Position numbers and translations under genes: made by a program. A DNA stretch of 64,000 nucleotides, from the NCBI RefSeq assembly GCF_019175385.1, contig NC_083343.1:53094457-53158456 (forward strand), written 5' to 3'. The stretch comes from Lycium barbarum (lineage: Eukaryota; Streptophyta; Magnoliopsida; Solanales; Solanaceae). The notes below the pieces were generated by a model. It did no database searches. It was given only the letters and a program-made list of their open reading frames with translations, and was not told where the DNA came from. Every line of letters begins with the position of its first letter. Position 1 is the first letter of the stretch. Positions 1 through 64,000 of this stretch are shown piece by piece.

Positions 1-1215
1 CGGCTCAAAATACATCAATAACAACAGCCCACACATCACCAAACAACACAAGCAATAATCAAACCACTCTAGCTTCAAAGTTCTACTTTATTATCTAAGT
101 TGGCAACTTTCATTCAAACTTCCAAACTCCAATTCTATATCTACATAATTGCATTCATTTCCTCATGCCAACTTATACAATTACATCCTAACTACAATCC
201 AAGCCATACACGAAATTACCCCAAAATCCATTACTTTCCATAATTCTTCAAAATATCGAAATTCACGACGAACATTCTAACTCGCGTCGTTTCATTCCGA
301 ATTCATTAACATCATTATAAATTCATATTTAAAGTCTTTAGCACTCTAAATATACAATGATATACATAATGATACCGAAGGTATACGCTTTCCGATAATA
401 TCCGAAATCATTTTCCAACGCCAATTTAATTCATCAATCAATCATTTACGACACAAGGATCATAACAACACATTATACCAACTAAACAAGATCAATTCAC
501 CTCACTTTCTTCTCCCTATGGCTCACGGCCAACACACAATATACACACACACCCACGACTTTCTATTTACATCAAAGTTACGGGATTCTCCTCTATTCCC
601 AATATTTAACATATTCATATCAATTCTATAACATTAAAGGGGCAAAATTCTTACCTTTTCTTGAAAACCCGACTTGTCGCAAACGAGGTTCTTGTGCCAA
701 ACTAATTATACCCCGTTGAAGAGGGCCTTGAGTACTTCACAACTATGTAGAAATTAGGATTTTTGGATCAACAACAAAGCTTGGGAAATTTTTTTCTCTC
801 CTTTCATTAGGTTCGGCCGAATGCCCCTTTTGGTGGTGTTCTTGAATTTTTCTTTGATGATCTTGATAATTGCTAAGTATTCTTGATATATATCCATAGT
901 ATTGGTCATGTGCACATCACATGACTTAAAAAAAAATGGGCTTGGACCTTGCTAGGGCCGGCCACCCTACTCTTTGGGCCTCAATTTTTGTATTCAATTT
1001 TTTCTTGGCCCAATTCATTAAAAGTCCCGTTTTGTAATTCCCGAAACTAATTTTCGAAATTCCAAATTTATCCTCGGCCTTCCCCGATGTCTTGACATTA
1101 ATGATTCCATAACCAACATGGTCATATGCACAAAAAAAATCAAAATATTTCCTTATAACATACAAGTCGTAATTATTTCTCGGTTTCCAATTGTACGAAA
1201 ACACGGGACATAACA
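1..1215 (-). repeat. Element A 3' LTR (partial)
   Basis: Near-identical to 8075-9288 and ending in ...ACATAACA directly before the polypurine tract. It holds the upstream part of the LTR in element orientation, including a conserved 5' splice-like site (GAAAAG|GTAAGAATT on the minus strand, GT at 653-654). Confidence 0.93.
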
Positions 1216-1251
1216 TTCTCCCCCCCTTAAGAACATTCGTCCCCGAATGTT
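1216..1251 (-). promoter_or_regulatory. Element A polypurine tract with adjacent hairpin
   Basis: On the minus strand 1228-1216 reads as a purine run of seven G flanked by A, touching the 3' LTR, as expected for the plus-strand DNA primer. Next to it, 1232-1251 forms an 8-bp stem (AACATTCG/CGAATGTT) with a 4-nt loop. The same hairpin is found at this place in elements B, C, D, F and G. Confidence 0.85.
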
Positions 1252-1342
1252 AAATTAATTTTATAAGGTCTTATGATCAAGGCAGGGGTGTCCCTTTTTA
1301 ATAATGACATACATAATTCATTTTATCAATTAACACAACAAA

Positions 1343-4300
1343 CTAAAAAAAGATTAGATTACCTGTGGACGTCGGGAACAAGTGAGGGTATCTCCTTTTC
1401 ATCTCGTCCTCCGCCTCCCAAGTCATCTCCTCCCGATTATTGTTGCGCCACAGGACTTTGACGGAGGGCACTTCTTTAGTGCGTAGTCTCCGCACCTGTC
1501 GATCCAGAATAGATACAGGCTGCTCGTCATAGGATAACTGCTCCGTCACCTGAATGTCATCAACTGGGAATATCCTGGAAGGATCACCAATACATTTCCG
1601 CAACATAGACACATGAAACACCGGGTGTACGGCCTCCAAGTTGGATGGTAAGTCTCGCTCATAGGCGACCTCGCCTATCTTTCGAACGATCTGATACGGC
1701 CCAATGTACCGGGGGCTCAACTTACCCTTTCTACCGAATCTCATGACACCCTTCATGGGCGACACCTTCAGGAATACCCAGTCGCCAATCTGGAACTCTA
1801 ACGGTCGACGTCGTCTATCTGCATAAGCTTTCTGTCGACTCTGAGCAGCTAATAACCGTTCTCGAATAAGCTTTACTTTATCTACGGCTTCCTGGATCAC
1901 ATCTGGCCCAATCAGCTTAGTCTCGCCCACGTCAAACCAACCAATAGGAGATCTGCATTTCCAGCCATACAGGGCTTCATACGGTGCCATCTGAATGCTG
2001 GAGTGATAACTATTATTATAGGCAAACTCAATAAGCGGTAAATGATCATCCCAGCTGCCCCTGAAATCAATAACGCAGGCCCGCAACATATCTTCGAGCG
2101 TCTGAATAGTGCGCTCGGCCTGCCCGTCGGACTGAGGGTGAAAAGCTGTACTAAGGCTCACCTGAGTCCCTAATCCCTCCTGAAATGACCTCCAGAAATT
2201 AGCTGTAAACTGGGCACCTCGGTCAGTAATAATAGATATAGGGACTCCGTGAAGTCTGACTATCTCTCTGATATATGATCTGGCATAGTCCTCAGCCGAA
2301 TAGGTAGTCCGAACCGGAAGGAAATGGGCTGATTTCGTCAGCCTGTCAACAATAACCCAAATAGAATCATACCTGCGTGGAGTGCGCGGTAACCCAACGA
2401 CGAAATCCATATTAATTATCTCCCATTTCCAGGATGGAATTTCCATCTCCTGTAATGATCCACCGGGCTTCTGATGCTCGATCTTAACTTGCTGGCAGTT
2501 CGGGCACTGACTAACAAACTCAGCAATATCTTTCTTCATGCCGTCCCACCAATACAAACACCTGAGATCACGATACATCTTAGTGGAACCAGGATGAACA
2601 GAATACCGTGCATTATGTGCCTCGCCCATAATCTGCCGTCGTAAGCCCGCAATGTCCAGTAAACAGAATCTGCCGTCATATAATAATACCCCTTCAGGCG
2701 AGATTTCAAACTGAGTCTTTGCTTTATTAAGGGCCACATCTCTGTACTGAATCAAAAGAAGATCCTCAAACTGGCGCTGCTTTACCTCCTGAATAATAGA
2801 TGACTCAGCAATTGGACGAACAGAAATCCCAGAATCTCCAGAATCCACCAAACGAACTCCAAGGCTGGCCAGTTGACGAATGTCACGAACCAAATCTTTC
2901 TTACCAGACGGTACATCAGCCAAGCTGCCCATAGACTTGCGGCTAAGTGCATCCGCTACCACATTGGCTTTCCCCGGATGGTACAGAATATCAACGTCGT
3001 AATCCTTTAGTAGCTCAAGCCATCTCTGCTGCCGCAGATTTAGTTCCTTCTGCCTAAAAATATACTGGAGACTCTTATGGTCCGTATAGATATCAACATG
3101 GACCCCATATAAATAATGCCGCCAAATCTTCAAAGCATGAATCACTGCGGCCAACTCAAGATCATGAGTGGGATAGTTCTTCTCGTGCGGTCTGAGCTGC
3201 CGGGAAGCATAGGCTATGACTCGACCGTGCTGCATTAATACACATCCTATCCCAATACCAGAGGCGTCACAATAGACAACATACCCGTCAGATCCCTCTG
3301 GAAGAGCTAGAACTGGTGCTGTAATCAATCTCTCCTTCAGCATCTGAAAGCTGCGCTCACAGGCATCTGTCCACTGGAATTTTGCTGCTTTCTGGGTAAG
3401 CCTCGTCAGTGGTGCTGCAACAGAAGAAAAATCCTCCACAAACCTGCGATAATACCCAGCCAATCCCAGAAAACTGCGCACCTCTGTCGGTGTAGTAGGC
3501 CTGGGCCAATTCTGCACAACCTCAATCTTCTGCGTGTCGACCCGAATACCGTCTGCGCCGACAATATGGCCCAAAAATGCCACAGAAGTCAACCAGAACT
3601 CACACTTAGAGAATTTAGCATATAACTTCTGCTGACAGAGAATGCCAAGTACCGTCCTCAAATGATCTGAATGCTCCTCGGCTGATCGCGAGTAAATCAA
3701 GATATCATCAATAAACACAATAACGAACATATCCAGAAAAGGCCGAAATACCCGGTTCATCAGTCCGAAAGACGTAACTCTAAACTCATAATGCCCGTAT
3801 CGGGTCCTGAAAGCAGTCTTCGGGATATCTGACTCCCGTACTCGTACCTGATGATAACCTGAGCGCAGATCTATCTTTGAAAAATGTCTAGCACCCTGCA
3901 GCTGATCAAACAAATCGTCAATCCGGGGGAGGGGATATTTATTCTTTATAGTCACCTTATTAAGCTGTCGGTAGTCGATACACATCCGCAATGACCCATC
4001 TTTCTTTCTGACAAACAATACCGGCGCTCCCCAGGGTGATGTGCTGGGTCTAATAAAGCCCTTATCCAGCAAATCTTTCAGCTGCTCCTTCAACTCCTTC
4101 AACTCAGCTGGTGCCATCCTGTACGGAGGAATAGATATAGGCTGCGTATCCGGCATCAACTCTATAGTGAAATCAATCTCCCGCTCAAGCGGAAGGCCAG
4201 GACGCTCGTCAGGAAAAACATCTGGAAACTCACTGACGACCGGAACAGACTGAAGGGTAGGTACCTCCGCGGCATTATCGTGCACACGAACCAAATGATA

Positions 4301-4426
4301 GATATAACCCTTCTGGATCATCTTCTTAGCCTTGAGGTATGAAATAAACTTGCCCCTCGGCGATGCTGTAGATCCGAACCACTCTATGACTAGTTCCCCT
4401 GGAAACTGAAAACGGACTACCTTTTT
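1343..4426 (-). pseudogene. pol: Element A pol: RT, RNase H, integrase, chromodomain
   Basis: The open frame from the Met at 4321 has 992 codons. RT: motif A D151 and FIDD (D205, D206). RNase H: D352 in YCDAS and D414 in YTDH. Integrase: zinc site H569, H576, C606, C609 and DDE residues D639, D700, E736. A chromodomain lies near residues 935-985 ([10 protein letters not shown]... and VKVLWRNN...TWE). Such chromodomains are known to bias integration into heterochromatin. The frame continues upstream through the stop at 4427-4429 into protease and gag, so this was one polyprotein. Compared with element G, ten residues are missing between G186 and L187, which removes the conserved stretch after SFG in RT. 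I therefore expect an inactive RT although the frame stays open. Confidence 0.9.
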
Positions 4427-4966
4427 CTAGCAGTCAACATTAGCATAACAGGAAGACAACCAGTCCATACCCATAATGACGTCAAACTCAAACATGTCTA
4501 ACTCAATCAAATCAGCCTTAGTGCTATGATCATAGATGGTCACAGAACAGTCCCTATAGATCTGTCTCGCTACAATAAAATCCCCAACTGGCGTAGCTAC
4601 CTCTAATGGCTCTATAGGCTCAGACACTATCCCAATCTTACTAGCAACGAGCGGGGAAATATATGATAAAGTAGAGCCAGGGTCAATCAATGCATATACA
4701 GATCTGGAGAAAACCAGTAATGTACCTGTGACGACGTTTGGCAAAGCCTCCTGATCCTGGCGGCTGGCCAAAGCATATATGCGGTTCGAGGGACCGCTAG
4801 AACCTGAAGCGCCACCGCGGCCTCGACCGCGTCCTGCCGGTGCTGGCATACCTAGCCCTCCAGGGCGTGCAACAGATGGAGCAGAAGAAGAACCGGCGGC
4901 TGACCCTGTCGGCTGAGCCATACTACCAGAACCGCTGGCCAACGGACAGTCTCTCATAAAGTGGCC
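4427..4966 (-). pseudogene. Element A end of gag zinc knuckle and aspartic protease
   Basis: Same frame as gag and pol, bounded by stop codons on both sides. It begins with the second half of the zinc knuckle (MRDC), then a Gly/Arg/Ser-rich linker, then a retropepsin-like domain with ALIDPGST, the active-site Asp motif usual in plant chromoviruses, and the flap-side sequence DVIMGMDWL. The downstream stop (TAG, 4427-4429) stands where element G has a Gln codon. Confidence 0.85.
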
Positions 4967-6193
4967 CTAACCACCACAAGAAAAGCAAGCTCCAGTAGCT
5001 CGATAACACTCCCCAGGATGAGACTTCCCGCAATGAGGACAACGGGGCCTGGGTGGTCTGGCCTGGCTGGGACCCCTGGATACCTGTGAACCTGCCGCTC
5101 TGGAGCTCTGACCGGCCCCAGACGGTCCTGCACTGTCAAATCTCCGGCTGCCTGACTGAGTACTCCGGCTGGACGGAGGCAGCTGTCTGCCTGACTGCTG
5201 CTGCTGAGGCTGTCCGCCTCGAGGATCCCCGGAATAACCTGCGGGCCTAGCCCTCTTAGGCGGCCTCCTGTCCCGGTCTCTACCAGAATGATCAGACCTG
5301 TGACGATCCTCCATACCCATCGCATAGGCCTGAAGTCGGGCAATGTCCATATCTGTCTGCAATGACACTGCCATACAGCCGTCGATCAAATACCGATCCA
5401 ATCCCATAACGTATCTGTGCATCCGATCGGACATGTCTGCTACCACGGCCGGTGCATATCGGGCCAGAGAATCAAACTCAAGATTATACTCGCACACACT
5501 CCGACCCCTCTGCTGCAAATGTAAGAATCGGTCGGCCCGTGCCCGCCGCAACTCTGGGGGTAGAAAGTGGCGGGTGAAAGCAGTCACAAACTGGTCCCAT
5601 GTAGCTGGGGGAGCACCCTCACCCCTGGATAACTCCCAAGTCTCATACCAGTGAGCGGCAACATCTCGAAGCCTGTGCGAAGCCAGCTCGACCGACTCGG
5701 TCTCTGAAGCCCTGACCAAGTCCAGTGAGCGCCGCATCCCCCGAATAAAGTCATGGAGGTCCTCATCGGGCTTAGACCCGAAGAACTCTGGAGGGCCACA
5801 TAACAGAAACTCCCGAACTCTCAGGCTGTCCCGCCTGTCATCGTCATCCTCGTCCCTCCGCCCGCGTCTGCGAGCCTGTCCTGCTACCAGTGTAGTCAAC
5901 AGCTGTACAGCCTCCCTCAGGGTCCGATCCTCCGCCCCTGGCTGAGGAGCTGGAGTCTCAGGTGCGGGTACACGGACCTCTGGAGCTGCTGAAGGTCCTG
6001 CTCCAGGCTGTACTAGTGGGGGTGTAGCAGACCCCTCAGAATGAGGCTCAACCTCGGGGAAATCATAGACACGAGCCCGTGTAGCGCGCTGTGCCTGACT
6101 AGTCTCTCCTATCCTCGCTTTGCCCTTCTGGGCCGCCGTTGCCTTCTTCGGAGGCACCACTGCAAACACAATAGCGAGTGAGATCACAATCAC
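4967..6193 (-). pseudogene. gag: Element A gag
   Basis: About 400 codons. The order is: N-terminal basic segment (PPKKATAAQK), a Pro/Ala-rich low-complexity stretch, the retrotransposon Gag capsid-like domain (LLCGPPEFFGSKPDEDLHDF, PPELRRARADRF, RSVCEYNLEFDSLARY), an Arg-rich and Gln-rich tail, then the zinc knuckle CFSCGG. The usual start, present as ATG in element G before PPKK, is GTG here; the frame only opens with an ATG 12 codons upstream (6193). A TAG stop at 4967-4969 cuts the zinc knuckle between its second Cys and its His, where a Gln is expected. Confidence 0.88.
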
Positions 6194-6344
6194 CCTAACA
6201 GCACAGCTCTATCGCACGATCTAAGATTCCAAAGAAAGTAACATCCTAAATGCCTTGTAGCTTCCTGTTTATAGATGTGGTGCACAACACATCGATAAAC
6301 AAGACTCTACGAGACACGGCCTGTAGACATTCCGAGGACAAACC
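6194..6344 (-). other. Element A untranslated leader
   Basis: The stretch between PBS and gag carries no ORF of interest but is conserved in elements B, C, D, F and G, including TCGTGCGATAGAGC and the hairpin listed separately. Such leaders of retroelements usually hold packaging and dimerisation signals; that role is inferred here. Confidence 0.75.
6267..6300 (-). promoter_or_regulatory. Leader hairpin with palindromic loop GTGCAC (element A)
   Basis: GTTTAT pairs with ATAAAC and GATGTG with CACATC, separated by one mismatch. The 8-nt loop on the RNA strand is TTGTGCAC, containing the self-complementary hexamer GTGCAC (6280-6285). The same architecture occurs in C, D, F and G with other palindromic hexamers. 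It resembles a kissing-loop dimerisation site; function is inferred. Confidence 0.7.
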
Positions 6345-6356
6345 GCTCTGATACCA
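6345..6356 (-). promoter_or_regulatory. Element A primer-binding site (initiator tRNA-Met type)
   Basis: The minus strand reads TGGTATCAGAGC four bases inside the 5' LTR. This is the standard PBS complementary to the 3' end of plant initiator tRNA-Met and fixes the orientation of the element. Confidence 0.95.
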
Positions 6357-6360
6357 CTTT

Positions 6361-9288
6361 TGTCACGACCGAGCCCCGTGGGCCGCGACTGGCACCCTAC
6401 TTGGGTACCAAGACCAAATTACGTATTCATTGCCAAATCCAAACTTATTTCAGAATTTCATAAAAATCATATCAAACATAACTTATCGAAATATGTCTTA
6501 AGCGGTCACGCCAAATCAAAATATCATATCAAATACAAACTGAGCGGCGGAATAGACATCGCCGGTCAAAAGAGCAAACGTAGGCATAAGGGCCATTTGG
6601 GGCCATCATAATGAACAGACCGCTTTAAGACCAGAAAACGAAATCAAACCAACACATATAGGACCCTCATCCCACATATATGACTACAGGCCTCTACGAA
6701 TTCAAAACAAAGACATATGGCGAGACAGGGCCCCGCCGTACCCAAATAGTCAAATGTACCGAATATATATAAAGCAAAAGGAGTCTGTACCAAAAGTGGA
6801 CTCCGGATCAAAGGGGAGTACTCCGGAATAGCGAAGAGGGAAGCCTACTGCGGAGGGTCACCAATGTCTGTACCTGCGGGCATAAAACGCAGCCCCCGAA
6901 GAAAGGGGGTCAGTACGAAATATGTACTGAGTATGTAAAGCACGGAGTACAGAAATATGGATCAAAACTGACAGCAAATCAGATAACAAAATGGAATACA
7001 AATCGGTATGTCAAAATCCGTATCAAAATCATATGCGTATATACAATGCAAACGAAATCATGCAAACGCATAGGAACGTGGTCGCCACTCCGACGCTGGC
7101 GCCACACACAGCATAACACCAGAAGGTTTCAAATCTCCGTACATCCCCGAACACAAACATAATCATAGGTGAGCGTATCGCACCACGAGCCATATCACAG
7201 CATAACTCCAAACGGAACCCGGCCCTATGGCGAAGCCTCGGGAACCGTAACACAGCATACGGCCGAATTATTATAAGGCGCACGAATCATAACCGGCCCG
7301 GGAACCGGTGAACGAAGTCATAATAAGGCACGAGCGGAGTCGTGAGAAAACAAATGCAAATCATACTTCAAAATAGTCTTTCAAAACATAATAGTTTTAC
7401 AAATCGTTCCATAGCACAAAATAAGCGAATACTTAGTCGATACAAAGATCCGTTGCACAAAAGTTTCCAAAATGGTACGTATGGCTCAAACGTAACTTAG
7501 CACATCATAATATTCAAAACATATCTCATAGGAGGGAGTTCCAGAATCGAAAGTATCATATCAAACTTTGTTCACAAAGATAGCCCAATAAGGCAAATAG
7601 GGCGTATCGGGGTTAGCGGGCCCACCTCGAGTCAAATTGAGGTGGCGAACATATTTTCTGAACATTCATAGGCCAAAGGGTCATACATAATCATTTCTAA
7701 GTTACCCGACCACATTTCGATAGGTTTCGGACGAGTGGTGGCATTCTAGCCAAAATAGAGCCCTTAGGCTTCAATTGAATTGAATGAATAGTAACTTTTC
7801 TGTGGATCGGGTTTCGAGGACCAGGAATGCTCCGGAAGTTCTCATATTCGCCTACCATACTAAGATATGCCAAACGAAGGAGTGGGAAGCTTTACATACC
7901 TTACAGACGTCGTATGCTCTCCCAAAAGTCAAGTCCCGTTTCGTCTGAAATCTGCAAATGGTCAAAGTTACCAATTGAGATTCTTAGGCTTAAAAAATGC
8001 CTTTAACTTCATTTTTGCCTACCGAAATTTCGGCAGCATTTCCCCTATAAATCTAACATCCCCGAGGCTTAGCCCGGCTCAAAATACATCAATAACAACA
8101 GCCCACACATCACCAAACAACACAAGCAATAATCAAACCACTCTAGCTTCAAAGTTCTACTTTATTATCTAAGTTGGCAACTTTCATTCAAACTTCCAAA
8201 CTCCAATTCTATATCTACATAATTGCATTCATTTCCTCATGCAAAATTATACAATTACATCCTAATTACAATCCAAGCCATACACGAAATTACCCCAAAA
8301 TCTATTACTTTCCATAATTCTTCAAAACATCGAAATTCACGACGAACATTCTAACTCGCGTCGTTTCATTCTGAATTCATTAACATCATTATAAATTCAT
8401 ATTTAAAGTCTTTAGCACTCTAAATATACAATGATATACATAATGATACCGAAGGTATACGCTTTCCGATAATATCCGAAATCATTTTCCAACGCCAATT
8501 TAATTCATCAATCAATCATTTACGACACAAGGATCACAACAACACATTATACCAACTAAACAAGATCAATTCACCTCACTTTCTTCTCCCTATGGCTCAC
8601 GACCAACACACAATATACACACACACCCACGGCTTTCTATTTACATCAAAGTTACAGGATTCTCCTCTATTCCCAATCTTTAACATATTCATATCAATTC
8701 TATAACATTAAAGGGGCAAAATTCTTACCTTTTCTTGAAAACCCGACCTGTCGCAAACGAGGTTCTTGTGCCAAACTAATTATACCCCGTTGAAGAGGGC
8801 CTTGAGTACTTCACAACTATGTAGAAATTAGGATTTTTGGATCAACAACAAAGCTTGGGAAATTTTTTTCTCTCCTTTCATTAGGTTCGGTCGAATGCCC
8901 CTTTTGGTGGTGTTCTTGAATTTTTCTTTGATGATCTTGATAATTGCTAAGTATTCTTGATATATATCAATAGTATTGGTCATGTGCACATCACATGACT
9001 TAAAATAAATGGGCTTGGACCTTGCTAGGGCCGGCCACCCTACTCTTTGGGTCTCAATTTTTGTATTCAATTTTTTCTTGGCCCAATTCATTAAAAGTCC
9101 CGTTTTGTAATTCCCGAAACTAATTTTCGAAATTCCAAATTTATCCTCGGCCTTCCCCGATGTCTTGACATTAATGATTCCATAACCAACATGGTCATAT
9201 GCACAAAAAAAATCAAAATATTTCCTTATAACATACAAGTCGTAATTATTTCTCGGTTTCCAATTATACGAAAACACGGGACATAACA
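6361..9288 (-). repeat. Element A 5' LTR
   Basis: 2928 bp, TGTCACGACC...ACATAACA. In element orientation it shows a 5' splice-like site AAAAG|GTAAGAATT (GT at 8727-8728), a palindromic box CCGAAATTTCGG (8022-8033), a second 5' splice-like site AAG|GTATGTAAAG (GT at 7898-7899), a GC-rich hairpin region (7260-7350, with CCGGCCCGGGAACCGG) and the acceptor-like module at 6874-6929. The small ORFs inside it show no protein resemblance and I do not call them. Confidence 0.93.
6874..6929 (-). promoter_or_regulatory. Conserved LTR module: branch point, pyrimidine tract and acceptor-like CAG|GTAC (element A)
   Basis: On the minus strand, in order: stem CAGTAC/GTACTG (6929-6911) whose end forms TACTGAC (6915-6909), a C/T-rich tract that can pair with GGGGG, then CTGCG...CGCAG with a possible splice-acceptor AG at 6875-6874. 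The distance from the branch-like A (6910) to the AG is 36 nt. The block is kept in otherwise diverged LTRs. Confidence 0.6.
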
Positions 9289-9506
9289 TTATGTTGAATG
9301 TTTGTAGCTGGATGAGGTAACTAAGGATATCCTGTTAGTAGGATGAACATTTCTGGTAATACCACACACTAACAAGGATAACCTTAGTCATCCAACCGGG
9401 ACTACAACAATCAGATTAAGCTGTTATCATGAACCTTTACTTCTTTGTGAAACTGAATCTTGTGTTATCGCTTGTTGGCATGTATACAGAGATCAGATGC
9501 ATATGA

Positions 9507-10301
9507 TCAATCTGGTCCTCTATTTCTATAGACCTTGCTTCTGCAATTAGGGATCATCATCTTATCACTATTGATAATCTTCTTTGCACCCGTTGGCAAC
9601 TCAGCAAATGAATGAAAATGAACTGTACCTGCAAAATCAAAAACCAGGTTAGTTAAAAAATCAGCAAGTGCATTGCCTTCCCTAAGGATATGAGCAAAAT
9701 CCACTTGTCCCTTGTTCCTCCAAAAGTTGATCTTACTAGCTTCCATACTGATCTTCCATGGAATCTCCCATATTACTTGAATATTTTTTATCATGGACAG
9801 AGAATCTTATTCAATCATTACAGGCACCAGATCATTTTTCATATAGAACTCAATTCCAGCCAATAAAGCTACAGATTCTGCTGTGATGTTAGTTGTATCA
9901 GCTATTCTTCTTGCCCCAGCATATATCAGGTTTCCAACCTCATCTCTAATGCAGAAAGCAGCTGAACTCAACCCTGAATTACCCCTAGAGGCCCCATCTG
10001 TATTGCACTTGAACCAGCCAGCATCAAGAAACTTCCATTGCACCATCTTATATCCTATTCTAGGGCTATAATCCTCCAAATATTTCACCATGTGAGGCCA
10101 ATCATGTGGATTATTTCTCGGCCAAGGATATAATATCTTCACCAGTTGTTGTAGAGTATAGTTGATCCCATTTATTTTATTCATCTTACCCCCATGCATG
10201 ATAGTATTTCGTCTCTTCCATAATTGCCAGCATATGAATGCTGGTGCAGCCTGCATAACTGACTTTAGTTTTGTAGGACCTTGCATATACCACCATTGCA
10301 C
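9507..10301 (-). pseudogene. LINE RNase H domain (broken)
   Basis: Two consecutive frames (10301-9807 and 9794-9507) together cover an RNase H domain of the RVT_3 type, which plant L1 elements often carry C-terminally. Visible are KCNTDGASRGNSG (first catalytic Asp), AESVALLAGIE (catalytic Glu) and, after the frame break, the end motif HILREGNALADFLTNL (Asp). The break falls between the E and the last D motif. The upstream part also holds PAFICWQLWKRRN, typical of the spacer before plant LINE RNase H. Confidence 0.85.
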
Positions 10302-10316
10302 TATTGTCTGATGAAT

Positions 10317-10787
10317 CTAAATCCTTGGAACAATTATCCCCACAGCAGCATTGTAATATTGCCAAATTTTTGCTGCAAATTCACCTGTTAGGAATATATG
10401 TTGAACTGTCTCCTCCTGATGAGGGTTCAGACAGCATCTACATCTAGATACAATGTTGATATTCATTCTCTTTAGTACATAATCCGCTGGTATTTTGAAC
10501 TTCCACAATCTCCAAAGGAAGAATGATATTTTGAATGGAACTCCTTTGAACCACAATTTTGAAAAGTGAGCTGATGTTTGAGCCTTTTTCCTGAGCAAAT
10601 TCCAAGCACTCCCTACAGTGAAATCTCCTGTAGTACTAGCCATCCACCAGGCTTTATCTTTCTCCTCTGAATGCTCCACTATACTCAAGTCTTGTAGGAT
10701 ATGATCACACACATTACTTGGCAGTTTGTTATGCAATTTCTGTACATCCCAGCCTTCTGCATTCGTAAAGTGTGATACTTCTTCCAT
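10317..10787 (-). pseudogene. LINE zf-RVT region (zinc-binding domain after RT)
   Basis: Contains the zf-RVT family pattern WLFKGVPFKISFFLWRL-like, IPADYVLKRMNI, CRCC...EETVQHIFLTG, with the Cys pair and His expected for this domain that follows RT in plant LINE ORF2 proteins. The frame is separated by stops from RT and from RNase H. The stretch 10788-11038 between it and RT is degenerate ORF2. Confidence 0.82.
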
Positions 10788-11038
10788 GCTGGTGTCAATC
10801 TGAAAATCTGGTGGTATTACCTATTTGAATTAACCATGTTTAGTCCAATTATCTTCCCATACATCACATGCTCCTTTTCGAGGTTCCCACCATATCTGTT
10901 GATCCACCTGATCCCTTACTTCTATCATTCTTTTCCACACTTGTGATCCACCTTTCCACTGCACTTCTGTAGGCTTCTTCTTCTTTCAATATTTACTCCA
11001 TATGAGGCTGACCATAATGTATTTGATGTTCTAAATCT

Positions 11039-12312
11039 CTACCATAATTTGGCAAAAAGGGCATTAGACACATCATCTAGAGATCTGAATCCTAATCCTC
11101 CTTCTTCTTTTGGTAAACAAACCTTGTCCCAAGACGACCAATGTATGCTTTTACCTTCTTCCTTAGTACTCCAGTATAACCTTGCAAAGATTTTATGAAG
11201 CGCATTAATGGTATATTTTGTGGGAACAACAGCTGACAGCATGTATATTGGAATACTCTGAAGCACACTATTGATAAAAACTGCTTTTCCACCAAAAGAG
11301 AGCAATTTTCCTTTCCAATTTTTCAGCTTGTTTTTCACCTTCTTGATAAGGTCATTGTAATATACCTTTTTCCTCCTTGAATGAAATATAGGGCATCCCA
11401 AGTATTTTAATGGAAATTGATCCCTTTTAAAGCCTGTAATCTGCTCTACCTGCTGAGACAGTGCACCAGAAATCTTGTGATGCATATAAAAGGCACTCTT
11501 GCCTTTATTGATCAGCTGACCTGAAATTGCCTCATAATCCTGCAGTATCTTCATAATTCTCTTCAATGACTCCCCTTCTACAGATGAAAATATTATAGTA
11601 TCATCTGCATAAGCGAGATGATTCATATTTTGACTCCATTTAGGCATGTCATAGCCCACATACTCAGCATTGTCAAATTCTGCATTTAGAGCTCTTGATA
11701 ACACCTCCGCTGATAAGATGAATAGTGCAGGTGAAAGTGGACCACCTTGTTTGACACCCCTGGTTGAATGGAAAAATCCTTTGGCCTGACCATTGAAAAG
11801 GATGGAATACCAGTTATTTGCAATCAACCTCCAAATCATGTCAATGAATTGACTAGCAAATCCTATTCTGCTGAGTACCTTTATCAAATATGACCAAGAT
11901 ACTCTATCATAGGATTTTTCCATGTCCACTTTGATCACTGCATTTGCTGGTTTGGCCCTTTTTTCTTATGTTTGTCACTATTTCTGGTGCCAATAGCACA
12001 TTCTCAATAATGCCTCTCCCTTGTACAAAACCTGCTTGATTAATAGATATCAACTGAGGTACCACAACATCCAATCTATCATGAACCACTCTTGACATCA
12101 CTTTGTTGATAAAATTACTTAAACTTATAGGCCTTAAGTCTGAGTAACTTTGAACCAACTCCTTCTTTGGTAGTAGAACAAGATTTGTGTGAGTAACTGA
12201 CTTTGGAAGAGTATGACCCTGAAAGATAGCCACCACCATCTTGTATACATCCAAGCTAATAATGTCCCATCATGTCTGATAGAAAATTCCAGGAAAACCA
12301 TCAGGTCCACTA
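11039..12312 (-). pseudogene. LINE reverse transcriptase domain (frameshifted)
   Basis: Two overlapping frames (12254-11907 and 11938-11039) form one RT. The first has PKSVTHTNLVLLPKK, RPISLSNFINKVMSRV and QAGFVQGRGI. The second has KVDMEKSYDRVSW (motif A, Asp), TRGVKQGGPLSPALF, and HLAYADDTIIFSS (YADD active site), then LKYLGCPIF and the thumb sequence FINSVLQSIPIYMLS. The shift lies near 11920. The segment at 12312-12255, still coding-like (SGPDGFPG), connects to 28260 across element B. It would convert LINE RNA at a nicked target site in an intact copy. Confidence 0.92.
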
Positions 12313-12779
12313 GCACTTTGTCACAACCCAACCTAGGGCCATGACAAGTGGCCGAGCTTAACCTGCCCGATAACCCAACTTATGTTACCTGTACTCAAAC
12401 ATGGCATTCAATAGGGTCTATTTAACTAAATTTGAAAGTTGTTAATAGAATACCAAAGTCTATCTGTAACTCAAAACATCTCAAAACATACTTATATATA
12501 TGTAACATATCACAAGGTAAGCCAACGAGGCTGCCGATACTTCGGTACAACAAAACAATGGCCGGCAAGGCCAAATAGTAACCATGACACCCACGCTGTC
12601 CCCAGACTACTAGAAGAGTATGACCGTGCATAAGTGGCGAGACAGGGCCCCGTCGTACCCATAATGTATACAAACAAAATTATACCAAAACAGGAACAGT
12701 CTCCGAAGCAAGTGGAGCTGTCTAACTCTCAATGCTGACTCCTCCTAGGTGGCTGGATCATTTAACCGCATCCCTGAAC

Positions 12780-12835
12780 CTACGGGCATGAAACGCAGCC
12801 CCCGAAGAAAGGGGGTTAGTACGAAATATGTACTG
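12780..12835 (-). promoter_or_regulatory. Conserved LTR acceptor-like module (element B, left LTR)
   Basis: The minus strand has TACTAAC (12821-12815), identical to the optimal spliceosomal branch-point string, then CCCCC(T)n, GGGGG, and CGTAG|GTTC with the AG at 12781-12780, 36 nt from the branch-like A (12816). Confidence 0.6.
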
Positions 12836-12998
12836 AATATGTAAGGCAATACTGAATCATAAAACAAGGAAAAGCGTAACAGTAAGCAAGTTTAGAAAGC
12901 AACCTGGGAGTAACCTGGAACAACACTTTGAACCATGTCATATGGTCGCTTACACAAATTCTAGAATACACAATATAAAAATAGAATATCCTACTCGT

Positions 12999-13127
12999 AG
13001 CCTCTTCCGGCTAATAACACAATAGTCCCTTCGGACGGCCGCTTCCGGCGTAGTCATGACGGCCCTTCGGGCAGCCGCTTCCGGCTTAGCTAGGGTGGCC
13101 CCTTCGGGTAGCCGCTTCCGGCTTAAG
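12999..13127. repeat. ~37-bp tandem repeat in element B left LTR
   Basis: Four units containing agCCgCTTCCGGC followed by CCTTCGGG-type sequence. The CCGCTTCCGG core starts at 13039, 13075 and 13112, with a diverged unit at 12999. It is GC-rich in an AT-rich LTR. The same array is at 26571-26690 in the other LTR, so it predates the insertion. Confidence 0.85.
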
Positions 13128-14552
13128 AATATCATAACCCAGCTGATTAGGTGGAACAATAACAATACATATGATATACAGTATGAATATGTAATGAAGC
13201 TACAAAACGTTGCACCCCTTTTAGAGTGGTTTCTATTACAACTCCCTTTGGAGAGATTTTGAGAACAAGTTTTAGAGTTTCCTTCATTTAACATTTGCTT
13301 TGTAGTGACCATGTAAGTATAATGTATCGCAGAAGCCTCCTTCGAATTATCAACAAGAGTATAGCATGAACGAAACAAGACATTGGATATCGACTCCAAA
13401 TCCAACTAAGAATAGAGTACTTATGTTTTACGTTCTTTAGGAGTCATAAAAAAGGGATCATGCCAAAATATGAAAGAAGGGTTAGCCTTACATACCTTAT
13501 TTATACCTCAAGCTAATCCTCGAGCCCCTTCCCGAGCTTAGTCAACTAAAATACCATCAACAATATAGGGATTTTGACTAGGCCAACAAGATTATTCTAA
13601 CCAATCATTTATTTTGTCGCCTAACGGGATTTGGACAGCATCTCCCCTATAATTCTACCAACCCAAAAATTCCAAATAAAGCTAATAACCTACAACAACA
13701 ACAAATCTAACAATTTACAACAATAATATGACTAAACTCATCTTACAATTCTATCCAAAATAGCCCCTAAACCACAACGCCTTAATAATCGGTATACAAT
13801 AATTATAACTATATTTCTAACACTTTAATCCGTTAAATCTCCACGTTATCATCTCAATAACAAAGATGAGAAAATAATACATACCTTAGCAGCAGCTCAA
13901 CCACGAAAATATCATCCCCCAAGCTCAATATTTAGCTTGAAACGACGACGACAACTCGTATTACACTTTATCCTTCACGAGCCTCGAGATTCGAGGCCTC
14001 GAACTTGATCGAACCCTTGTTTTATCTCTCTAACTCTCCTCACACACTCTCTCTCTAAAACATTCTAGATCTTTTGGCATGCAATGAGGAAGATAATGGG
14101 TGAAAACTTTCCTTAAAGAGCCATGGAAGTGGGCTTGACCCGACTTGGAGTCGGGTTGGGCCGAGCCCACTCCTAGTTTGACCTTTCCTCCTTAAAACGT
14201 CGATAACTTTTTATCCCTATGTCGCATGAAGGCCCACGACCTATTGTTGGAAAGGTATTTCAATTATCTACAACTTTCATTTTTTTTGTTTTCCCAAATT
14301 CTTAACTTATCATATGCCCTTTATAAAATCCCGACATGTGGGCCCCACCTTAACTTATGGTTACGATGGCTATTTGTCAAGTAACGTATTAACCAACTTA
14401 CACCATATGGCCTTCAATGTCGTCTATATGTTATTCTTATACATATATAACAGAATCTTCATCCCTAATCCTTGTATATCTTTACCCTCCCCTGAGCCGA
14501 TACTAAGTCATCTACAGTCTCGGTAACACGAAAATTTTTCCGGGGTGTAACA

Positions 14553-14588
14553 TCCTTCCCCCCTTAGGAACATTCATCCTCGAATGTT
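14553..14588 (-). promoter_or_regulatory. Element B polypurine tract and adjacent hairpin
   Basis: The minus strand reads CCTAAGGGGGGAAGGA next to the LTR. The hairpin 14569-14588 (AACATTCA/CGAATGTT, loop TCCT) corresponds to the one in A, C, D, F and G, with one mismatch. Confidence 0.8.
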
Positions 14589-14880
14589 GGAAATATGTAA
14601 CTTATAGAAGCTTTAAGGATAGTTAAACAATAGAGTAAAACATGACGGTACTATTTAAGGTCAAATCAATCGTATCTAATACCGCAGTATCATGTTATAA
14701 TAACTAAAATGTTACATATCAAGGGTAGTCTTCTATTCGTTTACCCTAGTTCCGATTTATAGCTATGGTCTTGCTATGCTATCGGCACTTCCTCCCTTAA
14801 GGTTTCAACTAAGTCTTTTGTCGCGATTTACCCCATTAAATCCTATGCTTGTATTCTAACTTATGTTGTAATACATCATG

Positions 14881-15683
14881 TCATAGTGGTAAGGGACAGT
14901 TCGTATATAACTTAAATCCATCAATAAATAATCTGAAGAAGGGTATACCTGATGGTGCATCCTGCGGTGTCTCTGGACTCGGTCTCCCACCTAGACCGTA
15001 GATACGATGCGGCCCAGTACTAGAGCTAGATGCTCCACCTCTGCCCCTACCTCGGCTGGAAGAAGTCTGGAGTCCTATCTCCGGGGCTGTCACTGAGGGT
15101 GACGATGCTGCTACCGAATTCTAAGGAACAATACTACCCACCTTTTGTGGGCAATCTCCAGCATAGTGCCCCGGATCACCACAAGTATAGCATACACCCT
15201 GACAACATCGTCCTACATGACGTTTCCCACAAGTCGCACATCGAGGAGGGGGCATCACCTCCTGCCCTGACCCCACCTGCTGCTGAGAACCCGATGCATA
15301 AAAACTCTATCTCTGCCTAAGGGAAGTCTCCCTACCCCGCTGAGATCCTTGAAACTGCAGAGGTGTACTATACTGGGGTCTGCTCTCGCTAGTGGAACCT
15401 CTATACTGACCCTCTGACCTACCCCTCTTGGGCTGACTACTACTCTGCTCCGAGATAGCCTCTCGCTGGCACCTATGATCCTCTGACCCTTTAGCATAAG
15501 CCTAAATACGAGCTATATCCATACCTGGCTTCATCACTACAGCCATACAAGCCTCCTACAACCCTGGCTCTAATCCCATCATGTATCGGTGAACTCTATC
15601 TTCCATTTCCTGCACAATAGAAAGGGCATATCTGGCTAAAGAATCAAACTCCACACTATACTCTCTAACACACATACTACTCT
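14881..15683 (-). pseudogene. gag: Element B gag, 3' part with zinc knuckle
   Basis: Continues the gag that is broken at 25037 by element C. It begins with REYSVEFDS and follows the capsid-like domain (MEDRVHRYMMGLEP, DIARI), a Ser/Gln/Arg-rich tail and a zinc knuckle CYTCGDPGHYAGDC, then a Gly/Arg-rich linker and RIYGLGGRPSPE, the stretch that precedes protease in A and G. After about 14945 the resemblance ends and pol is absent. At least three in-frame stops are present. From 14589 to 14880 I see nothing coding. Confidence 0.82.
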
Positions 15684-16018
15684 TGTTATAGCCCGTATTT
15701 TGTACGTTCGGATATTTCGAGATAGTCGTGGCAAGTTAAGGGTAAGACCATTTTCAAAAATTATTTTAATGTACAAGTTGTTACGAATATTATTTATGAA
15801 TATTATAAGTATGGAAATATTGAGAAAGGCTAAGGGCAAAAAGGAAAATTCGTAAAGTGGCTTATGGTAATATTGTGAAAGGCTAGGGGTAAAACGGGAA
15901 TTTCACAAAGTGTTCTTGAAAGTTCATAAAGGGCGAACTTTCGCCGTGTATGTGTGTGTATAGGTGTGTGGGCCCCACCCATGGCCATGTGTCCATATTC
16001 TTATTTGTGGGGCTTAAG

Positions 16019-16026
16019 TATAAATA
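16019..16026 (+). promoter_or_regulatory. TATA-like box in element C 5' LTR
   Basis: TATAAATA about 335 bp into the LTR, with the identical string at 22233-22240 in the 3' LTR. It lies in a GGGGCTTAAG context, about 260 bp before the conserved donor-like site. This fits a Pol II core promoter with a start near 16050; not tested. Confidence 0.55.
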
Positions 16027-17879
16027 TAGCAAAGTGGTAGCAAAATAAGGCAAAGTAATCTGCATGGAAAATTCAAGAAACTTGAAGGCAAGAAGAGGCA
16101 AGGTATCCGGCCATGGCTCCTAAAATTGAGCCATGGAAAATTGATGAAGAAAAATTATGTTCTTCTAGTATTCCAACTAATTTGAAGGCCCTAATTAACA
16201 TGGAGTGGTTGTTGGAACAAGCGAAGTACTCATGGTGCAAGATGGAAGTTTTGGCCGAATAAGAGGAGTCAAAGAATAAAGGTAAGGTTTAACCCCTCCT
16301 TTCATGTGTTATAGATGATTTGTGAGTATTGTAGCATGTAGAAACGGATGAAATTCATGAAATAGATGTATGTTGGGGGTGGCCGAATGGGATGGTATGG
16401 TGTAGGAAATATGAATTGATTTTTATTTAGTAACTTGATTGTTGTTGTTGTGGATTCCATAATAAAAATGAAGATCTAATGGTTTGAAATGAAGTTGTAA
16501 TCGTTTATAGATTATGGAAGAAACTAATGTGATATTAGTATGGTTTCTTATGATTATAAGAATGAATGATATTGCTAAAGTATAAATTGTTGATGTAGTT
16601 TATGAATTTGGAAGAAAGGAAATGTGTTGTTAGTGTTCTTGTGGAACTTGGAAGGTTTCGGGTGAAGTAGTATGTCAATTAGGTTGTTTGGAATATTATG
16701 TGAATTGTTTGAAGTATTCTTGAATTTTTCTTGTAAGGTCTTGGGCGAGTACTTGAATGTGAGATTATTGGCATTGGTTTGATTTCATGCGATTGAATTG
16801 AGTATAAATGGAATGCCGTCGGATTGTGTAGAAAGAATTGTTAATGTTAGAATGTATTTTGAAATAATTGTTGAAGTTGGAAGCCATGATTGTTGGTATT
16901 GTTATTGATAATTTGGCTGAGTTACATTCTCGGGTTAGTTGTTGATAAATTGGCCGAGTTAGATTTTCGGGGATGATGTGTTTACAGGGGAAATGCTGCA
17001 GAAATTTCGGTAGAATATAAGTGAATTTATGTGAGAAACTAAGGCAAGTGTATGACGACGAATCTCATGATTGTGTGAATTCTTTTGAATGTAGACTAGC
17101 AAGCTTGGATAAATAAGCGTAGCTAATAGGGCGTGGAGCAGGTATGTAAGGCTTACCCTTTCATTCTTTTGGCATGTCTTAGAGCCAAATAAGGTATGAT
17201 ATGCACCTCGGGGTTACTCTATTCTTGGATTCCGAGTCTGTTTATGATTCTTATGCACTTTTGATATGTTTTCAAAAGAATTCTATTAGCTATTTCATAT
17301 GGTTTTGATGCGTATCTATGATGTCCGAGGTTCTGTCTGATATGTTTCCGAATGGCATTCGAAAGATAATTGATATGACTAAAGTTTTGATTTTCAAATG
17401 ATAGCACGTTTGATTATTCCATTGAGTCTTTGATATATTTTGATACGTACATATGGTTCCAAAAGCTCTATTTGATTTGATCCGTAACAATATCTGAAAG
17501 GTACTTGATATGATTGTTGCTTTGATTTTCCAAAAAGGGCTTCTGAAACGTTCGTAGAAGGTTCTGTACATCAAACACTCATAACTTTCTTATACTAAGT
17601 CGGATTGACCCGAAACTTGTTTCTGGGCCATCAGATGTCGGTAAGTGTACGTAACTATCGAGTCTTGATGTATGTGCATATGGTTTCGCACTACTCGGTT
17701 CGTGCAAGTCTCAGTATGTCCTTCACTGCGTCCCGGGCCAGGGTATGTTCTCGTGCGTACTTCTCTGCATTGTTCACCGCGTTTCTCAAACTTGCGGGCC
17801 GGGTCATGTTACATATGATATGATGACATGATGATATGATGACGGGGTGGTGGCCAGGATGGCATATGATGAATTTATT

Positions 17880-18263
17880 CACCGCGTCCCACAATAGAGG
17901 GTCGGGGCACGTTACATGCATATATGACATATGACAGTGGTATACATGATTTCATTCACCGCGTCCCTCAATAGAGGGCCGGGGCACGTTATACGCATAT
18001 ATGATATATGGTAATGACATACAAGAATTTACTCACCGCGTCCCTCACTAGAGGGCCGAGGCACGTTATATGCATATATGATATATGGTAATGACACATA
18101 AATTTACTCACCGCGTCCCTCACTTGAGGGCCGGGGCACGTTATATGCATATATGATATATGGTAATGACATACATGAATTTACTCACCGCGTCCCTCAC
18201 TAGAGGGCCAGGGCACGTTATATGATACATGATATACGATGATGGTATACATGATTTTCATTT
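17880..18263. repeat. 77-bp tandem repeat in element C 5' LTR
   Basis: Five units starting CACCGCGTCCC at 17880, 17957, 18034, 18109 and 18186. Each unit has a GTCCCTC...GAGGGCC inverted repeat followed by alternating TATATGCATATATGATATA. Diverged units lie upstream (from about 17720). It is directly upstream of the acceptor-like module. Confidence 0.92.
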
Positions 18264-18363
18264 GAAAAGGCAAGTGCTTTGATGTTTAAAAGTTCATACT
18301 TGATTCTGGTAAACCTCTGTTTCAGCTATGATTCTCTTTTACTGTGATTCTTACCTTACATGC

Positions 18364-18420
18364 TCAGTACATTTTCCGTACTGACCCCCTTTCTTCGGGG
18401 GCTGCGTTTCATGCGCGCAG
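18364..18420 (+). promoter_or_regulatory. Conserved LTR acceptor-like module (element C 5' LTR)
   Basis: CAGTAC...GTACTG stem, TACTGAC (18379-18385), CCCCCTTTCTTC, GGGGG, CTGCGTTTCATGCGCGCAG with AG at 18419-18420. The spacing from the branch-like A (18384) to the final G is 36 nt. Confidence 0.6.
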
Positions 18421-18834
18421 GTACACCCGGATGAGTAGAAGCCAATATAGAAGATGTTCTAGCAGCGTTGGCAAGCTCCACTTGCTCCTAGAGTGCTGCC
18501 GAGTCAAAGTATATGTGCTATGATGTCTGATTAATGTTAGAGACTTTGCAGACAGAGTCGTGGGTATAGAATGTCAGTGTTGCAAGCGGCTTCACCAGCC
18601 GATGTGTCTATATATATATTATGTCACAAATTCCATAGGATTACGGTTTTATTTGATTTGAGAAAGATGAAAGGAATTTTCTAAAAGCATTTACTATGAA
18701 TTTCATTTGTATTTGGTTTAAAAAGTCCAAAAGTCCAAAAGATTATGTATGTAATAAGATTCAGCGGGTTCGCTCGGCTCCGAATATGGGGTCGGGTGCC
18801 CATCACACCCTAGTAAGGTTAGGGTGTGACAAAG

Positions 18835-18846
18835 TGGTATCAGAGC
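18835..18846 (+). promoter_or_regulatory. Element C primer-binding site
   Basis: TGGTATCAGAGC three bases after the LTR end, complementary to initiator tRNA-Met and identical to that of element A. Confidence 0.95.
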
Positions 18847-18893
18847 AGGTTTGTCCTAGGGGTTGTCTGCAAAGTCGTGTCCAGTAGAGTCCT

Positions 18894-18926
18894 GTTTATG
18901 GTGTGAAGCGCGCCAGATTTATAAAT
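18894..18926 (+). promoter_or_regulatory. Leader hairpin with palindromic loop GCGCGC (element C)
   Basis: GTTTAT...ATAAAT stem with an inner GTGTG/CAGAT pairing (one mismatch) and the loop AAGCGCGC. The self-complementary hexamer is at 18908-18913. Position and architecture equal those in A, D, F and G. Confidence 0.65.
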
Positions 18927-19710
18927 AGGATGCTACGGGGCATCCAGGGATTGTTGACCTTCTTTCTATCTTAGATCGTGCGATAGAGCCGAGTCATAGG
19001 AAAATAAAATTCCTTATACAAGCCTTACATACGACGGAAGTAGGTAAGTTTTGATATATTTGTTCTGTTACTTGAAATTGGAAGTTCTGGATGGCTTGAA
19101 TGTGATATATAGCCGTATGCTCTGTGAGGCATTGTTGATATTTGTTGCGTACAACTTTTGAATAGTAAGAATTGTAAAGGAGACCCGGTCAGAATTTTGC
19201 AAAAAAAAAATCAGGTTATTTGCTTTGGAACACCCAACAGGAGGAAGCGTGGAAAGAAAATATCATAACCAGAAAATAATGGGATGAGTTGTTTCAGAAA
19301 GGTTGTGGATTTGGTATGACATGAAAAATAATAGCGAGAAAGACGATTAGCAGCCCAGAGGATTAAAATGTATAACATTCGAGGTTTAGTAAGAACAAGG
19401 TCTGTTGGAAGATTCAGAAAGTCGACAATCGGTTTTATTGTAGATTATTATGTAAGGATGGTGAGTGGAAATCCGAATAGACTGATACCTGAGTACTTGT
19501 AAGTAATGGCGACGAAGGTATGTTCCCCCCCATCGGGAATCTGGAAATCTGGGATAAAAGGTAACAATACTCACAGGTGAAAGGTGAACATGGAAGATCA
19601 ACAAGGGTAAAATAGTAATTGTAAAAAAGAAGAACGTGTTACGAAATGTCTCAGAATTTGTAAGACTTCGATTTGTTCCAGACCATGTAATAAAGGTCAT
19701 GCGAGGAGGT

Positions 19711-19813
19711 GGACGCAATTATATCAACATTAAGGCACCGGGTTCCATCGAAGTTTCGAGGTTAAGAGTGCTAAGGTAGGAGCAATTTTAGGATGGGTGA
19801 CCCCCTGGGAAGT
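19711..19813 (+). ncRNA. 5S rRNA-like domain in element C
   Basis: Sense to the element. Segments follow plant 5S rRNA order: GGACGCAATTATATCA (5S start GGRTGCGATCATACCA), TTAAGGCACCGG, GGTTAAGAGTGCTAAGG (box A region) and AGGATGGGTGACCCCCTGGG followed by AAGT (box C region). The 3' strand closing helix I is missing and no T-run terminator follows, so this is not an intact 5S gene. Equivalent domains are in D and F. The match is from my knowledge of the 5S sequence; no alignment was run. Confidence 0.8.
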
Positions 19814-20566
19814 GAACTAAAAGTTCCATAAATCGAAACATAAGCGGCATATGAGAAGCTAGAGTAGCCTAAGGGAAACTACAGTATACGGGATGGTTAG
19901 AGACCATAAGAGGTCGCGCAGGACGAGGCAGACTAGCCTGGTGAAGAGACAAAAAGTGCATCACAGCTCTGGAATTAGAATAGGCTTGAATAGTGTTTAG
20001 AAGTATTTTGTGGGCTAGTTGATAATAATTATATACTTATATATATAAATGCGTAGGATATCCCACATGTGCTTGTATCGGTGGACATGTGAGTCCCAGC
20101 AACCGGCACTACGGTAAAGAAGGCATTAACCAAGTAAGGGTACCGAAGTTCAAGTGACAACAAGAATAAACGACACAAATGTTATAAGGTAGGCTGATGT
20201 TATTCTCTCTATAGGTTAAGGTTGAAAAATTCTAATATAGTTAAAGATTCGATGAATAAGGATAAAGAGAGTGAAAATTGTAAGAATTTTGTGCTAAGAA
20301 CAAAATTAGCGAGACACCTGAGAAATATGGACGCACGGCTGCGACACGAGCACATAGTTAAGAAGAATTACGAGTAAGTAAGCTAAATGGGTGAAAGGAT
20401 TAATAGTGGATGGAAGGGTATGGGAATATTGACAAGAATGATGGTGTAGACAAAAACTAATGGTAAGAAGTTTCGATATGTTGTGCATAGAGTTCGAAAG
20501 AAAGATGAGGAGGAAGGTATAAATGAAGACTTCACAAGAGAACTGTTGGCATATAGGGAGCCCCTT

Positions 20567-20578
20567 AAAGGGGGAGAA
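20567..20578 (+). promoter_or_regulatory. Internal polypurine tract-like run (element C)
   Basis: AAAGGGGGAGAA preceded by GGAGCCCCTT and followed by CATATTATAT. The same string occurs in element F (61884-61898). It may be a second plus-strand primer or a relic of a former LTR border. Confidence 0.4.
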
Positions 20579-21860
20579 CATATTATATTAGACTTAGAAA
20601 GGACTCACAACATTTTCAGGCACCAGAGGAGGAAAATTTATTAGCTCAGGGCCAGAGCTCAAAATATATCAGCATATCAAGAGAATACATGAAGGGAATA
20701 GAAACGAGTTGACAATGAAGTGTACCGTGAGGCCGACATGAGGAAAAAGGATGGAAGACACCTTAAAAGAATGCTTCATGCCAACATGAATTATGATATG
20801 TTTAGACCGTGATTTGAGTCCCTCATATCAGCCAAATTTTCACCGTACCTAAGTAGGCAGTGATATGTTTTAAAGGGTAACAAAGAGAGCAAGAAAGGTC
20901 TACAAGTTAAGTGCACAAGGAATAAGGGAGAAAATGATAAGATCCAAAAGATATTGCGGACAACAACGATTATTATAATAAAAGTACCAACGCTTGGTAG
21001 TTTGGAAAGTTTTGAAAGAAAGAAAGAACGTTGTTCCTATGAATGAAATACGAGAGTTTATCGGATACTAGGAAATAGTTCGTGGATCAATAATTATACG
21101 GAGCATGAGAATATACGCTATGAACTTATATGAATCATCGAGGTGAAGCGATGCGCGATCATATTTGTAAGAAATCCACACCGGAGAGCCAACAGGAAAT
21201 AACGACGGACGAAACGAGCGCTAATATAAAGAAATCAAAAACAAGTATACTTGTGTCGAGAAATGTGAGGGAAGGAAGTAAAGAAAAGTTGTAGTAAGAA
21301 CTCAAAGACGTTGCGAACTAAGAGGTTAAGTGGACTCGGATCATAAGTTTCCATAAGTGTAGTTGGACTGCGAAGGATAATAAAGGTTAAAGAAACATTA
21401 TGTAACAAAGACATGAAGATTTTTGGGATAAATATTTAGAATGAAAGATTAAAGGGATAGTGACAAGGACACAAAGAAACAGAGAGCGAAGAAAAGAGAA
21501 CACCAAAGGCCGATGGATATTTATAGCATGATAAGCGAAACTGCAACACTATAGATAAAATAAGAGTAAGGAACAACCTGTGGCCATATTGGATCGTCAA
21601 GTGAAGATTGCGTGCCAAATACATGGCTTCTGTTAAGGTGTGGTGACGAAACAATAACAGAAGAGATGACCTGGGAAGGACAAGGATAATGAATTGGCGC
21701 AATGGATTGGAAAACCCATGACACGGAATGAAGACTCATGTAAAGACCGAGGAGTTCAATTATAAAGAAAGTAAAGTGAAAGATAAGGAATGGGCAGGAA
21801 GAAAAAGGAAAACTATAAAAGAACCCTCCCGGAGTATTATGACACCCCATGAGGTCAGTT

Positions 21861-21897
21861 GAACATTCGAGGACGAATGTTCTAAAGGGGGGGAGGA
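21861..21897 (+). promoter_or_regulatory. Element C pre-PPT hairpin and polypurine tract
   Basis: GAACATTCG-AGGA-CGAATGTTC (21861-21882) is a perfect 9-bp stem with a 4-nt loop, followed directly by AAAGGGGGGGAGGA (21884-21897) and the 3' LTR. Confidence 0.88.
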
Positions 21898-24800
21898 TGT
21901 TATAGCCCGTATTTTGTACGTTAGGATATTTCGAGATAGTCGTGGCAAGTTAAGGGTAAGACCATTTTCAAAAATTATTTTAATGTACAAGTTGTTACGA
22001 ATATTATTTATGAATATTATTAGTATGGAAATATTGAGAAAGGCTAAGGGCAAAAAGGGAAATTCGTAAAGTGACTTATGGTAATATTGTGAAAGGCTAG
22101 GGGTAAAACGGGAATTTCACAAAGTGTTCTTGAAAGTTCATAAAGGGCCAACTTTGGTAGTGTATGTGTGTGTATTGGTGTGTGGGCCCCACCCATGGCC
22201 ATGTGTCCATATTCTTATTTGTGGGGCTTAAGTATAAATATAGCAAAGTGGTGGCAAAATAAGGCAAAGTAATCTTCATGGAAAATTCAAGAAACTTGAA
22301 GGCAAGAAGAGGCAAGGTATCCGGCCATGGCTCCTAAAATTGAGCCATGGAAAATTGATGAAGAAAAATTATTTTCTTCTAGTATTCCAACTAATTTGAA
22401 GGCCCTAATTAACATGGAGTGGTTGTTGGAACAAGCAAAGTACTCATGGTGCAAGTTGGAAGTTTTGGCCGAATAAGAGGAGTCAAAGAATAAAGGTAAG
22501 GTTTAACCCCTCCTTTCATGTGTTATAGATGATTTGTGAGTATTGTAGCATGTAGAAATGGATGAAATTCATGAAATAGATGTATGTTGGGGGTGGCCGA
22601 ATGGGATGGTATGGTGTAGGAAAGTTGAATTGATTTTTATTTAGTAATTTGATTGTTGTTGTTGTGGATTTCCATAATAAAAATGAAGATCTAAAGGTTT
22701 GAAATGAAGTTGTAATCGTTTATAGATTATGGAAGAAGCTAATGTGATATTAGTATGGTTTCTTATGATTATAAGAATGAATGATATTGCTAAAGTATAA
22801 ATTGTTGATGTAGTTTATGAATTTGGAAGAAAGGAAATATGTTGTTAATGTTCTTGTGGAACTTGGAAGGTTTCGGGTGAAGTAGTATGTCGATTGGGTT
22901 GTTTGGAATATTATGTGAATTGTTTGAAGTATTCTTGAATTTTGCTTGTAAGGTCTTGGGCGAGTACTTAAATGTGAGATCATTGGCATTTGTTTGATTT
23001 CATGCGATTGAATTGAGTATAAATGGAATGCCGTCGGATTGTGTAGAAAGAATTGTTAATGTTAGAATGTATTTTGAAATAATTGTTGAAGTTGGAAGCC
23101 ATGATTGTTGGTATTGTTATTGATAATTTGGCCGAGTTGCATTCTCGGGTTTGTTGTTGATAAATTGGCCGAGTTAGATTCTCGGGGATGATATGTTTAT
23201 AGGGGAAATGCTGCCGAAATTTCGGTAGAATATAAATGAATTTATGTGAGAAACTAAGGCAAGTGTATGACGACGAATCTCATGATTGTATGAATTCTTT
23301 TGAATGTAGACTAGCAAGCTTGGATAAATAAGCGTAGCTAATAGGGCGTGGAGCAGGTATGTAAGGCTTACCATTTCTTTCTTTTGGCATGTCTTAGAGC
23401 CAAATAAGGTATGATATGCACCTCGGGGTTACTCTATTCTTTGATTCCGAGCCTGTTTATGATTCTTATGCACTTTTGATACGTTTTCAAAAGAATTCTA
23501 TAAGCTATTTCATATGGTTTTGATGCATATCTATGATGTCCGAGGTTCTGTCTGATATGTTTCCGAATGGCATTCGAAAGATAATTGATATGACTAAAGT
23601 TTTGAATTTCAAATGATAGCACGTTTGATTATTCCATTGAGTTTTTGATATATTTTGATACGTACATATGGTTCCAAAAGCTCTATTTGATTTGATCGGT
23701 AACGATATCTGAAACGTACTTGATATGATTGTTGCTTTGATTTTCCAAAAAGGGCTTCTGAAACGTTCGTAGAAGGTTCTGTACTTCAAACGCTTATAAC
23801 TTTCTTATACTAAGTCGGATTGACCCGAAACTTGTTTCTGAGCCATCAGATGTCGGTAAGTGTACGTAACTATCGAGTCTTGATCTATGTTCATATGGTT
23901 TCGCACTACTCGGTTCGTGCATGTCTCAGTATGTCTTTCACTACGTCCCGGGCCAGGGTATGTTCTCGTGCGTACTTCTCTGCATTGTTCGCCGTGTCCC
24001 TCTCACTTGCGGGCCGGGGCATGTTACATATGATATGATGACGGGGTGGTGGCCAGGATGGAATATGATGACTTTATTCACCGCGTCCCGCAATAGAGGG
24101 CCGGGGCACGTTACATGCATATATGACACATGATATTGGCATACATGATTTCATTCACCGCGTCCCTCAATAGAGGGTCGGGGCACGTTATACGCATATA
24201 TGATATTTGGTAATGACAAACATGAATTTACTCACCGCGTCCCTCACTAGAGGGCCGGAGCACGTTATATGCATATATGATATATGGTAATGACATACAT
24301 GAATTTACTCTCCGCGTCCCTCACTAGAGGGCCGGGGCACGTTATATGCATATATGATATATGGTAATGACATACATGAATTTACTCACCGCGTCCCTCA
24401 CTAGAGGGCTGTGGCACGTTATATAATACATGATATACGATGATGGTATACATGATTTTCATTTGAAAAGGCAAGTGCTTTGATGTTTAAAAGTTCATAC
24501 TTGATTATGGTAAACCTCTGTTTAAGCTATGATTCTCTTTTTACTGTGATTCTTACCTTACATGCTCAGTACATTTTTCCGTACTGACCCCCTTTCTTCG
24601 GGGGTTGCGTTTCATGCCGCGCAGGTAGACCCGGATGAGTAGAAGCCAATATAGAAGATGTTCCAGCGGCGTTGGCAAGCTCCACTTGCTCCTGGAGTGC
24701 TGCCGAGTCAGAGTATATTTGCTATGATGTCTTATTAATGTTAGAGACTTTGCAGACAGAGTCGTGGGTATAGAATGTCAGTGTTGTAAGCGGCTTCACC

Positions 24801-25036
24801 AGCCGATGTGTCTATATATATATTATGTCACAGATTCCATAGGATTACAGGTTTTATTTGATTTGAGAAAGATGAAAGGAATTTTCTAAAAGCATTTACT
24901 ATGAATTTCATTTGTATTTGGTTTAAAAAGTCCAAAAGTCCAAAAGATTATGTATGTAATAAGAGTCAGCGGGTTCGCTCGGTTCTGAATATGGGGTCGG
25001 GTGCCCATCACACCCTAGTAAGGTTTGGGTGTGACA
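21898..25036 (+). repeat. Element C 3' LTR
   Basis: Same layout as the 5' LTR: TATA-like box 22233-22240, donors with GT at 22496-22497 and 23357-23358, box CTGCCGAAATTTCGGTAG (23211-23228), acceptor-like AG at 24623-24624 (37 nt from the branch-like A at 24587). It ends GGGTGTGACA. Confidence 0.93.
24079..24463. repeat. 77-bp tandem repeat in element C 3' LTR
   Basis: Five units starting at 24079, 24156, 24233, 24310 and 24387, exactly 77 bp apart, matching the array in the 5' LTR. Both LTRs keep the same unit number. Confidence 0.92.
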
Positions 25037-25684
25037 ACCCTGCTGCAGGTTAAGGAACCTATCAACCCTTGCCCGTCTCAACTCAGGTGGCATATAATGG
25101 CGCAAGAAGGCATCTTAGAATTCCTGCCAAGTCGGCAGAAAAGCATCCTTGCCCCTCGATAATCTCCATGACTGAAACCAGTTAATCGCTATACCCTGCA
25201 ATCTATAAGCAGCTAACTCAACAGATTTTGTAGCTGACGCCTTCATCACATTTAAAGTACGCTGCATACTATCTATGAACTCCTGAGGATCAGCATTAGG
25301 GTCTGTGCCCTTAAACTCTGAGGGATCTAATGTAAGAAAATCTCAGGCCCTGGCACTAGCAGCCCTATCTGGATACTCATGGCCCCTATCCCATCGTCCA
25401 GCTTGGATAGCAAGTATCTGAGTCAACAAACGGATAGCATCTCTCATCTCCTGACCCTGAGCATCCGGCTGAGGGACTAGAGGTACAGGTATTGGTGCTG
25501 GAGCTGGGGCTAGATCAGGTGCCCCTCTGAGCTCCTCCGGAGGTGGGGAAGTAGGAGAACTCTGGGACTGAATGTGTATCCCAGTATAAGTCTAAGCTCT
25601 GGTGGACCGGGGAGCTTGGCTAACTGCCTCACTCTCAACTGATTTGCCCTTCTGGGCTGCTGTCGCATTACTCTTCCTAGTCAT
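25037..25684 (-). pseudogene. gag: Element B gag, 5' part
   Basis: Starts at the ATG on 25684-25682 (MTRKSNATAAQKGK), aligned with the start in element G. Then come a Pro/Ala-rich stretch, LRDAIRLLT-like helix, FLTLDPSEFKGTDPNADPQEF, and PPELRRARVDRFLNLQQG, all of the retrotransposon Gag capsid-like domain. At least three in-frame stops, near 25595, 25345 and 25110, break it. It stops at the insertion of element C and resumes at 15683. Confidence 0.85.
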
Positions 25685-25799
25685 CGCTGAAATCATACAA
25701 GATTATTAGATTAATGACTTCACTTATGACACAGCTCTATTCGCACGATATCTAACATGAAAGAAGGAATGACACCCTATTAACGACTCGTAGCCTCTT

Positions 25800-25833
25800 G
25801 TTTATAGATGTGGTCCACAACACACCGATAAAC
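25800..25833 (-). promoter_or_regulatory. Leader hairpin of element B, loop palindrome lost
   Basis: GTTTAT/ATAAAC and an inner stem are present, but the loop hexamer reads GTGGAC on the RNA strand and is not self-complementary. It differs by one base from the GTGCAC of A and G. Confidence 0.6.
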
Positions 25834-25878
25834 AAGACTCTACTAGACACCGTCTGCGAACATGCCGAGGACTGAACT

Positions 25879-25890
25879 GCTCTGATAACA
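25879..25890 (-). promoter_or_regulatory. Element B primer-binding site
   Basis: The minus strand reads TGTTATCAGAGC, one mismatch to the initiator tRNA-Met PBS of element A. Confidence 0.9.
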
Positions 25891-25894
25891 CTTT

Positions 25895-28259
25895 TGTCAC
25901 GACCCAACCTAGGGCCATGACGAGTGACCGAGCTTAACCATCCCGATAACCCAACTTATGTTACCTATACTCAAACATGGCATTCAATAGGGTCTATTTA
26001 ACTAAGTTTGAAAGCTGTAAATAGACTAAAGTCAATCTATAACTCAAAACATCTCAAAACATACTTATATATATGTAACATATCACAAGGTAAGACAACG
26101 AGGCAGCCGATACTTCTGTACCACAAAACAATGGCCAGCAAGGCCAAATAGTATCCATGACACCCACGCTGTCCCCAGACTGCTAGAAGAGTATGACCCT
26201 GCATAAGTGGAGGGACAAGGCCCCGTCGTACCCATAATGTATACAAACAATATTATACTGAAATAGGAACAGTCTCCGAAGCAAGTGGAGCTGTCTGACT
26301 CTCAATGCTGACTCCTCCTAGGTGGCCGAATCGTTTAACCGCATCCCTGAACCTGCGGGCATGAAATGCAGCCCCCGAAGAAAGGGGGTCATTACGGAAT
26401 ATGTAAGGCAATACTGAATCATAAAACAAGGAAAAGATTAACAGTAAGCAAGTTTAGAAAGCAACCTGGGAATAACCTGGAACAACACTTTGACCCATGT
26501 CATATGGTCCCTTACACAAATTCTAGCATACACAATATAAATATAGAATATCCTACTCGTAGCCGCTTCCGGCTAATAACACGATAGTCCCTTCGGACGA
26601 CCGTTTCCGGCGTAGTCATGATGGCCCCTTCGGGCAGCCGCTTCCGGCTTAGCTAGGGTGGCCCCTTCGGGTAGCCGCTTCCGGCTTAAGAATATCATAA
26701 TCCAACTGATCAGGTGGAACAATAACAATACATATGATATACAGTATGAATATGTAATGAAGCTACAAAACGTTGCACCCCTTTTAGAGTGGTTTCTATT
26801 ACAACTCCCTTTGGAGAGATTTTGAGAACAAGTTTTAGAGTTTCCTTCATTTACCATTTTCTTTGTAGTGAACATGTAAGTATAATGTATCGCAGAAGCT
26901 TCCTTCGAATTATCAACAAGAGTATAGCATGAACGAAACAAGACATTGGATATCGACTCCAAATCCAACTAAGAATAGAGTACTTATGTTTTACGTTCTT
27001 TAGGAGTCATAAAAAGGGGATCATGCCAAAATATGAAAGAAGGGTTAGCCTTACATACCTTATTTATGCCTCAAGCTAATCCTCGAGCCCCTTCCCGAGC
27101 TTAGTCAACTAAAATACCATCAACTATATAGGGATTAAGACTAGGCCAACAAGATTATTCTAACTAATCATTTATTCTGTCGCCTAACGAGATTTGGACA
27201 GCATCTCCCCGATAATCCTACCAACCCAACAATTCCAAATTAAGCTAATAACCTACAACAACAACAAATCTAACAATTTACAACAATAATATGACTAAAC
27301 TCATCTTAAAATTCTATCCAAAATAGCCCCTAAACCACAACGCCTTAATATTCGGTATACGATAATTATAACTATATTTCTAAAACTTTAATCCGTTAAA
27401 TCTCCACGTAATCATCTCAATAACAAAGATGAGAAAATAATACATACCTTAGCAGCAGCTCAACCACGAAAATATCATTCCCCAAGCTCAATATTTAGCT
27501 TGAAATGACGACGACAACTCGTATTACACTTTATCCTTCACGAGCCTCGGGATTCGGGGCCTCGAACCCGATCGAACCCTTTCTTTATCTCTCTAACTCT
27601 CCTCACTCTCTCTCTCTCTCTCTAAAACATTCTAGGTCTTTTGGCATGCAATGAGGAAGATAATGGGTGAAAATTTTCCTTAAATAGCCAAGGAAGTGGG
27701 ACTGACCCGACTTGGAGTCGGGTTGGGCCGAGCCCACTGCCAGTTTGACCTTTCCTCCTTAAAACGTCCATAACGTTTTATCCCTATGTCGTATGAAGGC
27801 CCACGACCTATGGTTAGAATGGTATTTCAATTATCTACAACTTTCATAGTTTGTGGTTTCCCAAATTCTCAACGTATAATGGTGTGTTGGCCTCGTAAAT
27901 CTAGATTACCCGAAAACTATCCTTAAATCATCCTTTTGGAGTGCTTATGCTCATATTTGGCTTAAGTGTCCCTCTTAAGACTTTATAAACTTCCTATGTA
28001 CTATTCATATAACTTATCATATGCCTTTTATAAAATCCCGACATGTGGGCCCCACCTTAACTTACGGTTACGAGGGCTATTTGTCAGGTAACGTATTAAC
28101 CAACTTACACCATATGGTCTCCACTGTCGTCTATATGTTATTCTTATACATATATAACAGAATCTTCTTCCCTAATCCTTATATATATTTACCCTCCCCT
28201 GAGCCCATACTAAGTCATCTGCAGTCTCGGTAAAACGAAAATTTTTCCGGGGTGTAACA
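25895..28259 (-). repeat. Element B 5' LTR
   Basis: TGTCACGACCCAACC...GGGGTGTAACA, 2365 bp. Donor-like CTAAG|GTATGTATT has its GT at 27446-27447. The acceptor-like module (AG 26354-26353) has lost the CAGTAC/GTACTG stem through a small deletion. It contains the ~37-bp GC-rich array and a (TC)n run at about 27605-27622. Confidence 0.92.
26571..26690. repeat. ~37-bp tandem repeat in element B right LTR
   Basis: Same array as 12999-13127 (AGCCGCTTCCGGC and CCCTTCGGG units), four copies. Confidence 0.85.
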
Positions 28260-28264
28260 CACTT

Positions 28265-28608
28265 GATCCACTAAGGTTGAAAACAGCTTTTTTGACTTCA
28301 TTAACACTAGGAATTTGACACAGTAGATCATTTCTATTTTGATAAATCAAAACAGGAATGAGTGAAAACAAATTTTCATCTCCAATTAACTCTTCTTGTG
28401 AAAATTGTTGTGAGTAAAAGTGCACAGCCTCGTCTGCCCTTTGTTCATCATCTTCAATCCATGAACCATCTGAATTTAGAATTCTTTTGATCTGCAGTTT
28501 TTTCCTTCTTCCTTTTACTAGATTATGGAAAAATCTAGTATTTTTTTCTCCATCTACAAACCAATCCAGGCCCGATTTTTGTCTCCAGTACTCTTCTTCA
28601 TAATGCAA
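28265..28608 (-). pseudogene. LINE ORF2 linker between endonuclease and RT
   Basis: Encodes EEYWRQKSGLDWFVDGEKNTRFFH and RRKKLQIKRILNSDGSW, the typical stretch between endonuclease and RT in plant L1 ORF2. It ends within KKAVFNLSG where element B is inserted; the following residues (SGPDGFPG) are at 12312. A stop separates it from the endonuclease frame. Confidence 0.85.
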
Positions 28609-28635
28609 ATGTGTCTTAGTCTCAGCCTGAGCTTT

Positions 28636-29457
28636 CTACAAAACCATTCTATTTAGTTGGCTTGGATATTCTTCAAACAACTGTTCCTTTAATCTCACTA
28701 TTTCCTCCCTTATGATCAGCTCCTTGAATATATCACCATACACTTCCCAACTCCATTTGGATAACACTCTTTTCAGCTTTTTCATCTTGCTTTTGAAGTT
28801 TATGAAAGGATCCTCATGCTCCCAAGTGGACCAATTCAGCCTGACTGTATCCAGGAAAGATGCATGTTCTATCCAAAATGATAGAAATTTAAAAGGTCTG
28901 ACCTGATTCTGATGCTTATCACCATAGGTACACAGAAGTGGAGCATGATCTGATCCAGTTCTTGCAAGATGTTCCACTTCAATATTTCCAAAGTTGTCCA
29001 GAAGTAGTGAATTCACCAACATCCTATCCAATCTCTCAAAAATACATGCTTCATCTGTTCTTCCATTCCACCAAGTGAAGGGACTACCCTTAAAGTTTAC
29101 CTCTTCAAGATCACAGGAGGTTATGCAAAAAGAAAAGTCTTCTATATCCTGAGGTTGAATAGGATTTCCCCCTATCTTTTCTTCATCATTCAGAACCACA
29201 TTGAAGTCTCCTCCTATTAACCAGGAACAAGATAAGGTATTGGAAAGATGATAGATATCCTCCCACAAATCTAGCCTTTCAGAAGCACTACATTTAGCAT
29301 ATACTAAAGTAGTAATAAGATGCTGATTCAAATTTTGTAAAAACAGCTTCAAAGTAATCTGCTGAGGGGAATCCATCAGAACTTCTACATCTATATTATC
29401 AGCCACAAAGTACCAGATTTTAACATTACAGTTGGCATTAGCTAAGCACATGCCCAA
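28636..29457 (-). pseudogene. LINE ORF2 apurinic/apyrimidinic-type endonuclease
   Basis: Visible motifs of the exonuclease-endonuclease-phosphatase fold: VYAKCSASERLDLWEDI, SWLIGGDFNVVLNDEEK (GDFN), FTWWNGR, IFERLDRMLVN and the C-terminal GSDHAPLL (SDH). This domain nicks target DNA for target-primed reverse transcription. The N-terminal part (the WN and E motifs) falls before 29457 in degenerate sequence, where stops have accumulated. Confidence 0.88.
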
Positions 29458-29581
29458 CCTCCTCCTATGATGGTTTATTGTCCTTATATGTCAAAATGTT
29501 TCCATGAGAGCAATCAAAAAGAGTTTGTGATGTTTGTTTAACATTTGTAACCTATGAAAATATTTTTGTGTCTTCACTGAC

Positions 29582-30731
29582 CTAATGTTCCAAATGAATG
29601 ACTTTAACATCATTTAACATTAGATTTAGTAGCATTCCTCTTTGGTACCACCCTGAGTGGAATTTGCTTGTCAATAGCATTTTTCTTGCCTTTCTTCTGA
29701 CCCTTATTGTTAGACTTGCTATTAGGAGATATATCAGCCTGTTTAAGAATGTTTTCCATATTTTTCTTAATATTCTCCTCCTTGTCTTCTTTATGGAGTT
29801 CTCTGACATCCTCCTCTACTTCCAAGACATCTATATTATGAGAGATCAGGTCATGTAGTTCTTTGATTGGGGAAGACTTTCTACAAAATGTCACCTGTTG
29901 ATGCTCAGTATGTGAAATCACCATTGCCTTTTCCGAGGAAGAATGATCTGGTGGATCTGCATCTTGCTCCACATACATTTGCTCTTTTATCTTGTACCTT
30001 ATGGCATCTACTACTGTTGCCTCTATTGATTGCATATTTTCCTGCACTTTTTCTTCTCTTTGCACAAGATTATGAATTATCATTGAGAGAGAACCCTCTG
30101 TAGCCTCTTTTACTCCATCTAATCCTGTATCATCAACAGCCACATGTTCATCATTATCTGGATGAACCTCTTGTTTTTGCACCTCCTCTTTGTTTAGAAT
30201 CTCTACTTGCCTGAAACTTGTTCCCTTTTATGTTGTATTGGTGCCACCATGATATGATTCTTCCACACTGTCCTTTTTACTAGAGTCTCCACCAGTATTA
30301 CCTTGTTCTCCATCTTCCTATTGCCTTTCTTCTGTATTCAATTCCTTTTCCTCCACCTTATCAGCCCATGAGCTATGAATTTATTTTTCCTGAGTAAAGC
30401 CTGGCATAACTTCCTGATGAATTTGCTGACCTTGTGTGGAAACTTGAGCAGTGTTATCCACATTTGTTTATTCCATATCTGCATTATTCATCCTAGTCTC
30501 CACCTGATTACTTTGACCATCCTTGTTGCCATTTGAAATAGAATTCTCCCCCTCGGCTGTGGATGTACTTGTACTTGGTATCTCACCTTCCTCCACAATG
30601 TTTAAAACATCAAATTTGTTTTGCACCATCACTTGTACTTCTGAATCAGCATTATTATTTACATCAGCATTCTCAACTTTGCTTTCATTCACCTTATCAG
30701 AAGTGTTAGTTTTTGGGACAAACTTCACCAT
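29582..30731 (-). pseudogene. LINE ORF1 C-terminal region (degenerate)
   Basis: Several short frames (30731-30468, 30182-29610) encode acidic, Glu/Asp/Asn-rich sequence with VVPKRNATKSNVK near the end, as found in the long low-complexity tail of plant L1 ORF1 proteins. The frames are separated by stops. No catalytic domain is expected here. Confidence 0.65.
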
Positions 30732-30791
30732 ATGATAATATCTGCCATGATACCATCTACGTGCCTCATGATTGCCTTTATCCTTAACAGT

Positions 30792-31779
30792 TTATGCCTC
30801 TTGATTTCCTGTATCCTTCACCTCTTTATCTGAGCCTGTAACCTCAACATCTGCTATTTTCTTCAATTCAGGATGAAGGATTCTACACTCATCTCTAGAA
30901 TGGCCTTGAATCTTACAGTCAGTACAATATTTTGGTAAGAAATCATATTGAATTTTGACTTTCATCTTCCTGATGTCCTTTGTATCCTCATCCTCTATTT
31001 CCAACATCAGAAACTTAGGTAATTTAGCAAAAAGGTCAACTTGGACCTTGACTCTAGCACAACTAGGTCGAGTCTTGTTTATGGTTGCCAAGTCCAACTG
31101 TAAAGGCTTTCCAATAGCAGAAGCCATAGTAAACAAAGATTCTTTGACAAATAAAGTAGGTAATAAGTTTGGAAAAGAAATCCACGCCATTGCCTGAGAT
31201 GTTTCTTCATCCACTTTGAACTTATAATCATAAATAAGGGGCCTCATCTGATAAGTAAAACCATCTTTATCCTTCAAATAATATGCTCCTTTGGACGTAA
31301 GATTGATAACATCTTCCATCAGTGAGCATCTGATCAATACATGTCGTGGCCTAAATAAGCCAACCTTACAGTCACCTTTTAAACCACATTGTGATGGTAT
31401 AATGTCGCGCAGTTCTTCCAACTCAGGCCATCCATGAGAAAAGTTTCCGATTACTACATGTTGAAGGTCTTCCAATATCTCCATTCTTTTGATTTCAGCC
31501 TCGGTCCACTTCACTATTGGAATACCATCAATATACGTTAGATTCTTCCTAGGTATAGGCTCACATTGCTGATTTATTACTGTACAGACTTCCTCTCTAC
31601 CCGTTAATGTATTGGCAAAGCTTTTTGAAGAAGTAGGGTATTTAAAAGGGTTTATGCTAGGGTTTGAAGAATTAGGGTTTGGTTGAGATGAAGATGAAGG
31701 GGGTAGGTTAGATTGAGGAGGTTAGAGGGAGCGGCTAGTCAGCCTCCGACGACGGCTGACCAGTGGCCGGAATGGCCAT
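30792..31779 (-). pseudogene. LINE ORF1: DUF4283 domain and zinc knuckle
   Basis: The clear frame 31514-30792 has the DUF4283 pattern ([48 protein letters not shown]) followed by the CCHC knuckle [14 protein letters not shown]. This RNA-binding ORF1 is standard in plant L1 elements and coats LINE RNA. A likely original start is the ATG at 31779-31777 (MAIPATGQPSSEAD), but a stop follows after 14 codons and others before 31514. Confidence 0.88.
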
Positions 31780-31879
31780 GTTACGGCTAAGTTAGGGTTT
31801 GTAGTATTAGGGTTTGCATGAACTTTGAGGAGAGAAAAGAGAGCATTTTTTGGTTAGTAATTCTTCACCAAGGCTCAGT

Positions 31880-32922
31880 TTTTGACATTCATGCGCCCCG
31901 TTATGTTTATTCCTTCTATTCATGGGTCCAGTTTTTTGTATACAGTTATTCATGCATTACATTCATTCATATATATATGTATATTGACCCGTGACCAGAA
32001 GGCATACGTATATAGGGTATGGAAAGGATTAGGCGTTATATATGCATTACCACCTGATCAGCTGGTGCACTATGATGACGATATGAGAATCAGGCTGCAA
32101 GTATCGCAACAATATATATGATTATGGCCGCAGAGAGGCCGATATGATATGAGAAAAGAGACAGGCGTTATATACGCGCATATATCAGGCGTTATATACG
32201 CACAAATATACAGATGTATGACCTTTATTGATAGGCATAAGCATGCATATTATGTGCCCACAGAGGCATTGTTAGATATACAGATTTATGCAGATACATG
32301 CAGATACTAGTTCATACAAGTACATGCAGTCAGTCATTTCAGCTTATGAGTTCAGATCTTATCCATGATTCCCATATGTCTATATATATGATGTTGCTCT
32401 TATGCTTTACATGCTCAGTACATTATCCGTACTGACTCCCTATTTCTCGGGGGGCTGCGTTCATGCACACAGGTACAGAGAGACAGATAGGTGGTCCGGC
32501 TCAGTAGGACCTCTAGATCTAGCAGTGGTCGGTACGCTCCATTTGATCCGTACCTACAGTTAGTTTTGGTATGCCCCTTTTGAGATGTGTATGCATATGG
32601 GTATGACGGGGCCCTATCTCGTCCTTTCTACAACTTTTGTTCCAGTAGAGGTCTGTAGATAGTAGTAGTAAGATGGTGTAGCCTTGTCGGATTCTATTCT
32701 TTTGTGTACAGTATGTGTAGCAGCCTAGCTGGCTTGCACTGTTCTTCCGAATGTTTTGTATATATGTATGCAGATTGTACAGAGTTCTGATATTTCCTTT
32801 TTATGAGATTAGTTTGTGTCATTCATGGGACTTTTATGTTCAGTATGTTTCAGATAAGTATTTAGGGGTGTTTGGTCGCTAGAGGTCAGACTCCCATCAC
32901 GGCTCATCGGGTTGGGTCGCGA
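31880..32922 (+). repeat. LTR fragment H (3' part of a chromovirus-type LTR)
   Basis: Contains the acceptor-like module (32415-32472, AG 32471-32472, 37 nt from branch-like A 32435) and ends in CTCCCATCACGG...GGGTTGGGTCGCG, close to the usual ...GGGTCGTGACA LTR end. No PBS follows, so it is cut at both ends. Upstream, GGCGTTATATACGC repeats (32030-32215) take the position of the tandem arrays of C and F. Confidence 0.7.
32415..32472 (+). promoter_or_regulatory. Conserved LTR acceptor-like module (fragment H)
   Basis: CAGTAC/GTACTG stem with TACTGAC, pyrimidine run, GGGGGG, and CACACAG|GTAC. It shows the module in yet another LTR type. Confidence 0.55.
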
Positions 32923-34227
32923 AAAAGACCTCGAAGACTACACTCTCTCACTTATCCTCATCAGTATCATAACCATGAAATATTAATCTATTATGGAAAT
33001 GAGTATGAATACGATGCAATGTAATATCAACAACCAATCCAACCCCAAGCAGTAACACACAGGGAACACAAGTAATATAAAAAATAAGGCTAAAAAATAA
33101 GCCACAATGGAATCGCAATTCTCATCCCTAGTCTCAATCAAGCATACCACCGCAATATCATAGTAATAACATATCACTAGTCATAAATACCCAATGTCTC
33201 AATGTGGTAACGAGCCAGTAAGTAAATAAATCAAGGTAAGTCAACAACACAATGAGGTGGCTAGCCCCCAAATCATACAACAAGGCCCAACCTAAGTCCA
33301 TATCAAACCTAACGTCATACTCGAAGGTTTACATCTTTTCTATAACACAAACTAACTATACATATGTTTTGCTAACCGAAGTCTAACCAGAAGGTCAGCC
33401 GTAGCTTACCTGGAAGGCCGAACAACAAACTCGAAGTGTCAATTGTGCGCCTTGCCTTTTCGTTACGCCTCAAGGTAACGAAATACTAGCCATATCCAAA
33501 TATAACAGTAGAATCAAGAAGAATCATCATTCAAACCTTACTTCTATTTAAGTCCCAAATCTTAACCCATGAAATGGGGTTTATGAACTAGAATGGAGAA
33601 ATTAGGGATTCTAAGCTTAAACATGAAATTCATACTCTAGGTGATCAATTCCCATCCATTAGAAGCTATAATAACTCATGAAATACTCAAATTCGGATTC
33701 AAGGTGAAACCCCCAGTTTTGGGTATAAACCCTAACTTTAAATCTCACAAATTGGCACTAATAATGAAGGAATCATGTTTATATAGTTACTACTCAACAA
33801 TTCCATGCTTAATCAAGTTTAATCCACCAACAAATCAAGGTTTTATAATTAACAACTTCCTCAAGAAAGAAACCCAAAATCCTCTCTTATTCTCCAAGTT
33901 CTATGGAGTTACTAGCATGAATCATTACTTTGGAAAGGTAATGAAAGAGATTGAGATTAGAAAACTTACCCTCAAGAGAAATCTGTCCAAACCTTCTTCA
34001 AATCGTCTCCAAGATGCTAAGGATATGCAATATAAGGAATGGAAGGGAATAAGGGTTTCCAAAGGCTTTTAAATCAGAAAACTGTCCATCAACCGCTTTT
34101 GCAGTTGCGTGGTCGCTTTTGCGCTTGCCCAATCGCTTTTGCGGTCACCAGACACTATAATTTTTCTAGTGTCTTCCAAACATGGAATCGACACTCCGAA
34201 CTGTCCCGAAACCTTTCGGACACAAAC
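32923..34227 (-). repeat. Old LTR-like sequence E, left part
   Basis: AT-rich, non-coding, interrupted by element D and resuming at 44155. Near 34095-34150 it has three copies of CGCTTTTGCG-type sequence about 20-25 bp apart. It contains CCGAAACCTTTCGGAC (34207-34222), a small inverted repeat. The ORF at 33641-34072 has no recognisable protein features. The left boundary with fragment H is uncertain. Confidence 0.5.
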
Positions 34228-35678
34228 TGTCACACCCTAATCTTACTAGGGTGTGATGGGCACCCGACCCCATATTCGGAGCCGAGTGAACCCGCTGACC
34301 CTTATTACACTCCTAATCTCTTAAATCACAAAATGAAATACATAGTAGGGGCTTTTAGAAACATTCCTTTCATCGTTCTCAAGGCAAGTAAATCTGTAAT
34401 CATGAGGAATCTGTAACATAATGCATAAGGACACATCGGCTGGTGGAGCCGCTTACAAGACTGACATTCTATACCGACGACTCTGTCATAGCACATTTGT
34501 ACCATATTTCAAATTATACTATTTTATATTCTGCCAAAAATCGGGCAGCATCTCCCCTGTTTATATGCCTAGCCTGAATTCCAATTCAGCAACCAACAAC
34601 ATCAACAACAATACCAATAGTATTAACATCATTTCCAATACCAACGTATGTCATAAAACAGCCCGCACACTGTTTCCTAAATTCCTCCACCAACCAATTT
34701 GTGGTATAACTATTTAATAATTTTATTTTCGTAAAGAAGCTGAAATTAATACCAATAACATTAATAACAACATCCTCCACATTTTACAAGTTAAATACAT
34801 TTATTATCATCCAAAATTTTCTTCAAGTTTCATTCCATAATTCACAACACCAACAAACGAATTTATCAGGCTATTCTCTCCGTGCTAATCCGTCGAAACT
34901 CTATATAAACTCGTTAACAATGAAAAGGAACCTTTTTCATACCTTAAGCATGCAGCCACCACTTTATCACTCTTCTCTTTGGTTGATTTTTAGCTCAAAT
35001 TGAAGACAACGCATCGTACAACACTTTTCCCTTCACGGGCTTTGGGATTCGGGGCTCTGATTTCGATCAAAATTGGTTTTTCTTCTCCAAGATTCTTTTA
35101 CTCTCTCTCCCCAGAATTTTATGGGCGTTCCTGGTCTTAAAATGAGGAGGAAGGACGAAATTTGCACTTATAAAGACATGGGTAATGGGCCTAACCCGGT
35201 TGGGCTCGGATTGGGCCTAGCCCACTGACATTTCTGCCTTAAAACGTCCATATCTCCTTATTCCGACGTCAACTGTGGACCCACGATCTATGGTTGGAAA
35301 GCTAATTAAATTATCGACAACTTCTATTTCTTGGTATTGTTCCCAATTCCAAACTTATAATACCGTTTTTGCCCCTCGAATTCAGATCACCCGAAAACGT
35401 TACTTAAAAATATTTGTTTGGAGGACTTCCACTTTGATTCGGCTCAAGGGTCCTTCTTGAGTTGTGTTCAACTTCACATATGTGCTTCATATAACTTGTC
35501 ATGTGTCCTAAAAAAAATCTCGACGCGTGGGCCCCACCTCAGCTTACGAGTAATCCGACGTACAAAAGTACGGAATACAACATTATCAACGTGAGTTTAA
35601 ATTATGTGGCAACAACATGATTGTCAATTTTGAGGAAGCGCGTGTCACGCTCATGCTCTGAAAATGCGGGGTATAATA
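34228..35678 (-). repeat. Element D 3' LTR (short form)
   Basis: TGTCACACCC...GGGGTATAATA (terminal CA changed to TA). In element orientation it has donor-like TTAAG|GTATG (GT 34941-34942) and box CTGCCAAAAATCGGGCAG (34541-34558). Relative to C it jumps from that box to the last ~330 bp of the LTR, so the second donor, the tandem array and the acceptor-like module are absent. CTTATAAAG at 35167-35175 could be a TATA box. Confidence 0.88.
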
Positions 35679-35715
35679 TTCTCCCCCCCTTTAAAAACAT
35701 TCGTCCTCGAATGTT
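35679..35715 (-). promoter_or_regulatory. Element D polypurine tract and adjacent hairpin
   Basis: The minus strand reads AAAGGGGGGGAGAA at the LTR border (35679-35692). 35696-35715 forms AACATTCG/CGAATGTT with loop TCCT. Confidence 0.85.
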
Positions 35716-38044
35716 CAAACTAGTTTTGTAGTCTGTCCATACTCCTATTCTCGGGTACATCCCGTTATCGGATCCTTCTTCCTTTGATGCGGTTATACCA
35801 TAATAAGCATGTTTGTTACTCCAATATCTTGTCAATATTTGCCCCCTTCATTGGAATATCGCTCAATTCTTTTATTCCTCACAAATTATTTTTAGTCCGA
35901 TCTTAAAAGATACCCTTCAATCACTCTATTCCTTTGCTGACTAACCCCTGGATCTTATTGAACTCGTTTCTACAAAAATTCTCGCTTAGAAATATATCTA
36001 TTCGTCATATCTAAGTGCGATTAGAATCTTTGCGTTATATTCACTGGCTTTCTCCTTATGAATCTTACCTTACGGTGTCTTCAAAACAAATCCACACTTC
36101 GATCTTCAATCCTTACTTTCAATTTTAAGCTTAATACGTTCCTTTCGTCAATTCCCTTAATGTCCATACTGAAATGTATAATGATAACGGCTGTATCATT
36201 TCCGTATAAATTTCATTTTTGTTTTAGGGCCTATACTTGTCATATCTTGGAGTTCGTCATTCCAATCTCTACACTTATACTTTCTTTACTCGCTTCCCCT
36301 CTTTTGGGTCTTACTTATGTCATTCGCCAATCCATTGCCTCACTTCCAATCTTGAATTCATGTATCCCTTTCCTCAATTCCCCTTTCATACCACATCATA
36401 TTCATGCTATTTCCCATAATTTATAGCAGCTGTAATTCACGTGCGAAGTCTTAACATACTCATCTTGTAGTAGCGTAATTCAGTGGTACAGCTAAGGTAA
36501 CAATCCAAATAAGGGATGCATTTTACTTAGCTCAATCGTTAATTATGGGTTAATGTCTACCTCTGCTCCACTTAACAACTCTGTCTCATGGGGATACTTA
36601 GAATACCAGTATGTCAAACCATCCGTACCCTCCATGTAGTGTCACTTATCCCATTCTTCAATAGTCAGCATTCGCTGGCAGCGTCATCTTCCCCTTTTCT
36701 TTTCCATCTCGCCCCCATGATCAACTCACAGTGACCATAACGTATTTCCCTTAACCGCCATCTGTCTTATCAGGGATTTAAGTCCCATGCGCAACTAATA
36801 CCCTTGTGCGTCATACTTTTTTTTATTCTTGTATCGTACTCAGCATTGATTTCAACGACAATCATAATCATATCTTTACTTGGCATTGATGATATCCTTA
36901 CTTTATCGCCTTATTGTCATGTGGGGAACTCGCAACTCATAGCCACATGTCTCTTCCCAGCTTATTCCTTTAGGTACTTTATCTGTCCTGTCTTAGTATA
37001 GGGTATCCATAGGAGACGCATCCTCCTTTTTCCATAATATAACTACTCCTTAAGTTTTTGTACTTCACATATTTCCTTTTCCTTCTATACACATACTTAC
37101 TCCATTTTATAATTAATCCTTTATTCTTCGCACAAGGGACCTTATTCTTAACTCCGTACTGCTTTGTCCTTCAAAATATATTACTTCTATACAATCCATT
37201 CTTCGCTTTCCCACACTCATCCTACTCATTCCCTCTCATATTTATTATGCTGATCCTTTCCTAACAAGGTCTCATAAACTTTCCTATCCACTGGTTCATG
37301 GCTCGCTTATTGGTTTCACACTTGCATTCACTTTCTATTCATGTAGGACATGTCACCTATTTAGTCGTCTCCTCGCTATACTTTATTTAATTTGCATTAT
37401 AGTTCTTGCTACGTTCTCACCTTTAATTGGAATACTTATAAGGGCATCCATTTCCGATGCTTACTCTTCCGGTTCTCATTTTGACATGTCTTTGTCTTTT
37501 ATGACTAACAGCGTTATTAACCTTTTCTAATTTACTGTGCCGATTCATCACCCTCATTCTTTCCTTGGTGCGTAATCGATTTCCTACCGCCGGTTTATTA
37601 AAGCATACTTCTTACTCATATGGTTAGAGATTCGCAGTTACCTCCACCCTAAATATTCTCCCTTTTCCTTCGATCAAGCCGTTAGTATCTTTAATTTTCC
37701 TTAGGGTCCTCATTCCTCGAGTAGCTTTCTCCTCTTGTTATTTGTGGTATCAACTCCGAAGTTTGTAAAATATCCTGCTATACGCGCGAATCGGTTCCAT
37801 TCCTAAGTCACTCTCTAGGAAGGCTTCTCTCTGTTCGAGGCAACCACGCCAACCTGGCTGCGCATTTTTCCTTTTGTAAATATATCCTTCAAGAATTGGA
37901 AATCTATAAACATCATCGCAAGGCCTAACCATACTTCTTTTTACTTTCCATTTCTCCTCATGGTTAGGTCTGAACTCCAACGGAGAGGGCGTGTCAAGGG
38001 TGTTCGATTTCACGCCCCTGAAGATAAGAATCAAACGTGGGCTG

Positions 38045-38263
38045 TCGTATGTTCATACTCCGCTGCAGAATGGGGTGTCTTGAAAGAACCGCTGACATAT
38101 AGTTATAGTTGAAATGGCTTTAACTTCGCTGACAAATAATGGAGTACCAAAGCATCTATGGGTTGAAGCATTCCCTACTGCAGTGCATTTAATCAACGGA
38201 TTGCCATTTTCTTTCATCAACATGCAATCTCCCTTTTCTTCTCTTTATGGTCATGATACTTTT
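38045..38263 (+). pseudogene. Captured Ty1/copia integrase fragment
   Basis: One continuous frame of about 73 codons on the + strand, antisense to element D, reads in order VHTPLQNGV, KNR, then EMALTSLTNNGVPKHLWVEA, AVHLINGLP, SPFSSLYGH. This is the end of the copia integrase core (the QNG...K/R-H region and the GVP..LW.EA..TA..LINR-P...SP...L.G region). Two TGA stops stand where Arg codons (CGA) would be expected, and a TAG ends it at 38264. The surrounding sequence has no further copia domains, so it is a fragment of a foreign element type. Confidence 0.82.
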
Positions 38264-39051
38264 TAGGGGGAGATCACTACTCTTTCTGAGACATCTGATT
38301 AGGTTACTTTAAGAAATATTCAGGGCACAATTCGGATAGTACAGTTCAAGGTGCCAATAATTCACCTTCGAACATCATTCTATCTCTGTTTGACGCCTCA
38401 AGCGAGCACGTTATGGCCTTAAACAAGTACCCAACCTATACAAAAGGCTATAGCTATCCACTATAGGAGCTTTCTCTTACAATCCCTTATTTAGTATATC
38501 ACGAAATCATGAAGCGAACTCGTTCCATTTAATATCTTCTTTTATCTAAATTCATTTATTCCATACTACCACACCTTATTCCCTTTACTTACCATCTACT
38601 CACTTTCTTTCTTTTCCCATTATTGTTGCATTATGATCTTCCAATCTTAACTTGTAGTGGAAACAACATCAACTTACCTTGTAACGTTCGTACCATATCT
38701 TTTGTTTTGTCCCTTAAACTCTGTTATCCTGTTTAATCAATGCCTTCCATACACCATAAGGTTGGTTGCCGGGATACATATACCCACTGATATAGCCATG
38801 TATAGGATATCACATACATAAGCATATATATAATTACTACCATCTCGCTTACAAAATATTTCCAACACTATTCAAGCTCACCCTAATTCTAGAGCTGTGA
38901 TGCACCTTCTTTCTCTTCACCGGTCTAGTTCGCCTCACCCTACATGACCTTTTTAATATTTCTAACCACTCCGCACACTCTAATTTTCCTTTAGATTACA
39001 TTAGCTTTTCACTTTTCTCTTATGTCCGAATTTACAGATTTTTTTTAGGGC

Positions 39052-39154
39052 ACTTCCCAGGGGGTCACCCATCCTAAGATTTCTCTCACCCCAGCACGCT
39101 TAACCTCAAAACTCAAATGAAATTCGGTGCATTAATGCTGATATAATCATATCC
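39052..39154 (-). ncRNA. 5S rRNA-like domain in element D
   Basis: On the minus strand: GGATATGATTATATCAGCAT, TAATGCACCGAAT, GAGGTTAAGCGTGCTGGGGT, GAGAG, AGGATGGGTGACCCCCTGGG, AAGT. This copy is the closest to plant 5S (TAATGCACCG and the GGTGAGAG stretch are retained). The 3' end of 5S is missing. It is sense to element D. Confidence 0.85.
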
Positions 39155-39985
39155 ACCTCCCCACATGACCTTCATTACATGATCTAGAGCAAGTGGAAGT
39201 CTTAACAGATTCCGAGACATTCTCGTAACACATCTCTCCTTTAACAATTACTATTTTAGCCTTTTCAATCCCCAATGTTCACCATTTCACTTATGTGTAT
39301 GGCTACCTTTCACCTTGGATTTCCAAATTCCTAATGGTAGGGAACACACCTTCGTCGCCGTTACTAATAAGTACTCGGGTATCATCCTGTTTAGATTCCC
39401 ACTCACCATTCTTGCATAATAATCTATAGCAAAACTGATTGTTGACTTTCCCTGAATTCCCCAACAGACCTTGCTCCTACTAAACCTCGAATGTTATCCA
39501 TTTTAATTCTTCGGACTACTAACCGTCTTTCTCGCAACCGTTCTTCATTCCATGCCAAATCCATAACCCTTTTGAAACAACGCACCTCACTTGTTGTCTA
39601 TTTACAATATTTCCTTCCCACGCTTCCTCTTGTTCGGCGTACCTAACAAAATGACCTGATTTTGAAAAATTCTGACGGAGTCTCCGTTACAATTCTCATT
39701 ACCCAAATCTGTATGCAGCAAATACCAATAATGCCTCACAGGGCATGTATGTGTATATACGACATATCCCAGCAACCAAGGGCTCCCAATTTCAGATAAA
39801 AGAACAAATATATCAAAACTTACCTCTGTGACTTCACATGTCGTTACTCACTTTCTCCCGTCGATACTATACTTCTGCTAAATTCAAAAGTTAGCATAGG
39901 GGATCTCATTTCCTATGACTTGGCTCTATCGCACGATCTAAGACAGAAAGAAGGTCAATGATCCCTAAATGCCCTGTAGCCTCCT

Positions 39986-40019
39986 GTTTATAAATGTGGC
40001 CGGCTTCACACCCATAAAC
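39986..40019 (-). promoter_or_regulatory. Leader hairpin with palindromic loop GCCGGC (element D)
   Basis: GTTTAT/ATAAAC, an inner GGTGTG/CACATT stem with wobble pairs, and the loop AAGCCGGC on the RNA strand. The self-complementary hexamer (39999-40004) differs from those of A and C. Confidence 0.65.
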
Positions 40020-40065
40020 AGGACTCTACTGGACACGACTTTGTAGACAACTCCTTGGACGACCT

Positions 40066-40077
40066 GCTCTAATACCA
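40066..40077 (-). promoter_or_regulatory. Element D primer-binding site
   Basis: The minus strand reads TGGTATTAGAGC, one mismatch to the initiator tRNA-Met PBS, three bases inside the 5' LTR. Confidence 0.9.
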
Positions 40078-40080
40078 CTT

Positions 40081-43000
40081 TGTCACACCCTAATCTTACT
40101 AGGGTGTGATGGGCACCCGACCCCATATTCGGAGCCGAGCGAACCCGCTGACCTTTATTACACTCCTAATCTCTTAAATCACAAAATGAAATACATAGTA
40201 GGGGCTTTTAGATACATTCCTTTCATCGTTCTCAAAGTAAAGTAAATCTGTAATCATGAGGAATCTGTAACATAATGCATAAGGACACATCGGCTGGTGG
40301 AGCCGCTTACAAGACTGACATTCTATACCCACGACTCTGTCATCGCACATTTGTACAATATTTCAAATTATACTATTTTATATTCTGCCAAAAATCGGGC
40401 AGCATCTCCCCTGTTTATATGCCTAGCCCGAATTCCAATTCAGCAACCAACAACATCAACAACAATACCAATAGTATTAATGTCACGACCCAACTAGGGC
40501 CCGTGACGGGTACCCGATACTTGTACCGAGCACCTCTTATCTCGTATCGTATTCTTATTACTAAGTGGGCCGTATGAACATCACCGTACTTTTTTTTTTC
40601 TGCTTAACATTAACATTAGTAGCATAATTATAAACATAGGCTAGCAAACTTTACTAGCACATTACACAGCGACGAGGACCATCAAAAGTACAAAACATCT
40701 AACTGTACATATCTGTCTACGAGCCTCTAAACATAGTACACATATACATAGGAAGGGCCGAGTACTGCCGTGCCCGAACATATATACACAAAATAGTACC
40801 AAGGAACTAAGGCTCCAGAACAACTGGAGCGCTACTACAATACTGGTGATGAAGCTCCTAGGAGTCAAGTCTGTCTACCTGATATATGCTTATATACATA
40901 TATCATATAAGCATGCAGGAGAGCCCAAGGAAAATCATGTATCCATCGGAGTGACGTAAGGTCGGTAACCTCCGATTACATTATGGAACAACCGTGATCG
41001 CTTCGTCTCGCCTTGAAGGAACGAGTATTTTAAGGCGAGACTATCAACAAGGAATAGCATCAGAAGTAAACATAGTATGAAACCAGGGGCATCATAGACA
41101 TCAATTCATGTTTGGAAATCTTTAGAAAATAGTGTCATGACCAAGGAATAGAATTAAAGATCAAGAACTTGTTGGACACTTTCATACTCATATTGAATCC
41201 TTAGCTTACGACTCTTAGTCATGGAATCATTCTTGTCATACTTATCATAGACGTATTCTCTTCCTTAGCATCATCGTTATCATAGTCATCATAGACATAT
41301 TTCCATTAGAATGGTACAGTACTTGTCGTTTGATAATCGGGATAAGGATCAAAAGTCTCCTTTGGATTCTGCTTCAAAATAAGTCAAGCGAAACAATAAG
41401 GAAAATCCGGGAACAATGGGCCCACCTCGGGCCGAATGAGGTAGCGTACACAATTTGCATATGTTACATGTCATGGCGTTACTTGTGAGGGTTTTAAGGT
41501 AGTCGGGTCCTATTTATGCAAGTTCTAGAGGTTTAGGAAGTTTTTCCAACATTTCACACAATTTTTAATTCAATTCTTCTGAATGAAAAAGGGATAACTT
41601 TAGGTGTGGATTCCGGAGAATAGAGTTGTCCCCGAGGTTCATATCCAACATATTACGTCTAAGACATGCCATAGAAGGAAGGGTGAAGCCTTACATACCT
41701 CTTTCCGCTCCTTATGCTATTCCAAATTCAAGTTGCAAATCCGCCACAATCTACAAATTGGTCATATTTACCAAACTTTGGTTAGAGCATTTAGAATTGG
41801 AATCTTAAGATAATACTTGGCTACCGAAATTCCGGCAGCATTTCCCCTGTAAATACTCCATCCCACCAAGTTCAACTTGGCCAATTTCAATCAACAACAA
41901 TCCCGGGAATTCAACCCGGCCAAACTATCAACATAATGTCAACAACCATACTAAAATTTTCCATATTCAATCCAAGATACATTATAATAACTCAATCAAT
42001 ATACTACTTCCTTCAAAACCTTCCAACTCCAATAAAAACAATAACAACCTTATAATATATGTTCCAACAATACCATACTAATATCATTGTCTTCCATACA
42101 TGTAAGAACATAGTATTCAATTTACATAAACTTCAACCACAAGTCTTCAATTTCCATAATTTCTCTAAGATCATTAAGCTTTGTATTAGCAATATAGAAT
42201 CCACATAACAACAACCAATACACTAAATAAAATTAACTCATTTTCCTCCACACCACACCACAACTACACGGCCAACATCATGCATACACAACTACAACCT
42301 CTCCAAAATCATTCAACTTCCATTATCAACATAGCATCCACAACAATAACAACCAAACACTAGATAGAATAATTAAAACATGATTCATACACACACATAG
42401 GCATGCACGGCCACACACCTATATTCTTGTTCTTCATGAATTTCACTCATTTTTACACACTACAACATGCACAACATCCATAACATATAAGAAAAGGATG
42501 AATCCTTACCTTCTTCTTTGATTCTCCAACTTGCTTGAATTTCCAACTTATGAATTTGTGTTTTTCTTGCTTCAATAACAACTCTACTTTGTTAAGGACC
42601 TCCACTTGGTAGAAAATGATTTTGAAGGAATTTTTGTCAATTTTCTTGTTGATTTTTGCACTTGGCCGAAATGGCCCTTGAAGCTTCTTCTTTCTCTTTT
42701 TTTTTTTTCCAAGTCTTGAAACTTCTAGAGAGCAACATGAAGAACATGACTAATTTGGCTTATTTATTCATTTCCCACATGGGCCTTGGCCCATTAAGAA
42801 AGGGTTGGATGGCTAACATGGCCCAATTCAACACAAGCCCATTTTTTTGTTTTATTTTTGCACTTCATGACAAATTTTAATTTTTTCAAATTTCCAAATT
42901 TGCCCTTCGTCTTCCTCCATAATTCCACGAGTCATATTGCGAATTCCCCTTTATGCCCTTAACCTTTCTTAATATTCCCACTTCAAAATTTTCATAACCA

Positions 43001-44154
43001 ACTCATGTGCTTAACAAAATAAAAATAAAGCCTCGCTTGTCATTTTCCCGCAGTTACCTTGAATTGTCCGAGCGCCCAAAAATGCGGGATATAACAATTA
43101 ACATCATTTCCAATACCAACGTATGTCATAAAATAGCCCGCACACTGTTTCCTAAATTCCTCCACCAACCAATTTGTGGTATAACTATTTAATAATTTTA
43201 TTTCCGTAAAGAAGCTGAAATTAATACCAATAACATTAATAACAACATACACCACATTTTACAAGTTAAATACATTTATTATCATCCAAAATTTTCTTCA
43301 AGTTTCATTCCATAATTCACAACACCAACAAACAAATTTATCAGGCTATTCTCTCCGTGCTAATCCGTCGAAACTCTAAATAAACTCGTTAACAATGAAA
43401 AGGAACCTTTTTCATACCTTAATCATGCAGCCACCACGTTATCACTCTTCTCCTTGGTTGATTTTTAGCCCAAATTGAAGACAACGCAGCGTACAACACT
43501 TTTCCTTTCACGGGCTTTGGGATTCAGGGCTCAGATTTCGATCAAAATTGGTTTTTCTTCTCCAAGACTCTTTTTCTATCTCTCCCCAGAATTTTATGGG
43601 CGTTCCTGGTCTTAAAATGAGGAGGAAGGCCGAAATTTGAACTTATAAAGACCTGGGTAATGGGCCTAACCCGGTTGGGCTCGGATTGGGCCTAGTCCAC
43701 TGACCTTTTTGCCTTAAAACGTCCATATCTCCTTATTCCGACGTCACCTGTGGACCCACGACCTATGGTTGGAAAGATAATTAAATTATCTACAACTTAT
43801 ATTTCTTGGTATTGTTCCAAATTCCAAACTTATAATACCGGTTTTGCCCCTCGAATTCAGATCACCCGAAAACGTTACTTAAAAATATTTGTTTGGAGGA
43901 CTTCCACTTCGATTCGGCTCAAGGGTCCTTTTTGAGTTATGTTCAACTTCACATATGTGCTTCATATAACTTGTCATGTGTCCTAAAAAAAAATCTAGAC
44001 ATGTGGGCCCCACCTCAGCTTACGAGTAATCCGACGTACAAAAGTACGGAATACAACATTATCAACGTGAGTTTAAATTATGTGGCAACAACATGATTGT
44101 CAATTTTGAGGAAGCGCGTGTCACGCTCATGCTCTGAAAATGCGGGGTATAACA
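40081..44154 (-). repeat. Element D 5' LTR, interrupted by a solo LTR
   Basis: Segments 40081-40480 and 43102-44154 together match 34228-35678. Donor-like TTAAG|GTATG has its GT at 43416-43417. It ends GGGGTATAACA with the terminal CA intact. Confidence 0.9.
40481..43096 (-). mobile_element. Solo LTR of another chromovirus-type element
   Basis: 2616 bp, TGTCACGACCC...GGGATATAACA, flanked by a perfect duplication ATTAA (40476-40480, 43097-43101) with no internal region, PBS or polypurine tract. This is the product of recombination between two LTRs. Orientation is by likeness to A and G: donor-like sites AAG|GTAAGGATT (GT 42508-42509) and GAG|GTATGTAAGG (GT 41697-41698) and box TACCGAAATTCCGGCA (41822-41837). 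The acceptor-like module is missing; in its place is TGCTTATAT...ATATAAGCA (40889-40915), a 9-bp inverted repeat. Confidence 0.9.
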
Positions 44155-44506
44155 CAATCCAAATATGCAGATATACATAAAAATGCGCTATGAACACACT
44201 CGTGGCCTCAGAATTCCCATTGGAGGTCTCGTTGACCAACTAAACCCCCAATACCTCAAAACTAACTTTCCAACCCAAGTCCCAAAATTCATCCGAGTGC
44301 ATTGGGAACCGAACCGAATATACACACAAGTTCTAAATGACTATCCGGACCTCTCAGAATCGACAGATATTCGAAAGAGGTCTGTTTACCGAAAAGTCAA
44401 CTATGAGTCAAATGATTTTCAGTTAAAAGCCAAACTTTCCAAACGTCACATCAAAACTCACTCCGATGCCTAGGGAATCGTGACACGTATCTCTGCGGGT
44501 TGTTAC
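44155..44506 (-). repeat. Old LTR-like sequence E, right part
   Basis: Continues 32923-34227 after element D. It ends ...GCGGGTTGTTACA, which would be the LTR border, followed by a degraded equivalent of the polypurine/hairpin region (CCCGTCCTCGAGCGA). The short ORF at 44165-44473 is open but shows no recognisable domain. Confidence 0.5.
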
Positions 44507-46790
44507 ATCAGATACCAATTAAACAATCACCCGTCCTCGAGCGACAAGGAAGAGAATGGGGAAAGACACCTGAGCCCGCAACAGTTGGGGATATCTCAAA
44601 CACATATCGGGATTGTCCTAGTAGGAAAGACTCGCATTGAACAAAATTTAATGCTAATGAAACAACACAAAACTTTAGACATAACAAAATCGTAGCCCAC
44701 TCTAAACCGGTAGACTATTTTGATTCCGCGAACCATTTCTTCACCCTTCTCAGTCGTTCATAGAACCACGATTTATTAGACATAACGCAATCATAGCCCA
44801 ATCTAAACTGGTAGAACATTTTGATTCGCGAACCATTTCTTCACCCTTCTGAGTCGTTCATAGAACCACGATTTGTTAGAAACACATGAATACACACCTC
44901 AAGCCCAAAACCATGACTTACTCTTTCCAGAAATGTACCCTTGCTCCATCTGAGAATTTTATGCAATCCTTTCAAAACTGATCTTACTCAGAGTCAACAT
45001 GGCTAGTTCCAAGTCTTTTTAACCCTCAAATCATAATACAGGAACATACCACTGAATACTTTACCAAACTAGGTCCGTAGGAAACTAACGGATCACTCTA
45101 AACACATATAGCAGGCATTGCACCTACTCAACCATTACCAAGCCCATTCTAACCATATACTACCCGAATAACTGTTCTCTGTAACAAAATTATTGTATTC
45201 ACCTGCAAGCCCTGATAAAACTCGGTAAACCCTTCATACGTCACATATGAACCGCAACTCATCGAATCCTAATAGGTGATTTACTAGAAACTCATAGATC
45301 CTCTTGGGAAGATAACATACTCCAACAAGCTTCACTCGAACAATTTCGACCTTGAATGAATGCAACACCCTTGTATACCACCAATAGTCACTCGAATGGA
45401 TTCCAAATTCCCGACACAATCATAGTCCTATCGCACATCTGTGGCGGCCAATTCTAATATTTTCCTCATGCATAAAGAATCATGTCTATCACTCTCGACT
45501 CCACAAGTTGAGTTCGATCCAAGTTATCAACTTAGTACCAAAGAACTATACCTTATGATTTCAATCTTTATGTTTCTCCACCTTTACTCGATACGCAAAT
45601 CTGATACAATCCCGAACCTTTCAACGCAAAACTCGTAGCCTCATATAATACCCCTTAACCATAGAATATCCTGATATAACACCTCGATATGCCCATAACA
45701 ATTTCGAAAGTATCAAATCCTACAACTACCACTCTAAACCTCATGTAATTTTCCTCATATCACTTAGTCTATTTCTATAGACTTCTTCTTTAAGCTCATG
45801 CAACAATTACTCTCGATCAACTATACCTTTTATCGACTCGTTAATTTCTCAATTTCTAATCAATTCACGATCACCGATATAGTAATCAGTCCTTGAATCC
45901 ACTAAACCGAACACCGCATAATCATAAGTATTGCAAGCTAGCCGAACAAATCCTGGAGATAGGATCTTACCACACACTCTGCACATTAGAGTTTCTTAAC
46001 GCTTACAATTCTAAATTGAACATTCTTTAAATCCAGCATATCACATAACACTCTTACCAATATCCTTATGTATCCAACTGAATCTTCCTTGCCCGAATTG
46101 TCCTACTCAATCTCCAAAATGTTATCCTAAACTTAACTCAGTTAACACATCATTGATCTACCATTTCAAGCATCCGTATTTACTAACTTCTACTCAAAAT
46201 CCTTAACGTTGCTAGCCCTCAAAAAATCACCTCTTACTTTATTAATCGAATCTGAACACCTCTAACCACTCGCGCGACTATCCCTTATATTCAATCATAT
46301 AAGACGAGTAATAACACCACTAATAGCGGGATCTAGTCAAATTTACACAATGAATACAAGGCCCCCAACCTTAATCCAACATTAGGTGCAACACCTAATT
46401 AACCCTCCTGAGTACTAAATTCTTAAACGGACTCAACACTGATAATCATTCCATTCGTCAATCACTGGCCCTAATAGCTCACGACACAATTGAAAATTCT
46501 AACTCATCCTTAAACTCTCAAGCCCACCCTATACTGAAAATTCACAACCAATCTCTCACATCACTAATTCTTGCTTCAATGATTTCCTTTCTGTCCTCAA
46601 CCTTGAAGACACCAATCAACGTCATCGATCACACCTTTTACTGAAGGTTATGATATAATGCCACAGCAATCCAACATGAATCGAGTACCCATATTACCTC
46701 ACCTTAAGTCTTACGAACCTTAATCCTCCGAACCCGATAGCAAGATGTCTCATTGTAATCCTTCAGTTTCGGTATATTACACCTTGAAAT
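44507..46790. other. Degenerate internal region of old element E
   Basis: AT-rich and without recognisable genes on either strand. It contains a 101-bp tandem duplication (44679-44880) and is otherwise unique within this window. It is probably the eroded internal region of the element whose LTR ends at 44506. 46791-47039 is likewise unassigned and shows no gene. Confidence 0.4.
44679..44880. repeat. 101-bp tandem duplication
   Basis: Two copies starting ATAAC at 44681 and 44782, each with GTAGCCCA/ATAGCCCA, TTCTTCACCCTTCT and AGAACCACGATTT, about 90% alike. Confidence 0.85.
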
Positions 46791-47039
46791 TTTTTTAGCT
46801 CATGCACAACGAATAGACTGACGAAGGGCGCGATGTATTAGATGTTTTGATGAGTAAGAAATAACATTTGATGATTCAAAATGATATTTTAAAGACATGA
46901 GAAGTAGGAGGAGGTAGTGGTTAAGGAAGGCAAGGCATACGTTATATATCGGAAAGGATTTACGAGTAACAATGTATGATGATTAAATGATGCTTTGGAG
47001 AAGAGTTATAACGTCCCTTAGATTGGTATTGAGGTGTTA

Positions 47040-47425
47040 ATCCAACACACATACCGCTTCCGTACTAACCCCTTTTCTTCGGGGGCTGCGTTTCATGCCA
47101 CACAGGTACCTACGAATGAATAGAAGAATTGTCAGAAGATGTTTCAGCAGGATTGGCGAGCTCCATTTGCTTCTGGAGCGTTGCCGAGTCAGAGTGTATG
47201 TATGTTCTGATTTCTGGACTGATGTTAGAGACTTTGCAGACAGCGTCGTGGGTATTGGTTGTCAGTCTGTAAGCGGCTCCATCAGCCGATATGTCGATCT
47301 GTGTTATGTAATAAATTTTGTATAATTACAGATTTTGTTAAGTTTTGAGAACGATAAAAGAAAGATTTCGAAAGCTTAATTTGTATTTTACTTTTATTTG
47401 ATTTTCAGAGTCCGAAGAAATTATG
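47040..47425 (+). repeat. LTR remnant I (U5-like part)
   Basis: Resembles the last third of the LTRs of C and F: TACTAACCCC, CTTCGGGGGCTGCG, CACACAG|GTAC (AG 47104-47105, 37 nt from the branch-like A 47068), ACTTTGCAGACAGCGTCGTG, and AAGCGGCTCCATCAGCCGAT hairpin. It is clearly diverged from F, so it is a different, older element. It is cut on the left and interrupted by F at 47426. Confidence 0.75.
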
Positions 47426-49416
47426 TGTTATATCCCGTATTTTTGCGTATTCGGAAAATTTGAAATAATTGTGACAAGTTAAAGACAAGGCTGCGTTTTG
47501 ATCTTGTTTGATACATAAATTGTTTATGAAAATTTTGGATGTGGAAATATGAGAAAAGTTTAGGGGTAAAAAAAAAAAAAAGGAAATTCACAAAGTGGCT
47601 CAAGGAAATATTGTGAAAGGCCAAGGGCAAAATTGGAATTGGCGAATTATTTGTTCATGAAAAAAAGAAAGAAAGAAAGAAAGGAAATGAAAAACTAAGG
47701 GGAATGTGCCATGCACATGGGTGTGGGCCATGTCCCATGTCATCTTTTAATATGTGGCACATGGATGAAAATTCATCACATGGCCATTTGGAACATTCAA
47801 GAAAGTGGGAGAAAGAAAGAAAGAGAAAGAAGATGAAGAACAAAAAAAAAAAACAAGCATATTTCGGCCAAGGTAGGGGGATTTTTCCCCCATGAAATCA
47901 TGCCCCTAAAATTATTTTCTTGTTGTATTTCTACTAATTCAAAGGCCCTCTACAACGTGGTGTAGTTATTTCGAAAGATAAGACGTTCGTTTCATCAATT
48001 TAGCAACCTTAGCCAAGAGGGAAGTTGAAGGAAAAAGGTAAGAATTTAACCTTCCTTTCTATGTTATGGATGCTTGGGAATGTTGTGGTGTGTAGAAATG
48101 CATGATAATCATGAAAGATAACGTGTGTTAGGTGTATGTGGTCGTGTGTATGGGTGGTTTGCAAGAACAATGATTTAATTGTTTATTTAGTGTTTTAGTT
48201 GTTGATGTTGTGGGTTCTATGTTTATAATGAAAGTGTGATGGTTTTAGTTGAAGTTACAAGTGTTGGAGAGTAGTCATGGAAGCCTATGTGACTAGAGTA
48301 TTATTGCTTGTATACATATAGAAAATAATGTTGTTAAGGTATGAATTGTTAGCATAATTCATGAACTTGGAGAAAGAAAATATGTTGTTGTTGTTGTGAT
48401 TCCATTTGGAAGAATTCGAGTGGCATAGCATATGGGATGGAATTGTTGAATATTGAATGGATTGCTTGAAATGTTCCTGGCCTATGTTTGAATAATCTTA
48501 AATTAGTGTATGAATGCAAAAATGTTGATATCGATTTGAAAGTGTGAAGTCGGATTGGAAGTTGATATGTTATGTAGAAAAGAAGACAACATATGTTAGA
48601 ATGTGCTTCAATTCGATCGTTGATGTTATTGGTATTGTTGTTGGTTTGGTTGTTGATATTTGGAGCCGAGTTAAATCTCGGGGATGATGCATTTGCAGGG
48701 GAAATGCTGCCGAAATTTCGGCAGAATATAAGTGAATTTATTTGAAAGATTAAGACAAGTATTGGCTTAAGATTGAATTCTTAAAGCTTTATGATTAATA
48801 TTTGGTAAATGTGACCAATTGTAGATTTTGGAGGAAACGGGATTTGAATTTGGACAAGCGTAAGAGGAAAGTGAGGTATGTAAAGCTCACCCTTTCCTTC
48901 TTTTGGCATGTCCTATGTATACTAGGTCAAGACTTGAGCCTCGGGAACAATTCTGTCCATCGAAACCCGAGTTTGATTTTGAATACTATTCGTTCAATGT
49001 AATTGAACTATAATTCTTATGTTTTGTTGGAAAGGTGTCTAAACATCCATAACTTCCACAAGCGTATTCGGATTGCTTTGAAACTTTCTTGGATGACTCC
49101 ATAGAGTCCAATGTTTGCAATTTATATCCGCCACCTCGACTTGACCCGAGGTGGGCCCACAAGTTCCGAAACTTCCTTCGTTTGTCTCACTTGAGCTATC
49201 CTTGTATGATATGAAAGTATGACTTTCGTCTACGAATCTAAGACTCCGTTTGCTTCGTTCCATAAGTCATTGGAAAGCTTCTTAATGTGAATATCCTGAT
49301 AATACATTCGATTCTTTTACCGGGTTTTGATTTATGTGCACCTAATTTCTTACTACTCCGCTCGTATATATGCTATGATCCCTTGCACCGAGTTCCGGGC
49401 CGGTATGTATCGTGCG

Positions 49417-51790
49417 TGTCACGACCCAACCCCGTAGGCCGTGACTAGTGCCCGATCTGGGCACCCGAACCCATCTATCAAATATTATCTCAAATTCTAT
49501 CAACTCATTCTAGTATATGGCGGAAGCCGACAAGACTTTATTTCAAATTTAGGTAATTTCCAGAAAATTTCGGCAGAGTTTCCTTTGTTTTACGGACTAT
49601 CCAATATACCCTGCACGCAGAAAATACCAACAAAAGCCACACAGGGCTAACCAAGCAATATATAAACATATGCGGACCGGCCGCCTCGGCGTATAGGATC
49701 GCCCAAACAACATATGCGGACCGGCCGCCTCGGCGTATGGGATCGCCCAAACGACATGTACATACATCCATACAGAAAGACCCTAACCCACAAACATGTC
49801 CACAGACCTCTAAACAGACCGACATAATCATATGACGGGACAGGGCCCCGCCGTACCCATGAACGAATATATACAAATGCACTAATAAATATATATATAC
49901 CAAAAGTATAAGCTCCGGAAAGAGAGGAGCACTCCGAATAGCAGAAAGGGTGTCCTAAACAGGTGGATCACCAGGCTGTGCGTCTGTACCTGCGGGCATG
50001 AAACGCAGCCCCCGGAGAAGGGGGTCAGTACGAAATATGTACTGAGTATGCAAAGCAGAAGGTACAGAAATAAATCTGAATAATAATCGAATCAGATATA
50101 TAGAAAATAATACATATCAAAATGTTTATTTCCAAAGTATAAATTATGCATAGGGCACTGGAAAATGTGGTCGCCCGCCTGTCGATGGCGCCACAACACA
50201 GCATAACACCAGAAAGTTTCAAATCTCCGAATCCCCGTCACACATCACAACACAACATAACGCCAAACACAGCATAACGCCAAACATAAGTGGAACCCGG
50301 CCCTCGAGCGAGGAGCACGGTGAACCATAAACACAGCATAACACCGGAATGTATCAAAAAGCGCACGACAACAGAACCGGCCCGGGAACCGGCGAACGAT
50401 ATCATAGTAGGCACGAGCGGAGTAGTGAGGAATCATATGCATAAAATCATTATTATAAATCCGAAGGATAAGTAAAATAGTCATATTCGAAATCGGAATA
50501 ATAATTATCACTTTTTGATTCAAAGTTGTCGAATTTACATAAAGGGCGTCGCGGGACCCACGGACGAGTATAGACCCGAACTGAGCCCGCCTATGAAAAA
50601 CATACCCATTATACATCAAGCAAACTCCTATAAAAATTATTGGAGCGATCCGAGCCTCTATGCGAAAAATATGGCATTCAGAGATTATAAAATTCCTTAA
50701 AGTGAACATTTTCTATGCGAATTTCGGAAAGCGATTACTTCAAATACATCATGGTTCATATTTCATAAAAACATACATAAGAGTGCCAAAGAATATATAT
50801 ATGGATCATAACATGCTCGGATCTAGAATTTGGAATTCCCTTAAAGCTCTAATCTAGCCTATGTGAAACTAAGGCATGCCAAAAGAAGGAAGGTTGCTTT
50901 ACATACCTCAAACGCTCTCCAATATGATCCAACTCAAGCTAAGTCCAAACTATGATTCGGCCTGCCCACGATCTAAAAATAAGCCATAAAATGCCAAACA
51001 TTAGCTAAAAGACTCTTTGGGCATTAAATTGTTCTTCACCTTACAATGATCATAATCAAATAACTAGGCATTAATTCATAATTTCAATCACAACACAACA
51101 ACACCCATTTACACGGCTCAAGCTCTACATACACAACTCACCTCCAACATTTCATATTTCATGATTTTCCTCCATTATAACATACTACAACATGGATATA
51201 ACCTTCATAACGCAAAAACAAAATCAAATCTTACCTTTTCTTCTTCAACTTTACAATAGCCTAGGGTTTGCAATTGGATACAATGAATGGTTAGATGACC
51301 CAAACAACTCTTCCACGCTACTTAGGGACTTCAATATAGTGGGTTAACACCAAGAAATTAATTTTTGAAGGCAAAGAAATGGGGGTTGGTTTTCTTGCTC
51401 CTAGCCGTGAGCTCCCCCTTGGTTCTTCCACTTTTTTTTTTTTGCTAAGTATAGAATGGTGAGGAGATGACTTAAGGTCATCTTTTTAAGTCCCCATAAT
51501 ATCTCTTATGGTTTGTGGCCCACACAATGTGGTGGACCAATTAAAATTGAACACCATTTGTGTGGGCCAACCATGGAAATTGTGAATAATTTTTATCTTC
51601 CAATTTTTATCACTTTTGGTCCCAAATTTTCCTAATTGTTCCATACCAATAAATTCATGCACCACATATATCTCAAAATAAAATCGAAGGTCAAGAATCC
51701 CGACTTTGTATCCCGAAATAATTTTTTTGTCCTTAACTTATCATAATTAAATCCGGATTATTCCACTGTACAAAAATACGGGTTCTAACA
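49417..51790 (-). repeat. Element G 3' LTR
   Basis: 2374 bp, TGTCACGACCC...GGTTCTAACA. Donor-like GAAAAG|GTAAGATTT (GT 51233-51234) and GAG|GTATGTAAAG (GT 50905-50906), acceptor-like AG 49991-49990. A 44-bp direct duplication with TGCGGACCGGCCGCCTCGGC lies at 49665-49757. The ORFs within this LTR recur unchanged in the other LTR and have no protein likeness. Confidence 0.95.
49990..50045 (-). promoter_or_regulatory. Conserved LTR acceptor-like module (element G, left LTR)
   Basis: The minus strand has CAGTAC/GTACTG, TACTGAC, CCCCCTTCTCC, GGGGG, CTGCG...CGCAG|GTAC. The spacing from branch-like A (50025) to AG is 35 nt. The second copy is at 57553-57608. Confidence 0.6.
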
Positions 51791-51825
51791 TCCTCCCCCC
51801 CTTTAGAACATTCGTTCTCGAATGT
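51791..51825 (-). promoter_or_regulatory. Element G polypurine tract and adjacent hairpin
   Basis: The minus strand reads AAAGGGGGGGAGGA at the LTR border. The hairpin 51808-51825 is ACATTCG/CGAATGT with loop TTCT. Confidence 0.85.
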
Positions 51826-51907
51826 CAGATTAACCTTACCGGTCATACAATAATTTGGGGAAGTTTCCTTACTAACTATCACAACAATACAATCATTGAT
51901 CAACGAT

Positions 51908-52429
51908 TCATTTATCAAACAACATAGTCAAATAGAGAATTGGATTACCTGTAGGCTCTGAAAATAAATGAGGATACTTCTTCTTCATATGCTCCTCAGC
52001 TTCCCAGGTCATTTCCTCTCGGTTATTGTTCCGCCACAGCACTTTAACAGAAGCCATATCTTTGTTCCGCAACCTTTTTACCTGGCGATCCAATATGGCT
52101 ATAGGCTGCTCCTCATAAGATAGCTCCTCTGTGACCTGAATGTCATCTACAGGAAAGACTCTGGAAGGGTCACCAATACACTTACGAAGCATAGAAACAT
52201 GAAATACCGGGTGTACCGCTCCCAAGTCAGCTGGCAAATCCAATTCGTAGGCCACCTTGCCTATTTTGCGAATAATCAGATAGGGCCCAATATATCTCGG
52301 ACTGAGCTTTCCTTTCTTGCCAAATCGCATAACACCTTTCATCGGTGACACTTTCAGGAACACCCAATCGCCAATCTGAAACTCTAACGGTCGACGTCGC
52401 TTATCGGCATAAGATTTCTGTCGGCTCTA
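51908..52429 (-). pseudogene. pol: Element G pol C-terminus: SH3-like and chromodomain, after a stop
   Basis: In frame with the upstream pol but cut off by a TAG at 52429-52427, where element A has Gln (LLAAQSRQ). It contains IGDW-type motif (upstream of the Met at 52363), [25 protein letters not shown] and the chromodomain ([35 protein letters not shown]). Without it, integrase would lack its heterochromatin-targeting tail. Confidence 0.88.
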
Positions 52430-55400
52430 GGCTGCCAACAATCTTTCTCGAATAAGTTTCACCTTATCCACGGCCTGCTGGACCACATCTGGGCCAATCA
52501 ACTCAGTCTCCCCAACATCAAACCAACCGATCGGTGATCTACACTTCCTGCCATACAAAGCCTCATATGGTGCCATCTGAATACTGGAGTGGTAGCTGTT
52601 ATTATACGCAAACTCAACAAGCGGTAAATGGTCGTCCCAGCTACCCCTGAAATCAATAACACAGGCACGCAACATATCTTCCAATGTCTGAATAGTGCGC
52701 TTGGCCTGTCCGTCGGACTGGGGATGGAAGGCTGTACTCAGGCTCACCTGGGTCCCCAATCCCTCCTGAAACGATCTCCAGAACTTAGCTGTAAACTGGG
52801 CACCTCTATCTGAAATAACAGACACAGGAACTCCATGAAGTCGTACAATCTCCCTGACATAAAGCCTGACAGAATCCTCAGCTGAATAGGTGGTCCGAAC
52901 CGGAAGAAAATGGGCTGATTTCGTCAGCCGATCAACAATAACCCAAATAGAATCATACCTCCGTGGAGTGCGAGGTAGACCTGTAATAAAGTCCATATTA
53001 ATGATCTCCCACTTCCACGTCGGTATCTCCATCTCCTGCAATAGCCCACCGGGCTTCTGGTGCTCAATCTTAACCTGCTGGCAATTTGGACACTGAGCAA
53101 CGAACTCTGCTATATCTCTTTTCATACCGTCCCACCAATATAGGCATCTGATATCATGGTACATCTTCGTCGACCCTGGGTGAACAGAATATCGGGCGTA
53201 ATGTGCCTCGCCCATAACCTGTCGCCGCAACCCTGCAACGTCAGGTACACACAATCTGCCTCTGTGAAATAACACTCCATTAGGTGACATCTCAAACGGA
53301 GTCTTCTCCTGTGCCAGCGCTGCGTCTCTGTACTGTGCCAGAATAGGATCCTCATACTGATGCCGCTTAATATCTTCTGTAATAGAGGACTCAGCAATAC
53401 CTCGAACAGAAACCCCAACATCTCCAGAATCAGCCAAGCGAACTCCAAGACTAGCCAACTGATGAATATCGCGAACCATTTCTTTACTCTCTGATGGCAC
53501 GTCTGCTAGGCTGCCCATAGACTTGCGGCTGAGTGCATCCGCCACAACATTAGCTTTCCTAGGATGGTAGAGAATGTCAACATCATAATCTTTCAGCAAC
53601 TCTAACCACCTCCGCTGCCGCAAGTTCAGCTCCTTTTGCCTAAAGATGTACTGAAGGCTCTTATGATCTGTATAAATGTCAACGTGAACCCCATATAAAT
53701 AATGTCTCCACATCTTCAAAGCATGAATGACCGCGGCCAGCTCCAAATCGTGAGTAGGATAATTCTTTTCATGTTTTCTGAGCTGCCGGGAAGCATAAGC
53801 TATCACCCTGCCGTGCTGCATCAACACACATCCCAAACCAATACCAAAGGCATCACAATAAATCACATATCCATCTGGACCCTCCGGAACAGTCAGGACT
53901 GGAGCCGTAGTTAACTTCTCTTTCAGCAACTGGAAGCTACGCTCGCAAGCATCTGACCACTGAAACTTAGCTCCCTTCTGAGTCAGCCTTGTCAAAGGCG
54001 CTGAAATGGAAGCAAACTTCTCCACGAATCTCCGATAATAACCAGCCAATCCCAGAAAGCTACGCACCTCTGTCGGCGTCGTAGGTCTAGGCCAATTCTT
54101 TACGGCCTCGATCTTCTGGGTATCCACCCGGACGCCATCAGCCCCAATAATATGTCCCAGAAATGCCACTGAAGATAACCAGAATTCACACTTAGAAAAT
54201 TTAGCATATAATTCCTGGTGCCGAAGTGTGCCAAGTACCGTCCTCAAATGGTCCGCATGCTCTGCCTCTGACCGAGAATAAACCAGAATATCATCGATAA
54301 ATACGATCACAAACATATCCAAGAACGGTCTGAACACCCGATTCATCAGGTCCATAAATACTGCTGGGGCATTTGTCAGCTCAAAAGACATAACTCTGAA
54401 CTCATAGTGCCCATATCGGGTCCTGAATGCTGTCTTGGGAATATCAGCCTCTCGTACCCGGACCTGATGGTAACCCGATCGCAGGTCTATCTTCGAGAAG
54501 TACCTGGCACCCTGCAGCTGATGAAACAAATCATCAATCCTGGGGAGGGGATATTTATTCTTGATGGTTACTTTATTCAACTGCCGATAATCAATGCACA
54601 TCCGCAGCGAGCCGTCTTTCTTCCTCACAAATAATACCGGAGCTCCCCAGGGTGACGCACTAGGCCGAATGAAACCCTTCTCCAATAAATCTCTCAGCTG
54701 CTCTTTCAATTCTTTCAATTCTGCAGGTGCCATTCTGTACGGAGGAATAGAGATAGGCTGAGTGTCTGGCAACAGATCAATAGCAAACTCTATCTCCCGT
54801 TCGGGAGGAAGACCCGGAAGCTCAAATACATCTACAAATTGATTAACCACTGGGACTGACTGAAGAGTCGGTGCCTCTGCCTCTAAATCATGAACACGGA
54901 CCAGATGATAAATATACCCCTTTCTGATCATTTTCTCAGCCTTGAGGTATGAAATAAACTTACCCCTCGGCGATACTGTATTACCTGCCCACTCTATAAC
55001 TGGCTCCCCTGGGAATTGGAATCGGACTATCTTCTTTTGACAATCAACATTAGCATAGCAAGAAGCTAGCCAATCCATACCCATAATCACGTCAAACTCG
55101 ATCATATCTAACTCTACCAAATCCGCCTTAGTGCAGCGGCCACAGATAATCACGGAACAATCTCTATAAATCTGACTGGCTATAACAGAATCCCCTACTG
55201 GTGTAGCTACCTCAAAAGGCTCTATCGGTTCGGATTCTATCCCAATTTTATCAGCAACGAGTGGAGATATAAATGATAATGTAGAACCAGGATCAATCAA
55301 TGCATACACATCACGAGAGAAAACCAGTAATATACCTGTGACGACATTAGGCGAAGCCTCCTGGTCCTGTCTGCTGGCTAAGGCATAAATGCGGTTCGAA

Positions 55401-55567
55401 GGACCGCTAGAACCCGAAGCTCCGCCACGACCCCTGCCGCGGCCTGCTGGTGCTGGAGTACCTCGCCCCGCAGGGCGCATCGCCAACGAGGCTGAAGATG
55501 AACCACCGGCTGACCCGGTAGACTGAGCTGAACTGCCTGTACCACCTCTAGCCGGACAGTCTCTCAT
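52430..55567 (-). pseudogene. pol: Element G protease, RT, RNase H and integrase
   Basis: The frame opens at 55651, but its first ~26 codons are the gag region read out of frame; true homology begins near GPHMRDC. Numbered from 55651: protease D120 (ALIDPGST), RT motif A D389, FIDD D453/D454, then RNase H (YCDAF), integrase zinc site (H...H, CPNC) and core. The conserved SFGLTNAPA motif reads SFELTNAPA (Glu424). The third catalytic integrase residue is Lys984 (QAKRT), codon at 52702-52700, where A has Glu. Two residues are missing before ELPGL compared with A. Confidence 0.92.
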
Positions 55568-56775
55568 ATGAGGCCCTGACAGCCGCACACAAAGCATGCA
55601 CCCGTAGCTCGGAAACACTCTCCCGGGTGCTGTCTCCCACAATAGGAACACAAAGGTCTGGGTGGCCTCATCTGACTGCTGGAACCTCTGTCCAACTGTG
55701 AACCTGAAGCCCTAGAGCTCGGGCCTGCCCCTGAATATCCGGCACACTCAGATCTCCTGCCGGTAAACTGTGGGGGTGTACCCCGGCCTGACGGAGGAGG
55801 ATGTCTGCCTGACTGCTGCTGCTGAGGCTGTCCGCCTCGAGAATCTCCAGAATAACCTGCGAATCTGGCCCTCTTGGGCGGCCTCCTGTCCCGATCTCTG
55901 CTAGAATAATCAGCTCTATGTCGGTCCTCCATACCCAGGGCATAAGTCTGTAGTCGGGCAATATCCATGTCTGCCTGCAATGCCACCGCCATACAGCCAT
56001 CAATCAAATAGCGGTCTAACCCCATCACGTATCTGTGCATCCGATCGGCCATATCTGCTACTATGGCAGGTGCATACCGGGCCAATGAATCAAACTCCAT
56101 ATTATACTCACGGACGCTCCGACCCCTCTGCTGCAGATGCAAAAATCGGTCAACCCGCGCCCGCCGTAACTCTGGGGGCAAAAAGTGGTGAGTGAAAGCA
56201 GTCACGAACTCGTCCCAAGTAGCTGGGGTAGCACCCTCACCCCTGGATAGCTCCCAGGACTCATACCAGTGAGCAACAACATCCCGTAGTCTATGCGAAG
56301 CCAACTCAACAGACTCAGTCTCTGAAGCCCTGACCAAATCTAATAAGCGCCGCATCCCCCGAATAAAGTCATGGGGGTCCTCGTCGGGCTTAGACCCGTA
56401 AAACTCTAGAGGGCCACATAATAGAAACTCTCGAACCCTCAGGCTGTCACGCCTATCGTCATCATCATCATCTCTCCGCCCGCGTCAGCGAGCCTGTCCC
56501 GCTACCAGAGTGGTCAATAACTGCACAGCCTCTCTCAGTGTCCTGTCCTCCGCCCCTGGCTGAGGAGCTGGAGGCGCGGGAGCTGAAGCCCCTGGAGCTA
56601 ATGGTGAAGCTGCTCCAGACTCCTCTGACGATGAAGACGTAGCAGAGTCGGCTGGCCGGGACGTAATATCACGCATCATCTGAGCAAGGGTCCGAGTATC
56701 CTTCTGAGCCCAGCTGGTCTCTCCTACTACGCCCTTTTTCTTCTGGGCGGTCGTCGCCTTTTTCGGAGGCATCAC
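55564..56775 (-). pseudogene. gag: Element G gag
   Basis: Starts MMPPKKATTAQ at 56775, the expected gag start. It then has Ser/Ala/Pro-rich sequence, the LREAVQLLTTLVAGQAR helix, the capsid-like domain (PPELRRARVDRFLHLQQRG, REYNMEFDSLARY), Arg/Gln-rich tail and the zinc knuckle [12 protein letters not shown] at 56487-56485 replaces an Arg codon after AGQAR. Near 55570 one base is lost within the zinc knuckle, so the His and last Cys fall out of frame and gag ends at 55564. Confidence 0.9.
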
Positions 56776-56885
56776 TGAAAGAAAAACAACAACAGATCAA
56801 AACAGAATCATCCTAATAGCACAGTTCTATCGCACGATCTAAGATCAGAAGAAAAGACAACATCCTAAATGTCCTGTAGCCTCCT

Positions 56886-56919
56886 GTTTATAGATGTGGT
56901 GCACAACACACCGATAAAC
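56886..56919 (-). promoter_or_regulatory. Leader hairpin with palindromic loop GTGCAC (element G)
   Basis: Same stem and loop as in element A (hexamer at 56899-56904), with one change in the inner stem that gives a G-U pair on the RNA strand. Confidence 0.7.
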
Positions 56920-56963
56920 AAGACTCTACTAGACACGATCTGTGGACACTCCGAGGACAAACC

Positions 56964-56975
56964 GTTCTGATACCA
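56964..56975 (-). promoter_or_regulatory. Element G primer-binding site
   Basis: The minus strand reads TGGTATCAGAAC, one mismatch to the initiator tRNA-Met PBS of A and C. Confidence 0.92.
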
Positions 56976-56979
56976 CTTT

Positions 56980-59361
56980 TGTCACGACCCAACCCCGTAG
57001 GCCGTGACTAGTGCCCGATCTGGGCACCCGAACCCATCTATCAAATATTATCTCAAATTCTATCAACTCATTCTAGTATATGGCGGAAGCCGACAAGACT
57101 TTATTTCAAATTTAGGTAATTTCCAGAAAATTTCGGCAGAGTTTCCTTTGTTTTACGGACTATCCAATATACCCTGCACGCAGAAAATACCAACAAAAGC
57201 CACACAGGGCTAACCAAGCAATATATAAACATATGCGGACCGGCCGCCTCGGCGTATAGGATCGCCCAAACAACATATGCGGACCGGCCGCCTCGGCGTA
57301 TGGGATCGCCCAAACGACATGTACATATATCCATACAGAAAGACCCTAACCCACAAACATGTCCACATACCTCTAAACAGACCGACATAATCATATGACG
57401 GGACAGGGCCCCGCCGTACCCATGAACGAATATATACAAATGCAGTAATAAATATATATATACCAAAAGTATAAGCTCCGGAAAGAGAGGAGCACTCCGA
57501 ATAGCAGAAAGGGTGTCCTAAACAGGTGGATCACCAGGCTGTGCGTCTGTACCTGCGGGCATGAAACGCAGCCCCCGGAGAAGGGGGTCAGTACGAAATA
57601 TGTACTGAGTATGCAAAGCAGAAGGTACAGAAATAAATCTGAATAATAATCGAATCAGATATATAGAAAATAATACATATCAAAATGTTTATTTCCAAAG
57701 TATAAATTATGCATAGGGCACTGGAAAATGTGGTCGCCCGCCTGTCGATGGCGCCACAACACAGCATAACACCAGAAAGTTTCAAATCTCCGAATCCCCG
57801 TCACACATCACAACACAACATAACGCCAAACACAGCATAACGCCAAACATAAGTGGAACCCGGCCCTCGAGCGAGGAGCACGGTGAACCATAAACACAGC
57901 ATAACACCGGAATGTATCAAAAAGCGCACGACAACAGAACCGGCCCGGGAACCGGCGAACGATATCATAGTAGGCACGAGCGGAGTAGTGAGGAATCATA
58001 TGCATAAAATCATTATTATAAATCCGAAGGATAAGTAAAATAGTCATATTCGAAATCGGAATAATAATTATCACTTTTTGATTCAAAGTTGTCGAATTTA
58101 CATAAAGGGCGTCGCGGGACCCACGGACGAGTATAGACCCGAACTGAGCCCGCCTATGAAAAACATACCCATTATACATCAAGCAAACTCCTATAAAAAT
58201 TATTGGAGCGATCCGAGCCTCTATGCGAAAAATATGGCATTCAGAGATTATAAAATTCCTTAAAGTGAACATTTTCTATGCGAATTTCGGAAAGCGATTA
58301 CTTCAAATACATCATGGTTCATATTTCATAAAAACATACATAAGAGTGCCAAAGAATATATATATGGATCATAACATGCTCGGATCTCGAATTTGGAATT
58401 CCCTTAAAGCTCTAATCTAGCCTATGTGAAACTAAGGCATGCCAAAAGAAGGAAGGTTGCTTTACATACCTCAAACGCTCTCCAATATGATCCAACTCAA
58501 GCTAAGTCCAAACTATGATTCGGCCTGCCCACGATCTAAAAATAAGCCATAAAATGCCAAACATTAGCTAAAAGACTCTTTGGGCATTAAATTGTTCTTC
58601 ACCTTACAATGATCATAATCAAATAACTAGGCATTAATTCATAATTTCAATCACAACACAACAACACCCATTTACACGGCTCAAGCTCTACATACACAAC
58701 TCACCTCCAACATTTCATATTTCATGATTTTCCTCCATTATAACATACTACAACATGGATATAACCTTCATAACGCAAAAACAAAATCAAATCTTACCTT
58801 TTCTTCTTCAACTTTACAATAGCCTAGGGTTTGCAATTGGATACAATGAATGGTTAGATGACCCAAACAACTCTTCCACGCTACTTAGGGACTTCAATAT
58901 AGTGGGTTAACACCAAGAAATTAATTTTTGAAGGCAAAGAAATGGGGGTTGGTTTTCTTGCTCCTAGCCGTGAGCTCCCCCTTGGTTCTTCCACTTTTTT
59001 TTTTTTTTTTTTTTGCTAAGTATAGAATGGTGAGGAGATGACTTAAGGTCATCTTTTTAAGTCCCCATAATATCTCTTATGGTTTGTGGCCCACACAATG
59101 TGGTGGACCAATTAAAATTGAACACCATTTGTGTGGGCCAACCATGGAAATTGTGAATAATTTTTATCTTCCAATTTTTATCACTTTTGGTCCCAAATTT
59201 TCCTAATTGTTCCATACCAATAAATTCATGCACCACATATATCTCAAAATAAAATCGAAGGTCAAGAATCCCGACTTTGTATCCCGAAATAATTTTTTTG
59301 TCCTTAACTTATCATAATTAAATCCGGATTATTCCACTGTACAAAAATACGGGTTCTAACA
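56980..59361 (-). repeat. Element G 5' LTR
   Basis: 2382 bp. Donor-like GT at 58796-58797 and 58468-58469, acceptor-like AG 57554-57553. Nearly identical to 49417-51790. The main difference is a T-run of about 19 versus 11 near 58996. Confidence 0.95.
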
Positions 59362-59840
59362 GTGCGTATGGTTCGCCGAGTACCTTGTCTAGGAGTCGGG
59401 TTCCATGTATGTAATTTTTGAACTATGATGTATCCGGCTCTGGGGTACTGTGGTATATGTCCGTCCCCAGTTACTGTGTATATGGATTATGATGTGACTG
59501 GTTCCCGGGTTCTCGTGTTATATGTCCGGTTCCCGAGATACCGTGTACATATTATGGAATCTTCTGGAGTATGGTGTGTTATGGCGCGAGAGACGGGAGT
59601 GACGACCATGTTCCTGTGCCCTTTGCATGACTTTGATATGTATCCTTTGTGATTGAAAAGTAAGTGTTCTGATGTTCTGGATAAGCTACTTACCTTCTGT
59701 ATTTTTTTGATATACGATTTTGGCATACATGAATCTAATCACCGAGTCCCTCACCGAGGGCCGGGGCACTTTGTATGTATGTGTAATGCCTGATTCTGAC
59801 ATATGTGATTTATGTTTGGAAAGTAATAAATTTGGTTATT

Positions 59841-60110
59841 GACCGCTGGATTCTTGACCGCGGTGTGCGCGACATTGACCGCTGGATTCTTGACCGCGGT
59901 ATGCCGCATTAGTGATGTTGACCGCTGGATTCTTGACCGCGGTGTGTGCGACATTGGCCGCTGGATTCTTGACCGCGGTATGCCGCATTCGTGATGTTGA
60001 CCGCTGGATTCTTGACCGCGGTGTGTGCGACATTGACTGCTGGACTCCTGACCGCGGTATGCCGCACTATGTGACAGTGACCGCTGGACTTTTGGTCGCG
60101 GTAATTGTGT
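59841..60110. repeat. 79-bp higher-order tandem repeat in element F LTR
   Basis: Seven half-units with GACCGCTGGATTCTTGACCGC start at 59841, 59877, 59920, 59956, 59999, 60035 and 60079, alternating 36 and 43-44 bp. One half continues GGTGTGTGCGACATT, the other GGTATGCCGCATT. It lies where C has its 77-bp array; a single C-type unit remains at 59739-59772. Confidence 0.9.
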
Positions 60111-60317
60111 GTCTGGTTTTCTGCGTGTATGAGACGGAAATGTTTTTCAAAGGAAAGCAAGCATTTTTGCATTTTGATTGCCGTATTTGTCTTCCGGAAC
60201 CTCCTATGTATGATTTGTACGTCAAATGCAACACTTTGGTATTCTGGTTATTGTTCTCACCTTCTGTACATTTTACTTCGGTTATGACTTCGTTTTCTGT
60301 ACTTCATGCTTTGCATA

Positions 60318-60376
60318 CTCAGTACATATTTCGTACTGACCCCCTTTCTTCGGGGGCTGTGTTTCATGCCGCGCAG
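60318..60376 (+). promoter_or_regulatory. Conserved LTR acceptor-like module (element F)
   Basis: CAGTACATATTTCGTACTG, TACTGAC, CCCCCTTTCTTC, GGGGG, then CCGCGCAG|GTAC. The spacing from branch-like A (60339) to the final G is 37 nt. Confidence 0.6.
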
Positions 60377-60843
60377 GTACTCCCAGGTGAGTTGAAGACA
60401 GTATAGAAGATGTTCCAGTGCAGATGGCAAGCTCCATTTGTTCCCGGAGTGCTGCCGAGTCAGAGTTGGTATGTTATGCTTTCTGGATTATGTTAGAGAC
60501 TTTGCAGACAGTGTCGTGGGTATTGGTTGTCAGTCTGTAAGCGGCTCCGTCAGCCGATATGTCGGTCGGTGTTATGTACTGAATTTTGTATGATTATAGA
60601 TTTGTTCTGCTTGGAAGCTACGTGAAAGAATATTTCTGAAAAAAATTTACGATGTATTTCATCTCATTTGATTTGAAAAGTTTGACGTGATTTTATGTGC
60701 AGCAAGAGTCTGAGGGTTCGCTCGGCCCTAGGTAAGGGTCGGGTGCCCATCACACCCTAGCGAAATTAGGGTGTGACATTATGTGCGTATCAGAGCAGGT
60801 CTGTCCTAGGGGTTGTCTGCAAAGTCGTGTCCGGTAAAGTCCC

Positions 60844-60876
60844 GTTTATGGTGTGTAGCGCGCCACATTTATAAAC
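60844..60876 (+). promoter_or_regulatory. Leader hairpin with palindromic loop GCGCGC (element F)
   Basis: GTTTAT/ATAAAC and GGTGTG/CACATT stems with one bulged T, loop TAGCGCGC. Hexamer at 60858-60863. Confidence 0.7.
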
Positions 60877-61411
60877 AGGAGGCTACGGGGCATCTAGGGA
60901 TTGTTGACCTTCTTTCCTGTCTCAGATCGTGCGATAGAGCCAAGTCATAGGAAATGAGATTCCTTATGTGAGCCCTACATACGACGGAATAAGATGGGGA
61001 ATGATATGGAAAGCCATGCTTGCTCTGTTATCTGGAAATTGGACGTTCCGAATGGTTGGAATGTGATATATAATTGTCTGTTCTGTGAGATGATGTTGAC
61101 ATTTGCCATGTGCAGATTCTGGATAGCAGGAATGGTAAAGGAGATTGTTATGTAAGAATGGTGAGTAAGAGCTCGGACGGGCCGATACTCGAAATATACG
61201 TAAGTAACGGCGACGAAGGGATGTTCGCCACCATCGGAAATCTGGAAGCCCAGGACAGGCAATAATCATACACATAAGTGAAAAGTGCACATTAGGAATC
61301 AAAAAGGGCAAAATAGTAAATGTACAAAGAAGGACGGGCTACGAGAATGTCTCGGGATCTGTGAAACCTCGACTGGCCCTGAATCATGTAATAAAGGCCA
61401 TATGGGACAAT

Positions 61412-61506
61412 GGACGCGATTATATCGGCGTTAAGGCACCGAATTCCGCCAACGTTTCGAGGTTAAGCGTGCTAAGGTGGGAGGATGGGTGACCCCCCTG
61501 GGAAGT
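61412..61506 (+). ncRNA. 5S rRNA-like domain in element F
   Basis: GGACGCGATTATATC, TTAAGGCACCGAATTCC, GAGGTTAAGCGTGCTAAGG, GAGGATGGGTGACCCCCCTG, GGAAGT in 5S order and in sense orientation. It is slightly shorter between box A and box C than in C and D. No 5S 3' end and no T-run terminator. Confidence 0.82.
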
Positions 61507-61726
61507 ATGCAAGAAATTCCAAAGACTTAGCTGTCTAAAGACAAATGAAAACCAGAATAGCCTAAGTGAAATTAGAATATACGAGATGGTTGGAGACCAT
61601 AAAAGGCCACGTAGCACGCGACAGGCCAGACTAGAGAAGAGACAGAAAGTACGTCGCAGCTTTGGAATTTCGATAGGCCTGAATAGAGTTTGGGAGTATT
61701 TTTGTGGGCTAGTTGATAGCAATTAG

Positions 61727-61757
<31 letters not shown>

Positions 61758-62017
61758 TGCATGTGATATCGCATCTATGATTGTATCAGTGAACATGTGA
61801 GACCCAATAACTGGTGCTACGGTCAAGAAGGTCTCAATCAAGTAAAGGGTACTCGGAGACAGTGGGCGTATAAGGAGCCCCTTAAAAGGGGGGGAGAACA
61901 TATTATATCGGATTTAACCGGGATGAGCATGAAGAAAAGGACAACTATGCGAAGGAACCCTCCCGAAGTATTATGACACCCCATAAGGTCAGTTGAACAT
62001 TCGAGGACAAATGTTCT

Positions 62018-62031
62018 AAAGGGCGGGAGGA
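62018..62031 (+). promoter_or_regulatory. Element F polypurine tract
   Basis: AAAGGGCGGGAGGA directly before the 3' LTR; one pyrimidine interrupts the run. Confidence 0.8.
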
Positions 62032-64000
62032 TGTTATATCCCGTATTTTTGCGTATTCGGAAAATTTGAAATAATTGTGACAAGTTAAAGACAAGGCTGC
62101 GTTTTGATCTTGTTTGATACATAAATTGTTTATGAAAATTTTGGATGTGGAAATATGAGAAAAGCTTAGGGGTAAAAAAAAAAAAAGGAAATTCACAAAG
62201 TGGCTCAAGGAAATATTGTGAAAGGCCAAGGGCAAAATTGGAATTGGCGAATTATTTGTTCATGAAAAAAATAAATAAAGAAAGAAAGAAAGGAAATGAA
62301 AAACTAAGGGGCATGTGCCATGCACATGGGTGTGGGCCATGTCCCATGTCATCTTTTAATATGTGGCACATGGATGAAAATTCATCACATGGCCATTTGG
62401 AACATTCAAGAAAGTGGGAGAAAGAAAGAAAGAGAAAGAAGATGAAGAACAAAAAAAAAAAACAAGCATATTTCGGCCAAGGTAGGGGGATTTTTCCCCC
62501 ATGAAATCATGCCCCTAAAATTATTTTCTTGTTGTATTTCTACTAATTCAAAGGCCCTCTACAACGTGGTGTAGTTATTTCGAAAGATAAGACGTTCGTT
62601 TCATCAATTTAGCAACCTTAGCCAAGAGGGAAGTTGAAGGAAAAAGGTAAGAATTTAACCTTCCTTTCTATGTTATGGATGCTTGGGAATGTTGTGGTGT
62701 GTAGAAATGCATGATAATCATGAAGGATAATGTGTGTTAGGTGTATGTGGCCGTGTGTATGGGTGGTTTGCAAGAACAATGATTTAATTGTTTATTTAGT
62801 GTTTTAGTTGTTGATGTTGTGGGTTCTATGTTTATAATGAAAGTGTGATGGTTTTAGTTGAAGTTACAAGTGTTGGAGAGTAGTCATGGAAGCCTATGTG
62901 ACTAGAGTATTATTGCTTGTTTACATATAGAAAATAATGTTGTTAAGGTATGAATTGTTAGCATAATTCATGAACTTGGAGAAAGAAAATATGTTGTTGT
63001 TGTTGTGATTCCATTTGGAAGAATTCAAGTGGCATAGCATATGGGATGGAATTGTTGAATATTGAATGGATTGCTTGAAATGTTCCTGGCCTATGTTTGA
63101 ATAATCTTAAATTAGTGTATGAATGCAAAAATGTTGATATCGATTTGAAAGTGTGAATTCGGATTGGAAGTTGATATGTTATGTAGAAAAGAAGACAACA
63201 TATGTTAGAATGTGCTTCAATTCGATCGTTGATGTTATTGGTATTGTTGTTGGTTTGGTTGTTGATATTTGGAGCCGAGTTAAATCTCGGGGATGATGCA
63301 TTTGCAGGGGAAATGCTGCCGAAATTTCGGCAGAATATAAGTGAATTTATTTGAAAGATTAAGACAAGTATTGGCTTAAGATTGAATTCTTAAAGCTTTA
63401 TGATTAATATTTGGTAAATGTGACCAATTGTAGATTTTGGAGGAAACGGGATTTGAATTTGGACAAGCGTAAGAGGAAAGTGAGGTATGTAAAGCTCACC
63501 CTTTCCTTCTTTTGGCATGTCCTATGTATACTAGGTCAAGACTTGAGCCTCGGGAACCATTCTGTCCATCGAAACCCGAGTTTGATTTTGAATACTATTC
63601 GTTCAATGTAATTGAACTATAATTCTTATGTTTTGTTGGAAAGGTGTCTAAACATCCATAACTTCCACAAGCGTATTCGGATTGCTTTGAAACTTTCTTG
63701 GATGACTCCATAGAGTCCAATGTTTGTAATTTATATCCGCCACCTCGACTTGACCCGAGGTGGGCACACAAGTTCCGAAACTTCCTTCGTTTGTCTCACT
63801 TGAGCTATCCTTGTATGATATGAAAGTATGACTTTCGTCTATGAATCTAAGACTCCGTTTGATTCGTTCCATAAGTCATTGGAAAGCTTCTTAATGTGAA
63901 TATCCTGATAATACATTCGATTCTTTTACCGGGTTTTGATTTATGTGCACCTAATTTCTTACTACTCCGCTCGTATATATGCTATGATCCCTTTCATCGA
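62032..64000 (+). repeat. Element F 3' LTR (partial)
   Basis: Matches 47426-49400 with few differences. Donor-like GT at 62647-62648 and 63485-63486, palindrome 63316-63333. It runs off the window. Confidence 0.92.

What the first reader, a model, noticed from the sequence alone, without database searches (positions are those of the whole stretch)
19711..19813. 5S rRNA-like domain inside a non-coding gypsy-type element (C)
A stretch of about 100 nt follows plant 5S rRNA in order and sense orientation. The parts matching the internal promoter (box A GGTTAAGAGTGCTAAGG; box C AGGATGGGTGACCCCCTGGG) are the best kept, while the rest has drifted. The same domain recurs in D and F but not in the coding elements A and G. 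Established: Cassandra TRIMs carry 5S in their LTRs, and plant TFIIIA genes carry a 5S mimic that controls splicing. Inference: here a 5S mimic is a module of the internal region of large non-autonomous elements, perhaps to bind TFIIIA or ribosomal protein L5, or to drive Pol III. This appears to be a different arrangement from Cassandra.
Basis: partly seen in the sequence, partly recalled or inferred. Interest (0 to 1): 0.95.

Follow-up and report, generated by a model that had tools for sequence, protein, structure and literature searches.

The report
5S promoter boxes inside gypsy elements
Large protein-less jumping genes in a plant genome carry, deep in their body, a piece of the 5S ribosomal RNA gene whose two promoter boxes seem to have been kept by selection while the rest decayed, which suggests that they borrow the cell's 5S transcription factors.

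Summary
Window 19711-19813 aligns to nt 1-103 of the host's own 5S gene (78/103 sites in C, 81/103 in D; F with gaps). The domain lies in the internal region of three non-autonomous chromovirus-type elements, not in their LTRs, and was not found in coding elements A and G. Rfam 5S passes its cut-off in D (45.1 bits), not in C (31.7); F is not listed.

Of 39 C-type copies 37 have the domain. In 36 of them the box A core (nt 51-62) plus box C (nt 80-103) show 2 changes on internal and 24 on terminal tree branches; flanks 189 and 336 (P 0.002). A D-derived set: 1 and 24 against 68 and 90 (P 8e-5). Nt 1-49 drift nearly like flanks, and no excess of base pairing was found.

The likely role is a DNA-level TFIIIA/TFIIIC docking site or Pol III promoter core, not an RNA mimic for L5. 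Occupancy and transcripts are untested. Against: intermediate element not kept, T runs inside many domains, a one-base insertion in box C of half the D-type copies, and weaker results with wider box limits. It differs from Cassandra in place and size.

The parts
15684..18831 (+). 5' LTR of element C (TGTTAT...GTGACA), about 96% identical to the 3' LTR; no Rfam 5S match in it
18835..18846 (+). primer-binding site TGGTATCAGAGC of element C
   Evidence: same string as the PBS given for Cassandra in PMC7215508
18833..18998 (+). leader shared with coding chromovirus elements A and G (about 79%)
19600..20019 (+). slowly evolving non-coding block around the 5S domain (1-16 internal-branch changes per 20 nt, against 14-30 in the stretches on either side)
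   Evidence: domain-selected copies; 19640-19840 was the selecting query of that set; the edge at 20019 is not clear in the D set, which has 13-15 rows there
19711..19813 (+). 5S-like domain of C, corresponding to 5S nt 1-103
19760..19771 (+). box A (nt 50-61), one mismatch to the published Cassandra box A
19790..19802 (+). box C (nt 80-92); 19790-19813 is identical to the host 5S
20006..20009 (+). first TTTT downstream of the domain; possible weak Pol III terminator (inference)
21568..21683 (+). remnant of the integrase C-terminal coding region
21884..21897 (+). polypurine tract of element C
21898..25036 (+). 3' LTR of element C
39052..39154 (-). 5S-like domain of element D (Rfam 45.1 bits); internal region about 35677-40080, minus strand
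61412..61506 (+). 5S-like domain of element F (9-nt deletion between the boxes, extra C in box C); internal region about 60786-62031

Best explanation
A 5S gene fragment (nt 1-103) was captured into the internal region of a non-autonomous chromovirus-type LTR retrotransposon and spread with it, probably into thousands of places (first-look candidates, mostly unscored). Shown by sequence: on internal tree branches box A and box C hardly changed, while the 5' half, the intermediate element and the flanks did. Inferred: the boxes act on DNA as the core of a type-1 Pol III promoter that recruits TFIIIA and TFIIIC (and perhaps Pol III) to the element body. Transcription from 5S position +1 would start some 575-930 nt inside the element, so it could not make the RNA that is reverse transcribed. 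The benefit is therefore more likely an open-chromatin, anti-silencing or boundary effect on the element's Pol II transcription, or a short internal RNA of about 300 nt, than making the genomic RNA.
For: Flank-selected C set: domain in 37 of 39, in sense in all 37; A core plus box C 2 internal / 24 terminal changes in 36 rows, against nt 1-49 24/62 (P 0.035) and flanks 189/336 (P 0.002). Pooled 76 rows (flank-selected, domain-selected, C, D, F): A core 0/15, box C 2/25, nt 65-79 17/33, nt 1-49 38/114, flanks 302/658; A core plus C against nt 1-49 P 0.0025, nt 65-79 P 6e-4, flanks P 5e-5; box pattern rank 1 of 380 shifts, and the only 12-mers of 19601-19980 without internal change lie at nt 47-62 and 80-96. 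The published box A (nt 50-61) and box C (nt 80-92) have no internal change in either set. D-flank set, 35 rows: A core plus C 1/24, flanks 68/90 (P 8e-5), nt 1-49 28/59 (P 0.004); pattern rank 3 of 216 shifts; mean identity to host 5S 97.6% (51-62) and 97.8% (79-103), 72.7% in nt 1-49, 61.4% in nt 63-78. Box spacing of 17 nt (up to 2 mismatches per box) in 110 of 114 fetched pieces. F keeps the module in an internal region of only 1246 nt.
Against: No occupancy, small-RNA or expression data. With box A taken as nt 50-64 it is not significant in the pooled set (5/24, P 0.15; 7/20, P 0.68 with a tree from all columns), and box A 50-64 plus C against nt 1-49 gives P 0.06 and 0.34. In the D set the contrast with nt 65-79 is not significant (P 0.14). 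Box C also changes about half as often as flanks on terminal branches (0.54 against 1.21 per site), which hints at some lower mutability. TTTT lies inside the domain at nt 76-79 or next to it in 28 of 34 readable domain-selected loci and at 76-79 in 14 of 36 flank-selected ones, which could stop Pol III. The intermediate element is not kept. A one-base insertion in the C run of box C occurs in 18 of 36 D-flank copies (5 unreadable), in F and in 4 of 78 C-set pieces (3 unreadable); the substitution counts do not register it. F has spacing 8. The wider block 19600-20019 is conserved too, so another cis function may contribute.
Confidence: 0.6

Rival explanations
1. The boxes are kept as linear RNA motifs in the element's transcript (packaging, dimer or RNA-protein site), not as a DNA promoter.
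For: The boxes sit in a larger conserved non-coding block of the kind expected for cis RNA signals; the element must be packaged in trans (inference).
Against: The two stretches are the published promoter boxes at the 5S spacing; no excess of pairing was found.
Confidence: 0.17
2. RNA-level 5S mimic that binds TFIIIA or ribosomal protein L5 through the 5S fold, as in plant TFIIIA pre-mRNA (recalled).
For: Helix III keeps 95.6% standard pairs in 37 copies, slid controls 14-71%, with a double change at pair 34-41; read by eye on the sequences, the six pairs 29-34/41-48 stand in C and D, five of six in F.
Against: Within-family changes in helix III keep pairing 12 of 19 times, 10.95 expected; outer pairs of helix II are broken in most copies; nt 1-49 evolve nearly like flanks; folds of C, D and F not 5S-like. 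The pairing test has little power, since most of its changes are on terminal branches.
Confidence: 0.07
3. Relic: the fragment was captured once and rides along without use.
For: Most of the fragment (nt 1-49, and nt 65-79 in the C set) drifts nearly at the flank rate; no product is known.
Against: Box A core and box C show almost no change on internal branches but clear change on terminal ones, in two flank-selected sets.
Confidence: 0.1
4. A special form of the best explanation (odds overlap): a Pol III unit inside the element makes a discrete RNA of about 300 nt, from domain nt 1 to the TTTT about 192 nt after the domain, that serves the element.
For: First downstream TTTT at 194, 197 and 194 nt after nt 101 in C, D and F, and in the 180-199 bin in 32 of 37 readable rows; conservation falls right after it in the domain-selected set, from 3-4 to 15-26 internal changes per 20 nt.
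Against: TTTT within the domain in many copies; the T run reads CTTT in 7 of 34 flank-selected rows; the fall after it is not clear in the D set; weak consensus fold, -22 kcal/mol with 5 of 46 pairs compensatory.
Confidence: 0.25

Closest known systems
Cassandra retrotransposons (plant TRIMs with 5S in the LTR)
   Same: 5S-derived box A and box C with the published 18-nt separation; same PBS string; no proteins (PMC7215508 passages; PMC10853983 one section and passages)
   Different: Here the domain is some 575-930 nt inside the internal region, once per element; LTRs of C, D and F are about 1.4-3.4 kb; the elements are chromovirus derivatives, many with an integrase remnant
Ajax (5S in LTRs of nemertean TRIMs; TRIMp3 of Kojima 2024)
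   Same: Only the promoter motifs kept, rest diverged, no 5S fold (PMC10886601 sections)
   Different: LTR location, 421-434 bp elements, animal host
LARD-type large non-autonomous LTR elements (definition recalled)
   Same: Long LTRs and a long conserved non-coding internal region
   Different: I recall no Pol III promoter described in LARDs; one listing search on it showed none
SINE3 (5S-headed SINEs)
   Same: 5S homology begins at nt 1 and stops before the 3' end (nt 103)
   Different: Module lies inside an LTR element at a similar place in C, D and F; a LINE tail or target-site duplication around it was not looked for
5S mimic in plant TFIIIA genes (recalled)
   Same: 5S sequence reused outside rDNA
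   Different: That one acts as folded RNA; here no selection on pairing was found

Membership tests
Cassandra | 5S-derived region in the LTRs | tested here: not met
   Rfam 5S hits of the window lie only in the internal regions of C and D; none in the LTRs at E<=5
Cassandra | box A RGTTAAGYRHGY, 18 nt, box C RRRATRGGTRACY | tested here: met
   D exact, C one mismatch, F not found at <=1 mismatch; exact in 87 of 114 fetched pieces (36/39, 25/39, 26/36)
Cassandra | TRIM size, about 565-860 bp | tested here: not met
   C spans about 9.35 kb; size from PMC10886601
Cassandra | PBS TGGTATCAGAGC | tested here: met
   C exact, D one mismatch, F altered at its 5' end; found with up to 1 mismatch upstream of the domain in 36 of 39 loci
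TRIMp3 | Pol III promoter in the LTR of a TRIM | tested here: not met
LARD (recalled definition) | long LTRs, long non-coding internal region | tested here: met
   C: LTR 3.15 kb, internal about 3.07 kb, no ORF of 150 aa or more in it
Non-autonomous chromovirus derivative | leader, polypurine tract and integrase remnant shared with chromovirus elements | tested here: met
   C; integrase remnant in 22 of 39 six-kb loci (12/20, 10/19)
RNA 5S mimic | 5S fold maintained by selection | tested here: not met
   low power
Type-1 Pol III promoter | box A and box C at 5S spacing | tested here: met
   17 nt between nt 62 and 80 in host 5S and in 110 of 114 pieces; F differs
Type-1 Pol III promoter | intermediate element kept | tested here: not met
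   nt 63-78 61.4% identical to host 5S in the D set; nt 65-79 change as fast as flanks in the pooled set
Type-1 Pol III promoter | TFIIIA/TFIIIC binding and Pol III transcript | not testable with these tools
   no ChIP or RNA data

The most novel reading that the evidence does not exclude
A class of large non-autonomous Ty3/gypsy elements carries a selected, minimal 5S-type promoter (box A plus box C without an intermediate element) inside its body, which recruits TFIIIA/TFIIIC, and perhaps Pol III, to probably thousands of retrotransposon copies for a purpose other than making the genomic RNA, such as keeping the element open, acting as a boundary, or making a short internal RNA.
Probability: 0.4. 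Interest if true: 0.85.

Novelty: new variant of a known kind. Interest (0 to 1): 0.72.

Why it matters
If the boxes bind TFIIIA/TFIIIC, probably thousands of dispersed sites could titrate or redistribute the 5S transcription factors and mark retrotransposon bodies. It would also separate what the promoter boxes do from making the template RNA, which is hard to do in Cassandra because there the boxes lie in the LTR. The internal/terminal branch comparison gives a direct way to look for such kept modules in other plants.

Tried and rejected
Chance similarity: rejected. Recurrent conversion by true 5S genes: rejected, because it would refresh the whole domain, and nt 1-49 and 63-78 stay diverged. 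RNA fold: helix III looked promising but the branch-based test gave no clear excess. Intermediate element as part of the module: not kept. Constant spacing as independent evidence: a 42-nt indel scan found 112 of 338 windows of the C set free of indels, and the A-C span itself with an indel in 1 of 37 rows, so spacing alone is weak; in the D set half of 34 rows have an indel in the span, traced to the extra C in box C. The 40 hits were chosen with a 201-nt query that includes the domain, so their low diversity there is biased; flank-selected sets were used for the main test. Windows without internal change are confined to the boxes in the pooled set; in the D set nt 65-76 is also free, and in the domain-selected set alone several others are. 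A possible autonomous carrier, L011 (polymerase piece joined to C sequence at window 19671), lies at the same 77.27-kb offset as a second copy of D and is read as a duplication breakpoint. L032 has gag and protease pieces and L018 a short polymerase piece nearby; their layout was not resolved. Statistical limits: Fitch parsimony, midpoint roots, changes treated as independent, box A core limits 51-62 set after the per-site counts had been seen; a tree built from flanks favours internal placement of flank changes, which is why nt 1-49 and 65-79 (also left out of that tree) are given as comparators. L010 and L053 are one place; L053 was left out of the pooled set but counts in the 114 pieces. 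L083 and L084 look like near copies of each other.

Full report
What is there. The window holds three non-autonomous LTR elements: C (plus strand, LTRs 15684-18831 and 21898-25036), D (minus strand, internal region about 35677-40080) and F (plus strand, internal region about 60786-62031, 5' LTR split by element G, 3' LTR cut by the window end). Each has the 5S-like domain in sense inside its internal region, 878, 926 and 625 nt after the LTR end. C keeps a 166-nt leader shared at about 79% with coding elements A and G, an integrase C-terminal remnant at 21568-21683 and a polypurine tract. A carries reverse transcriptase, RNase H, integrase and chromo domains, and the G piece scanned carries the SH3 and chromo domains. 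The elements are thus non-autonomous relatives of chromoviruses.

The similarity to 5S is not chance. Local scores are 74, 91 and 49 for C, D and F against a shuffle maximum of 30 in 15,000 shuffles each. Rfam 5S reaches 45.1 bits in D, above its cut-off, and 31.7 in C, below it; F is not listed. Against the host's own 5S, taken from an array at C6:25.57 Mb, C matches 78 and D 81 of 103 sites. With limits set after seeing the alignment, none of D's 22 differences and 1 of C's 25 lie in nt 51-62 and 79-103 (P 1e-5 and 4e-5); with recalled limits that include the intermediate element and the typed 5S, P is 0.017 for D and 0.21 for C. The alignment starts at 5S nt 1 and ends at nt 103, so the last 16 nt are missing or beyond recognition.

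Genome-wide. The first query (201 nt with the domain) had 3270 first-look candidates, 40 scored. An upstream query without the domain, 18850-19600, had 7321, 40 scored. For 39 of those 40 (all but the window's own), 441 nt reaching over the domain were fetched. Rfam finds 5S in 37 of 39, all in sense; 14 reach the cut-off. The two misses, L054 and L056, are copies whose alignment to C breaks off at 19747 and 19623, before box A. So the domain belongs to the family. Only the 40 best of each search were scored, so the true copy number is not known.

Selection test. In 36 of these 39 copies (three with poor cover dropped), changes per site are 0.62 in nt 80-103, 1.13 in nt 50-64, 2.0 in the intermediate element, 1.76 in nt 1-49 and 1.90 in flanks; the order is similar outside CG/CHG sites. 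Split by branch: nt 50-64 1 internal and 16 terminal, nt 51-62 0 and 11, nt 80-103 2 and 13, nt 1-49 24 and 62, flanks 189 and 336. Terminal branches mostly show decay after insertion; internal branches show what was propagated. A core plus box C (2/24) differs from flanks (P 0.002) and from nt 1-49 (P 0.035). With 76 rows (flank-selected and domain-selected copies plus C, D, F; 3 of 79 dropped) the A core shows 0/15, box C 2/25, nt 65-79 17/33, nt 1-49 38/114 and flanks 302/658; the box pattern ranks 1 of 380 shifts. Combined core counts differ from nt 1-49 (P 0.0025), nt 65-79 (P 6e-4) and flanks (P 5e-5). With box A as nt 50-64 the result is weaker: 5/24 (P 0.15), or 7/20 (P 0.68) with a tree from all columns, because nt 63-64 change; together with box C against nt 1-49, P 0.06 and 0.34. 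The published box A (nt 50-61) and box C (nt 80-92) have no internal change in either set. Nt 1-49 are slightly below flanks (P 0.13, or 0.04 with the all-column tree).

Second set. A D upstream query (5917 candidates, 40 scored) gave 36 fetched copies (20 at 451 nt, 16 at 221 nt); the window's own copy, one 77-kb duplicate and two partial hits were not asked for. With D added and two broken rows dropped, 35 rows give A core 0/10, box C 1/14, flanks 68/90; cores against flanks P 8e-5, against nt 1-49 P 0.004, against nt 65-79 P 0.14; pattern rank 3 of 216 shifts. Compared by eye, no place occurs in both sets, though the sets may be interleaved in a tree.

What is not kept. The intermediate element and most of the 5' half drift. 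Changes at helix pairs keep pairing in 33 of 49 cases, 29.4 expected. The box spacing is 17 nt in 39 of 39, 37 of 39 and 34 of 36 pieces, allowing 2 mismatches per box, but an indel scan shows this is not unusual for the region in the C set. A one-base insertion in the C run of box C marks 18 of 36 D-flank copies (5 unreadable), F and 4 of 78 C-set pieces, so the 3' part of box C tolerates some change.

Mechanism. The pattern fits DNA binding by the 5S factors TFIIIA and TFIIIC better than an RNA mimic. A Pol III start at 5S +1 would lie some 575-930 nt inside the element and could not make the genomic RNA. A short RNA is possible: the first downstream TTTT lies 194, 197 and 194 nt after nt 101 in C, D and F, and in the domain-selected set conservation falls just after it, though not clearly in the D set. 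TTTT inside the domain in 28 of 34 readable domain-selected loci and 14 of 36 flank-selected ones speaks against it. Which benefit was selected is inferred, not shown.

Compared with known kinds. Cassandra carries the same boxes with the same separation (PMC7215508, passages) but in LTRs of elements under 1 kb; Ajax likewise keeps only the promoter motifs, in LTRs (PMC10886601, abstract and sections 7, 17, 19). PMC10853983 was seen in passages and one section. No report of a 5S promoter inside the internal region of large LTR elements showed in the listings of ten searches of the held library; other papers were seen as listings only, and subscription papers are largely missing there.

Noticed in passing
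G000 C7: 53114096 and 53191364 (C), 53133686 and 53210957 (D): C and D both have near-identical second copies about 77.27 kb further on, which suggests a segmental duplication with one end near window 19671.
   Followed up: partly
window 19600-20019: A conserved non-coding block larger than the 5S domain, ending soon after TTTTGTGGGCTAG in the domain-selected set; the cause of its wider conservation is unknown.
   Followed up: partly
window 49417-59361: Coding element G, with LTRs 99.5% identical, is inserted in the 5' LTR of F: a young insertion.
   Followed up: no
window 15178-15678 and 25040-25696 (minus): C sits inside the gag region of an older gypsy element.
   Followed up: no
window 17831-18340 and 24030-24541: 77-bp tandem repeat in the LTRs of C, apparently with different copy numbers in the two LTRs.
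   Followed up: no
L087, L088 (host 5S): The host 5S has C at nt 93 where the plant 5S recalled from memory has T; C and D have C too, reminiscent of Cassandra mirroring host promoter changes.
   Followed up: no
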